Source: Clostridiales bacterium
Lineage (GTDB): Bacteria > Bacillota_A > Clostridia > Oscillospirales > Oscillospiraceae
DNA: 39,268 bases
Assembly (NCBI GenBank): GCA_022777455.1
Contig: JALFGI010000296.1
Location: 1 to 39,268 of the forward strand
Reading direction: 5' to 3'
Numbering within the stretch: position 1 is the stretch's first letter; each line of letters starts with the position of its first letter. The notes under the pieces are model-generated. The model was not told where the DNA came from and did no database searches. It saw only the letters and a list, made by a program, of their open reading frames with translations. Of the stretch, positions 1-39,268 are shown piece by piece. Both the position numbers and the translations under genes were made by a program.

Positions 1-254
1 CAGGAGATCATGGCGGATTTGGGGTTCTTCATCCAGCCGTCATAGAAATCCCCGCCGCCGTGGGCAAGGGTCATAACGAAGGGAGAAATGCTGTCCCAGG
101 CACTGTCGCAAAAGCCCTCCGGCTTGCACCAGCCGTTGGCAACCCAGATCTCCCCCTCTTCGACCTCACAGGCGTGCTGGATGGGGTTTTCGTACTTCTC
201 CATCAGGTCAGGATAGCAGGTCTTTCGGATGGCGGTAATGCGGACTTTTTTCAT
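1..254 (-). CDS. TIGR04076-type small protein, C-terminus beyond window
   Basis: The minus-strand reading frame starts at the ATG at 254 and stays open to the left edge, so only the first ~84 residues are present. It begins MKKVRITAIRKTCYPDLMEK and continues with a Cys/Trp/Gly-rich stretch that includes CKPEGFCDSAWDSISPFVMT and a run of glycines (LAHGGGDFYDGW). I recognise this pattern as the TIGR04076 family, short proteins common in Firmicutes and without a known activity. An AAGGAGG ribosome site lies nine bases upstream of the ATG. The conserved cysteines suggest metal or redox chemistry, but that is only inference. Nothing links it functionally to the genes that follow. Confidence 0.85.
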   Translation of the reverse strand, partial: MKKVRITAIRKTCYPDLMEKYENPIQHACEVEEGEIWVANGWCKPEGFCDSAWDSISPFVMTLAHGGGDFYDGWMKNPKSAMIS

Positions 255-318
255 GGGAATCCCCCTCCTTTTGCTTCCATTTTAGCCCGCTGCACGCCGG
301 TTGTAAATAGCTTTCGTT

Positions 319-522
319 TCAGCAGGCGAGATAAATAAAATCGTAGGGGTCAAGGTTTGCCTGCTCCAATGCAGCCACGCGGTCATCCGGGTCCATTTTC
401 CGCAGTTCTTCCTCGCTCAGCCCGGCCAGACTCAGCTGATCCCGGAATGGTTCGTATTCCGCGTCCAGCACCTCTTCCTCCTCGTTCCAGTGGAGCAAAT
501 CTTCCAGAAATTTGATAACCAT
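319..522 (-). CDS. small acidic hypothetical protein (67 aa)
   Basis: A 67-residue ORF with a good ribosome site (GGGAGG, seven bases before the ATG). It is strongly acidic, with EEEEVLDAEYEP near residue 15 and a second acidic helix (LSEEELRKMDPDDRVAALEQ), ending DPYDFIYLAC. I do not recognise a family. A TATAAT-like -10 lies at 573-578 on this strand, and the leader carries two copies of GGGGCAGAAAC back to back (about 550-572), but no convincing -35 is visible. It is transcribed towards the TIGR04076-type gene and may share its transcript; the gap to it is about 65 bases. The codon pattern and ribosome site favour a real gene over chance. Confidence 0.6.
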   Translation of the reverse strand: MVIKFLEDLLHWNEEEEVLDAEYEPFRDQLSLAGLSEEELRKMDPDDRVAALEQANLDPYDFIYLAC

Positions 523-737
523 TGTCGCAACCTCCCGTATTTGTTTCTTGTTTCTGCCCCGTTTCTGCCCCCATTATACCGACCGGGATTCTGTCCTAAA
601 AAACGGGTACGATTCAAGCGCAGGGCGCAGAAAAAGCATCGGAAAAGCATCGGAACATCACAGGATTTCCGTTTTATCTGTACTTCCTTCCGCTTTCGTG
701 ATAAAATTGAGAAAAACCGAAAAGGAGTGGAAATCCC

Positions 738-1265
738 ATGGCAGGAACCCTACGCATCCGGAAACAAAGCATCACTGAAATGGACGTAGACTGCATCGTA
801 AACGCAGCCAACAGCCAGCTCCGGCATGGAGGCGGTGTCTGCGGAGCGATCTTTGCAGCTGCCGGTGTAAGGGAACTTCAAGCCGCCTGCGACACTTTGG
901 GGCATTGTCCCACCGGCGAGGCGGTCATCACCCCCGGCTTCAAGCTGAAGGCAAAGTACATCGTCCACGCCGTTGGCCCCATCTGGCAGGGCGGCAATCA
1001 CAATGAAGAAACGCTGCTGTACCGCTGCTACCAGAATGCCATGAAGGTTGCCTACGCCAAGGGTTGCCGCTCCATTGCCTTTCCGCTGATTTTCTCCGGC
1101 ATCTATGGCTACCCCGTCAAGGACGCATGGCGCGTGGCGATCAGAGCCATTCGGGAAAGCCCCTACGAAATGGACGTGACCATCGCTGTGATTGATGACA
1201 GAGCTTTGCAGCTGGGGACTTCCATTCTCTCACAGGAAGCAAAAACCGCCTCACCAACATGGTGA
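738..1265 (+). CDS. macro-domain protein, probable ADP-ribose / O-acetyl-ADP-ribose hydrolase
   Basis: This 175-residue protein is a stand-alone macro domain of usual length. Diagnostic stretches are DVDCIVNAANSQLRHGGGVC near residues 16-35 (the ADP-ribose-binding NAAN...GGGV loop), AVITPGFKLKAKYIVHAVGP near 62-81, and the second phosphate loop FPLIFSGIYGYP near 115-126. Family members of the YmdB/MacroD type remove ADP-ribose from protein or acetyl groups in the cytoplasm. The start is set by AAGGAG ten bases before the ATG. The gene is the first of several ADP-ribose-handling genes in the window (two ARH genes and a NADAR remnant lie downstream), which suggests but does not prove a shared role. 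Its stop codon sits inside a hairpin. Confidence 0.92.
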   Translation: MAGTLRIRKQSITEMDVDCIVNAANSQLRHGGGVCGAIFAAAGVRELQAACDTLGHCPTGEAVITPGFKLKAKYIVHAVGPIWQGGNHNEETLLYRCYQNAMKVAYAKGCRSIAFPLIFSGIYGYPVKDAWRVAIRAIRESPYEMDVTIAVIDDRALQLGTSILSQEAKTASPTW

Positions 1266-1269
1266 GGCG
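1247..1269 (+). terminator. hairpin overlapping the macro gene stop codon
   Basis: A perfect 9-bp stem (CGCCTCACC / GGTGAGGCG) with a 5-base loop covers the last codons and the stop (1263-1265) of the macro gene. The bases after it (ATTGCTTCTTT) are only moderately T-rich, so it may be a weak intrinsic terminator or an mRNA 3'-end stabiliser. Confidence 0.5.
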
Positions 1270-1345
1270 ATTGCTTCTTTGCGGTGTATGCCCGCCTATC
1301 GGCGACAGCGCGGCTTCCGGAATCTCTGTGACAACTGTAGCTTTT

Positions 1346-1367
1346 CGGGGCGGGTTTCCCCGTTTTT
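1346..1367 (+). terminator. intrinsic terminator downstream of the macro gene
   Basis: CGGGG at 1346-1350 pairs with CCCCG at 1358-1362 and is followed at once by TTTTT. The rest of the 350-base gap between the macro gene and the recombinase remnant shows no coding signal or ribosome site; it holds this hairpin, the one over the macro stop codon and the inverted repeat at 1546-1584. Confidence 0.6.
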
Positions 1368-1545
1368 GGCCTCTCAAAGCGGCGAAAATTCCGAAGAGGT
1401 ATAGAGATAGCGGGGGTAGTAAAGTTGCGGAAACTGTAGTATTTCGGCGATGGGGTTACATGGGATTTTTGGTATATGCGGTTCCAAGATTTCCGTCACC
1501 CGTATGTCAAGCACACGACAAAAAAATATTTCCTGCAAAAGCAGA

Positions 1546-1584
1546 AATCCCAAACCATCAAACATACTGCGATGGTCTGGGATT
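1546..1584 (-). terminator. long hairpin downstream of the recombinase remnant
   Basis: AATCCCAaACCATC on the left pairs with GATGGTcTGGGATT on the right, giving a 14-position stem with one mismatch. Read on the minus strand it is followed by TCTGCTTTTGC. It sits just beyond the stop of the minus-strand recombinase fragment and is probably its terminator or the old end of the element. Confidence 0.5.
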
Positions 1585-1616
1585 CCGGCTTTTTCAATTA
1601 CTGAAGGAGCAGATTC

Positions 1617-2318
1617 TCAATCGAACAGGTCATTGACTTTATACGCAATCTCAATGCGCTTGTCCGGGAACACATAGATCTTCTCAATCAGGAGATTGAC
1701 CAGCTCCGGCGTCAGGCCCTCCGCGTTGGTGATTGCTTTGGCTACCTCCGTGCGGCTGGACTGCCGGTTCTGTTCTTCCTTTTTCTTTTTCGCTTGTGCC
1801 GCAATGGCGGCATAGGCGTTTTTTGCTTTCAGGATGGCTGCGTCATAGGATGCTTTTTCAGACTTGTAGGTTCCTACATCAATTTCGCCCATGATGTACT
1901 GCTCGAACAGGGATTGCTTGCTATCTTCCAGAGCTTCAATTTGCTTCTCATATTCGGTGCGCTCAGCGACCACCGTGTCCAGACAGATGGAGCCATCCAT
2001 GCGGATGGAGAGAACGGCTTCCAACTGTGCTTTTATGGTTTGGAAAATGACCTGTTCTAGTTCCTCGGCATCTACCTTCAAATCATGGCAGGGGCCGTTC
2101 TCAGCCGCCTGAGAGCGGCGGCAAACGAAATAAGGGCGCTTGTTTGCAACATAGGAAAGCGCATGGTCACAGCAGCCGCAGAACACGATGCCTTTCAGCA
2201 GATAATCCCGCTGCTTTTTATGCGGCTGAGAAAAGCGGCGCACGGTTTCCTGCACCTTACGGAAGTTCGATAGAATCATCATGCTTAGCGGTTTGAATTG
2301 CATCCTCCAAAGTATCAC
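1617..2318 (-). pseudogene. large serine recombinase, C-terminal remnant
   Basis: The frame encodes the C-terminal half of a large serine (TnpX/transposon-type) recombinase. It has the recombinase zinc-ribbon (LLKGIVFCGCCDHALSYV then YFVCRRSQ and a later Cys), a long coiled coil with charged helices (EYEKQIEALEDSKQSLFEQY), and the usual terminal segment LTPELVNLLIEKIYVFPDKR. The N-terminal resolvase catalytic domain with its serine and the central recombinase domain are missing. Homology appears to begin at RKVQETVRRF, about position 2265; upstream of that the DNA belongs to a different short gene. So this is a deletion scar, not a functional integrase. It indicates that an integrative element once ended here. 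Confidence 0.85.
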
Positions 2319-2376
2319 CGGGAATCATTGCGATGCCTGCAACTTCCCAACTAACCGGGATAGCCCACATCTTCAT
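2257..2376 (-). pseudogene. truncated small conserved ORF, fused to recombinase scar
   Basis: Thirty-nine codons, beginning MKMWAIPVSWEVAGIAMIPG and ending ...SIELP followed by TAA. The sequence resembles short (60-70 residue) proteins with a MKWAIPVTWEV-like start often found in clostridial mobile regions; that comparison is from memory. The stop codon falls where recombinase homology begins, so the natural C-terminus was probably lost in a deletion. Its ATG overlaps the TGA of the upstream ART-HD gene (ATGA), so it would be translated by coupling to that gene. Confidence 0.5.
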
Positions 2377-3491
2377 GAGAACACCCCCTTTTTCTCAACG
2401 AACGTTTTTACGCATTCTAAGAGAGGTTCTTCCAACAGACCACCTGCAACCAGCGGTAACTGCCGGGCATAGGGTGTTCTCAGATACCGGAAGTCCAAGC
2501 CATTGAAGCGAACTCTGTCCAGCCCATCCATGCCCTTTGCAATACGGTAAAGCCGTAATGCCCGGACGATATCTTTGGCGGTGTAGTTCGGAACTTTCGT
2601 GACCCGGTCAATACCAGGATCATCATCTCGGCAGTGGTGACGGATCAGAAGCTTGGCAATTCGATAGCCCTTCTTGGAAAGCTGAATACCTTTGATACGG
2701 ATATTCTTCTTACGGATCAGTTCCACACTTTTGTCACCGTGAGACTCATCTTCATCTTCGGAGTCACGGCCAATGTCGTGCAGCAGGCTGAAGTAGATCA
2801 GGATCTGCTCCGGAGTTACTCGGGCAAAAACCAGTCTGGTTCCGCGGGCACTCCGGTTGGCAAACCAAAGGGCACATACCGGATCGGTTGACCAGGAAAT
2901 CGCATCTTCTACAGGTAGGGACTTTTCGCCCATTCCGCGGTAGATGGTGATCATGCCGTTCTCATCTGGATCCGAATGTTCAGTCTGGGGCGCATGTGAA
3001 AAGACATAGTCGAGGACCTCAGGTTTCCACATACCATTAGCATAGTCGATATGGGTATGGAGATAACTCCATACCGAAAAGATCTGCTCCAGCTCGATAG
3101 TTTGGTACCTGCGTTCAAAATTCCAAATCTGCATTGGAAGGGGCACATCCATCATGTAGAAGGTCATCCAATCATGATTGCGCCAGGCCTCGCCGAACTT
3201 GGGACTGTGGAATTGCTGATCCATAGCACTGATGACTTCCCGAGGATTTTTCTGAAAGGGAACCCAGCAGTAATGTCCTTGCTCAAAATCTGCGAAAAAG
3301 GCATTCTGATAGCTTCGGGAGCCGTCAAAAACCACTTTTTCAATATCCATCCCGCAATCGTAAAGCGCTTTCTTCAGTTCGTCATAGGTGAGGTCACCTT
3401 CAGACTGAATGGCAAAGATTTCCGGGGTCAGAGGATCGAAGCGAGTCATGCAATCGCGGACATCTTTGACAAGAGATAACGTACTTGCCAT
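2373..3491 (-). CDS. chimeric ADP-ribosyltransferase-like / HD-domain protein
   Basis: 372 residues. The first half is unfamiliar until ITIYRGMGEK (R185) and ISWSTDPVCALWFANR (199-213), followed by GTRLVFARVTPEQILIYF. This R...S-T arrangement is typical of ART-fold proteins. Directly after ILIYF the chain becomes an HD phosphohydrolase: LLHDIGRDSEDEDESHGDKS (H238, D239), LLIRHHCRDDD (H285, H286) and MDGLDRVRFNGLDFRYLRT (D322, D325). The ART domain lacks its usual C-terminal acidic motif and the HD domain lacks its first helix, which in relatives carries an H..HG signature. This looks like an in-frame deletion joining two genes. The ribosome site is GGGAGG. ART activity is doubtful; HD activity is possible. 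Confidence 0.6.
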   Translation of the reverse strand: MASTLSLVKDVRDCMTRFDPLTPEIFAIQSEGDLTYDELKKALYDCGMDIEKVVFDGSRSYQNAFFADFEQGHYCWVPFQKNPREVISAMDQQFHSPKFGEAWRNHDWMTFYMMDVPLPMQIWNFERRYQTIELEQIFSVWSYLHTHIDYANGMWKPEVLDYVFSHAPQTEHSDPDENGMITIYRGMGEKSLPVEDAISWSTDPVCALWFANRSARGTRLVFARVTPEQILIYFSLLHDIGRDSEDEDESHGDKSVELIRKKNIRIKGIQLSKKGYRIAKLLIRHHCRDDDPGIDRVTKVPNYTAKDIVRALRLYRIAKGMDGLDRVRFNGLDFRYLRTPYARQLPLVAGGLLEEPLLECVKTFVEKKGVFS

Positions 3492-3493
3492 AC

Positions 3494-3565
3494 TCAGCCC
3501 TCCCGGATGTCAAGTTCTGTTGCCTTAGTGAATGGTGTTTTACTCATACGCATACAGTAACTCAT
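3494..3565 (-). CDS. possible 23-residue leader ORF upstream of the ART-HD gene
   Basis: A short ORF (begins MSYCMRMSKTPF, ends DIREG) with its own AGGAG nine bases before the ATG. Its stop lies two bases before the ATG of the ART-HD gene, and the downstream ribosome site is embedded in its last codons. It could be a regulatory leader peptide or the remains of a longer gene. Support is only the ribosome site and the spacing. Confidence 0.35.
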   Translation of the reverse strand: MSYCMRMSKTPFTKATELDIREG

Positions 3566-3613
3566 GATTTACATCTCCTATTTCTGTTAGATTTGTATAT
3601 TACGGGTCAGCCG

Positions 3614-3648
3614 AAAGGCTCCCCGGGAATAAGGTTGGGGGAGCCTTT
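3614..3648. terminator. 11-bp perfect inverted repeat in the 3.5-4.2 kb gap
   Basis: AAAGGCTCCCC (3614-3624) and GGGGAGCCTTT (3638-3648) form a perfect stem. The ends carry only three T residues on each strand, so it is a weak terminator candidate or a structural element in the leader of the minus-strand gene. Confidence 0.4.
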
Positions 3649-3670
3649 GTAGCTCCAATCTATAAATAAA

Positions 3671-3710
3671 AAAGCACCCACGAGAATCTGGAGATTCAAG
3701 TGAGTGCTTT
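3671..3710 (-). terminator. minus-strand intrinsic terminator with T-run
   Basis: AAAGCACCCAC / GTGAGTGCTTT form an 11-position stem with one mismatch. Inside it AATCT and AGATT (3685-3696) form a second stem. On the minus strand it runs into TTTTTTATTT, a classic terminator ending. No minus-strand gene lies immediately upstream, so it would act on a non-coding transcript or as an attenuator of the ART-HD gene. Confidence 0.6.
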
Positions 3711-3823
3711 GCTTACTATGACAGTACTGCCATGGTATGCAGTTAATTGATTGATCCGGAGGGATCACCCCTCCATGAATGCGGACCATGTGCATCTATG
3801 AAAAGATGCAGTAGAACGCAAAA

Positions 3824-3904
3824 AGTGCCCGAAGACACAAAGACTTCGGGCACTGTAAGAAATCGGATACTGTGTTTGCTCTTGCAAAACTCTGATACTG
3901 TAAT
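3824..3904 (-). ncRNA. candidate small RNA or attenuated leader
   Basis: A consensus minus-strand promoter at 3911-3939 would start transcription near 3904. About 80 bases later lies a strong terminator: AGTGCCCGAAG (3824-3834) pairs with CTTCGGGCACT (3844-3854), an 11-bp perfect stem followed on the minus strand by TTTTTG. The product would be a short RNA with ACAGTATC occurring twice. If the terminator is read through, the transcript continues past two more hairpins (3671-3710, 3614-3648) into the ART-HD gene. Inferred from sequence only. Confidence 0.45.
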
Positions 3905-3910
3905 GATAGC

Positions 3911-3939
3911 ATTATAGCATAGTTGCGGGCATTAGTCAA
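3911..3939 (-). promoter_or_regulatory. sigma-A type promoter, minus strand
   Basis: On the minus strand TTGACT (3939-3934) is followed by exactly 17 bases and TATAAT (3916-3911). It points towards the hairpin-rich leader and the ART-HD gene. Confidence 0.7.
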
Positions 3940-3984
3940 TAGAATTTTGAATAACACGCCAAGGTGAAACTAAATATATAGCAC

Positions 3985-4013
3985 TTGAAAATGATCACAG
4001 AATTCAGTATAAT
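3985..4013 (+). promoter_or_regulatory. sigma-A type promoter for the M48/AAA/RiPP operon
   Basis: TTGAAA (3985-3990), 17 bases, TATAAT (4008-4013). It is the best plus-strand promoter upstream of the operon that starts at 4253 and leaves an untranslated leader of roughly 230 bases. The leader holds a GGGGATTCCC dyad near 4168 and another TTGACA at about 4152 without a well-placed -10. Confidence 0.7.
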
Positions 4014-4252
4014 TAATTAACACATATTTCGACATGTTTTTGCTTTACAATAGTCTTTGTTTACGCTTGTTTTTCAAAGATAGAGTCGTGGAAAAAAATT
4101 AACAAGTGGAAAATCTGAATAGGTGTATTTTATAGCATAGAAGATTCTGCTTGACAAAACTATTGCCGGGGATTCCCAATAAGCATTATACATTTCAAAG
4201 GCAAAAATCAGCAGATATTCATAGAGGCCATAGTCTATAAAGGGGAATGATT

Positions 4253-5080
4253 ATGCTTAGAAAACGAATCGTGTTAAGTGGATTGAAAGCAGATGACTAT
4301 ATTTCACCGGAGGAGAGCAGAATGCTACTTTCTGGGGATATGGCACTTGTTACAAAGGGTCTTGATATGCTCAATGATTTGTGTGTATCCTTGGTACAGC
4401 GAATAACCTTAGGTCGGCATGTTGAGATCACTCGGGAGACGGCACCGGATCTGTATCATATCATTGAGGATGTATGTACAATCCTGGATTACCAGCCAAT
4501 GCCAAACGTGTATGTCTGTCACCAACCTGCGCAGGAATTATTCTGTGCAGGTACAGATCGCAACCAGATTACATTTTCGGATTATCTTCTCGAGAAATTT
4601 GATGAAGATATGCTCTATTTCGCCTTCGGCGAGCTGATTGCAATGTTCAAGAGTGGACATACACGTTTGTCTACGGTATGCTACCTCATCCCTCCTATCC
4701 CTGAAGCATTACCTTTGAAGCTGCCTCTACTGGCATACCTCAGAGCTGCTGATCTAAGCTCTGATCGAGGCGGATTACTTGCTTGCCAGAGTTTTGCTGC
4801 GGCAGCAAAATGTATCCTGTGGGATGCTGGTATTCCAATGTCTGAAATGTCGGAAAAAAACGAAGACGAAATTATCCAGTTAGCACAGGATTATGTTGCG
4901 TCGGTCAAGGCTGTCTCTCCTGAATTGCTTGGAGAGATTGCTATATCCTGGAAAAAGTGGAATATGGAATCAATGCCGCATGCATATCGTCTTGAGAAGC
5001 TGCTGTCGTGGTACCAGAATGGATATGACGATATTGTAGCACAGTGGAAGCATGGTAGTGGAAGGACGGTGAGCGTATGA
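4253..5080 (+). CDS. catalytically dead M48-type peptidase homologue 1
   Basis: 275 residues from the ATG at 4253, chosen because AAGGGG lies seven bases upstream; the ATG at 4247 is only one base from it. The pattern NVYVCHQPAQELFCAGTDRN, DEDMLYFAFGELIAMFKSGH and AADLSSDRGGLLACQ follows the layout of M48 peptidases (strand, HExxH helix, second helix with E..ADR). Where the intact neighbour encoded from 5850 has GHEIGHIMLGH, this protein has FGELIAMFKSGH, so the zinc-binding histidines are gone. It is therefore probably a pseudoprotease, perhaps a partner or substrate-binding subunit. It overlaps the next gene by four bases, indicating coupled translation. No membrane segment is evident. Confidence 0.7.
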   Translation: MLRKRIVLSGLKADDYISPEESRMLLSGDMALVTKGLDMLNDLCVSLVQRITLGRHVEITRETAPDLYHIIEDVCTILDYQPMPNVYVCHQPAQELFCAGTDRNQITFSDYLLEKFDEDMLYFAFGELIAMFKSGHTRLSTVCYLIPPIPEALPLKLPLLAYLRAADLSSDRGGLLACQSFAAAAKCILWDAGIPMSEMSEKNEDEIIQLAQDYVASVKAVSPELLGEIAISWKKWNMESMPHAYRLEKLLSWYQNGYDDIVAQWKHGSGRTVSV

Positions 5081-5850
5081 TTGATGTGGGTACATACATA
5101 CATCCGGAAGAAAAGATTTTACGGGATAAAATCTTTCACTTTGCTGGAGTAAATAAGGCTCTGGATATCATAGTGGATGAAAATCTCGATGATATCAACC
5201 GCTTTATCTATAGCGCATCCTGTTTCCGGTTGCCCAGAGAGCATAAGGCCGTCCAGTATTTGGAAGAAGGATGCAAATTATTTGGCGTAGATATTGTTCC
5301 TCCGGCCTACTTGAAAAGAAGCTATTATGCAGATATCAGCTGCATGGGATACAATACCCCGGTTATTATTGTCCCGGACGTGCTTGTTCACAATGCACCA
5401 GATTCGCTTCTGCGGGGCAGAATGATGGCAGCTGCTGCATCCATCAAAGTGGGACATCAGAAGCTGTCGTTCCTGATATGGTTTATTGATAATTTCAAAG
5501 GTGTCATCAAAATTCCAGGAGTAGGGGTAGCATTGGATGCATTGCTGTATGAATGGATGAGAACGCAGGAATACACTCTGGACCGGGCCTTTTATCTTGC
5601 AACAAAGGATTCTGAATTGGCATTAAAAAATATCCTGTATGGTGAAATTCCAGATAAGATTTTGGATAATTTTCAATTTGGACCTAATGGAACCTTTGAC
5701 AAGCAAGTGGAAGACTTCAAAAAGCCGATCGGTGCGGCAGGTGCCGTGTCAAAAGTCGTTGGATATTTGCAAAAAGAAACCTGGATCCCGGAACGCTATT
5801 CTGAACTGAAAAAATACATGTACAGTAGTGGACTGTGCAAGGAGGGGTGA
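5077..5850 (+). CDS. catalytically dead M48-type peptidase homologue 2
   Basis: 257 residues, starting at an ATG that overlaps the preceding stop (ATGA). The layout again matches M48 proteins: NTPVIIVPDVLVHNAPDSLL, then RMMAAAASIKVGH in the place of the HExxH helix, and TQEYTLDRAFYLATKDSELA in the place of the helix with the third zinc ligand. No HExxH is present. A stretch near residues 127-155 (LSFLIWFIDNFKGVIKIPGVGVALDALL) is hydrophobic and could touch the membrane. Together with the genes on either side it makes a triplet of M48 paralogues in one operon, only the third being intact. The protein's job is unknown; a regulatory or scaffold subunit is the simplest reading. Confidence 0.65.
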   Translation: MIDVGTYIHPEEKILRDKIFHFAGVNKALDIIVDENLDDINRFIYSASCFRLPREHKAVQYLEEGCKLFGVDIVPPAYLKRSYYADISCMGYNTPVIIVPDVLVHNAPDSLLRGRMMAAAASIKVGHQKLSFLIWFIDNFKGVIKIPGVGVALDALLYEWMRTQEYTLDRAFYLATKDSELALKNILYGEIPDKILDNFQFGPNGTFDKQVEDFKKPIGAAGAVSKVVGYLQKETWIPERYSELKKYMYSSGLCKEG

Positions 5851-7439
5851 TGATGAAGACTATTCGTATGGAACGTTTCTTTTCCACAGACTTCCGTCAC
5901 CCTTTGGAATGTGAGGCTGAGTTAGGAATTCAGCACAACAGTTTTTATCAGGAAATATCTAAAATGTGGGGATCTGTAAAAATGCAGGTCAAGGCGCAGA
6001 CAGAGATGGCTTTGATTGGCTATCCGGTCACGGAGTATACACTCCCCAGAGTTCATCGGATTTATCAACAGGTACGTAAAACACTGCGGTGTGAAGAAAA
6101 CTATGGCTTGTTTGTAGACTATGGCTATGATCTGACAGCGGTTACCACCGGTTCAGAAAAAGATGGGCACATTATCCGACTGAACAGTGCTTGTGTGGAA
6201 GAATTGTCCGACCATGAGCTGGCAGCACTTTTGGGGCACGAAATCGGGCATATCATGTTAGGACACATTCAGAATCGGGAAATTCTGGATTCCATAGATG
6301 GGATTACGAAACTGCTCCCAGTGGCAAATGAAATGGTCAAAAACCAATTACTGAGCTATTATGGTAAGTGGATGTTGGCAACGGAATTATCCGCCGACAG
6401 GGTCAGCATGATTGCCGCCAACGGGATTGAGCCGGTAATGTCACTTCTGAAAAAGCAGGCAGGTGCAGATAACCTGAGCGATACCTATCTGGAGATGATG
6501 GATCAGGAAGTTATGCCGATCCCCAGCAAAATGGGTATGTACTATGTCCTGATGTCGGAGTCTATGCCGTATTTCGGATTGATTCTGCGTATGCAGGAGC
6601 TTAAAAGCTGGGCCTTCAGTGATGATTTACTGCAAAAGGCACCCTACTTGTATTATCTTTCACGCGCACAACTGCAGGACGCCCCCCTCGATAAGGCAGA
6701 TGAAGAACGGATGCTTCTGCATCGCAGGGCCGATAACGGGAATGTATATGCAGTTAAGCAATTGGCACAGATGTATTATCTGCATGACCAGTATGGCTTG
6801 CCTGCGTCTCCATCTACATTAGTTTCCCTGCTAGAAACAGCTGCATATAAGGGTGATGGTGCCTGTATGTATATGCTATCTCAGTGTATGCGCGTGGGAA
6901 TGGCTGGCCTGAAAAAGCAAGATGAACGCACACAAAATCAGCTGATCCGTGCAGCTGCAAGCCGCCCTCATCCCTCGCATATGCAGATTCCTAAGTGCAT
7001 CACGTATGCCAAGATAGAGAATCTTTCTCGGGTTCTTAACATGATTCATAAAGGGTCAGCAACCGGTTTGCACTGCATGGTGAATAAAGATAAAATTGGA
7101 GATCCAATCTGTGGCGAAATCGGTGAGGATATTCAGGACGCTTTTTGGATTCCAAAAGATGAATTGGTATATGCGGCAGAAGCACAGTGGACTGATGAGG
7201 GTGTATTTGGCGCAGCCATTACCCAGCGGGCCATTTACGGAAGAATTCCCGGTGAACAGTGGCCGGTTTGTCTTCCTTGGACGGAATTTATGAACAATAA
7301 TGTTATGCAACAGGAAATCGGAAGACAAAAACAATTTGTTTGCAATCATGTGGTATTCTATTCTTGCCCAAAGAAAATGAATGGTTCATTGGGAGAAGTT
7401 TTCATCAGAATGAAATCGCTATTCCAAAAGAGCAACTAA
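5850..7439 (+). CDS. M48-family zinc metallopeptidase with Sel1-like repeats
   Basis: About 529 residues. The zinc site is intact: ELAALLGHEIGHIMLGH and, about 65 residues later, LATELSADRVSMIAA supplying the third ligand. No N-terminal membrane helix is obvious, unlike HtpX. After the peptidase domain comes ADNGNVYAVKQLAQMYY and AYKGDGACMYMLSQ, typical of Sel1/TPR-like helical repeats that bind partners, and a C-terminal segment (GVFGAAITQRAIYGRI...CLPWTEF) like the small beta domains that follow many bacterial conflict proteins. AAGGAGGGG precedes two adjacent ATGs at 5850 and 5853. The first overlaps the previous stop (TGATG) and is used here; 5853 is equally spaced. Likely cleaves a peptide or protein made by the operon. 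Confidence 0.85.
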   Translation: MMKTIRMERFFSTDFRHPLECEAELGIQHNSFYQEISKMWGSVKMQVKAQTEMALIGYPVTEYTLPRVHRIYQQVRKTLRCEENYGLFVDYGYDLTAVTTGSEKDGHIIRLNSACVEELSDHELAALLGHEIGHIMLGHIQNREILDSIDGITKLLPVANEMVKNQLLSYYGKWMLATELSADRVSMIAANGIEPVMSLLKKQAGADNLSDTYLEMMDQEVMPIPSKMGMYYVLMSESMPYFGLILRMQELKSWAFSDDLLQKAPYLYYLSRAQLQDAPLDKADEERMLLHRRADNGNVYAVKQLAQMYYLHDQYGLPASPSTLVSLLETAAYKGDGACMYMLSQCMRVGMAGLKKQDERTQNQLIRAAASRPHPSHMQIPKCITYAKIENLSRVLNMIHKGSATGLHCMVNKDKIGDPICGEIGEDIQDAFWIPKDELVYAAEAQWTDEGVFGAAITQRAIYGRIPGEQWPVCLPWTEFMNNNVMQQEIGRQKQFVCNHVVFYSCPKKMNGSLGEVFIRMKSLFQKSN

Positions 7440-7474
7440 AATCGCAGTAATATCAAAGAGAAAGGCGTGTTATT

Positions 7475-7918
7475 ATGTCATTTGAAGGAAAGCTGTTAAC
7501 ATTTACCGCAGGAGTTGTAACGGGGGCTGCGGCATTGGCATTGGTGCAGGCGTTACAGGAGGAAAATACCGAAGACGGCAGCGTATTCACAAAGGAAAGT
7601 TTTGAAGAATTGATTCAGCAGCAGATTGTTCTGGCTGAAGTAAGCGGATCTCGCTTAGCTCCATGGTACCGGGAAATTCAGCAGCAGAGCAATAAGAACC
7701 TTGTTTTTTTCCTGTGCAAGCTTACGCAGGAAACCCAAACAATGCTGGGCATTATGAATGTGCCGGAAGAGCTGGATCGTTCCCATTATCTGGTGCAGGC
7801 TGCAGTTGATCGGGATGCCTGTTCCCCTGTCGCGATCCGACTGGTTTCCTTTGGCGCGATGGCAGAGAGTCTTGAAAAACTTTTTGCTGGTAAAGATTAT
7901 ATACTTTTGGAGGATTGA
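7475..7918 (+). CDS. membrane-anchored small protein A1 (paralogue of next gene)
   Basis: 147 residues with one N-terminal membrane helix (about residues 6-26, KLLTFTAGVVTGAAALALVQ) and a soluble C-terminal domain. It is clearly paralogous to the next gene. Shared elements are LAPWYRE / LASWFRE, LVFFLCK / PLFFLAK, VPEELDRSHYLVQAAVD / IPQELDTTHNLLQAVVD and PVAIRLVSFG / PVAMRMVSFG, ending with a hydrophobic strand after a F.G..D/N motif. I do not recognise a family. AAAGGCG precedes the ATG. The N-terminal anchor suggests it presents its domain at the membrane for the AAA ATPase or the peptidase. Confidence 0.75.
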   Translation: MSFEGKLLTFTAGVVTGAAALALVQALQEENTEDGSVFTKESFEELIQQQIVLAEVSGSRLAPWYREIQQQSNKNLVFFLCKLTQETQTMLGIMNVPEELDRSHYLVQAAVDRDACSPVAIRLVSFGAMAESLEKLFAGKDYILLED

Positions 7919-7921
7919 TAC

Positions 7922-8353
7922 ATGGATAGTATAAAATGGGCACTTGTCGTGGGTATTGGAATTGGTATCTGCGTAGGTGGGTGGTATTGGATCAAAAACC
8001 GAAATTTGAGCCAGACCGCGCTGTTTTGCTTCTCAGACTTGATTGCCAATCAAGAAGTTTTGGAAACAGCCAACGGACGTATGCTGGCATCCTGGTTCCG
8101 TGAAAATGCAGATGCTGCCAAGGGAACACCCTTGTTTTTCCTGGCAAAGCCTTGTGCTCAGACGGTGGAAATGTTTGGATTGGATACCATTCCTCAGGAA
8201 TTGGATACAACCCACAATCTTCTTCAGGCCGTGGTAGACGAGGAAAAAAAGCTGCCGGTTGCAATGCGTATGGTGAGCTTTGGAAGCATTGATGCAGACC
8301 TGGAAAAAGCTTTCAACGGACAGAATTTCCTTGTGGTAAAATCTGATACATAA
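7922..8353 (+). CDS. membrane-anchored small protein A2 (paralogue of previous gene)
   Basis: 143 residues. One membrane helix at about residues 6-24 (WALVVGIGIGICVGGWYWI) is followed by the same domain as the preceding gene, with roughly a third of positions identical by eye. GGAGG lies eight bases before the ATG, and only three bases separate it from the previous stop, so the two are surely cotranscribed and probably arose by tandem duplication. The two may form a heteromer, but nothing in the sequence fixes this. Confidence 0.75.
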   Translation: MDSIKWALVVGIGIGICVGGWYWIKNRNLSQTALFCFSDLIANQEVLETANGRMLASWFRENADAAKGTPLFFLAKPCAQTVEMFGLDTIPQELDTTHNLLQAVVDEEKKLPVAMRMVSFGSIDADLEKAFNGQNFLVVKSDT

Positions 8354-8398
8354 AAGAGCATTGCTCAATTACTTGTTATAAAAAGGCAGGCGTGAGAT

Positions 8399-8716
8399 AT
8401 GTGGTTTCGTTTATTTATGTTGGGTGCTGGATTGTTAATCGGTGCAGCAGTGATTATTACGATCGCAGAAACGGTAAATGAATTTATTACGAAATACAAT
8501 CTTCCGCGTCTGCTTCGTAATGCATTGGGGAAATCGAATGAGCAGAAAGTAAAAGAGATCCTTGGAGATGTCCTCAACGCACAGGTAAAAAACCTGGACA
8601 AGACCACGATTACGATTGCTGTTTTTGAAGAAAACGGTAATGAAGCTGTAGATGTGCAGCTTACAGGCTCTGGCGTCAGCGGTCTCTTGCAGGTGGGCAC
8701 ATCGATTACCGGATAA
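8399..8716 (+). CDS. small membrane-anchored protein B1
   Basis: 105 residues: an N-terminal Gly/Ala-rich membrane helix (about 4-25, RLFMLGAGLLIGAAVIITIA), a charged helical linker, then KVKEILGDVLNAQVKNLDKT and a short beta-rich tail (TITIAVFEENGNEAVDVQLT). No recognised family. A weak GGCGTGAG ribosome site precedes it. Its architecture (anchor, charged helix, small acidic beta segment) is shared with the protein encoded from 9102, so the pair may again be distant paralogues. Confidence 0.65.
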   Translation: MWFRLFMLGAGLLIGAAVIITIAETVNEFITKYNLPRLLRNALGKSNEQKVKEILGDVLNAQVKNLDKTTITIAVFEENGNEAVDVQLTGSGVSGLLQVGTSITG

Positions 8717-8732
8717 TTTAGGAGGAAGTAAA

Positions 8733-9101
8733 ATGTCAATGTGGAATCATGTGGAGGATGCTCTATATAAAAACATATTCGGAAAGAATGAAGTAAACCA
8801 GCAGTCATTCTCGCTGCTGGATGCATGGCAGTTTTTCATTGAATGTGCACAGGAGAATCCGATGGTTCAGTATTGTGCACTGGCGATCGAACGCAAGGGT
8901 GACCAGTATCTTATCACGCAGGCTATGATGAGAGAAGTTTCGGACGAATATAAGGTTATCCGCCTGGATCGTGAGAATGCGATGGCGCGTCAAGTGTATG
9001 CATATAACCTCAGTAATGACCTGATTGAGTATATGGGCGGAAAGAACTTGCGTATGATGGATTTGAGAGTACTCAGCGCACAAACGAAGGAGGGTATCTA
9101 A
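8733..9101 (+). CDS. soluble 122-residue protein of unknown function
   Basis: The start at 8733 is set by AGGAGG seven bases upstream; longer reading frames have no ribosome site. The protein (begins MSMWNHVEDALYKNIFGKNE) has no membrane helix and no cysteine cluster beyond two isolated Cys. It has a mixed alpha/beta look with the segment QYCALAIERKGDQYLITQAM. No family recognised. It lies between the two small membrane-anchored genes and is followed directly by the next ATG with no gap, so it is translationally linked to it. Confidence 0.65.
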   Translation: MSMWNHVEDALYKNIFGKNEVNQQSFSLLDAWQFFIECAQENPMVQYCALAIERKGDQYLITQAMMREVSDEYKVIRLDRENAMARQVYAYNLSNDLIEYMGGKNLRMMDLRVLSAQTKEGI

Positions 9102-9476
9102 ATGCTTGAAGTGTTATTGCTGATTGGTATAGTCGCGTTAGCGGCGCTGGTCGTCACATTCGTGTTTTTGACCCTCAGAAATGTTATTGAACGCGTTAAG
9201 AAAAAGATCATCGAAAAAAGAGTAAAACGCGTTATAGTGGAGCACGTCAGAAAAGTAGAAGAGGAAGCAAACCGCAACAAAAAGAAGATAACAAACCTGG
9301 ATGATTTGGAGAATCTTGAAAAACTGTTTGGTAAGCAAGGTCTTGTGGAAGCAGAGGTCAACGCCGATGACACAGTGGATGTTGACAGTGTTCGCATTCT
9401 CCAAACCGATAAAATCGATGATGCCCTGAAAAGAGCATTGGAACAGGAAGATGGCTGCATGATAATTGGTAAGTAA
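9102..9476 (+). CDS. small membrane-anchored coiled-coil protein B2
   Basis: 124 residues. A hydrophobic N-terminus (about 3-24, EVLLLIGIVALAALVVTFVF) leads into a very basic amphipathic stretch (VIERVKKKIIEKRVKRVIVE) and a predicted coiled coil, then an acidic C-terminal segment (EAEVNADDTVDVDSVRILQT). The ATG abuts the TAA of the previous gene. The strongly basic helix next to the membrane may bind phospholipid heads or nucleic acid. No family recognised; it resembles B1 in layout only. Confidence 0.65.
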   Translation: MLEVLLLIGIVALAALVVTFVFLTLRNVIERVKKKIIEKRVKRVIVEHVRKVEEEANRNKKKITNLDDLENLEKLFGKQGLVEAEVNADDTVDVDSVRILQTDKIDDALKRALEQEDGCMIIGK

Positions 9477-9522
9477 CAAGCTGAATCGGTTTGTAATACC
9501 GTCAGCTTAAGAGGTGAGAGTA

Positions 9523-10893
9523 ATGGTACAAATTCAGGTTATTTTTCTGTTTACTTCTAAACGGAATTTCCCTCCGGATGTAAGGGTGCAAGTTCAGCAA
9601 ACGGTTCAGCAGATCTACTGTAACGTTTTTAAACGTTCTGCTCATGAGGTGTCGGTAACGCTGGAAGACTCTGCACCAAGCAGCATTGCAAAAGATATTA
9701 TTTTGGCGATTCAGACGGATAAGCAGACCATTAATGAAGGCGTGTTTCGCGGAGCCTTTGCTAAGCAGGTGGCAGCTCAACTGTCGAAAATCCCAGCACT
9801 CACGCGATATGGCTTCTCAGGGGAAGTAGCCACAAAAAACAATTTGGCTCAGGTTTGTGAATCTGAGCAGTCTGATGCCCATGATAATTCCGATAGGGCA
9901 TTGAAGGACGCTGCCACAGACTATCGTTTGAAAGCGGCACAATACAAGGCACAGCCTCCCCGTTACCGCTTTGATCAGGTAGCGCTGCCGAAGGAAAAGG
10001 TTGATGAGATCGAACTTGCACTCGATACGATCTTGTACGAGCGGCAGGTGTTCAAAGAATGGGGTCTGTATGCCATTCAGCCGAACCCCAAATGCGCACT
10101 GAGCTTCTACGGTCCTCCTGGCACAGGCAAGTCCATGCTGGCAGAGGCAATTGCCAGCAAGGTGGGTAAGAAGATTATTTCTGTCAGCTATGCGGATATT
10201 GAAAACAAGTATGTCGGTGAAGGTCCCAAAAATGTGAGCGCGGTTTTTCTTGCTGCCCAGGAACAGGATGCGGTCCTGTTTATTGACGAGGCAGAATCCC
10301 TGCTTTCCAAACGGCTTGTGAATGTATCCGATCCCTCCGGACAGGCAATGAATTCTATGCGCAGCCAGATGCTGATTTCTTTGGAAAACTTTCATGGAAT
10401 TGTCGTCTTTGCAACCAATATGGCGGTCAACTATGACAGCGCTTTCGTGTCCAGAATCAAGCATATCTTTATCGACTTCCCGGATGAAGAAACACGGGCG
10501 ACAATTTGGAAAAAGCATTTGTATCCCTTTGATGAGCAGAGCAAAAGCCTGCGCATTCCCCTTGCTTCCGATGTAGATGTCATTGAGCTGGGCCAGAAAT
10601 ATGTCCTGTGTGGCAGAGATATTCGCAATACCGTGGTGGAAGCCTGTGTGGATGCTCGCCGCAATGGCGCAGCAACGGTAGACCAGGCCTGCCTGTGCCG
10701 CGCAGCGGAAAACACATTGAGGCGCCAGACAGAGCTGATGCAGGAAGAAGATCAAACGGCGATCAAACACAAGACGCGGACAGGCTATAAGGAAGTAGAG
10801 GTTCCTCGTGAGGTAAAGGAGAAAATTGCTGAGAATCTCAATAAACAATTAGCCGAGAAAAAGCAGAAAGGAGATCCCTATGAATCAGTCTAA
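9523..10893 (+). CDS. AAA+ ATPase (FtsH/VPS4-like core, no protease domain)
   Basis: 456 residues from the ATG at 9523 (AGGTGA five bases upstream; an in-frame GTG at 9514 has none). Residues 1-150 are an unfamiliar N-domain. The AAA+ core has Walker A GPPGTGKS (197-204), Walker B VLFIDEAES (D255, E256), a sensor-like FATNM, and a C-terminal helical lid. The C-terminal tail is highly charged (EVPREVKEKIAENLNKQLAE). No HExxH follows, so it is a stand-alone remodeller or unfoldase, perhaps supplying the operon's separate M48 peptidase. Its last 14 bases overlap the start of the peptide gene, a tight link that suggests stoichiometric or co-translational coupling. Confidence 0.88.
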   Translation: MVQIQVIFLFTSKRNFPPDVRVQVQQTVQQIYCNVFKRSAHEVSVTLEDSAPSSIAKDIILAIQTDKQTINEGVFRGAFAKQVAAQLSKIPALTRYGFSGEVATKNNLAQVCESEQSDAHDNSDRALKDAATDYRLKAAQYKAQPPRYRFDQVALPKEKVDEIELALDTILYERQVFKEWGLYAIQPNPKCALSFYGPPGTGKSMLAEAIASKVGKKIISVSYADIENKYVGEGPKNVSAVFLAAQEQDAVLFIDEAESLLSKRLVNVSDPSGQAMNSMRSQMLISLENFHGIVVFATNMAVNYDSAFVSRIKHIFIDFPDEETRATIWKKHLYPFDEQSKSLRIPLASDVDVIELGQKYVLCGRDIRNTVVEACVDARRNGAATVDQACLCRAAENTLRRQTELMQEEDQTAIKHKTRTGYKEVEVPREVKEKIAENLNKQLAEKKQKGDPYESV

Positions 10894-11047
10894 CAAAACC
10901 ATTCACGCAGCACCCATCCATTTTCAGCGGAGTAATGTACTCAATGCTTACAGAAACGGTAATTACAGTGGTCTGCCGGTAGCTGGCTACTGCGAAAAAA
11001 AATGTATCCAGTGTGATGTAAGCACCAAAAAAGTAAGCTACAATTGA
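10880..11047 (+). CDS. candidate RiPP precursor peptide (55 aa, Cys-rich C-terminus)
   Basis: A 55-codon ORF between the AAA+ gene and a radical SAM/SPASM gene. AAAGGAG lies six bases before the ATG, a strong site. The N-terminal ~35 residues (MNQSNKTIHAAPIHFQRSNV...) are polar and leader-like. A Gly/Pro turn (YSGLPVAG) leads to a core-like end with three cysteines, YCEKKCIQCDVSTKKVSYN, in the spacing C-x3-C-x2-C. Size, position directly before a peptide-maturase-type radical SAM gene, and the Cys cluster all fit a precursor whose cysteines receive thioether bonds. A zinc-binding mini-protein is the main alternative. No family recognised. Confidence 0.7.
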   Translation: MNQSNKTIHAAPIHFQRSNVLNAYRNGNYSGLPVAGYCEKKCIQCDVSTKKVSYN

Positions 11048-11051
11048 TTTT

Positions 11052-11111
11052 ACAGGGGAAGTGCGGCAACACAAGCTATTGCATGTAAGCCGCACTTCCC
11101 TGTATTGTTTT
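11052..11111 (+). terminator. terminator/attenuator between peptide and maturase genes
   Basis: A 15-bp stem with one bulged G (left arm 11052-11067, right arm 11089-11103) and a 21-base loop is followed by ATTGTTTT. It lies four bases after the peptide stop and just before the ribosome site of the radical SAM gene. Partial read-through would give much more peptide mRNA than maturase mRNA, a common arrangement in RiPP operons. Confidence 0.75.
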
Positions 11112-11129
11112 CAGAGGAGTTAGTTTCAG

Positions 11130-12557
11130 ATGAGCACAGATGCTTACGCGAAAATCTTTTCTTCATCTTCCGGGCAATGGTACGTGTACATCACGCAGAC
11201 AAACGAAATTCTGTCTGTCGACAAAGATTGGTTTGATTCGCTGGATGAGTACACCAGAGAACTTGTAGTTCTGGATGAACTGACAAAGGCTGGATTGCTT
11301 TCAGACCAGATTCCTGATCAAATACAGTGGGGTCGATCAAAAGAGGAATATCAGCGTCAGATAGCGAAACGGATTCCAGCACTCACGTTGGAAATGACTC
11401 AGCAATGTTCTCTCCGCTGCAGCTACTGCATTTATTCGGGAAATTACGATGGTGTGCGTGTGCATCAGCCTTGTGACATGGATCTTTCTCTGATTACCGG
11501 TGCCATCGACTATTTTGCGGAGCATAATGCAGACTGTCCCACAGCAGATATTTCTTTTTATGGCGGCGAGGCACTGCTGCAGTTTGACAAGATTCGTTAT
11601 GCTGTGGAATATGCAAGAGAAAAAATCCGGCACAAGCCTCTTCGTTTTCATGTGTCCACCAATGGTACAACACTAACTTCGCCTGTACAACAATGGCTGT
11701 CACAGAATGAGGATGTTACGGTAGCAATCACACTCAATGGACCAACGCATGATGTTTACCGCAAATTCCCTTCGGGAGCTGGCAGTCTCGATGTGATCAC
11801 GCAACATCTGCAGGAAATAAGAGAGAATTATGCTAATGTTTGGGACAGAATCGATTTTCTGGCCAACATTTCAAGCTATTCAGAATTGCTTGCTTTGCGG
11901 AAATACTATTTGGAAAATGTGGGAAAGCCGCCGCTACTGATCAGTGGAATTGAAAAAGAAGGCGGAAACGATTTTATTCAGACAATAATTGGGGAAGGAT
12001 TCCAAAATGGGGCCGAACAGAAGGTTTCTCAGAATCTTTTTATATCCAGATATGATGAATACTTGAAGCCATTCTATCAAGCTAATGTAGAATCCATGTC
12101 TACCAGATCAATGGGAAACTGGACAGATTGTGCCATCGCACCCTGCTGTATCCCGTTTACGCATAACCTGTTTGTCTCCGCGAAAGGCGAACTGTCATTC
12201 TGTGAAAGAACAACACCGAAACAGGAATATGGAAACGTCGTAGATGGAATCAGTACCACTGCCGTAGAAAAGGCAATGGACCAGGCAATGTCCGTTTTTA
12301 ACAGCAAATGCAGATTGTGCTGGGCGCAAAGACTGTGTGACGTTTGCTACCAGTATATACGTGAGGATTCTTCTGGTGTGGCGTATATATCAGAATCATT
12401 TTGCGAACAAGCTAAGTGCGGGATCATCAAGGATCTTATCCTTTTTTGTGATATTTCCGAAGAGAATCCATCTTTGGTTGAAAAAATCCGCCTTGAGCAT
12501 GAGTGCAAGTTAAAGCGGCACCAGGAAGAGAAAATGGGATGTCATCCAGGTGGATAA
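11130..12557 (+). CDS. radical SAM/SPASM peptide maturase
   Basis: 475 residues. An N-terminal ~80-residue region (YVYITQTNEILSVDKDWFDS...) resembles the leader-binding segments of peptide maturases. The radical SAM cluster motif is C93-x3-C97-x2-C100 (CSLRCSYC) and a downstream ISFYGGEALLQF fits the GGE motif. The C-terminal SPASM part has many cysteines: CAIAPCC, ELSFCERTTP, SKCRLCWAQRLCDVC and SFCEQAKC, enough for two auxiliary iron-sulfur clusters. Such enzymes form thioether or C-C crosslinks on ribosomal peptides. The AGAGGAG site is about nine bases before the ATG. The obvious substrate is the 55-residue Cys peptide just upstream. No transporter gene is visible nearby. Confidence 0.9.
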   Translation: MSTDAYAKIFSSSSGQWYVYITQTNEILSVDKDWFDSLDEYTRELVVLDELTKAGLLSDQIPDQIQWGRSKEEYQRQIAKRIPALTLEMTQQCSLRCSYCIYSGNYDGVRVHQPCDMDLSLITGAIDYFAEHNADCPTADISFYGGEALLQFDKIRYAVEYAREKIRHKPLRFHVSTNGTTLTSPVQQWLSQNEDVTVAITLNGPTHDVYRKFPSGAGSLDVITQHLQEIRENYANVWDRIDFLANISSYSELLALRKYYLENVGKPPLLISGIEKEGGNDFIQTIIGEGFQNGAEQKVSQNLFISRYDEYLKPFYQANVESMSTRSMGNWTDCAIAPCCIPFTHNLFVSAKGELSFCERTTPKQEYGNVVDGISTTAVEKAMDQAMSVFNSKCRLCWAQRLCDVCYQYIREDSSGVAYISESFCEQAKCGIIKDLILFCDISEENPSLVEKIRLEHECKLKRHQEEKMGCHPGG

Positions 12558-12590
12558 AATTAGAGCGCAATAGAATCTCGGACAAAAACA

Positions 12591-12614
12591 GGGAGTGCTG
12601 CATGCAGCACTCCC
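12591..12614. terminator. 24-bp perfect palindrome, convergent-gene terminator
   Basis: A perfect 24-base palindrome lies between the radical SAM gene (plus) and the HTH-like gene (minus). On the minus strand it is followed by TGTTTTTG, a fair terminator; on the plus strand the T-run is absent. It most likely ends the minus-strand transcript and may slow the plus-strand one. The bases from 12615 to 12762 hold nothing else I can identify. Confidence 0.6.
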
Positions 12615-12762
12615 ACAATAAATTGGTTCAGATATCTTGAATCTATAACATTACAATCGGTTATTACGGTATACTGAAATTCATTTCCGCCGCGATTGTC
12701 ATTAGAAATGATGATTTGAGTACTATAGAAGACGGCATTCACTGGGGCAGAACGATTCTTTG

Positions 12763-13992
12763 TCAAAGATTTGTATTTGGCAGCGGATCAGAGGAATACA
12801 TCTTGATCAGGATTTCCTGCAACCGCATATCACTTTCCCAAAGATCACCAGAAGAAATGCAGAAAAGAATCATCCAGTCAAAGGGATTGCGGGGGTCCAA
12901 TTTAGGAAAACCACAGGCATTCAGCATGGCATCCAATCGTGTATACAGGCTGAGAAAAACATCGTCAGCGGTTTCTAGATCATCGAACTCATCAAAATCA
13001 CTATCGGTTCCATCTGTAGCTAAAAACAAAAGAATCAGAGTCTTCCGAGAAACATCCTGTTTCCGGCTCTCTATCTTTGACAAGGAATACTCATCAGGCC
13101 AGTTTTGCCGGATATTTCGCTGAATGGGGGAGAAAAACTCTGCTGATTTTGCCTTGCCACGGGTTTGCACGGGAACGAATTTTCGGTACATGTAGGTTTC
13201 CAGAATATCCCTGACAGTGATGGGCTCCGCTTTATGGGGACCTACATCTCCGTCGACAGAGCTTTTGACTTTTTTCTTTTCTTCTCTGGTCATCTCTTCA
13301 AAAAGAGCTTCCATGCCCAGTTCGGAATAGCCTCTTTTCAAAAGTCCCATATATTGGTCGAACAACTGGTAGGCAGTATTATGGAATGTGCCCAGGCGAC
13401 TTCGCTCTTCCTGCAGAAAAGCAAGCAAGGCATCTTCTTCCAGATGCAGAACTTTCTGAATCCGGTCATTAATCTCAGCGGTATAGCTACTGGGGGCTCC
13501 TGTTTTTTCATTTTTGGGGAGTTCCATAGCAGCATGGCTCCGTTCCAGTAAATCCATTGCCTGCTCAGGGCTATAGTTATGCAGGATCGTATAGCACCAT
13601 ACGATATCCTCCGGATTACGCCAATGGATGCTTTCCCCCGTAGCATACCCCAGGAATTCATTTGCCTGGGGTAAAGTTAAATGCAGTATCTGGCAAAGAA
13701 TGTATGCATCCTGCTTACTGATGTTCTGCGTTTTCCCGTTGAGCCAGTTTCGCACTTTCCTGTCGATCGAGTCAAGATTATCCTCCGGAAACCACTGCTG
13801 CAGCCCCCTTACTAGGTGACTTTTGAGTTCTGGTTCCGGTGAGAATTTACGTAGCACATCGCCGAATGTTCTAAAATGATCATAACTGAGCAAAAGCTCT
13901 ATGGCATCATCTGTGCAATTGAGTTTTTGGGTCTTGTTAAATAAATCTCTGGTGAGAACAGTCATGTTATTCAACGTACGATTCACCCCCAT
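12763..13992 (-). CDS. helix-turn-helix-like regulatory protein (~400 aa)
   Basis: About 400 residues. Near residues 80-120 the sequence VRNWLNGKTQNISKQDAYIL followed by CQILHLTLPQANEFLGYATG has the layout of an Xre/lambda-repressor-like helix-turn-helix. The rest is helical, acidic and unfamiliar. The promoter (14001-14029) ends so near the ATG at 13992 that this start would be almost leaderless. An in-frame TTG at 13974 with GGGGGTGA about eight bases upstream, or the ATG at 13965, may be the true start. The gene is divergent from the kinase-NACHT gene and its promoter spacer contains a dyad, so autoregulation is likely. Role inferred, family not recognised. Confidence 0.7.
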   Translation of the reverse strand: MGVNRTLNNMTVLTRDLFNKTQKLNCTDDAIELLLSYDHFRTFGDVLRKFSPEPELKSHLVRGLQQWFPEDNLDSIDRKVRNWLNGKTQNISKQDAYILCQILHLTLPQANEFLGYATGESIHWRNPEDIVWCYTILHNYSPEQAMDLLERSHAAMELPKNEKTGAPSSYTAEINDRIQKVLHLEEDALLAFLQEERSRLGTFHNTAYQLFDQYMGLLKRGYSELGMEALFEEMTREEKKKVKSSVDGDVGPHKAEPITVRDILETYMYRKFVPVQTRGKAKSAEFFSPIQRNIRQNWPDEYSLSKIESRKQDVSRKTLILLFLATDGTDSDFDEFDDLETADDVFLSLYTRLDAMLNACGFPKLDPRNPFDWMILFCISSGDLWESDMRLQEILIKMYSSDPLPNTNL

Positions 13993-14000
13993 TTTTGGAT

Positions 14001-14029
14001 ATTATAGCATGGCACATGCTGTTTTTCAA
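14001..14029 (-). promoter_or_regulatory. promoter of the HTH-like gene, minus strand
   Basis: On the minus strand TTGAAA (14029-14024), a 17-base spacer and TATAAT (14006-14001). The hexamers match those of the promoter at 3985-4013 exactly. Confidence 0.75.
14006..14020. promoter_or_regulatory. dyad operator candidate inside the promoter spacer
   Basis: AGCATG-GCA-CATGCT is a perfect 6+6 dyad lying between the -10 and -35 of the HTH-like gene. A protein bound there would block the promoter, so the divergent HTH-like protein itself is the natural candidate. No second perfect copy was seen near the two plus-strand promoters. Confidence 0.5.
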
Positions 14030-14105
14030 TCTGATATTTCCGTAGGAAAAGTATAAAAGATACATATGCATCAGGGCATATATGGGCCTTAATCCGGGAT
14101 AAGAC

Positions 14106-14133
14106 TTGAAAATCAGGATAGCAATGGTATAAT
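14106..14133 (+). promoter_or_regulatory. promoter of the kinase-NACHT gene
   Basis: TTGAAA (14106-14111), 16 bases, TATAAT (14128-14133), about 90 bases before the GTG start at 14225. Confidence 0.7.
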
Positions 14134-14224
14134 GATGAAAACATATCCGTTGGGAAACAGAAACCAAAAAGCTTTGATTGTGTAATGTATTCTAAAGGCA
14201 GGAAAGACAAAGGAGGAATCTTTT

Positions 14225-17200
14225 GTGGATCATCGATTACCACTGAAAGTTCATACCGTTCTTGCCTTTGAAGGCATGGCTTGTCACATTGAAGAAGTAA
14301 TTGGACAAGGATCTAATGCCATTGTTTATAAGGGCTGGTATCAGGACAATCTAAATTCGGAGCTCCACCACCATGTACTGGTGAAAGAACTGTTTCCGTT
14401 TCATCCCCAAAAGGGGATCTTTCGCGCCGAGAGTGGTCATCTTGTCATAGAACCCGAAGCAGAAGAATTGTGGAAAACGCATAGGCAAAGTTTTCAAGTT
14501 GGAAATAAGATCCATCTTCGGCTGCTGTATGACCATCCTGATGTGATGGTCATGGGAGCAAATCTCAACAGTTTTTCATGCAACAGAACGTTGTATTCTG
14601 TTCTGGGATATACTGGTGGCAGAAGTCTTCAGACAGAACTGAACAGGAGCAATGTTTCATTGCGGCAGACTGCCCAACGGATGATCCGTCTGTTGGATGC
14701 GCTGGAAGCATTTCACAAAAGTGGTTATCTGCATTTGGACATTAGCCCTGACAACATCATGCTGGTAGGTCAGGAAGATCAGGAAAGCATTTTTTTGATT
14801 GATTATAACAGTGCTAGAGAAGTAGGCTCCCACAACGACAGTTACTTAAGCTGCAAATCTGGGTACTCTGCGCCGGAAGTCAGTACCGGAAATATGGATG
14901 CCATAGGCTTTGCGTCGGATCTTTTTTCTGTAGCTGCCGTGTTCTTCCGCTGCATTATGGGCAGGAGCTTGACTCTGGCAGAGATGTTGCAGTCCAAAGC
15001 TCCGGATTGTCAAGACAGTTTACTGGTAAAAGATTGCCCCCAGACGGTCACAGCTATGGTGGGTACCATTATGAGAAAAGGTCTGCATACTCTGTCCAAG
15101 CGGCGCTATCAGAGTATCGGGCAGATGCGGCAGGCATTTCAGGAATTGATGGACCGGATCGACTGTGTGGGTGTTACCCATTGGTCACTATGGGAAAACG
15201 GGAGAAGAAGTGTAGAGGAACTGATTCAGATCAATCCCTCTCTGCGGTATCTGAAAGACGAGAAGAAGCTGTATCCCATCCGTCTAGAACGGGAATGTAG
15301 CATGTCACTGGAAAACTATTTGGACAATCTTCTCTCACCGGGGGGGGAGTCCGCAATGATTCTGGCACAGGGCGGTATGGGTAAGACAACGATGCTGCTT
15401 CATATTGCCATGCTCCAGGGAAAGCGGTACTCTACAGCAACTCCGGCAATGTTTTATATTTCCCTGAACGGTTGGGATAAGGCAGATTCTAAGTATATCC
15501 ACAGCCAAATTCTGATGCGTTTGCGCTTCAAAAAAGAAGAAAACACTTTCGATAGCGCCATGTATGCCCTGCAAAAGCTATTGGAACAGCCAATTGAAAC
15601 AAAGCAGGGAGAAATCCCTTGCGTTTTGTTGCTTCTGGATGGTTTGAATGAGGTTCGGGGAGATATTGCGCCTCTGGTGCAGGAGATCGACGAACTGAGT
15701 AAGATGGCGGGTGTACGGATCCTGGCAACATCCAGAAGCGAAATTCCGGAAGTGCAGCTTGAGGCTGTAAGTTTGATGCCGTTGGATGTAGAGGACATTG
15801 AGTCAGCACTGGGAAAAAATGGCCTGTTGATTCCCCAGCAGCAGGGCATCATCCAGCTGCTAAGAACGCCGCTGATCCTGTCTATTTACATTCAGGCCAG
15901 CGCAGGTGGCAGGCAGCTGACTGTTCGTAATGTAGAAGAGCTGATGAAAGCCTACATGGACTCCCTGATGGAGAAGGAGATCGGTCAATTACCCGAGGAG
16001 TCTCCCCTGCGATGGCAGATCGATGTGGCGCTGAATTATGTGCTACCGGCTATTGCCATCGAAGCAAAACGATTGAACGCATCCCTTTCCCGTGAGCAGA
16101 TACTGAAGGTGTTAACCCGCTGTTGGAATACCTTGATGTCCCGGAAATTCCGAAAAGTGTATCCTCGCTGGATCGGGCATAGTCCTGACATACGTGCGGG
16201 TACAAAAACTCCGGAAGAATGGTTTGGTGTAGTAGTTGACAGTCTTCTTTGGCAGCGATTGGGATTGCTTACCAAAGGGGATATCGGTGGCTATCGGATC
16301 TTCCATCAAGCGGTGGCAGAATATTTTGCAAGTTCAAGAATTCCGATGGTGAACAGCAAAGGTTGGCTCACTATTCTGATTGCACTTCTGTTTTGTGCAG
16401 TAGCTGTTACTGGGTATTGTCATTACGAAGCTGATTTCAAGCAGAAAGCAGCAGAAGCGCAAATCCAGGAGGCCTTGGAACTGGGAGCAACTGGATATGT
16501 GGAATACGGTGAACTGTATCGACAACTCTATGATTTGATAAAGGCCGCCATATGCGGTGATTCCGAGTACTTTGGAATATACTACGACCGCGTCCTGACA
16601 GCAATGCAAAGTGAAGAGAAGTGGACACCTTCTGAAGAGACAGAAGGTCAGCAGATAGAACGCACCAACGACTACGATCAGCTACAGATCACCTGGGGAA
16701 ATCAAGATGCGCCATATGAATATGAGATTCTGGTGGATCTTTTTGACTATCCGGATGAACGTTCTGCATTTTATGTAAAACAACTTCCGCTGCTGAAAAC
16801 CTGGATGGAATCTGAAACGATCCGGCGCAGGAATCCAGACTTTGCCGATGCACTGTTGGCTCTTCTGGAAGCGGATGCAAATCTTGCCGCAGAAATGTAT
16901 CACCGGGCGATTGGTATTCACTTATCCGGCACTGATTCGGTCTGGTTGGGAAATATGAATGCGTTGGTAGCCATGATTCCAGATTTGGATTCTCACCGGG
17001 ACACTTCAACTCAGGAAGATCGAAGGCAGAAATTAAGTACCTTGCGATCTCTGTATTTGAAAGCAAACAGTGAGTTTGAAGCAGTGCGGTCTAGGTTGAA
17101 TGCGCATATTCGGAATATGATAACGGACATGCAGACATACTCAATAGACTTGCAAACAGAATTAGAACAAATCAGCGAACAAATGAAGAAGAGCAACCAT

Positions 17201-17305
17201 TTGGCTGAAGCTGCCGGTATTGACTCTATTATCACAGCACTAAAAGAAAGGCAAATCGCAGAAAAGGACCTCTATTCATATATTATGAATACAAATCAGG
17301 AGTAA
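14225..17305 (+). CDS. Ser/Thr kinase - NACHT NTPase - membrane protein
   Basis: 1026 residues from a GTG with AAAGGAGGA seven bases upstream. Residues ~20-310 are a protein kinase: glycine loop GQGSNAIVYKG (27-37), Lys54 in VLVKEL, catalytic HLDISPDN (170-177), metal-binding DYNSA (D193, in place of DFG) and SAPEV (215-219). Residues ~375-600 are a NACHT/STAND NTPase with Walker A GGMGKTT (383-389) and Walker B LLLLDGLNEV (D472). A membrane helix follows at about 714-733 (WLTILIALLFCAVAVTGYCH), then a ~290-residue helical C-terminal region with a late coiled coil. This combination resembles large signalling or anti-phage STAND proteins, with the C-terminus a possible extracytoplasmic sensor. 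The lipoprotein gene follows. Confidence 0.88.
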   Translation: MDHRLPLKVHTVLAFEGMACHIEEVIGQGSNAIVYKGWYQDNLNSELHHHVLVKELFPFHPQKGIFRAESGHLVIEPEAEELWKTHRQSFQVGNKIHLRLLYDHPDVMVMGANLNSFSCNRTLYSVLGYTGGRSLQTELNRSNVSLRQTAQRMIRLLDALEAFHKSGYLHLDISPDNIMLVGQEDQESIFLIDYNSAREVGSHNDSYLSCKSGYSAPEVSTGNMDAIGFASDLFSVAAVFFRCIMGRSLTLAEMLQSKAPDCQDSLLVKDCPQTVTAMVGTIMRKGLHTLSKRRYQSIGQMRQAFQELMDRIDCVGVTHWSLWENGRRSVEELIQINPSLRYLKDEKKLYPIRLERECSMSLENYLDNLLSPGGESAMILAQGGMGKTTMLLHIAMLQGKRYSTATPAMFYISLNGWDKADSKYIHSQILMRLRFKKEENTFDSAMYALQKLLEQPIETKQGEIPCVLLLLDGLNEVRGDIAPLVQEIDELSKMAGVRILATSRSEIPEVQLEAVSLMPLDVEDIESALGKNGLLIPQQQGIIQLLRTPLILSIYIQASAGGRQLTVRNVEELMKAYMDSLMEKEIGQLPEESPLRWQIDVALNYVLPAIAIEAKRLNASLSREQILKVLTRCWNTLMSRKFRKVYPRWIGHSPDIRAGTKTPEEWFGVVVDSLLWQRLGLLTKGDIGGYRIFHQAVAEYFASSRIPMVNSKGWLTILIALLFCAVAVTGYCHYEADFKQKAAEAQIQEALELGATGYVEYGELYRQLYDLIKAAICGDSEYFGIYYDRVLTAMQSEEKWTPSEETEGQQIERTNDYDQLQITWGNQDAPYEYEILVDLFDYPDERSAFYVKQLPLLKTWMESETIRRRNPDFADALLALLEADANLAAEMYHRAIGIHLSGTDSVWLGNMNALVAMIPDLDSHRDTSTQEDRRQKLSTLRSLYLKANSEFEAVRSRLNAHIRNMITDMQTYSIDLQTELEQISEQMKKSNHLAEAAGIDSIITALKERQIAEKDLYSYIMNTNQE

Positions 17306-17371
17306 AATTCTCTTCAACAACAAAATCCCATTATCAACAGCACAGCTCACATGAAAAGAGGAGTCATTCAT

Positions 17372-18592
17372 ATGAAGCCCAAACGCATAAGTGCATTAAT
17401 CATAATTCTGAGTATGCTTCTCCAGTTATCTTGTATGACAGGATGCACAGAAAAGGATCGTCCAATTCCTCAATCGACAAAAGAACAGGTTGAGCAATCG
17501 GATTTGCAGCAGGCCGATTCAAAACTACTGATGGAACTGTTTGAACTGCTGAAGATCAATGAAGAAGTATATTCCGATCTTTTTCGAGTCATGGAATATA
17601 CTGAGGCTTATGGCCAGAATAATTCATGGGAAAGTTTGCTGAAAGCCCGGGCCAGTGCCAGTGCTGCATTGGTCGCTATCCGGCAAATGGAATTGCCCAC
17701 CTTAGACCTGACAGAAGATGAAATCACGATTCTGATGGATAAGGGAGTTGAAATAAATGCCGTTCAACGAGAGTTTGAAGAATTGCAGGGCTGGTATACA
17801 AGTAAGGATGATACTGCATCGCTAGTTTGCTATACACTGGAAGATGATGTTTTTATGAAGGCCAGTGTGGAGGACGCTATTCCAGCTATGGCTGAATTCT
17901 ATCAGGAATATTTCATCCTGGAATATCGCTATCTGTGCTATTTTGTGAATTATATGCTAATCCAGATAGATTCTTTGGATACTTGGCAATTATGGATAGA
18001 ACAGTTCCCTTGCATGGCTGCCTGCGCAGATGTATGCTACCATGAAACCTCAGAATTGGAGGCAGCCACAGGACTGATCTTGGATGAAATGGAAGCCCTT
18101 CAGGCACAGATGGGTAGCTTTTTAGGAACTTCGGAATACACATTGGAAATTGTTCAGGAGGCTGTGGAAACAGGTAATCTGGATGCGCTACAACGAGAGA
18201 TCAACAAAATAGAAGATGTGCCCGGTTATTTCCCAACTCCCAATTGGCTTCCGGATGTTGTGAATCTTTATCTTGTGACAGATTTGGAAACTCAGGAGAA
18301 ACGACTGGTTAATGCCGGAGAGGAACTGGATGCAGTTCCTTCTGCATGCTACATTTCCTGTGGTGCGATCTCTCCGGATGATGTAACTGCTTATGGTGAA
18401 TTTCTGACGCAGTGGGATATTGAAGCCTATAGCACATGGAATGAAGCAAAGGATACCTGGCAGTTACTGGCGAACAGCGGACAAAGTACGATGATGATCG
18501 AGTGGACAGAAGGCGAGACGCTGCTCTATCTTACCAAACCAGTTGGTTGCCTCATTCCGGAATTGTATCTTTATGCAATGGCAATGAAATAA
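17372..18592 (+). CDS. lipoprotein of unknown function
   Basis: 406 residues from the ATG at 17372 (GAGGAG eight bases upstream). The signal sequence is basic then hydrophobic (MKPKRISALIIILSMLLQLS), ending in a lipobox-like MTGC with Cys25 as the probable lipid attachment site. The mature part is acidic, helical and rich in Trp/Tyr, with no motif I recognise. It follows the kinase-NACHT-membrane gene by 66 bases with no terminator between, so the two are probably cotranscribed. It may be the surface partner of the kinase's outer domain. A hairpin terminator ends the unit at 18600-18639. Confidence 0.75.
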   Translation: MKPKRISALIIILSMLLQLSCMTGCTEKDRPIPQSTKEQVEQSDLQQADSKLLMELFELLKINEEVYSDLFRVMEYTEAYGQNNSWESLLKARASASAALVAIRQMELPTLDLTEDEITILMDKGVEINAVQREFEELQGWYTSKDDTASLVCYTLEDDVFMKASVEDAIPAMAEFYQEYFILEYRYLCYFVNYMLIQIDSLDTWQLWIEQFPCMAACADVCYHETSELEAATGLILDEMEALQAQMGSFLGTSEYTLEIVQEAVETGNLDALQREINKIEDVPGYFPTPNWLPDVVNLYLVTDLETQEKRLVNAGEELDAVPSACYISCGAISPDDVTAYGEFLTQWDIEAYSTWNEAKDTWQLLANSGQSTMMIEWTEGETLLYLTKPVGCLIPELYLYAMAMK

Positions 18593-18599
18593 TGAACAT

Positions 18600-18639
18600 A
18601 GCAGCTGTCTCGTAATTGTGGGGCAGCTGCTGCGCATTT
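18600..18639 (+). terminator. terminator after the lipoprotein gene
   Basis: AGCAGCTG (18600-18607) pairs with CAGCTGCT (18624-18631), followed by GCGCATTTT. It closes the kinase/lipoprotein unit. Confidence 0.6.
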
Positions 18640-18654
18640 TAAGTGGAATCTTAA

Positions 18655-18684
18655 TTCAAAAGAAAGATAAAAGTGCAGTATACT
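18655..18684 (+). promoter_or_regulatory. probable promoter of the ARH operon
   Basis: TTCAAA (18655-18660), 18 bases, TATACT (18679-18684), 35 bases before the start at 18719. The -35 is weak. Confidence 0.45.
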
Positions 18685-18718
18685 TTTGGTAAAAATAAAA
18701 AGAAAGGAGTCAATGTTT

Positions 18719-19684
18719 ATGACAGCAATCAGAGCTGGCTTGTATGGCCTTATCGTGGCGGACGCATTAGGTGTGCCTGCAGAAAGCAGAACAAGAGAAG
18801 ATTTGAGGCGCAATCCCATTACCGAAATGGTTGGAGGCGGCTTGCACCAGCAGCCTGCCGGTTACTGGTCCGATGACAGCAGTTTGACTCTGTGTCTGGC
18901 GGACAGCATCGGTAAGGTGGGCTATTACCATACCCACGACATCATGGCAAGGTTCGATGACTGGTGCCGCAACGGTGCTTATACTCCCGGCGGCAAGAAG
19001 TTTGACATCGGTAATACCTGCGCATGGGCCATTGACCGCTACCGGAAGGGCTGCACCCCTGCCCTGTGTGGCAGCAACAAGATGAATGAGAATGGCAACG
19101 GTTCCCTCATGCGGATCCTGCCCATGGCTTTCGTGCTGTACAAGAAGTACGGTATCCATATCACCAAGTCCAAGTGGGCTATGGAGGACATCCATAAGAT
19201 CTCCGGACTGACCCACCGACATCCCCTGGCTCAGTCTGCCTGCGGTATCTATCTGGCCATCGCTGTTCGGATTCTGGATGGCTATGAACTGAAAGCCGCC
19301 ATCAGAGAAGGCATCCGTGAAGCCTTACAGTGGTATGGCAGCCATCGAAAATTCCAGATCGTTCTGGATTACTGGGAAAAGATCTCCGACCCGGATGATC
19401 TGGCGACACTCCCCAATGAGATCATCTATAGCGGCGGCTACGTGGTGGAAACCATGGAGACCGTGCTGTGGGCGCTGATGAATACAGACAACTACCGTGA
19501 CTGCGTCCTGACCTGTGTCAATATGGGCTATGATGCGGACTCCACCGCAGCAATTGCCGGTGGATTGGCAGGCCTGTTCTATGGTTATGACAGCATCCCT
19601 GCAGAATGGATCGATGCACTTGCGAACAAGGAACTGACCGAGGAGAGCATCAAGGGAATGGAGGAGTACATCAATGGATTATAA
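18719..19684 (+). CDS. ADP-ribosylglycohydrolase (ARH) 1
   Basis: 321 residues from the ATG at 18719 (AAAGGAG nine bases upstream; the ATG at 18713 is too close). ARH-family signatures are present: GLIVADALGVPAES at the start, GYWSDDSSLTLCLADS with the metal-binding DDSS, NENGNGSLMRILPMA in the middle and NMGYDADSTAAIAGGLAG at the end (DxDST metal motif). The fold is complete. Family members remove ADP-ribose from proteins (as DraG does on nitrogenase reductase) or from other acceptors. The next ARH gene overlaps it by 11 bases, so the two are coupled. The more GC-rich codon use here contrasts with the genes to the left. Confidence 0.95.
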   Translation: MTAIRAGLYGLIVADALGVPAESRTREDLRRNPITEMVGGGLHQQPAGYWSDDSSLTLCLADSIGKVGYYHTHDIMARFDDWCRNGAYTPGGKKFDIGNTCAWAIDRYRKGCTPALCGSNKMNENGNGSLMRILPMAFVLYKKYGIHITKSKWAMEDIHKISGLTHRHPLAQSACGIYLAIAVRILDGYELKAAIREGIREALQWYGSHRKFQIVLDYWEKISDPDDLATLPNEIIYSGGYVVETMETVLWALMNTDNYRDCVLTCVNMGYDADSTAAIAGGLAGLFYGYDSIPAEWIDALANKELTEESIKGMEEYINGL

Positions 19685-20885
19685 TGCAATTCGAAATGCC
19701 TGGGGTGCGGATGCCAGAGAAACGTACAGCACCCCTCTGGATAAGCTTCCTATGAAGAAAAATCTGGACAAGTTCCGGGGTTGCATGATTGGCGGCGCTG
19801 CTGGTGATGCGCTGGGCTATGCCGTTGAGTTCTTGTCTGAAAGTTTTATCTTTGCCAAGTTCGGTAAGGATGGCATAACTGACTATTTGCTGCATGACAG
19901 CAAAGCCTGGATCTCTGACGATACTCAGATGACCATGTTTACAGCCAATGGTCTTCTGTTCGGCACTACAAGAGGCTGTACCCGGGGTATCATGGGTACT
20001 TATCCAAGCTATGTTGCAGGAGCTTACCGGGACTGGTATAAGACCCAGTTTGAGTCCTATGAACATTGTAACCGGAAATTTGTCACCAGCTGGCTGATGA
20101 ATGTACCGGAACTGTTTGTGCCGAGAGCACCGGGAAATACCTGCTTATCTGCCATCCATGCAGGCTGTTATGGCAGTGTGGAAAAGCCAATCAATGACAG
20201 TAAGGGATGTGGCGGTGTTATGCGTGTAGCGCCCATTGGTCTGTACTTTGGAGATTCCCGGATGGCTCCTCTGGCGATTGATCTGATGGGTGCGGATGTG
20301 GCGGCCCTTACCCACGGCCATGAAATGGGCTATATCCCCGCAGCCATGCTGGTGCACATTGTTCGACTGGTATCCCATAACGATGAGATCACCCTGAAGG
20401 AAGCGGTTCTGGACGGCAAGATCGCTATGGAAATGCTGTTTCCCGCTGCAAAGGAACTGCCTGGTTTCCTAAAGCTGATCAGCAGAGCGGTGGAGCTTTC
20501 TGAAAACAACATTGCTGATTTGGATGCGATCCACAAACTGGGACAGGGCTGGGTCGGCGATGAAGCACTGGCAATTGCCATTTATTGTGCCCTGAAGTAT
20601 TCTAACGACTTTGATAAGGCGCTGATTGCGGCAGTCAACCACAGCGGTGACAGCGACTCCACAGGCGCGATTACCGGCAACATTCTGGGTGCTTACCTGG
20701 GCCTGTCTGGGATCCCTAAGAAATATATCGACAATCTGGAACTGGTGGATGTGCTGACGGAGTTGGCGGAGGATTTGTACTATGATTGCCAGCTGGACGA
20801 GTATAAGCAGGTCACCGACCCCAGAGACATCGCGTGGGAGAAAAAATATGTCTACATCAACTACCGTGGAGCGAAAAATGATTGA
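19674..20885 (+). CDS. ADP-ribosylglycohydrolase (ARH) 2
   Basis: 403 residues. After a ~30-residue N-terminal extension (NAWGADARETYSTPLDKLPM) the ARH domain begins at RGCMIGGAAGDALGYAVEF. Metal-binding motifs are WISDDTQMTMF and HSGDSDSTGAITGNILGAYLG, with SKGCGGVMRVAPIGLYF between them. All key residues are present. It is a diverged paralogue of the preceding gene and about 80 residues longer, with a C-terminal tail (ELAEDLYYDCQL...). The start overlaps the previous stop (ATGGATTATAA). Two ARH enzymes in tandem suggest different acceptors, for example protein and nucleic acid or small molecule; that is inference. Confidence 0.95.
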   Translation: MDYNAIRNAWGADARETYSTPLDKLPMKKNLDKFRGCMIGGAAGDALGYAVEFLSESFIFAKFGKDGITDYLLHDSKAWISDDTQMTMFTANGLLFGTTRGCTRGIMGTYPSYVAGAYRDWYKTQFESYEHCNRKFVTSWLMNVPELFVPRAPGNTCLSAIHAGCYGSVEKPINDSKGCGGVMRVAPIGLYFGDSRMAPLAIDLMGADVAALTHGHEMGYIPAAMLVHIVRLVSHNDEITLKEAVLDGKIAMEMLFPAAKELPGFLKLISRAVELSENNIADLDAIHKLGQGWVGDEALAIAIYCALKYSNDFDKALIAAVNHSGDSDSTGAITGNILGAYLGLSGIPKKYIDNLELVDVLTELAEDLYYDCQLDEYKQVTDPRDIAWEKKYVYINYRGAKND

Positions 20886-21594
20886 CATCCATATGCACCT
20901 GATTCCCGGTGTGGATGATGGCGCGGAGGATGAACAAATGGCGCTTCTGATGCTGCTGCGAGCCAAAGATCAGGGTATCCGCGCTGTGTTCGCCACACCC
21001 CACAGCAGCGCCTTTGACGAAGATCCGGAGGGAACGAAGGAAGCCTACCGGCAGCTTTGTGCCAGGGCTGCCCAGATATTCCCGGAAATGCAACTGTACC
21101 CCGGATGTGAAATCTACTGCGAAGCCGGGCGGATGCGGTCGGTTCTTGCTGGGCTGGAATCCAGGAAATACCCCACCATGAATGGCACAAGGTATGTACT
21201 CATGGAATTTTCCCAATGGGTGATACCGGAAAACACCACCCCCTGCGTGGAGGCGCTGGTCAATGCCGGTTACACCCCCATTATCGCCCACATGGAGCGG
21301 TACAAGTACCTCCGGGAAAACATGGCGTTAGTGGATGGATTCCGGAAGCTGGGGGCGAAGATTCAAATCAATGCCTACAGCCTGTTTGAAGAAATGGATG
21401 ATGCCATCCAGAATTGGACCCGGCGGCTGGTGCTGGAACGGAAGGCGGATTTTCTGGGCACCGATGCCCACATAACCTACCACCGCCCGCCCAGTGCGGA
21501 GATGGGGCTGAAGTGGCTATACGATAACACAGATCCCGAGTATGCGGACGCAATCAGCTGGGGCAATGCCCAGCGGCTGCTGACACAGAAATAA
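20878..21594 (+). CDS. CpsB/YwqE-type PHP phosphatase (tyrosine phosphatase family)
   Basis: 238 residues. The start at 20878 overlaps the ARH2 stop by eight bases. PHP-domain metal motifs are visible: MIDIHMHLIPGVDDGAEDE (H-x-H...DDG), FATPHSS, LYPGCEIYCEA, IIAHMERYKYL and DFLGTDAHITYHRPP. This is the CpsB/YwqE pattern of metal-dependent protein-tyrosine phosphatases, here away from any capsule genes. Its position directly after two ADP-ribosylglycohydrolases suggests it may act on a phosphorylated product of ADP-ribose turnover or on modified RNA ends; that is speculation. Its last 27 codons have a diverged duplicate at 23011-23094. Confidence 0.9.
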   Translation: MIDIHMHLIPGVDDGAEDEQMALLMLLRAKDQGIRAVFATPHSSAFDEDPEGTKEAYRQLCARAAQIFPEMQLYPGCEIYCEAGRMRSVLAGLESRKYPTMNGTRYVLMEFSQWVIPENTTPCVEALVNAGYTPIIAHMERYKYLRENMALVDGFRKLGAKIQINAYSLFEEMDDAIQNWTRRLVLERKADFLGTDAHITYHRPPSAEMGLKWLYDNTDPEYADAISWGNAQRLLTQK

Positions 21595-21596
21595 GA

Positions 21597-21643
21597 GATG
21601 CGGTCTTGAAAGGCAAGATGGCGATTGAAAAGGAGAATTGAAA
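21597..21643 (+). pseudogene. remnant of a second ARH gene
   Basis: The sequence right after the phosphatase stop reads DAVLKGKMAIEKEN then a stop. It closely follows EAVLDGKIAMEML of ARH2 (about residues 242-254), at a similar codon phase. The remnant is only ~15 residues, so chance is not excluded. It gains weight from the phosphatase remnant on the other side of the LRR gene, in the matching order. Confidence 0.4.
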
Positions 21644-23008
21644 ATGAGTACATTTCTTTCGCAGGGATACAATGGTCAAAAAGTCTTTACCATTCCCAGC
21701 TTGTTTGACACAGTAGGACCAGAGGCGCTGAAGGATTGCCTCCAGTTGGAAAGGCTGGTGATTCCCGGTACTGTGAAAAAAATAGAGCACTGTGCATTTG
21801 AAAACTGTGTCAATCTCCAGGAAGTGGTTTTGGAAGAAGGAATTGAAGAATTAGGACGGTATCTGTTTACTGGCTGTGAAAAACTCCATCAGATCACCGT
21901 ACCGGACAGCGTCAAGCGCGTCACCCCTGATTCGTTCCATAGAATTCCAAATCTGAAATTGCCGGTACTAAACGCATCCGGCACGGAATACATCTATTGC
22001 CCGCCCAAGCTGGGAGAAAAAAAGGTTACGGTTCCCCATGGTGTTCGGATCATTCAGCGACAAGCTTTTGATGATTTCAGCGCCTTGGAAGAGGTAATCC
22101 TTCCGAATACGCTGGAGCGGATTGAGTGGTCTGCGTTCCAATATACGAGCTTAAAACGTGTGACCCTGCCGGAGAGTGTAAAGTATGTTTCCGGGGCTTC
22201 CTTCTACGGATGCGGTAGTCTTGAGCGGGTAGACATCCGCTGCGATTCTACCGCGATTCAACCCTTCGCCTTTGCCGAGTGTCCATGTCTCAGGCTGCCC
22301 TATGCTTCCCCGTCCCAGTACATAGAATGTATGAGGATGCAGGGAAAAAGCCTGTTTCGGTTCCCGGAGACACGGGAGCTGCCTGGGGATGGTCATGAAG
22401 CAAACCCCAGTTTTCTGGAATGCGCGGCGGGCTGTCTGATGGGAAAGCAGGAGGCCATGGAACAAATGGCGGACTATTTCCACGGAAAGCAGGAAGATGG
22501 ACATCCCTTCTATTTGCTCGCGGAGCACTTCTGGCGGATGCGCCTTTACTATCTGGGAAATCAGAAAGCGAAGCAATGGTTCTTCGATTGGATTACAGCA
22601 CATCCCGATACCCAGATTGAGGTAGCGGCCTCGGTTCCCATTCCACGCGGAGACGGAGCAGTGCTCCATGCGCTGGGATTCCTGTTTTTTGACCCCCACC
22701 GATACTATTATGTGCAGAACCCGGATGACTGCGGTATCGTTGAGGTGTCAGCTTATGCCGAATCAAGTGACCCGGACGACGATGGATTCGGAAGCGAAAA
22801 CTACTATGACTGGTGGTATATGACAGAAAACCTGGCAATGGTTCCAGGTTCTGGATGCGCCCACTCCTATTCCAATTTGGATAAAAATAGTAACGAACAG
22901 AGATTTGAGACCCTGCATGATTTGGCGGCAGAAACCTGGAAGAAGCACCCGGAGCTTGTAGAGCAAGGGATTTATGCAGAAATTGAGAAGTGCGCGAAAC
23001 GAGACTGA
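21644..23008 (+). CDS. BspA-type leucine-rich repeat protein (LRR_5)
   Basis: 454 residues from the ATG at 21644 (AAGGAG eight bases upstream). Residues ~20-215 hold repeated ~23-residue units of the form L..+VIP..V..I...AF..C..L, e.g. LERLVIPGTVKKIEHCAF, LHQITVPDSVKRVTPDSF, LEEVILPNTLERIEWSAF and LKRVTLPESVKYVSGASF. The second half is a different, aromatic-rich domain (AMEQMADYFHGKQEDG, PFYLLAEHFWRMRLYYLG) of unknown role. No signal peptide is present, so it should be intracellular. BspA repeats bind proteins. It lies between remnants of an ARH gene and a phosphatase gene. Confidence 0.85.
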   Translation: MSTFLSQGYNGQKVFTIPSLFDTVGPEALKDCLQLERLVIPGTVKKIEHCAFENCVNLQEVVLEEGIEELGRYLFTGCEKLHQITVPDSVKRVTPDSFHRIPNLKLPVLNASGTEYIYCPPKLGEKKVTVPHGVRIIQRQAFDDFSALEEVILPNTLERIEWSAFQYTSLKRVTLPESVKYVSGASFYGCGSLERVDIRCDSTAIQPFAFAECPCLRLPYASPSQYIECMRMQGKSLFRFPETRELPGDGHEANPSFLECAAGCLMGKQEAMEQMADYFHGKQEDGHPFYLLAEHFWRMRLYYLGNQKAKQWFFDWITAHPDTQIEVAASVPIPRGDGAVLHALGFLFFDPHRYYYVQNPDDCGIVEVSAYAESSDPDDDGFGSENYYDWWYMTENLAMVPGSGCAHSYSNLDKNSNEQRFETLHDLAAETWKKHPELVEQGIYAEIEKCAKRD

Positions 23009-23010
23009 TT

Positions 23011-23094
23011 GTGAAAAAGTGGATGTACGATAATACAGATCCGAAATTCGCGGATACAATCAGCTGGGGAAATGCCAGAAAGTTTCTGGTTTAG
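23011..23094 (+). pseudogene. C-terminal remnant of a second CpsB/YwqE-type gene
   Basis: Starting three bases after the LRR stop, a 27-codon frame reads KKWMYDNTDPKFADTISW then GNARKFLV and TAG. It matches the last residues of the intact phosphatase (LKWLYDNTDPEYADAISWGN...) at about 17 of 24 positions, with the same stop position to within two codons. The rest of this second copy is absent. Confidence 0.85.
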
Positions 23095-23125
23095 CAATTC
23101 TCATAAATGGAAAGGAGCAGATGTC

Positions 23126-23902
23126 ATGCTGCAAATCAAACTGACACTAACAGACATCAACTACGAAGCGGTGGTAAAGATGGTCTATCCAACCCTGCTG
23201 AGAAAAATCTCCGAAACGCCCTCCCGGAATCTGCTGGTTCGCCTGATTCGGGAATTGGGAGAGGACGGAGAAAAGGTACTCGTTGCACTGATGGCAAAGC
23301 TGCCTCAGGATGCGAAAAATCAGATGGTCTGCCACTGCCTGAACAGCTATGGAACGACCCTTGCGGCAAAACTCAACGAGTACCTTCGGGAGGATACCTG
23401 GGGGAAGGCTTTTGTTCTGGACAGCTGCACGGCGGAGTTGGACAATGGAAGGCTGATTCTGACTGCCCAGAATGTTCAGGCGGATTTCAAAGCCATTCTA
23501 AAGGAAGCCAGCGAATCGAAGAACTTGGAAAAAATCGCGGGCCGGGTGGTTGGAAACGGCCTTCTGGGCGCATTCGCCGCCAAAGCTGCCGCAAAGGTGG
23601 CGGAGCAGGCCGTACAGGCAACCGAAACCATGACCCCTGAGGAACTGGAAGCCGCCGGAGTCGCCCTTCTGAACAAAGATTCGGTTCAGAAAAAGCTGAT
23701 GGATGTCATCACAAATGCGCTGACCAAGAAGAATATTCCGCTGGCTGTTGAAGAAATCAACGTAGAAAGCTTTGATTTGGTGGTACTCCCGGATGAAAAC
23801 GCACAGAATCTTCTCGATCTGCCCGAGGAGCTGGAGGATGCGCTGATCAAAGCGCTGGCAGATTTTTTGAGAGAAATGATATCCCGAAGGAGACCAGAAT
23901 GA
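23126..23902 (+). CDS. hypothetical protein, 258 aa
   Basis: The start at 23126 has GGAG eight bases upstream. The protein begins MLQIKLTLTDINYEAVVKMV, is largely helical, and has an Ala/Gly-rich middle (NGLLGAFAAKAAAKVAEQAV) that could insert in or lie on a membrane. Two segments look like charged binding loops (VLPDENAQNLLDLPEELEDA). No family recognised. Its stop overlaps the next start (ATGA), so it forms a unit with the following membrane protein and methyltransferase. Confidence 0.7.
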   Translation: MLQIKLTLTDINYEAVVKMVYPTLLRKISETPSRNLLVRLIRELGEDGEKVLVALMAKLPQDAKNQMVCHCLNSYGTTLAAKLNEYLREDTWGKAFVLDSCTAELDNGRLILTAQNVQADFKAILKEASESKNLEKIAGRVVGNGLLGAFAAKAAAKVAEQAVQATETMTPEELEAAGVALLNKDSVQKKLMDVITNALTKKNIPLAVEEINVESFDLVVLPDENAQNLLDLPEELEDALIKALADFLREMISRRRPE

Positions 23903-24438
23903 AAAACGGAAGATTCTGGAAAACGGCAGTTCTGTGTATCCTGACAGCCATTGCGCTGTATGTTGAGATCATCCTTCTGATGTTACTGAAGATCGATTGG
24001 ACAAGAAGCCGAGTTCAGGAATGGCCCCGGTATCTGGAAAGCCTGAGTCTATTTTGGATTGAGGCCTGTATTACCGCTGCCTGGACGCAGCTTCTGGCTG
24101 TGTGCATCTCAGGATGTATCCGTCAGTTTCGCAAACAGCCCATTACCCGCAAACCCTTGCCACCGAAAACATGGAAGCGCCTGTTTTGGGGCGGAGTGGT
24201 GCTTCTGGTGATCCTGTTTCTGGCGGCACAACGGATCGCTCCGGTATACACTGCCACTTATGCTGCACTGGAGGATTCCGCCGCAGGCTATGCCGGAGTG
24301 TTTTACCCTCTGATCATTGGGGTGGAGCTTGTTTTGGGCTTTTTGCTTTGGCTGCTGTGGGACAGGCTGCAAGTTTTGAAACAGAACGGAAAGTCAATTC
24401 CCGGTATCGAAACAAATGGAGAAAGAGAATATGAATGA
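23899..24438 (+). CDS. integral membrane protein, ~4 helices
   Basis: 179 residues. Hydrophobic segments lie near residues 9-30 (AVLCILTAIALYVEIILLML), 50-72, 96-112 (WGGVVLLVILFLAAQRI) and 133-154 (VFYPLIIGVELVLGFLLWLL). Short charged loops follow each. No family recognised. ATGA overlap on the left and an 8-base overlap with the methyltransferase on the right imply one transcript. Confidence 0.7.
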   Translation: MKNGRFWKTAVLCILTAIALYVEIILLMLLKIDWTRSRVQEWPRYLESLSLFWIEACITAAWTQLLAVCISGCIRQFRKQPITRKPLPPKTWKRLFWGGVVLLVILFLAAQRIAPVYTATYAALEDSAAGYAGVFYPLIIGVELVLGFLLWLLWDRLQVLKQNGKSIPGIETNGEREYE

Positions 24439-25150
24439 TTATTCTGAGCGCTATGATTTGAAGCCAGCAGCGGCCTGGCTCCGGGGCCATGCTCTGCGGA
24501 CAGGCGTGCCCAATATTGACAAAGAACTGCTGGATATGCCCCTGGAGGTGCTGACGGATGCAGAGCTTTCCGCCATTGTGGAGGCCGGAGAGCGGACGGG
24601 GCAAAAGCTGTATCCCTTCAAAACCGGAAAGACGGAGCTGCCCAGAGTGCGCCGGGTGCTGAGCTTTCTTCATGGCATCGAATTTGAGACGCTGCTGGAT
24701 GTGGGCAGCGGTCGGGGTGTATTTCTGCTCCCCTTCATGGAGGAATTTCCACAGGTGCAGGTAACTTCTCTGGAACTGCTGGACAAGCGGGTGGCATTCC
24801 TGAATGAGCTGGCCGCGGGCGGCTACAGCCAGCTGACGGCCTATAACAAAAATATATGTGATCAGCCCTTCCCGGAAAACAGCTTCGATGTGGTGACCCT
24901 GCTGGAGGTGCTGGAACACATTCCGGAAGTGGAGAAGGCTGTTGCCGCCGCGGTGAAGATGGCAAGGAAATATGTGGTGGTGTCCGTCCCCTCCAAGGAG
25001 GATGACAACCCGGAGCATATCCATCTACTGACCAAAGATATTCTGACAAAGCTGTTTGCTGATGCGGGCTGTACCAAGCTGCATTTCGGCGGCATCAACG
25101 GCCATCTGATTCTGGTGGCCAATGTAGAAGAATCTCAGAAGGAGGAATAA
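24431..25150 (+). CDS. class I SAM-dependent methyltransferase, Hen1-like features
   Basis: 239 residues, using the ATG at 24431 (GGAG about 11 bases upstream; the earlier in-frame ATG at 24416 has no site). Motif I is LLDVGSGRGVFLLP (D90-G96), motif II is near VTSLELLDKR, and post-I reads FDVVTLLEVLEHIPE. The E159-V-L-E162-H163 string and a nearby H-x-H (196-198, in DDNPEHIHLLT) recall the metal-binding ExxEH and His of Hen1 RNA 3'-terminal 2'-O-methyltransferases, although VLEH is common in other class I enzymes too. The gene stands two genes upstream of an RNA ligase and HD-polynucleotide kinase pair, so an RNA-end methylating role is a reasonable hypothesis. Confidence 0.8.
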   Translation: MNDYSERYDLKPAAAWLRGHALRTGVPNIDKELLDMPLEVLTDAELSAIVEAGERTGQKLYPFKTGKTELPRVRRVLSFLHGIEFETLLDVGSGRGVFLLPFMEEFPQVQVTSLELLDKRVAFLNELAAGGYSQLTAYNKNICDQPFPENSFDVVTLLEVLEHIPEVEKAVAAAVKMARKYVVVSVPSKEDDNPEHIHLLTKDILTKLFADAGCTKLHFGGINGHLILVANVEESQKEE

Positions 25151-25157
25151 CTATATT

Positions 25158-25805
25158 ATGTTTCAGTTGGTAGAGGATGAATAGCCCAGAATTGCAAGAT
25201 TGGAAGACACCAAAGAGTCCTGCCTCGAATACTGGGAGCACTATAAGAAGCTGACTCCCTGGGAAGGAGTCATGGTTGGATACTGGATCTGCGCGGCAGA
25301 CAAACGGTTTATTGACGATTATCTGGAAGAGGGAGCAATTCTGTATCCCGTTACCACCGTAGCCCGAAAGAGCGTGGGCAACGGCGGCGGTAAAATGATC
25401 AGCATCGATCCTGCTACATTTATGTATCCGGGGCGGTTCTTCTATACCAGGTCGGATATGAAAATCGAACCGGACGGCCAGACTGCGGATATTGCCAAAA
25501 GGATCGAAGAGCTTGCCTTGAGCGTGAAGCTGTTTTCCAAGGGTTTGATGGATGTGAAAACGGAGATCATCCAGGTTCCTACGGTAGACGGGGAATATTA
25601 TGCTGTAACTTTCTGGCTGGATGAACACGGAGAATATGAAAATAATGCAGGATTTGAGCCTGCAAGCGAGGGAAAATATGTACTGCCGCTGACCTACATA
25701 GAAGATCAGATGACTTATGTGGGCACGTTGGGCCGCGACCCCGTTCTTTTGGATTATGATTCCATGACCTTTGATTGGGAAACGGAAGAATATAAATGGT
25801 TGTAA
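25158..25805 (+). CDS. hypothetical protein with an in-frame TAG near its N-terminus
   Basis: The open frame of 201 codons begins at a TTG (25200) with no ribosome site. In the same frame an ATG at 25158, 12 bases after AGGAGG, gives MFQLVEDE, then TAG (25182-25184), then PRIARLEDTKESCLEYWEHY. The protein-like text on both sides suggests a gene interrupted by one amber codon, or a late TTG start. The product is acidic, with TPWEGVMVGYWICAADKRFI and a Gly-rich SVGNGGGKMISID; no family recognised. It lies between the methyltransferase and RNA ligase genes and fits the same transcript. Whether it is functional cannot be decided from sequence alone. Confidence 0.6.
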
Positions 25806-25819
25806 AGGAATGAAATGAT

Positions 25820-26626
25820 ATGGAAGCTGTGACCTTAAAGAAATACCCCAGAACCCCCCATCTGGAGGGCTCACGGCTCCAGCCGGGGGACGAGGATTTG
25901 AGCCAGGTGCCCTTTTCCGCCATTGCGGGGCGGCATCTGGTGGTGGAAGAAAAAATTGACGGTGCCAACAGCGGCATTTCCTTTGACGAAAACGGGAATC
26001 TGCTGCTGCAAAGCCGGGGACATTATCTCACCGGCGGCTACCGGGAGCGGCACTATAACCTGATGAAGCAGTGGGCCACCATTCAGAAGGACGCTCTGTA
26101 TGCCGTGCTGGGCAGTAGGTTTATCATGTACGGCGAGTGGATGTACGCCAAGCACACCGTCTGGTATGACAATCTCCCCCACTATTTTATGGAATTCGAC
26201 ATCTATGACCGGGAAAGGGGCATCTATCTGGATACCCCCTCCCGGAGGGAATTGACCCGGGAATTGCCCATTGCCTCGGTGCCAGTGCTGGCGGAGGGCA
26301 GCTTTGCGGAGAAAGAGAAGCTACTGATGCTTCTGGGAGATTCCTGCTACAAAACCAAAGACCACTGGGAGCATCTTCGTCAGGCGGCGGAAAAAGCAGG
26401 GCTGGATGCGGAGCGAGTGCTGCGGGAAACCGACCCCAGCCGCACCATGGAGGGCCTGTACATCAAGCTGGAGGAAAACGGACAGGTGGTGGATCGGGTG
26501 AAATTTGTCCGGGCCAGCTTCCACCAGTGCGTGGATGCCTCCGGCAGTCACTGGCTGGACAGGCCCATTGTCCCCAATGGTTTGTGCCGCAGCGTGGACG
26601 AGCTGTTCTTACCGGAGTTGCCATGA
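25820..26626 (+). CDS. ATP-dependent RNA ligase (nucleotidyltransferase fold)
   Basis: 268 residues with the covalent nucleotidyltransferase motifs in order: motif I EEKIDGANSG with Lys45 as the AMP acceptor, LQSRG (64-68), motif III IMYGEWMYAKH near 106, motif IIIa YFMEFDIYD near 124, motif IV MEGLYIKLEENG near 213, motif V VDRVKFVR. This is the Rnl2-like ligase pattern, sealing 3'-OH/5'-phosphate RNA ends. The C-terminal domain is short. Its stop overlaps the start of the HD-polynucleotide kinase (ATGA), which would supply healed ends: a two-gene repair cassette. AAAGGA precedes the ATG at 25820. Confidence 0.93.
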   Translation: MEAVTLKKYPRTPHLEGSRLQPGDEDLSQVPFSAIAGRHLVVEEKIDGANSGISFDENGNLLLQSRGHYLTGGYRERHYNLMKQWATIQKDALYAVLGSRFIMYGEWMYAKHTVWYDNLPHYFMEFDIYDRERGIYLDTPSRRELTRELPIASVPVLAEGSFAEKEKLLMLLGDSCYKTKDHWEHLRQAAEKAGLDAERVLRETDPSRTMEGLYIKLEENGQVVDRVKFVRASFHQCVDASGSHWLDRPIVPNGLCRSVDELFLPELP

Positions 26627-27723
26627 AAAATCTGGAACAGAAATACCCCGGAATTGGGGCGTTTTGGGAGGAAATTGGTAGAACTCCCCAGAATCCCAGC
26701 TTCCACGGGGAAGGAGATGTGCTGACCCATACCCGGTTGGTTGTGGAAGCGCTTACGAAATTAGAATCCTTTCATCGACTTCCTGAGATACAGAAAGAAA
26801 TCATCTTCCTTGCTGCGGCACTCCACGATGCGGGAAAACCCATCACCACCCGGATGGAGGATGGGGCGTGGGTGTCTCCCCACCACGGCGCGGAAGGGGC
26901 GCAGCTGGTACGTTCGTTTCTTTGGAAGGACTGCGGCCTGTGCGGTACCTCGGAGAAGCAGGCCTTCCGGGAAGGAGTTTGTAGCCTGATCCGGCATCAC
27001 ACCTTGCCGGTTCACGCTTTCGACCGGGAGGACGGCGTTTTGCAGATGGCAAGGTTTGCGGAGTCCCCGGCAACAACACAAATGCTGTGTCTGCTGGCGG
27101 AGGCGGACATCCTGGGCAGAATCGCGCCAGACATCCCAGAGCTTCGGGAGCAGGTGCTTCTCACCGCCGCTCTGGCAGAGGAGAACGGCTGCCTGACAAC
27201 TCCCATGGAATTTGCATCTGATATTACAAAACGGGCCTGGTTTTCCGGGCGGAATGTCCATCCCTGCCAGCCACTCTATGATGACACCTGGGGAGAAGTG
27301 ATTCTGATGAGCGGCCTGCCCGGCACGGGAAAGGACACCTGGATTCGGAAGCATTGTGCTTTCCCCATGATTTCTCTGGATGAAATTCGCCGGGAACTGG
27401 ACATTGCCCCCACGGAGAATCAGATGGCGGTGGTCAAGGAAGCCCGGCAGCGGGCAAAAGAACTGCTGCGGAAGAAACAGAGCTTCGTCTGGAACGCCAC
27501 CAATCTGACCCAGCTGGTGCGCGCAGAACAAATCAATCTCTTTGAAAGCTATGGCGCTTCCGCGCGGATTGTCTATCTGGAAACAGACTGGCAGACCAAC
27601 CGGGAGCGCAATCGGAATCGGGAAGCAGTGGTGCCGGAAGTGAGCCTCGAAAAAATGCTGTCCATTCTGGAGCCACCTATGCCATGGGAGGCAAGAAATG
27701 TGGAATGGATCACCATGGGATAA
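26623..27723 (+). CDS. HD-polynucleotide kinase: 2',3'-phosphoesterase plus 5'-OH kinase
   Basis: 366 residues, start fixed by the ATGA overlap with the ligase and CGGAG six bases before. The N-terminal HD domain has H36, H68-D69 (AAALHDAGKP), H87-H88 (PHHGAEGAQ), H125-H126 (LIRHHTLP) and D162 (AEADILGR). The C-terminal P-loop kinase has MSGLPGTGKDTW (229-240), SLDEIRREL and an arginine-rich lid (NRERNRNREAVV). This order matches the HD-Pnk end-healing enzymes known from Runella, which remove 2',3'-cyclic or 3'-phosphates and phosphorylate 5'-OH ends. With the RNA ligase it could rejoin tRNAs cut by anticodon nucleases. Confidence 0.93.
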   Translation: MKNLEQKYPGIGAFWEEIGRTPQNPSFHGEGDVLTHTRLVVEALTKLESFHRLPEIQKEIIFLAAALHDAGKPITTRMEDGAWVSPHHGAEGAQLVRSFLWKDCGLCGTSEKQAFREGVCSLIRHHTLPVHAFDREDGVLQMARFAESPATTQMLCLLAEADILGRIAPDIPELREQVLLTAALAEENGCLTTPMEFASDITKRAWFSGRNVHPCQPLYDDTWGEVILMSGLPGTGKDTWIRKHCAFPMISLDEIRRELDIAPTENQMAVVKEARQRAKELLRKKQSFVWNATNLTQLVRAEQINLFESYGASARIVYLETDWQTNRERNRNREAVVPEVSLEKMLSILEPPMPWEARNVEWITMG

Positions 27724-27734
27724 GAGGATTTGAC

Positions 27735-27900
27735 ATGAGACTGATGGTTATGAGCGACCTGCATCTGAGTAAAAAGCCCTGGCAGGTACGGAGTGCTTTG
27801 AAAATGGGGGCGGATTCCGTCTGCTGTGGCGCTTTGCCGATGTCCCAAATGTCCAGTCTTTCAGAGCTTACGCTGTACAGAATAGAAAAGAAGATGGAGG
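27735..27900 (+). pseudogene. metallophosphoesterase remnant (N-terminal)
   Basis: From the ATG at 27735: MRLMVMSDLHLSKKPWQVRS, the start of a calcineurin-like phosphoesterase with its D-x-H motif (SDLH), continuing ALKMGAD. Soon after, the frame loses sense. A different frame reads RFADVPNVQSFRAYAVQNR up to about 27897, which looks like a real protein end. So the gene has lost most of its length and its frame. The D...GNH/GHxH parts are absent. Confidence 0.75.
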
Positions 27901-27909
27901 AAAAAACAC

Positions 27910-28560
27910 ATGGCAGTTACATCATTTAATCCTGACAAAATGTACACCTACCTGCGGGGCTATGCTTCCGGCGCTGGCATGAAGGAAACCCTGAAAGCCC
28001 TGTCCTTTGCCCGGGAGAAGCACGCAGGGCAGCGGCGCAAAAGCGGAGAACCCTACATCGTCCACCCGCTGATGATGGCCTGCAACGCCGTCAGCATCGG
28101 CATCCGGGACGATGCAGTAATTGCCACCATTCTGCTCCACGATGTCTGCGAGGACTGCGGCGTGAGCCTTGCGGAGCTGCCGGTGAGCGACCGGGTAAAG
28201 CGGGCGGTGGATCTGATGACCTTCCGGGTGATGGAGGGAGAAACCAAGGAAATCGCCAAGAACCGCTATTACAATCTGCTGCTTGGGTGTCGGGAGGCGG
28301 CGCTGACCAAGCTCATTGACCGCTGCCACAATGTGTCCAGCATGGCAGGCACCTTCTCCGTGGAGAAGCTGAGGTCCTACATCGAGGAAACCCGGCACTA
28401 TGTCCTGCCCCTGCTGCGCAAGGCAAAAACGGTGTACCCGGAGGATGCGGACATCCTGTTCGTGCTGAAGTACCACATGGTCAGCGTGGTGGACTCCATC
28501 GATGCCACCATTCAAGTGTTTGAAAAAGAAAACGAATGTCGCCCAGCAGGCGACCAATGA
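27910..28560 (+). CDS. SpoT/MESH1-type HD hydrolase (small alarmone hydrolase-like)
   Basis: 216 residues. Motifs match the (p)ppGpp-hydrolase HD domain: REKHAGQRRKSGEPYIVHPL (H38, RRKSGEPY, H52), ATILLHDVCEDCGVSL (H77-D78, E81-D82) and TKLIDRCHNVSSM. There is no synthetase, TGS or ACT domain, so it is a stand-alone hydrolase. Substrates of this family include (p)ppGpp and NADPH; which applies here is unknown. GGAGG lies nine bases before the ATG. It sits intact among gene remnants, which hints at retained function. Confidence 0.9.
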   Translation: MAVTSFNPDKMYTYLRGYASGAGMKETLKALSFAREKHAGQRRKSGEPYIVHPLMMACNAVSIGIRDDAVIATILLHDVCEDCGVSLAELPVSDRVKRAVDLMTFRVMEGETKEIAKNRYYNLLLGCREAALTKLIDRCHNVSSMAGTFSVEKLRSYIEETRHYVLPLLRKAKTVYPEDADILFVLKYHMVSVVDSIDATIQVFEKENECRPAGDQ

Positions 28561-28576
28561 CCGTAAGAAATATAGT

Positions 28577-28777
28577 ATGATATCGCTATCAAGTCGTGAT
28601 AAGTTCACTCAGAATGAGGACTTAAAGCAGCTGCTTCTGGCTACTGGCGATCTGGTGCTGGAAGAGGGCAACACCTGGCACGACACCTTCTGGGGTGTGG
28701 ATGCTAAGACCCGGGAGGGCAAAAACCATCTGGGCCGGATCCTGATGAGAGTTCGTGAGGAACTGGCGGAGTTGTAG
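28577..28777 (+). pseudogene. NADAR-domain protein, C-terminal remnant
   Basis: The frame reads DKFTQNEDLKQLLLATGDLV, then EEGNTWHDTFWGVD and ENHLG-like KNHLGRILMRVREEL. This is the conserved end of NADAR (YbiA-like) proteins, N-glycosidases acting on ADP-ribose-linked or riboflavin-pathway substrates. The first ~100 residues are missing and no ribosome site precedes the only ATG (28577). It is almost certainly inactive. Confidence 0.8.
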
Positions 28778-28781
28778 GCAT

Positions 28782-28838
28782 ATGAGAGTTGTTGTGATGG
28801 GAGGTTCCTTCAACCCTCCCACCATCGCCCATTTGTGA
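28782..28838 (+). pseudogene. NMN/nicotinate-nucleotide adenylyltransferase-like remnant
   Basis: Eighteen codons, MRVVVMGGSFNPPTIAHL, then TGA. The GGSFNPP-T-x-AH motif is the signature nucleotide-binding start of NadD/NMNAT-type nucleotidylyltransferases, with the ATG placed five bases after the NADAR stop. Everything after the first helix is gone; bases 28839-28987 show no recognisable remainder. Confidence 0.7.
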
Positions 28839-28987
28839 GTGTGGATGCGTATGCAGGTTACCGGATTTTGCCAAATGGCTGTGCAGGAGAATGCGGACCA
28901 TACTGGATATTTTGTTTATGCTTCCCATTGTCGGGATTTCCGGGATATGAAACTATGAAACAAAAGCATTTTGAAGGAGGTACCATG

Positions 28988-29356
28988 ATGAATTATCCTA
29001 TCACCGATCACGAGAAATTTATGATGGAGAAGATGGGGGACTATCTGGCTCACTATGTGGAGACTTCCAGTCCTGTCACCCTGGATTTTCAGCCCAAAAC
29101 CCTTTACTTTGAGATCGATGACACAGAGAACTATGGAATCCTCAAGGTCGCACGGAATGTCGCGGAGGACAATTCTCTTCGGCTGCGGCTGCAGCTGGGG
29201 GCGCTGCGCAAGGGCACGGATCGGCTTTATTCCAACTTTTTGCCCGCCACCGATGCCCAGGAGATGATCCATCAGCTGAGAGACCCTGCCGCTCATGCTC
29301 GGTGGATGGAACATATCAGGCAGCTTTCCGACAGCGTGGATGACTACTGGGACTGA
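28988..29356 (+). CDS. hypothetical protein, 122 aa
   Basis: Start at 28988 with AAGGAGG seven bases upstream. The product (MNYPITDHEKFMMEKMGDYL...) is acidic, with a central basic/hydrophobic segment (EDNSLRLRLQLGALRKGTDR) and an acidic C-terminus ending DYWD. No membrane helix and no recognised family. It resembles the small accessory proteins often found beside conflict or repair genes, but no specific role is supported. Confidence 0.65.
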   Translation: MNYPITDHEKFMMEKMGDYLAHYVETSSPVTLDFQPKTLYFEIDDTENYGILKVARNVAEDNSLRLRLQLGALRKGTDRLYSNFLPATDAQEMIHQLRDPAAHARWMEHIRQLSDSVDDYWD

Positions 29357-29397
29357 ACGAGAGTGGGCATACATTTTTCAGCAGAGAAGGTGTAACA

Positions 29398-30408
29398 ATG
29401 GACGTCAAGCGTAATGCGAACAGGTGCCTTTGGCTTGCGCTGGTGCTTTTGATGTCAGGGGTGCTGATTCTGGAAGGGAAAGCCGTTGTCGATACGATTC
29501 TTGCCCATCCTGACCTTACCGTCAGGGATTATGACCACCTGGATTGGGCGCTGCAGAAGACGACCGTCTTTTACTTACCAATATGGTGCTTGGCTCTTTT
29601 GGGACTCCTCAGGTCCTTCCTGGGGGAGAACTGGTTTCCCTTCGCGGAAAGAATTCCCATGTCCGTGACAAAGGCTGTTGTGGTTGTCGCGGCAGCTTTA
29701 TGGATAGGCTTAGCTGTTTTCAGTGCGGTCTATTTGAAACAAATCCAGAAGTCCTACGATCTTTATTACCGGATGGAAAGCGTATTTTCCAGATGGGGAA
29801 CGGTATTTCCTGTTATTCTTTATTACGCCGCTTTGCTGTACATCGAGCAATGGTGCATTCAGAGAAAATGCACCCGGCAGAGCATCCGAAAAAAGCAGCT
29901 GTGGTTTACGGTGACCCTGTTTCTCACTTTTATGGTTCTGTTTTGCTTGGGGGGCGTAAAGCTGTGGTACATCCCGCTAAGCCATGTGGACAGCCCCAAC
30001 ACCTTGGAGGATTTTGACCTGTGGTTGTTTTCTCTGTATTTTGGGGTGCTGTTTCTCCCGCCCTGGTTTCTCTCTGCCAGAAAAACGATCCGGCTGTTTG
30101 GGCATGAGGGCTGGCTGTCCCTCTCGGCGGTCATTCCCCGAAAGGTAACGGTTCTGACCACCTTGGCATTGACAGGTTTCATAGCCTGGCAAATTGGGGA
30201 ATGCCGCAATTGGAGCAAATTGCTTCTCACCTCCGATCTTCCGGAGTATGGTCAAGCGGCTGCCAATTTGCATTTGTTTTATGCGATGGTTGGGGGATTG
30301 GCATTCCTCTGCACGATTTGTATCCTGATCAAACAGCTCCGGGCCACATATAAGGAAAAGCAGCAGCATTCGGAAGAAAGTGTTCATCCGAACGGAGATA
30401 AAACGTAG
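29398..30408 (+). CDS. polytopic membrane protein of unknown function
   Basis: 336 residues with about seven or eight hydrophobic segments, among them WLALVLLMSGVLILEGKAVV (11-30), FYLPIWCLALLGLL (58-71), AVVVVAAALWIGLAVFSAVY (93-112), FPVILYYAALLYI, LWFTVTLFLTFMVLFCLGGV, LYFGVLFLPPWFL, VLTTLALTGFIAWQI and FYAMVGGLAFLCTICILI. Loops are short and basic, with a charged C-terminal tail. No transporter motif is evident. It starts at an ATG after AGAAGGTG. Confidence 0.7.
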   Translation: MDVKRNANRCLWLALVLLMSGVLILEGKAVVDTILAHPDLTVRDYDHLDWALQKTTVFYLPIWCLALLGLLRSFLGENWFPFAERIPMSVTKAVVVVAAALWIGLAVFSAVYLKQIQKSYDLYYRMESVFSRWGTVFPVILYYAALLYIEQWCIQRKCTRQSIRKKQLWFTVTLFLTFMVLFCLGGVKLWYIPLSHVDSPNTLEDFDLWLFSLYFGVLFLPPWFLSARKTIRLFGHEGWLSLSAVIPRKVTVLTTLALTGFIAWQIGECRNWSKLLLTSDLPEYGQAAANLHLFYAMVGGLAFLCTICILIKQLRATYKEKQQHSEESVHPNGDKT

Positions 30409-30447
30409 GCGGGGAAATTCTTCGCCGAAAAGATAGGAGCGGTACAA

Positions 30448-31140
30448 ATGAAAGAACTGCTGGAACAGCTTTTGAAGAAACGCAACAAACCACCAGAAAG
30501 CCCTTCGGAGCATCGCTCCCAAACCGATAAGATTGAGATTCCAGGGTATCTGGTCTACCCCAACAACCCGCTGTCGCAGATCATGTTTGGCTCCAAAATG
30601 CAGGAGGTCTGTGACAAGCGGTGTGGGTACCGGTTTTTACTGTACACTGACATTGCCGATCCTACCCCCGAAATCAGGCAGCAGACACCGCCCTTCGACA
30701 TCAACGAGACCCATATCTTCTGGAAACCCGATTCCTCTGCCTTCTGCTCTGTTTCCACCATGAAAGCCCCCAGCGTGAAAACCTCCAATCTGAGAGGCTG
30801 GGTGGAGTCCACAGATCAGATGGGCGTGCTGTTTGGGGATATGAAACCCTTCCTGAATCTGCCGTCCGGACTTGCCAATGGAGAATACCGGCGGGTGGAA
30901 ATGCATGATCTGGGCGAGTGCACCGCCTACAATAAGCTCCACGGCTTTGAGGGAGCCCATGTATACTGCCATGTTTTCTATCTTGGCGATACCCTGTACA
31001 AGAAATTCATCCTTTGCGCCAGACGGGATGATTTCTCTTGGAAGGTAGAATGCACCTTCCCCTCCAATTTGGCAGCGCTGCAGCCCACGGATACGGTGCC
31101 TCCCGGGCAGGTGTTCGGCTCCTTCTTTCCGGCAGAATAG
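30448..31140 (+). CDS. hypothetical protein, 230 aa
   Basis: Soluble and alpha/beta in character, with a charged N-terminal helix (MKELLEQLLKKRNKPPESPS) and a Phe/Tyr-rich core (CGYRFLLYTDIADPTPEIRQ, HVYCHVFYLGDTLYKKFILC). The sequence AGGAGCGG lies shortly before the ATG. No family recognised. The gene follows the polytopic membrane protein by about 40 bases and precedes the EcsC gene, so it belongs to the same plus-strand run. Confidence 0.65.
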   Translation: MKELLEQLLKKRNKPPESPSEHRSQTDKIEIPGYLVYPNNPLSQIMFGSKMQEVCDKRCGYRFLLYTDIADPTPEIRQQTPPFDINETHIFWKPDSSAFCSVSTMKAPSVKTSNLRGWVESTDQMGVLFGDMKPFLNLPSGLANGEYRRVEMHDLGECTAYNKLHGFEGAHVYCHVFYLGDTLYKKFILCARRDDFSWKVECTFPSNLAALQPTDTVPPGQVFGSFFPAE

Positions 31141-31190
31141 TCAATGCTCCCAAATCGAACAGCAAAACGGTCAGCTGAGGTACATACAAC

Positions 31191-32018
31191 ATGAAGGTAT
31201 TCCATCAAAACAAACGGGATAAAGCGGTGAATCAGGAACTGCTGATCGTTGAAAAACAGGAAAAAAGAATGGCGCAGGCGGCGATGAAGGCCAAGCCAGT
31301 GACGTGGAAAACAGCACTGGGAAACAAAATCCCCCAGAAGGTGTACACCGGGCTGGAAAGTGCGTTTTGCAAAGGGTTTTCGCTGGTGTTCCAGCAAGGG
31401 CGCGCTGTGATTGAGAAGAGCTGCCGCAAAGAGGATATTCAGGCCGATTATGCCGTTCAGGATTTTGCGGTGCAGGTCAAGGGCAGCCGGAAGGAACTGA
31501 GAAAGCTTCACAGGCAGGCGAAACAGGGGAATCTCATCAATCTTGCCGTGACAACGGTGGAAGGAATCGGCCTTGGTGCTCTGGGAATAGGAATGCCGGA
31601 TATCGTTTTGTTTCTCGGAACCCTGCTCAAGGGTATCTACGAAACAGCGCTGCACTACGGTTTCGACTATGATTCCCGGCAGGAGCAGCTGCTGATTCTG
31701 AAAATGATGGAAGTCTCCCTCAGCAACGGAGCAGACTGGGCCGGCAAAAATGCGGAAGTGGAGGAAATGCTTTCTCAGCAGACACCTGAAGTAACGGACG
31801 AGGACTTCCAAAGTCAGATAAAAGCCACAGCATCTGCCTTTGCGGTGGATATGCTTCTGCTGAAATTTGTTCAGGGTTTGCCGGTGGTGGGAATCCTCGG
31901 CGGAGCGGCTAATCCGATATATTACAGAAAGGTTATGAACTATGTTCAGCTGAAATACCGCAAACGATATTTGCTGAAACAGAAAGGTGATGTTCCTTTT
32001 GAAGACACATTGCAGTAA
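31191..32018 (+). CDS. EcsC-family protein
   Basis: 275 residues. The hallmark is an amphipathic and hydrophobic core, TTVEGIGLGALGIGMPDIVL then GTLLKGIYETALHYGFDYDS followed by EQLLILKMMEVSL, typical of EcsC proteins (named for the ABC-transporter-linked EcsC of Bacillus). A C-terminal hydrophobic stretch (FVQGLPVVGILGGAANPIYY) follows. The biochemical activity of EcsC proteins is not established; they are common beside membrane or stress genes. No good ribosome site is visible before the ATG at 31191. Confidence 0.8.
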   Translation: MKVFHQNKRDKAVNQELLIVEKQEKRMAQAAMKAKPVTWKTALGNKIPQKVYTGLESAFCKGFSLVFQQGRAVIEKSCRKEDIQADYAVQDFAVQVKGSRKELRKLHRQAKQGNLINLAVTTVEGIGLGALGIGMPDIVLFLGTLLKGIYETALHYGFDYDSRQEQLLILKMMEVSLSNGADWAGKNAEVEEMLSQQTPEVTDEDFQSQIKATASAFAVDMLLLKFVQGLPVVGILGGAANPIYYRKVMNYVQLKYRKRYLLKQKGDVPFEDTLQ

Positions 32019-32880
32019 CGCACAAAAATGGTTTCTCGGCTCCACGCTGACGCTGCTGGCCTTTGGCGAGCTTGCCTATGTTCTTGACAGCTGCATCGAT
32101 AGCTGGATGAATGAATGGAAGGTGCTGCCCCCGGAAGCAGTCATCAGCTCCATGTTTCTCCGAAAGCATCTGTTGCTCCTGATTTTGAGCATAACTGTCG
32201 GTGTCCTCCTTTACGCGCTGATCCACTATTGGAAGAAACGCACTGCCTACCCCAAAAGGTTGTCCGTGGTGCTGGGCATTCTTCTGCTGATGCTGAACCT
32301 GTTTTCCTGGTTTGCCATCTACTGCTGCTCAGAATTCGACCGGGACAGAATCCCTCAGAACATCGATATCCATGCTGAGCTTCGTTACATACGCTCCAAA
32401 AGCCATTGGTTTGGCCGGGGGGACCACTATTACACATACCCGGACACCTCATCGACGCCGGATATGACCGCAGAGGAATACCAGCAGATGCGGGATGTCT
32501 CCATCAGAGAAACCGGGAAGGCATATGATGTGTTTGGACAGCGCAGCGCCTCCTTACTTCCCTGTCTTGACTATAGCTATGGAAAGTGGGTCAGCGGCCT
32601 GTATGCCCTGGTTGCGGTATTCTGGTGCGTGGGAGCCATCATCGGGTGGAAGGCGGTAAAAGGTATCTGGAATCGGGTGCTCTATGGCAGCTGCTTTCTT
32701 GTCCTGACTGCCCAGGTTGTGGGGCCGCTGCTGGAGCAATTGGGAGTTATTATCTGGCCAATTCCTGTTCTGTTTTCGGATGTGGATTGGCTCTATTGGA
32801 TTGTGTGCGTGGTGCCGCTGTTTGCGGCCATGACCGTCCTTCTGGCAGAACAAGAAATGAACGATGCGCTGCTGACTTGA
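31990..32880 (+). CDS. membrane protein with N- and C-terminal helix groups
   Basis: About 296 residues. Hydrophobic segments lie near residues 16-32, 58-78 (LLLLILSITVGVLLYALIHY), 89-110 (SVVLGILLLMLNLFSWFAIY), 205-225 and 230-285, with a ~90-residue polar middle (RIPQNIDIHAELRYIRSKSH...) likely exposed outside the membrane. The frame overlaps the EcsC gene by ~29 bases. The start is uncertain: the ATG at 31990 is only two bases from AAAGG, and a TTG at 31999 is better spaced. No family recognised. Confidence 0.65.
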   Translation: MFLLKTHCSNAQKWFLGSTLTLLAFGELAYVLDSCIDSWMNEWKVLPPEAVISSMFLRKHLLLLILSITVGVLLYALIHYWKKRTAYPKRLSVVLGILLLMLNLFSWFAIYCCSEFDRDRIPQNIDIHAELRYIRSKSHWFGRGDHYYTYPDTSSTPDMTAEEYQQMRDVSIRETGKAYDVFGQRSASLLPCLDYSYGKWVSGLYALVAVFWCVGAIIGWKAVKGIWNRVLYGSCFLVLTAQVVGPLLEQLGVIIWPIPVLFSDVDWLYWIVCVVPLFAAMTVLLAEQEMNDALLT

Positions 32881-32902
32881 CCCCAAATACGGAGAAAAAA
32901 CG

Positions 32903-34114
32903 ATGGCCTACAGTGAACTGATGAAAAGCTTTCACCGCATTCGACCCTATATGCGCTCCTTCTATGTCTACGGCTTCCGGCACCGGCAGGAGTTTGACGC
33001 CAAGAGCACCAGAAGCTACGACAACGAGCGCCGCCGGGTGGAGAGCTGGCTGGGTGACTACATGAAATTCGGGCAGGACGAGGACGGGAAACGGGTATTC
33101 CTGTCGGTGGACAGCCGGAGTGTACCCCAAAATCCTTTGTATCGGGCCTTCAAGGCGAAAAGCTTCACGGATTTGGATATCACCCTCCATTTTCTCCTCA
33201 TGGATTTTCTGGACGAAGAAGAGGGTCTGACCCTCGGCGGCATTCAGGACGCGCTGGAAGAATACTTGGCAGAATTTGAAACGGCCCAGCTGCCGGATGA
33301 ATCCTCTCTGCGAAAAAAGCTGTCGGAATATGAGAAAATCGGCCTGGTGCGGAAGGAAAAGCAGGGAAAGCAGGTGCTTTACTATCTGGAAAGCCCGCCC
33401 AACTCCCTCGCTACTTGGGCCGACGCGGCGGCGTTCTTTTCCGAAGCCGCGCCCCTGGGGGTGGTGGGTTCCTACCTGCTGGACAAGCTGGAGACCCAAC
33501 CGGAGTACTTTCGGTTCAAGCACCACTACATATTAAACGCCCTGGACAGCGAGGTTCTCTGTGACCTGTTTCTGGCCATGGGCGAGAACAGACTGGTGAC
33601 CATCCGGCAGAATACCCGGAGCTTCGAGCTCCTGCCCCAGAAAATCTACATCAGCACCCAGACCGGAAGACAGTATGTGCTGGGGCAGTGGTCGGGACGG
33701 TTCCGATTCTTCCGGCTGGATCTCATTGACAGCGTGAAGTCTGGCAAATCGGTGGAAGAAGCGCCTACAGACAGCTTGCAGGCCTTTCAAAGCAAAGTCT
33801 GGGGCGTTGCCACAACGGCGGAGCTTGCAACGGAACATATTGAGCTGGTGATTCACGCGGAGCCGGAGGAGGGCTATGTTGTCCAGCGGCTGCACCGGGA
33901 AAAGCGCTGCGGCACCGTCACGGAGCTGGGCGGCGGCAACTGGCGGTTTGAAGCGGATGTGTTCGACGCGGTGGAGCTGCTGCCCTGGATTCGCACCTTC
34001 ACGGGGCGCATTGTGTCCCTGAAAAGCACAAATGCGGAAGTGGAAAAACGGTTTTACGGAGATTTAGCGGCCTTGCGGGCCATGTACGGAGGGGATGCGG
34101 ATGCTGTTCAGTGA
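32903..34114 (+). CDS. WYL-domain regulator 1
   Basis: 403 residues. The N-terminal ~150 residues look like a winged-helix region (FDAKSTRSYDNERRRVESWL, LRKKLSEYEKIGLVRKEKQG). A WYL core follows: NRLVTIRQNTRSFELLPQKI then RQYVLGQWSGRFRFFRLDLI, where the family's W-Y-L positions carry substitutions. WYL domains bind ligands, often nucleic acids, and regulate phage-defence and DNA/RNA repair genes. The C-terminus (WIRTFTGRIVSLKSTNAEVE) matches the usual WCX extension. It overlaps the next WYL gene by 14 bases; the two probably act as a pair. Confidence 0.85.
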   Translation: MAYSELMKSFHRIRPYMRSFYVYGFRHRQEFDAKSTRSYDNERRRVESWLGDYMKFGQDEDGKRVFLSVDSRSVPQNPLYRAFKAKSFTDLDITLHFLLMDFLDEEEGLTLGGIQDALEEYLAEFETAQLPDESSLRKKLSEYEKIGLVRKEKQGKQVLYYLESPPNSLATWADAAAFFSEAAPLGVVGSYLLDKLETQPEYFRFKHHYILNALDSEVLCDLFLAMGENRLVTIRQNTRSFELLPQKIYISTQTGRQYVLGQWSGRFRFFRLDLIDSVKSGKSVEEAPTDSLQAFQSKVWGVATTAELATEHIELVIHAEPEEGYVVQRLHREKRCGTVTELGGGNWRFEADVFDAVELLPWIRTFTGRIVSLKSTNAEVEKRFYGDLAALRAMYGGDADAVQ

Positions 34115-34997
34115 GATTTACGGAAGCTACTATCAGGCGGTGGCAAACATCCTCTCCAAGGCAGTGGAAGGAACGCTGGACGGGAAGACCCTGCGGCAAA
34201 TCGTTCGAGACACCGCCTTTGCCGAAAGTCCGCTGACCATCCCCGATGCCCTCACCTCCGGTCAGTGGCCACTGCTGAACCCCGATTACAGTACACCACT
34301 GTACCAGGAACCCTCCATGCCCCTGACGATGCTGCAAAAGCGTTGGATGAAAGCGATTTTACTTGACCCCAGAGTGCAGCTGTTCCAGCCGGACACCACC
34401 GGTCTGGAAGACATCGAGCCCCTGTTCCGGCCGGAGTGGTTGGTGTATTTCGACCGCTACACCGATGGGGATGATTACGAAAATCCCGACTATATCCGCA
34501 ATTTCCGCACCATTCTCGCCGCCCTCCGGGAGAAACAGCAGCTCCGGGTGCTCTTTCTGGACGGCAAGGGAAACCGGCACCACACCGTTGTATCCCCCCA
34601 GTATCTGGAATACTCCGAAAAGGACGACCGGTTTCGGATGGCGGCAGAGGGCTTCCGTCCCTGGGTCATTAACCTATCCCGGATAAAAGAGTGTGAAATA
34701 CTGGAAGTCCAGCTTTGCACCACCCATCAGGTGTTCCGCCATACCCAACGCCTTACCATGGAGCTGACGGATGAACGGGGCGCTCTGGAACGGGTGCTGC
34801 TACATTTTTCCCATCTGGAAAAGGAAACCAAACGGCTGGATGAAACCCATTATCAGATCACCCTTCACTATGACAAAAATGATGAAACAGAAATCCTGAT
34901 CCGCATTCTGTCCTTCGGGGCCGTGGTGCGGGTGACTGCCCCGGAAAGCTTCCGGGAGAAAATCCGACAGAGACTTGCCATGCAAAGCCAATATTGA
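34101..34997 (+). CDS. WYL-domain regulator 2
   Basis: 298 residues; the ATG at 34101 lies six bases after GGAGGGG, better than the ATG at 34095. The WYL core is clear: LRVLFLDGKGNRHHTVVSPQ, YLEYSEKDDRFRMAAEGFRP, WVINLSRIKECEI, followed by a WCX-type C-terminus (ILIRILSFGAVVRVTAPESF). No obvious HTH is seen in its N-terminal part, so DNA binding may be provided by the partner encoded just upstream. A strong bidirectional terminator starts one base after its stop. Confidence 0.87.
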   Translation: MLFSEIYGSYYQAVANILSKAVEGTLDGKTLRQIVRDTAFAESPLTIPDALTSGQWPLLNPDYSTPLYQEPSMPLTMLQKRWMKAILLDPRVQLFQPDTTGLEDIEPLFRPEWLVYFDRYTDGDDYENPDYIRNFRTILAALREKQQLRVLFLDGKGNRHHTVVSPQYLEYSEKDDRFRMAAEGFRPWVINLSRIKECEILEVQLCTTHQVFRHTQRLTMELTDERGALERVLLHFSHLEKETKRLDETHYQITLHYDKNDETEILIRILSFGAVVRVTAPESFREKIRQRLAMQSQY

Positions 34998-35031
34998 AAA
35001 ACCTCCGAAGGCACTTGCTTTCGGAGGTTTT
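34998..35031. terminator. bidirectional intrinsic terminator
   Basis: AAAACCTCCGAA (34998-35009) and TTCGGAGGTTTT (35020-35031) form a perfect 12-bp stem flanked by A and T runs, directly between the convergent WYL2 and LRR genes. Confidence 0.85.
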
Positions 35032-35052
35032 CCCATGGATGGGAAAGGGCGT

Positions 35053-36753
35053 TTATTCATCCAATCTCGTTTTCAGATACTTCAGTCTTTCTACCACAGC
35101 ATCGGCGGCTTCCGCTCCTGACAGAAATGCCAGAAGCTCCTGCGCGGTTTGCTTCCGCAGGCTGCTTTCAGCGCAGTCATACTCGTCTGAAACGGATACG
35201 CTCAGAATTCGCTTCTCTTCGTACAAACACGATGGTTCTAAAGCAACGCGGCCGGTATGGTGGGCATTCATGGGGAAGGAAACGCCAAAGCTGTCGAAAC
35301 CGCCCAATTCCGGCATCTCTTGGATGGCGCGCTGATACAGCGCATCGATCGCGTTTTGTACCTTGCGCTTCTCATTTGCCTGTTCCTCCAGTTTCCGATT
35401 CACAGCCTGTTCGTACATCCGCGTTTTTTCCATGCCTCGTATCCCACGCCAGATGATGCGCAGATTCACATTCACCTTCTGAACATAGAAGTCACTATCA
35501 CCGGGGAGGGACAGCTCCCGCATATCGCCCCAAATTGGAAACGCATCCTGGGAAATATCCTTTGTGCCATTCGGAATGAACAGGCTTTCGAGATGGATGC
35601 AGTGGTCAAAGGCCTTGCTGCCGATACGCCGCAGACTGTTCGGAAGAATGATTTGACGCAGCCTGGAACAGTCGGTACCGGAAAACGCCCGTTCTGAAAT
35701 GCTCACTACCCCATCCGGAATCGTTACCGTCTCCTGCTCGCCGTAGTAGCCATAATAGATTCCTGCCACAATCACATGCCCCTGGGAATCTGCCAGACCA
35801 CTGCATTTGCCAAATACATACCTCATCATTCCGGGAATCTCAGCCGAAATCCGGACGTTTGTTAATCCTGTACAGCCACAGAAAGCATGATAGCCGATCT
35901 CCCGCATACTTGCCGGCAGAGCAAGCTCCTGTAATTGGACGCAGTTTTCAAAAGCGCCTTCCCCAATTCTCTCCAACTTCTCGGGCAGGGTGATGTGCTT
36001 GAGACCTTTGCAGTTTTGAAAGGCCCAGGAATTTATTTCTACGACCTGCTCCGGAAGGATGATTTCCTCTAAAGCAACGCAGTCCATGAAAGCACCGCAC
36101 CCAATGGAGTTCAGCGCTTTCGGCATGTGGATGGATTTCAGGCTGCGGCAGCAAGAGAACGCATACCTGCCGATACGCTTCACACTGTCTGGAATCACAA
36201 CCGTTTCCAGCGCCGTATAGTTCTGAAACTGGGAATCTGAGATCTCCTCTGTCCCCTCCGGTATGACGATTGCCCTCACGGTTTCCTTTGAAATCGGTTC
36301 TTCCGACCAACGGACGGAATCCAGCGGACCAAACACGGCTTCCAGCTGCGCTTTCACCCCGATTTCCGCCTCCGCCAGCTTTGGAAACACGGTAATACTG
36401 CCGATGCAGCTGCCTCTGGAAAAGGTGATGAAATGAATATCCGTTCCATCCTTTACCAGGAACCAGCCACGAAGACTGTCAAACTGATAATCACTGGAAT
36501 CAAAGCAGGGAACGTTGCTGTAGGAATACAGAACGGCGTCTCCATAGCAATCCCTGCCCGCCACGACCGCGCCGGAATCATTCTTCTGTAAAACCTCCGC
36601 CGATGTCTGAAAGATTGCCCCCAGCCCCTGGTAGGTTTTGCTGCCAACCTGAATCACCGGGGATGGATCGTGTTCCCCGTCAAATTCCACCGCCTGCTGT
36701 CCGGAAAAAGCGAGTCCATATGTATTCTCTCCCAGTGTAAGTCTGAAAATCAT
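35053..36753 (-). CDS. large BspA-type leucine-rich repeat protein
   Basis: 566 residues, with GGGAGG eight bases before the ATG. Residues ~150-420 hold about ten ~23-residue LRR_5 repeats, e.g. LETVVIPDSVKRIGRYAFSC, LKSIHMPKALNSIGCGAF, LEEIILPEQVVEINSWAF, LKHITLPEKLERIGEGAF and LRQIILPNSLRRIGSKAF. The N-terminal ~140 residues are a separate beta-rich domain and the C-terminus is a coiled-coil-like region (EQAVNRKLEEQANEKRKVQN). No signal peptide is evident. It is a different protein from the LRR gene at 21644, sharing only the repeat type. Confidence 0.87.
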   Translation of the reverse strand: MIFRLTLGENTYGLAFSGQQAVEFDGEHDPSPVIQVGSKTYQGLGAIFQTSAEVLQKNDSGAVVAGRDCYGDAVLYSYSNVPCFDSSDYQFDSLRGWFLVKDGTDIHFITFSRGSCIGSITVFPKLAEAEIGVKAQLEAVFGPLDSVRWSEEPISKETVRAIVIPEGTEEISDSQFQNYTALETVVIPDSVKRIGRYAFSCCRSLKSIHMPKALNSIGCGAFMDCVALEEIILPEQVVEINSWAFQNCKGLKHITLPEKLERIGEGAFENCVQLQELALPASMREIGYHAFCGCTGLTNVRISAEIPGMMRYVFGKCSGLADSQGHVIVAGIYYGYYGEQETVTIPDGVVSISERAFSGTDCSRLRQIILPNSLRRIGSKAFDHCIHLESLFIPNGTKDISQDAFPIWGDMRELSLPGDSDFYVQKVNVNLRIIWRGIRGMEKTRMYEQAVNRKLEEQANEKRKVQNAIDALYQRAIQEMPELGGFDSFGVSFPMNAHHTGRVALEPSCLYEEKRILSVSVSDEYDCAESSLRKQTAQELLAFLSGAEAADAVVERLKYLKTRLDE

Positions 36754-36899
36754 CCGCTTACCTCCCTGTCTATATCATCTGAATTAAGTATACACCCAAA
36801 TTCCCGGTTTGGAAACCGCAATTTTTCTTTTTCCGGAATTTGGAGAGAAATCACTGTTCGCAACTTTTTTTCCGTGATGTTTTCATAGGCGCATGGTAA

Positions 36900-37770
36900 T
36901 ATATGGTCACAAGCAAGAGATACAGAAAACAAACGAAAAATATGGCACCAAGAACAAAACCTTCCCGTGGTGGTGCTGAGGAAAGCCAATTTGTTCAACA
37001 GGGTGGTTTCGGCTCTGGAAGATAAACCCGGTGACGGGGATAAAGGGAGCAATCCCGACTTGCCGCAAGGCGAGCTTATCGGAAAACCCATAACGAAGAT
37101 TTCACCTTTCTGCCCAAGGGCGACTGCTGCGGGTATGGTGGGATCGGAATCGGCGGTACATCGCCGGGTTCCTAATCCGGAAACGGAGGAGAAGCGGTTA
37201 TGGTTCCCAGGTGTGAGCTGCGCAACAGCGAATGCTTCGGAAATCTTCAGGAAGCCCCTCAAACCGAAAGGAAGGGGACGCCGAAAAGAAGGGAGTCCGC
37301 AAGACGAACAGGGCTGCGAATTCTGGGCCTTGCCCAAAAGGCAGGGATGGTAAATGTACACCTCGTAGTCCTCAACATTTTAGCTCACTTTGGTAGAGCG
37401 TTATCCTTCCAAGATAAAAGAGCCGGTTCGATTCCGGCAGATGTGTCAGCCAAAGTGTGTACGGCTTCAGGAAGAAAATCCACTTATTGTTCTGCAATAT
37501 GAACACTTACGGCGGCCGCAAGCCAAGGTAAGAGAAAGTATTGAGTAAGTGCAACTCTAGGAGGTGGCAGCCTCCGAATCCCGCAAGGAAGAATGTGCCG
37601 AAAAGAAATCTATAATGTCCTGATGCAAGAGTTTGCGGATTTTTGCAAAATCCGTGTGGATGTCCGCTACTGGCTAATCCCCAGTGTGAACACCGGTGCC
37701 AACGCCGGCAGATGCGGACGAAACAGGTCAAGTTCTCAGCCTGTACCTTCATCCCCAAGAAACACAAATA
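36900..37770 (+). ncRNA. candidate giant structured non-coding RNA (GOLLD/ROOL-like)
   Basis: No protein-like frame is convincing over ~870 bp, but hairpins capped by GNRA-type loops are frequent: CCCG-GTGA-CGGG (~37027), GGGA-GCAA-TCCC (~37045), GCC-GCAA-GGC (~37062), CC-GAAA-GG inside a CCCCT/AGGGG stem (~37255-37277), GGC-CGCAA-GCC (~37513) and TCC-CGCAA-GGA (~37579). Other stems are GCTG-CGCAA-CAGC (~37217), GGCG/CGCC (~37152-37165) and GGATTTTTGCAAAATCC (~37637). A tRNA-like element (37374-37446) lies inside. Length, GNRA density and neighbouring tRNAs recall the giant GOLLD and ROOL RNAs, but no consensus could be checked. Ends, strand (tRNAs are plus) and promoter are inferred. Confidence 0.5.
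37374..37446 (+). tRNA. tRNA-Gly(TCC)-like, degenerate
   Basis: D-arm GCTC/GAGC, anticodon stem TTATC/GATAA with loop CTTCCAA (anticodon TCC), and T-arm GCCGG-TTCGATT-CCGGC are perfect. The acceptor stem AACATTT/AGATGTG has an A-G mismatch at the first pair, and the 3' end reads TCAG rather than NCCA. It lies inside the structured RNA region and may not be an ordinary aminoacylated tRNA. Confidence 0.7.
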
Positions 37771-37771
37771 C

Positions 37772-37846
37772 GGTCCCTTCGTCTAGTGGTCAGGACATCA
37801 GACTCTCAATCTGAAAACGTGGGTTCAACTCCCGCAAGCATCACCA
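37772..37846 (+). tRNA. tRNA-Glu(CTC)-like with defective acceptor stem
   Basis: Anticodon stem TCAGA/TCTGA with loop CTCTCAA gives anticodon CTC. D-arm, T-arm (GTGGG-TTCAACT-CCCGC) and encoded ACCA are good. The acceptor arms GGTCCCT and AAGCATC have two mismatches and one G-T pair. The 3' arm is one base from that of the tRNA-Asp further along the array (AGGCATC), suggesting recombination between neighbours. Confidence 0.75.
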
Positions 37847-37849
37847 AAT

Positions 37850-37924
37850 GGAGCGTTGGTGTAAATGGTAACACGTCCGCCTCCCACGCGGATGACGCCG
37901 GTTCAAGCCCGGTACGTTCCTCCA
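37850..37924 (+). tRNA. tRNA-Gly(CCC)
   Basis: Acceptor GGAGCGT/ACGTTCC (one G-T pair), D-arm GTGT/ACAC, anticodon stem TCCGC/GCGGA with loop CTCCCAC (anticodon CCC), T-arm GCCGG-TTCAAGC-CCGGT and encoded TCCA. Confidence 0.92.
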
Positions 37925-37934
37925 TAACAAAAAT

Positions 37935-38009
37935 GATGCCTTCATCCAGCGGCCTGGATACCGGACTGTCTCTCCGGCAACGCGGGTTCGATTCCCGCAG
38001 GCATCGCCA
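37935..38009 (+). tRNA. tRNA-Asp(GTC)
   Basis: Perfect acceptor GATGCCT/AGGCATC, D-arm ATCC/GGAT, anticodon stem CCGGA/TCCGG with loop CTGTCTC (anticodon GTC), T-arm GCGGG-TTCGATT-CCCGC and encoded GCCA. Confidence 0.92.
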
Positions 38010-38012
38010 AAT

Positions 38013-38088
38013 CGGGTATTGATGTAACTGGTTAGCATTTCTGCCCTCCAAGCAGACCGTGCCGGTTCGAACCCGGCATATCCGACCA
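38013..38088 (+). tRNA. tRNA-Gly(TCC) with C33
   Basis: Acceptor CGGGTAT/ATATCCG (one G-T pair), D-arm ATGT/GCAT, anticodon stem TCTGC/GCAGA, T-arm GCCGG-TTCGAAC-CCGGC and encoded ACCA. The anticodon loop is CCTCCAA, so the position before anticodon TCC is C instead of the near-universal T33. Confidence 0.88.
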
Positions 38089-38120
38089 AACAATACTTTG
38101 AAACGAAAGGAGCGTTTCCC

Positions 38121-38744
38121 ATGAAATTACATCCACTTCAGCCCGGCAATCTGATTTCCTTCGGCCGGTATCCTCAAGGAGCCAAGGGTGAGGTTCAGCC
38201 CATCCAGTGGCAGGTGCTGGAGGTAAAAGAAGATCGTGCCCTGCTGCTGTCCCGGTATGTGCTGGATATGCAGCCGTTCTATTCAGAAAAGGGCTGTGTC
38301 CGCTGGATCGACTCCACCGTTTGCCAGTGGCTGCGGGAGACCTTCCTGCCCACCGCTTTTACGCAGGAGGAGCAGACGGAGATCTATCACCCCGCTCCCA
38401 AACAGGATCCCAACGAGGACTTCCTGACCTGGCTGCTCTTCGGAGGCGAGGAGCGGATTGACGACCCCGTCTTCCTGCTCTCCACGGAGGAAGTCAAGCA
38501 GTATTTCCCCAATGAAAACGGCCTGTTCTGTACGGGCGCCACTGCCCAGATGACCCCATGGGTGCTGGCAAACCACCCCGACATTGACGAAAGGAATCAG
38601 AATGTCTGCTGGTGGCTGCGTTCCAGCTCCAACCAGAGCCCCTTCGCCTTTATCGTGTCCCCGGTGGACTCCATCGGCGCCAGCATGATTGACCCGAACA
38701 ACCGGCAGGGTGTCCGTCCCGCAATCTGGGTCAAGATTGGATAG
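38121..38744 (+). CDS. DUF6273-type protein
   Basis: 207 residues. The N-terminal part (GNLISFGRYPQGAKGEVQPI, QWQVLEVKEDRALLLSRYVL) and the C-terminal WWLRSSSNQSPFAFIVSPVD and GVRPAIWVKIG are the characteristic ends of DUF6273 domains, small beta-rich modules with unknown activity. AAGGAG lies about nine bases before the ATG. It starts 32 bases after the last tRNA, with no terminator between, and is followed 54 bases later by rtcB. It is therefore likely to share a transcript with either or both. Confidence 0.85.
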   Translation: MKLHPLQPGNLISFGRYPQGAKGEVQPIQWQVLEVKEDRALLLSRYVLDMQPFYSEKGCVRWIDSTVCQWLRETFLPTAFTQEEQTEIYHPAPKQDPNEDFLTWLLFGGEERIDDPVFLLSTEEVKQYFPNENGLFCTGATAQMTPWVLANHPDIDERNQNVCWWLRSSSNQSPFAFIVSPVDSIGASMIDPNNRQGVRPAIWVKIG

Positions 38745-38798
38745 ACATTTCTCAGCCGTTATGGTATTCTAGGCACAGAAAAAAAGGAGGTGCTTCCT

Positions 38799-39268
38799 GT
38801 GAAGCAGTTACAAGGCAAGTACACAAATGCGGTGGTTTTCACCGACCTGGTGGAGCAGGAGGCGCTGGAGCAAATCAAGCTTCTGTGTGACCAGCCCATT
38901 GCGGCAGGCAGCCGGGTGCGGATTATGCCGGATGTCCACGCAGGCTCTGGCTGCACCATCGGCACCACCATGACCATCGGGAATAAGATCATCCCGTCTC
39001 TTGTGGGCGTGGACATCGGCTGTGGGATGCTCACCGTTGGCATTGGCAAGCAGGCGCTTCCTCTGGAAGAACTGGACAAGCTGATTTACCGCTGCATTCC
39101 CTCCGGCCAGAGCGTCAGGAAGTCACCCCATCCGCTGATGGAGCGCCTTGACCTCAATCAGCTCCGGTGCGGGAAGTTCGTGAACCTGGAGCGGGCAGCC
39201 CTCAGCCTGGGCACTCTGGGCGGCGGAAACCATTTCATCGAAGCAGACGTGGATGAGGATGGAAACCA
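38799..39268 (+). CDS. rtcB: RNA-splicing ligase RtcB, N-terminal part (cut by window edge)
   Basis: A GTG start eight bases after GGAGG; no stop before the right edge, so the last ~200+ residues are missing. RtcB signatures are present: IMPDVHAGSGCTIGTTMTIG, VGVDIGCGMLTVGIG (Asp/Cys metal ligands) and LGTLGGGNHFIEADVDEDG. RtcB joins 2',3'-cyclic phosphate or 3'-phosphate ends to 5'-OH ends using GTP and manganese, as in tRNA splicing and repair. It lies directly after the tRNA array and DUF6273 gene, while another RNA ligase with a different chemistry lies 12 kb upstream. Confidence 0.95.
   Translation, partial: MKQLQGKYTNAVVFTDLVEQEALEQIKLLCDQPIAAGSRVRIMPDVHAGSGCTIGTTMTIGNKIIPSLVGVDIGCGMLTVGIGKQALPLEELDKLIYRCIPSGQSVRKSPHPLMERLDLNQLRCGKFVNLERAALSLGTLGGGNHFIEADVDEDGN

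Follow-up and report, generated by a model that had tools for sequence, protein, structure and literature searches.

What might be accomplished by a clostridial operon that places a radical SAM (rSAM)/SPASM maturase and a small cysteine-containing peptide beside M48-like proteins, an AAA+ ATPase and a set of small proteins? The window, by which we mean the whole stretch of 39,268 nucleotides analysed from a Clostridiales bacterium, carries this operon on the + strand at 4247–12557, and all the parts that an earlier note had named were found where that note had placed them. The single direction of transcription described there was upheld, the number of genes being nevertheless eleven rather than ten, since S4 (8733–9101) had been overlooked; and the overlapping start and stop codons are likewise real, with 4 shared bases between M48a and M48b and 14 between the AAA+ and the peptide genes.

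Table 1. Features of the operon and its putative signals (coordinates within the window).
Feature	Position	Strand	Basis
Promoter-like site, TTGAAA-17-TATAAT	3985–4013	+	Upstream of operon; consensus match only, 11/12
M48a, 277 aa, M48-like without HExxH	4247–5080	+	HtpX-like, 29.9 bits; alignments with L001/L002 and M48c; order conserved
M48b, 257 aa, M48-like without HExxH	5077–5850	+	hhalign to M48a 97%, to M48c 57%
M48c, 528 aa, M48 domain with HEIGH, long C-terminal extension	5853–7439	+	Pfam PF01435, 34.7 bits
S1, 147 aa, N-terminal segment of marginal hydrophobicity	7475–7918	+	Homologues in L001, L002
S2, 143 aa, S1 paralogue, N-terminal hydrophobic segment	7922–8353	+	hhalign S1–S2 99.9%; hydropathy
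S3, 105 aa, N-terminal membrane segment	8399–8716	+	Hydropathy (clear)
S4, 122 aa, no hydrophobic segment	8733–9101	+	
S5, 124 aa, N-terminal membrane segment, then basic	9102–9476	+	Hydropathy (clear)
AAA+ ATPase, 456 aa, lacking a protease domain, with a distinct N-terminal domain	9523–10893	+	ATG at 9523; Pfam AAA 91.2 bits; Foldseek to Rpt/PAN
Precursor peptide, 55 aa, core GYCEKKCIQCDVSTKKVSYN	10880–11047	+	17 homologous clusters, alignment
Hairpin between peptide and rSAM genes	11051–11104	+	-32.7 kcal/mol, z -5.7; present too in L001, L002
rSAM/SPASM maturase, 475 aa, N-terminal RRE-like domain	11130–12557	+	Pfam 44.9 bits; CcpM 242 bits, below cut-off; CteB match

Two Lachnospiraceae MAGs (loci L001 and L002) contain this gene set in identical order, which repetition confirms the operon as a conserved gene set and rules out chance neighbours as its explanation. 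The peptide, the rSAM enzyme, the AAA+ ATPase, the M48 triplet and the small proteins thus occur together in all three of the fully readable loci of the window's rSAM clade (the window, L001 and L002). To judge co-occurrence more widely we relied on contigs of equal size, a measure that covers the AAA and rSAM genes alone: 15 of the 36 rSAM rows of the clade, the window included, lay on contigs equal in size to one of the 120 listed AAA matches, versus none of the 42 rows outside the clade. Beyond the window, the two genes were accordingly on what appears to be the same contig in 14 more cases, so that the linkage proposed in the earlier note is borne out. For the other 21 rSAM rows no equal-sized contig was present among the listed AAA matches, and for 6 of the 17 peptide clusters none was present among the listed AAA or rSAM matches, each database cluster being represented by its longest contig alone.

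That note had also asked whether the rSAM gene and the peptide occur without the M48 and AAA+ genes. Within the window's clade the unity of the system holds, but sister rSAM genes do occur without AAA or M48 partners, and the AAA core was found without the peptide pair in 8 of the 10 genomes having AAA matches at E ≤ 1e-100; for these two reasons the unity is limited to the clade and does not extend to the rSAM family at large. The AAA+ ATPase and the small proteins are indeed a separable core that exists also without M48, peptide and rSAM genes. The full set is rare and conserved in some Clostridia, and none of the titles listed by a full-text literature search, whose reach left out most subscription papers, describes it.

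The alignment indicates that the 55-residue peptide is a genuine family of 17 clusters (15 besides those of L001 and L002), in which a conserved C-terminal CX3CX2C core is preceded, 13 or 17 residues upstream, by an [LF]N motif, and in which the ExxC formed by Glu39 and Cys42 is invariant. The peptide has three cysteines, the third being absent from the member P0255; no NCBIfam family was matched. The family, the leader motif, the hairpin and a fused homologue in locus L007 support the view that the peptide would behave as a substrate of the maturase. In that enzyme (AlphaFold2 pLDDT 93.3) the cysteines C93, C97 and C100 of the CX3CX2C cluster motif are invariant in 36 rows, as are G353, C358, C394, C397, C403, C406 and C425, which residues conform to what we take to be the SPASM pattern (G-x4-C, then CX2CX5CX2-3C, then C), there being no SPASM model among its Pfam matches. 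Profile positions 9–231 align to residues 18–245 of CteB and the fold match to CteB begins at residue 4; since CteB carries an N-terminal RRE (PMC8326336), a corresponding RRE is predicted here solely by that homology, with the domain considered within the whole protein. The enzyme probably cross-links the peptide.

The description of the ATPase as protease-less was accurate. In the 456-residue protein (model pLDDT 83.6) G200, T201, G202, K203, D255, E256, R311, K229, Y230 and G232 are invariant in 33 rows, and we assume that these correspond to the Walker motifs, the arginine finger and the pore loop (K229, Y230 and G232); with Walker A/B, an Arg finger, an aromatic pore loop and Foldseek matches to PAN and Rpt, sequence and model alike point to a classical AAA+ unfoldase. 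Its N-terminal domain, modelled as strand-helix-strand-strand-helix-strand, seemed from that topology possibly tautomerase/MIF-like, but Pfam and PDB sequence searches returned nothing significant for it, and the Foldseek rows shown were all AAA proteins. Where four membrane-anchored small proteins had been counted, there are five small proteins in all. An N-terminal hydrophobic segment is evident in S3 and S5; in S2 it is weak in the window copy (1.72) and evident in those of L001 and L002; in S1 it stays marginal throughout (1.75, 1.46 and 1.79 in the window, L001 and L002), scoring no higher than a stretch inside the L002 M48c; S4 has no such segment. As to their alleged paralogy, S1–S2 is the sole supported pair, the kinship of S4 with S1/S2 (hhalign below 1%) and of S3 with S5 (11%) having found no support.

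The three M48 proteins of the earlier note are of unequal standing. M48c alone passes the Pfam cut-off of 20.3, with HEIGH at residue 129 and the downstream Glu intact; M48a and M48b match no Pfam family. M48a resembles HtpX weakly and has GELIA in place of HExxH and D in place of the third ligand E, while M48b was assigned as M48-like solely because its profile aligns with those of M48a and M48c. Across five loci HExxH is kept in one of eleven M48-fold proteins, namely the window's M48c: in the M48c of L001 a Tyr (YEIGH), and in that of L002 a Gly (GEIGH), stands in place of the first zinc-binding His, and the motif was not found in the eight examined proteins comprising M48a, M48b and the M48-like proteins of L077 and L078. 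By their sequences, then, the M48-fold proteins look mostly dead, and most could not be zinc peptidases. In the window itself, where M48c is intact, proteolysis may matter.

Upstream of some sister rSAM genes lie genes encoding larger proteins that carry Cys tails, and L007 has such a tail, of CX3CX2C spacing, fused to an HExxH protein; the rSAM copy there looks broken, because its ORF ends at 11062 although the tblastn match extends to 11313, and a close relative, P0167, has 459 residues. The tails of L003–L006 have Cys spacings other than CX3CX2C, those of L003 and L004 giving no significant match to the peptide HMM and that of L006 being preceded by IN instead of [LF]N; beside the L016 rSAM no recognisable substrate was seen.

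Among known systems, the peptide-processing modules (FxSxx-COOH; PMC7159879) found in VMAP and FtsH ternary conflict systems share with the operon an AAA+ ATPase, a zincin-type metallopeptidase and an rSAM/SPASM enzyme in one neighbourhood, together with a small protein having a variable N-terminus and a more conserved C-terminal peptide. By analogy the operon would be akin to them in logic, yet not a member: Pfam matches for 10 of the 11 proteins include no MoxR or vWA, the rSAM scores 42.7 bits for FxsB against a cut-off of 370, and, unlike the FxSxx module, the operon has a Cys core in its peptide, M48 proteins mostly without HExxH, and five extra small proteins. The best-scoring named family for the rSAM is CcpM (TIGR04068; 242.1 bits over residues 13–444, cut-off 500), a likeness that concerns the rSAM alone, partner genes aside. 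Of the relatives with a solved structure, CteB, the SCIFF maturase of the ranthipeptides, is nearest in sequence (127.8 bits) and shares by fold the RRE, rSAM and SPASM architecture; nevertheless, the operon enzyme falls below the SCIFF cut-off (TIGR03974, 98.9 bits versus 425), and its peptide has three cysteines versus six in forty-five. SCIFFs are widespread in Clostridia, and QhpD/QhpC of quinohemoprotein amine dehydrogenase offer a precedent for rSAM-made thioethers in an enzyme-subunit polypeptide that is no antibiotic (both PMC8326336); the operon rSAM, however, scores 106.9 bits for TIGR03906 against a cut-off of 453, and no amine dehydrogenase gene appears among the Pfam matches of the same 10 proteins. 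The anti-phage system IetAS likewise pairs a classical-type AAA ATPase with a protease-type partner; the operon ATPase, however, scores 60.9 bits for IetA against a cut-off of 510, and no subtilisin is among the operon's Pfam matches, IetS being subtilisin-like.

The explanation that we favour, to which we would give an even chance, is a membrane-tethered, protease-less AAA+ complex with an added rSAM-modified peptide. The rSAM enzyme would bind the [LF]N leader through its RRE-like domain and form one or more cysteine thioethers within the CX3CX2C core, for which Glu39 and Cys42 of the ExxC are our guess as acceptor and donor; the mature peptide would serve the AAA complex as ligand, subunit or effector without leaving the cell. 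S3, S5, S2 and perhaps S1 would hold that complex at the membrane and the M48-fold proteins would scaffold it, an M48c that is intact, as in the window, possibly also trimming the leader. The conserved set suggests a modified peptide acting inside the cell and not an antibiotic. If, alternatively, the AAA+ protein fed M48c, with the peptide as substrate or regulator, as the earlier note proposed, the intact HEIGH and Glu of the window and the invariant Walker and pore-loop residues would be accounted for; but M48c being inactive by sequence in L001 and L002, and the remaining M48-fold proteins lacking HExxH, that scheme is unsupported as a general mechanism and we consider it unlikely, the earlier interpretation as a whole being partly supported. 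It is improbable, too, that the rSAM and M48c mature a secreted bacteriocin or signal for which the AAA and small proteins provide immunity or help in export: the proximity to CcpM, a maturase of Cys-rich peptides, and the window's intact HEIGH would fit, whereas visual inspection of the operon and of the L001 and L002 stretches showed no transporter, HExxH is lost in those two loci, the AAA core has been found where the peptide is absent, and the peptide core is conserved although the rSAMs share only about 41–42% identity.

Enzymes of the rSAM class bind [4Fe-4S] through CX3CX2C spacing, so that the peptide, having the same spacing, might instead be an iron-sulfur or metal-binding partner that is not cross-linked; the missing third Cys of P0255, the other spacings in the L003–L006 tails, and a leader and RRE-like domain that suit a substrate all speak against this, which we consider improbable. 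Published AAA/metallopeptidase/rSAM-peptide modules make, by analogy, a stress or conflict (defence) function the likeliest purpose. The more specific proposal, in which phage or damage would be sensed by the AAA complex and the modified peptide freed as a toxin or alarm, is largely compatible with the tethered complex that we favour and is a serious possibility with a somewhat less than even chance. For it speak the logic proposed for the FxSxx and FtsH-ternary peptide modules (PMC7159879), the patchiness of the AAA gene (at E ≤ 1e-70, a single carrier among 62 genomes in one genus and among 11 in a second), a recombinase fragment at 1617–2318 of the window and an integrase (L111) and a recombinase (L112) near the AAA core, a weak IetA similarity of 71.1 bits in PADLOC, and neighbouring kinase, macro-domain and ADP-ribosylglycohydrolase genes. 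Against it, no MoxR or vWA is among the Pfam matches of 10 of the 11 operon proteins, and PADLOC, applied to nine of the eleven proteins (all except S2 and the peptide), returned nothing for M48a, M48c, S1, S3, S4 and S5, a marginal result for M48b and weak ones for the AAA and the rSAM, the latter to viperins (28.3 bits), which are not peptide maturases. Moreover, the peptide core is conserved, unlike toxins under attack, which often vary.

Joining the sister loci to the tethered complex, we tentatively put forward, as one combined and rather speculative reading, that the rSAM-cross-linked peptide might be a built-in subunit or ligand of the AAA+ complex on its dead M48 scaffold, and that the wider rSAM superclade might furnish intracellular proteins, those of protease fold among them, with cross-linked Cys tails (L003, L004, L005 and L007). 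Were the latter true, the modification would act as a post-translational switch and would not belong to a natural-product pathway. Should the peptide act on an AAA+ machine within the cell, the chemistry of radical SAM enzymes on peptides would have a use other than in antibiotics and redox cofactors, and the conserved SCIFF-like peptides of Clostridia would gain a testable model; the operon offers, besides, a defined set of pseudo-peptidases alongside a motor, and the rule of [LF]N followed by Cys may guide the search for further rSAM targets on larger proteins.

As to mobile elements and surroundings, three AAA matches, of which L071 was the one examined, were on viral contigs, where the rSAM and M48c queries gave nothing confirmed; phage collections held only distant relatives of the AAA and plasmid collections only distant relatives of the rSAM, all below 60% identity. 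In the fetched loci a 409-residue neighbour protein had no tblastn match at 1e-6 and the neighbouring kinase no alignment above 300 residues, the size from which alignments were considered. The one promoter claimed earlier corresponds to a consensus match, and to no more than that, in a region (3700–14300) having 25 such sites versus 18.7 ± 3.9 in shuffles. The hairpin at 11051–11104, absent from the earlier note, was equalled in folding by 0 of 200 dinucleotide shuffles.

The operon holds eleven genes, all on one strand and separated by short gaps or overlapping; the earlier note, which had counted ten genes in one direction, was right as to the direction and had missed the gene for the small protein S4. 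Three of the ten proteins scanned—all those of the operon except the peptide—exceeded the Pfam cut-off, the scores being 34.7 bits for the M48-fold protein M48c, 91.2 bits for the AAA+ ATPase (AAA), and 44.9 bits for the radical SAM protein (rSAM). The NCBIfam family nearest to the rSAM was CcpM, at 242 bits and under its cut-off of 500, and no NCBIfam family matched the peptide. Membership in CcpM, SCIFF, and IetAS was considered, and each was rejected on NCBIfam.

Coordinates of the operon, its surroundings, and the arrangements at related loci
Locus	Position	Strand	Feature
Window	738-1265		Macro-domain protein
Window	1617-2318	-	Serine recombinase C-terminal piece (zinc ribbon and DUF4368, without resolvase domain)
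Window	4247-12557	+	Operon: M48a, M48b, M48c, S1, S2, S3, S4, S5, AAA, 55-aa peptide, rSAM
Window	9523-9855		AAA N-terminal domain
Window	14225-17305		1026-aa Ser/Thr kinase; NACHT-like part under Pfam cut-off, membrane segment by eye
Window	18686-19684		ADP-ribosylglycohydrolase
Window	19674-20885		ADP-ribosylglycohydrolase
Window	31191-32018		EcsC
Window	37374-38088		Five tRNA genes
L003	5334-9973		HerA-like ATPase, 107-115-aa protein, Cys-tailed HEMRH protein, immediately preceding sister rSAM/SPASM
L004	5359-9967		As L003
L007	5330-9980		As L003
L005	324-5368		Two related proteins, a third with C-terminal Cys tail, preceding sister rSAM
L006	9441-9938		EF-hand protein with Cys-bearing C-terminus, preceding related rSAM (Anaeromicropila populeti)
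L077	7821-10808		Distant AAA arrangement; M48-like protein without HExxH
L078	8040-10966		As L077

An rSAM alignment of 36 rows was scanned against the 84,980 species of genome_contigs, by a procedure that depends on exact matches to peptide patterns and can overlook members. It yielded 61 loci, two of which, the Roseburia MAG L001 and the Lachnospiraceae MAG L002, carried by tblastn the window's set in unchanged order; the linkage of the M48 triplet, the AAA, and the small proteins to the peptide and its maturase, on which the earlier note had made its idea of a single system depend, thus recurs in other genomes. The S3 and S5 of L002 had no tblastn match and were assigned from alignment and from where their ORFs lie; the peptides of both loci were located by ORF reading, between AAA and rSAM. 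Within the family of L002, 17 of 397 genomes gave an rSAM match at E <= 1e-60, and only L002's own genome, at 615 bits, reached the level of the window's rSAM clade, the next scores being 435 (the L006 type) and then 277 and less.

The gap between the peptide and rSAM genes folds at -32.7 kcal/mol in the window, -26.2 in L001, and -19.6 in L002 (z = -5.7, -3.9, and -7.2, respectively, from 200 dinucleotide-preserving shuffles each, 0 of which folded equally well at any of the three loci); mononucleotide shuffles were consistent with this result, and the hairpin sequences themselves were mutually dissimilar. Such a hairpin is usually read as a partial terminator, by which the precursor is favoured over the maturase.

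The HExxH motif is present in one of eleven M48-fold proteins—the M48a, M48b, and M48c of the three full loci plus one M48-like protein each from L077 and L078—namely the M48c of the window. The corresponding motif reads YEIGH in L001 and GEIGH in L002; the motif of the M48 peptidase that the earlier note called intact is kept in the window and lost in the other two. As read from these few loci, the M48 proteins look mostly dead; since the downstream E/D..D region is better preserved than HExxH, the pattern suggests that the fold is kept and catalysis is not, and a working M48c may well exist in the window's clade. N-terminal Kyte–Doolittle maxima in the window were 1.75 (S1), 1.72 (S2), 2.49 (S3), and 3.10 (S5); S2 reached 2.85 in L001 and 2.55 in L002, and S1 only 1.46 and 1.79, while S4, AAA, peptide, rSAM, and the M48 proteins stayed below 1.6 except the M48c of L002 (1.70, internal). 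Basic residues follow the hydrophobic segment in S2 and S5, whose soluble part would by the positive-inside rule probably be cytoplasmic.

A 33-row AAA profile, run on overlapping sets of 392, 391, 62, 11, 6, and 357 genomes with at most four AAA candidates scored per genome in the large sets, matched at E <= 1e-100 in ten genomes, two of them those of L001 and L002. The fetched stretches of the other eight (L074, L075, L076, L101, L110, L111, L112, L113) gave no M48, peptide, or rSAM profile match; L074 and L110 end at a contig edge upstream, where M48 genes are possible, and L101 carries an unrelated BATS-domain rSAM. Relatives of one or more of S1–S5 stand beside the AAA in seven of the eight (in L111 of S4 only, in L113 none), and TerB-like genes adjoin L101 and, under the Pfam cut-off, L075. 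Judged by gene content, the AAA core is separable from the M48, peptide, and rSAM genes and, we infer, predates the full set. In all but L113 the AAA and its S1–S5-like neighbours appear as an accessory module, near which lie an integrase in L111 and a serine recombinase in L112. In L077 and L078 a more distant AAA adjoins a 212-218-aa protein, an apparent membrane protein, and an M48-like protein, which was classed as such by profiles of three rows that we built (E 4e-07 to 7e-04) and which in L078 matched no Pfam family; HSP70 and DnaJ genes follow in L078. No M48, peptide, or rSAM match lay near three other distant AAA matches (L102, L114, L071). The AAA N-terminal domain, predicted as strand-helix-strand-strand-helix-strand (pLDDT mostly > 85), had no significant sequence match in Pfam or PDB.

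With the three peptides as queries, 22 candidates contained 17 clusters at E <= 10—all at E <= 1.7e-10, and two being the L001 and L002 queries themselves—one of which, P0244, shares 95% identity with the peptide of the window. In the alignment (19 rows, 18 distinct) the N-terminal half is variable and the C-terminal core conserved in two types: that of the window, GYCEKKCIxC[DE][VI][SN]TKKVSYN, and a second, mostly ATACEKQCIxCNVNSQKLGRTRS. Every row has C38, E39, C42, I43, and K51, and 18 of 19 have C45; [LF]N stands 13 or 17 residues upstream of the first core Cys throughout. In the ten distant clusters the leader drops to 13-23% identity with that of the window, the core still retaining 33-48%. 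A core so conserved would be more like a cofactor or a signal than an antibiotic, and a comparable argument, in an excerpt of a review, is drawn from the spread of SCIFF peptides (PMC8326336).

Outside the window's clade the rSAMs adjoin other genes. L003, L004, and L007 have upstream a large ATPase—HerA-like by PADLOC in L003, DUF87 by Pfam in L007, and of similar appearance in L004—and a HEMRH protein of ~300 aa, and represent a second ATPase/zincin-like/rSAM arrangement beside the operon type. The tails end in QCARxSxGTQNYCxFxGxGR in L003 and L004 and in ACDKLCLKCKVEVGFRT in L007, the latter with CX3CX2C as in the free peptide; in a search of these three proteins the peptide HMM matched the L007 tail plus its LN motif (i-E 7e-05), and the other two tails gave no significant match. 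The L007 rSAM ORF ends at 11062, whereas the match extends to 11313, which makes this copy look broken; the closely related P0167 comprises 459 aa. Upstream of the L005 rSAM lies the gene for a 302-aa protein whose C-terminus reads LNPKNNIVGYCIFAQWSNGHVVV; the proteins of that locus presumably resemble C39-type peptidases, and the two run against Pfam received no family name. The first tail Cys follows [LF]N at a distance of 10-17 residues in four of six candidates (L003, L004, L005, L007) versus 16 of 179 background genes, a range set after the tails were seen and an independent count of two, three of the four proteins being homologous; L006 has IN instead, and the L016 candidate neither. By regex in 53 loci, CX3CX2C occurs near the C-terminus of rSAM-adjoining ORFs in L001, L002 (twice, under two locus numbers), and L007, and in other, dissimilar ORFs of five further loci. 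The genomes of L003, L004, L005, L007, and L016 gave no AAA match at E <= 1e-20, and that of L006 gave one, at 32%, in a 679-aa frame.

Evidence at the level of sequence covers the gene set, the families, the leader motif, the core, and the zinc-ligand loss. The peptide is very probably the substrate of the rSAM, which enzyme, we assume, requires reduction and SAM; because it resembles CteB, the analogy points to thioether formation, by which Cys42 would be joined to Glu39. The modified peptide would then stay within the cell and serve the complex of the AAA, which, having Walker residues, an Arg finger, and an aromatic pore loop, should in our estimation thread polypeptides; that the peptide is such an intracellular partner we regard as an evenly balanced proposition. 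A purpose in defence, which overlaps with the intracellular-partner reading, we put forward tentatively.

As far as an excerpt of its description extends (PMC7159879), the closest published logic, of similar spirit, is that of the peptide-processing module of the VMAP and the FtsH ternary conflict systems, which comprises a zincin peptidase, a small protein with a conserved C-terminal peptide, a radical SAM/SPASM enzyme, and AAA+ proteins. The operon is not a member of those systems, because its rSAM scores low against FxsB (42.7 bits, cut-off 370) and because, unlike that module, it is without MoxR or vWA by Pfam and has a Cys core and other partners. A literature search found no paper title that describes the operon's gene set.

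The macro-domain protein and the two ADP-ribosylglycohydrolases of the window lie near the operon; L002 likewise has two homologues beside its copy, identity to the second being 47%, and EcsC is encoded near the operon in both. The recombinase piece upstream is perhaps a mobile-element remnant. The kinase part of the 1026-aa protein matches PADLOC PD-T4-6 (76 bits), and the tRNA genes are those for Gly, Glu, Gly, Asp, and Gly.
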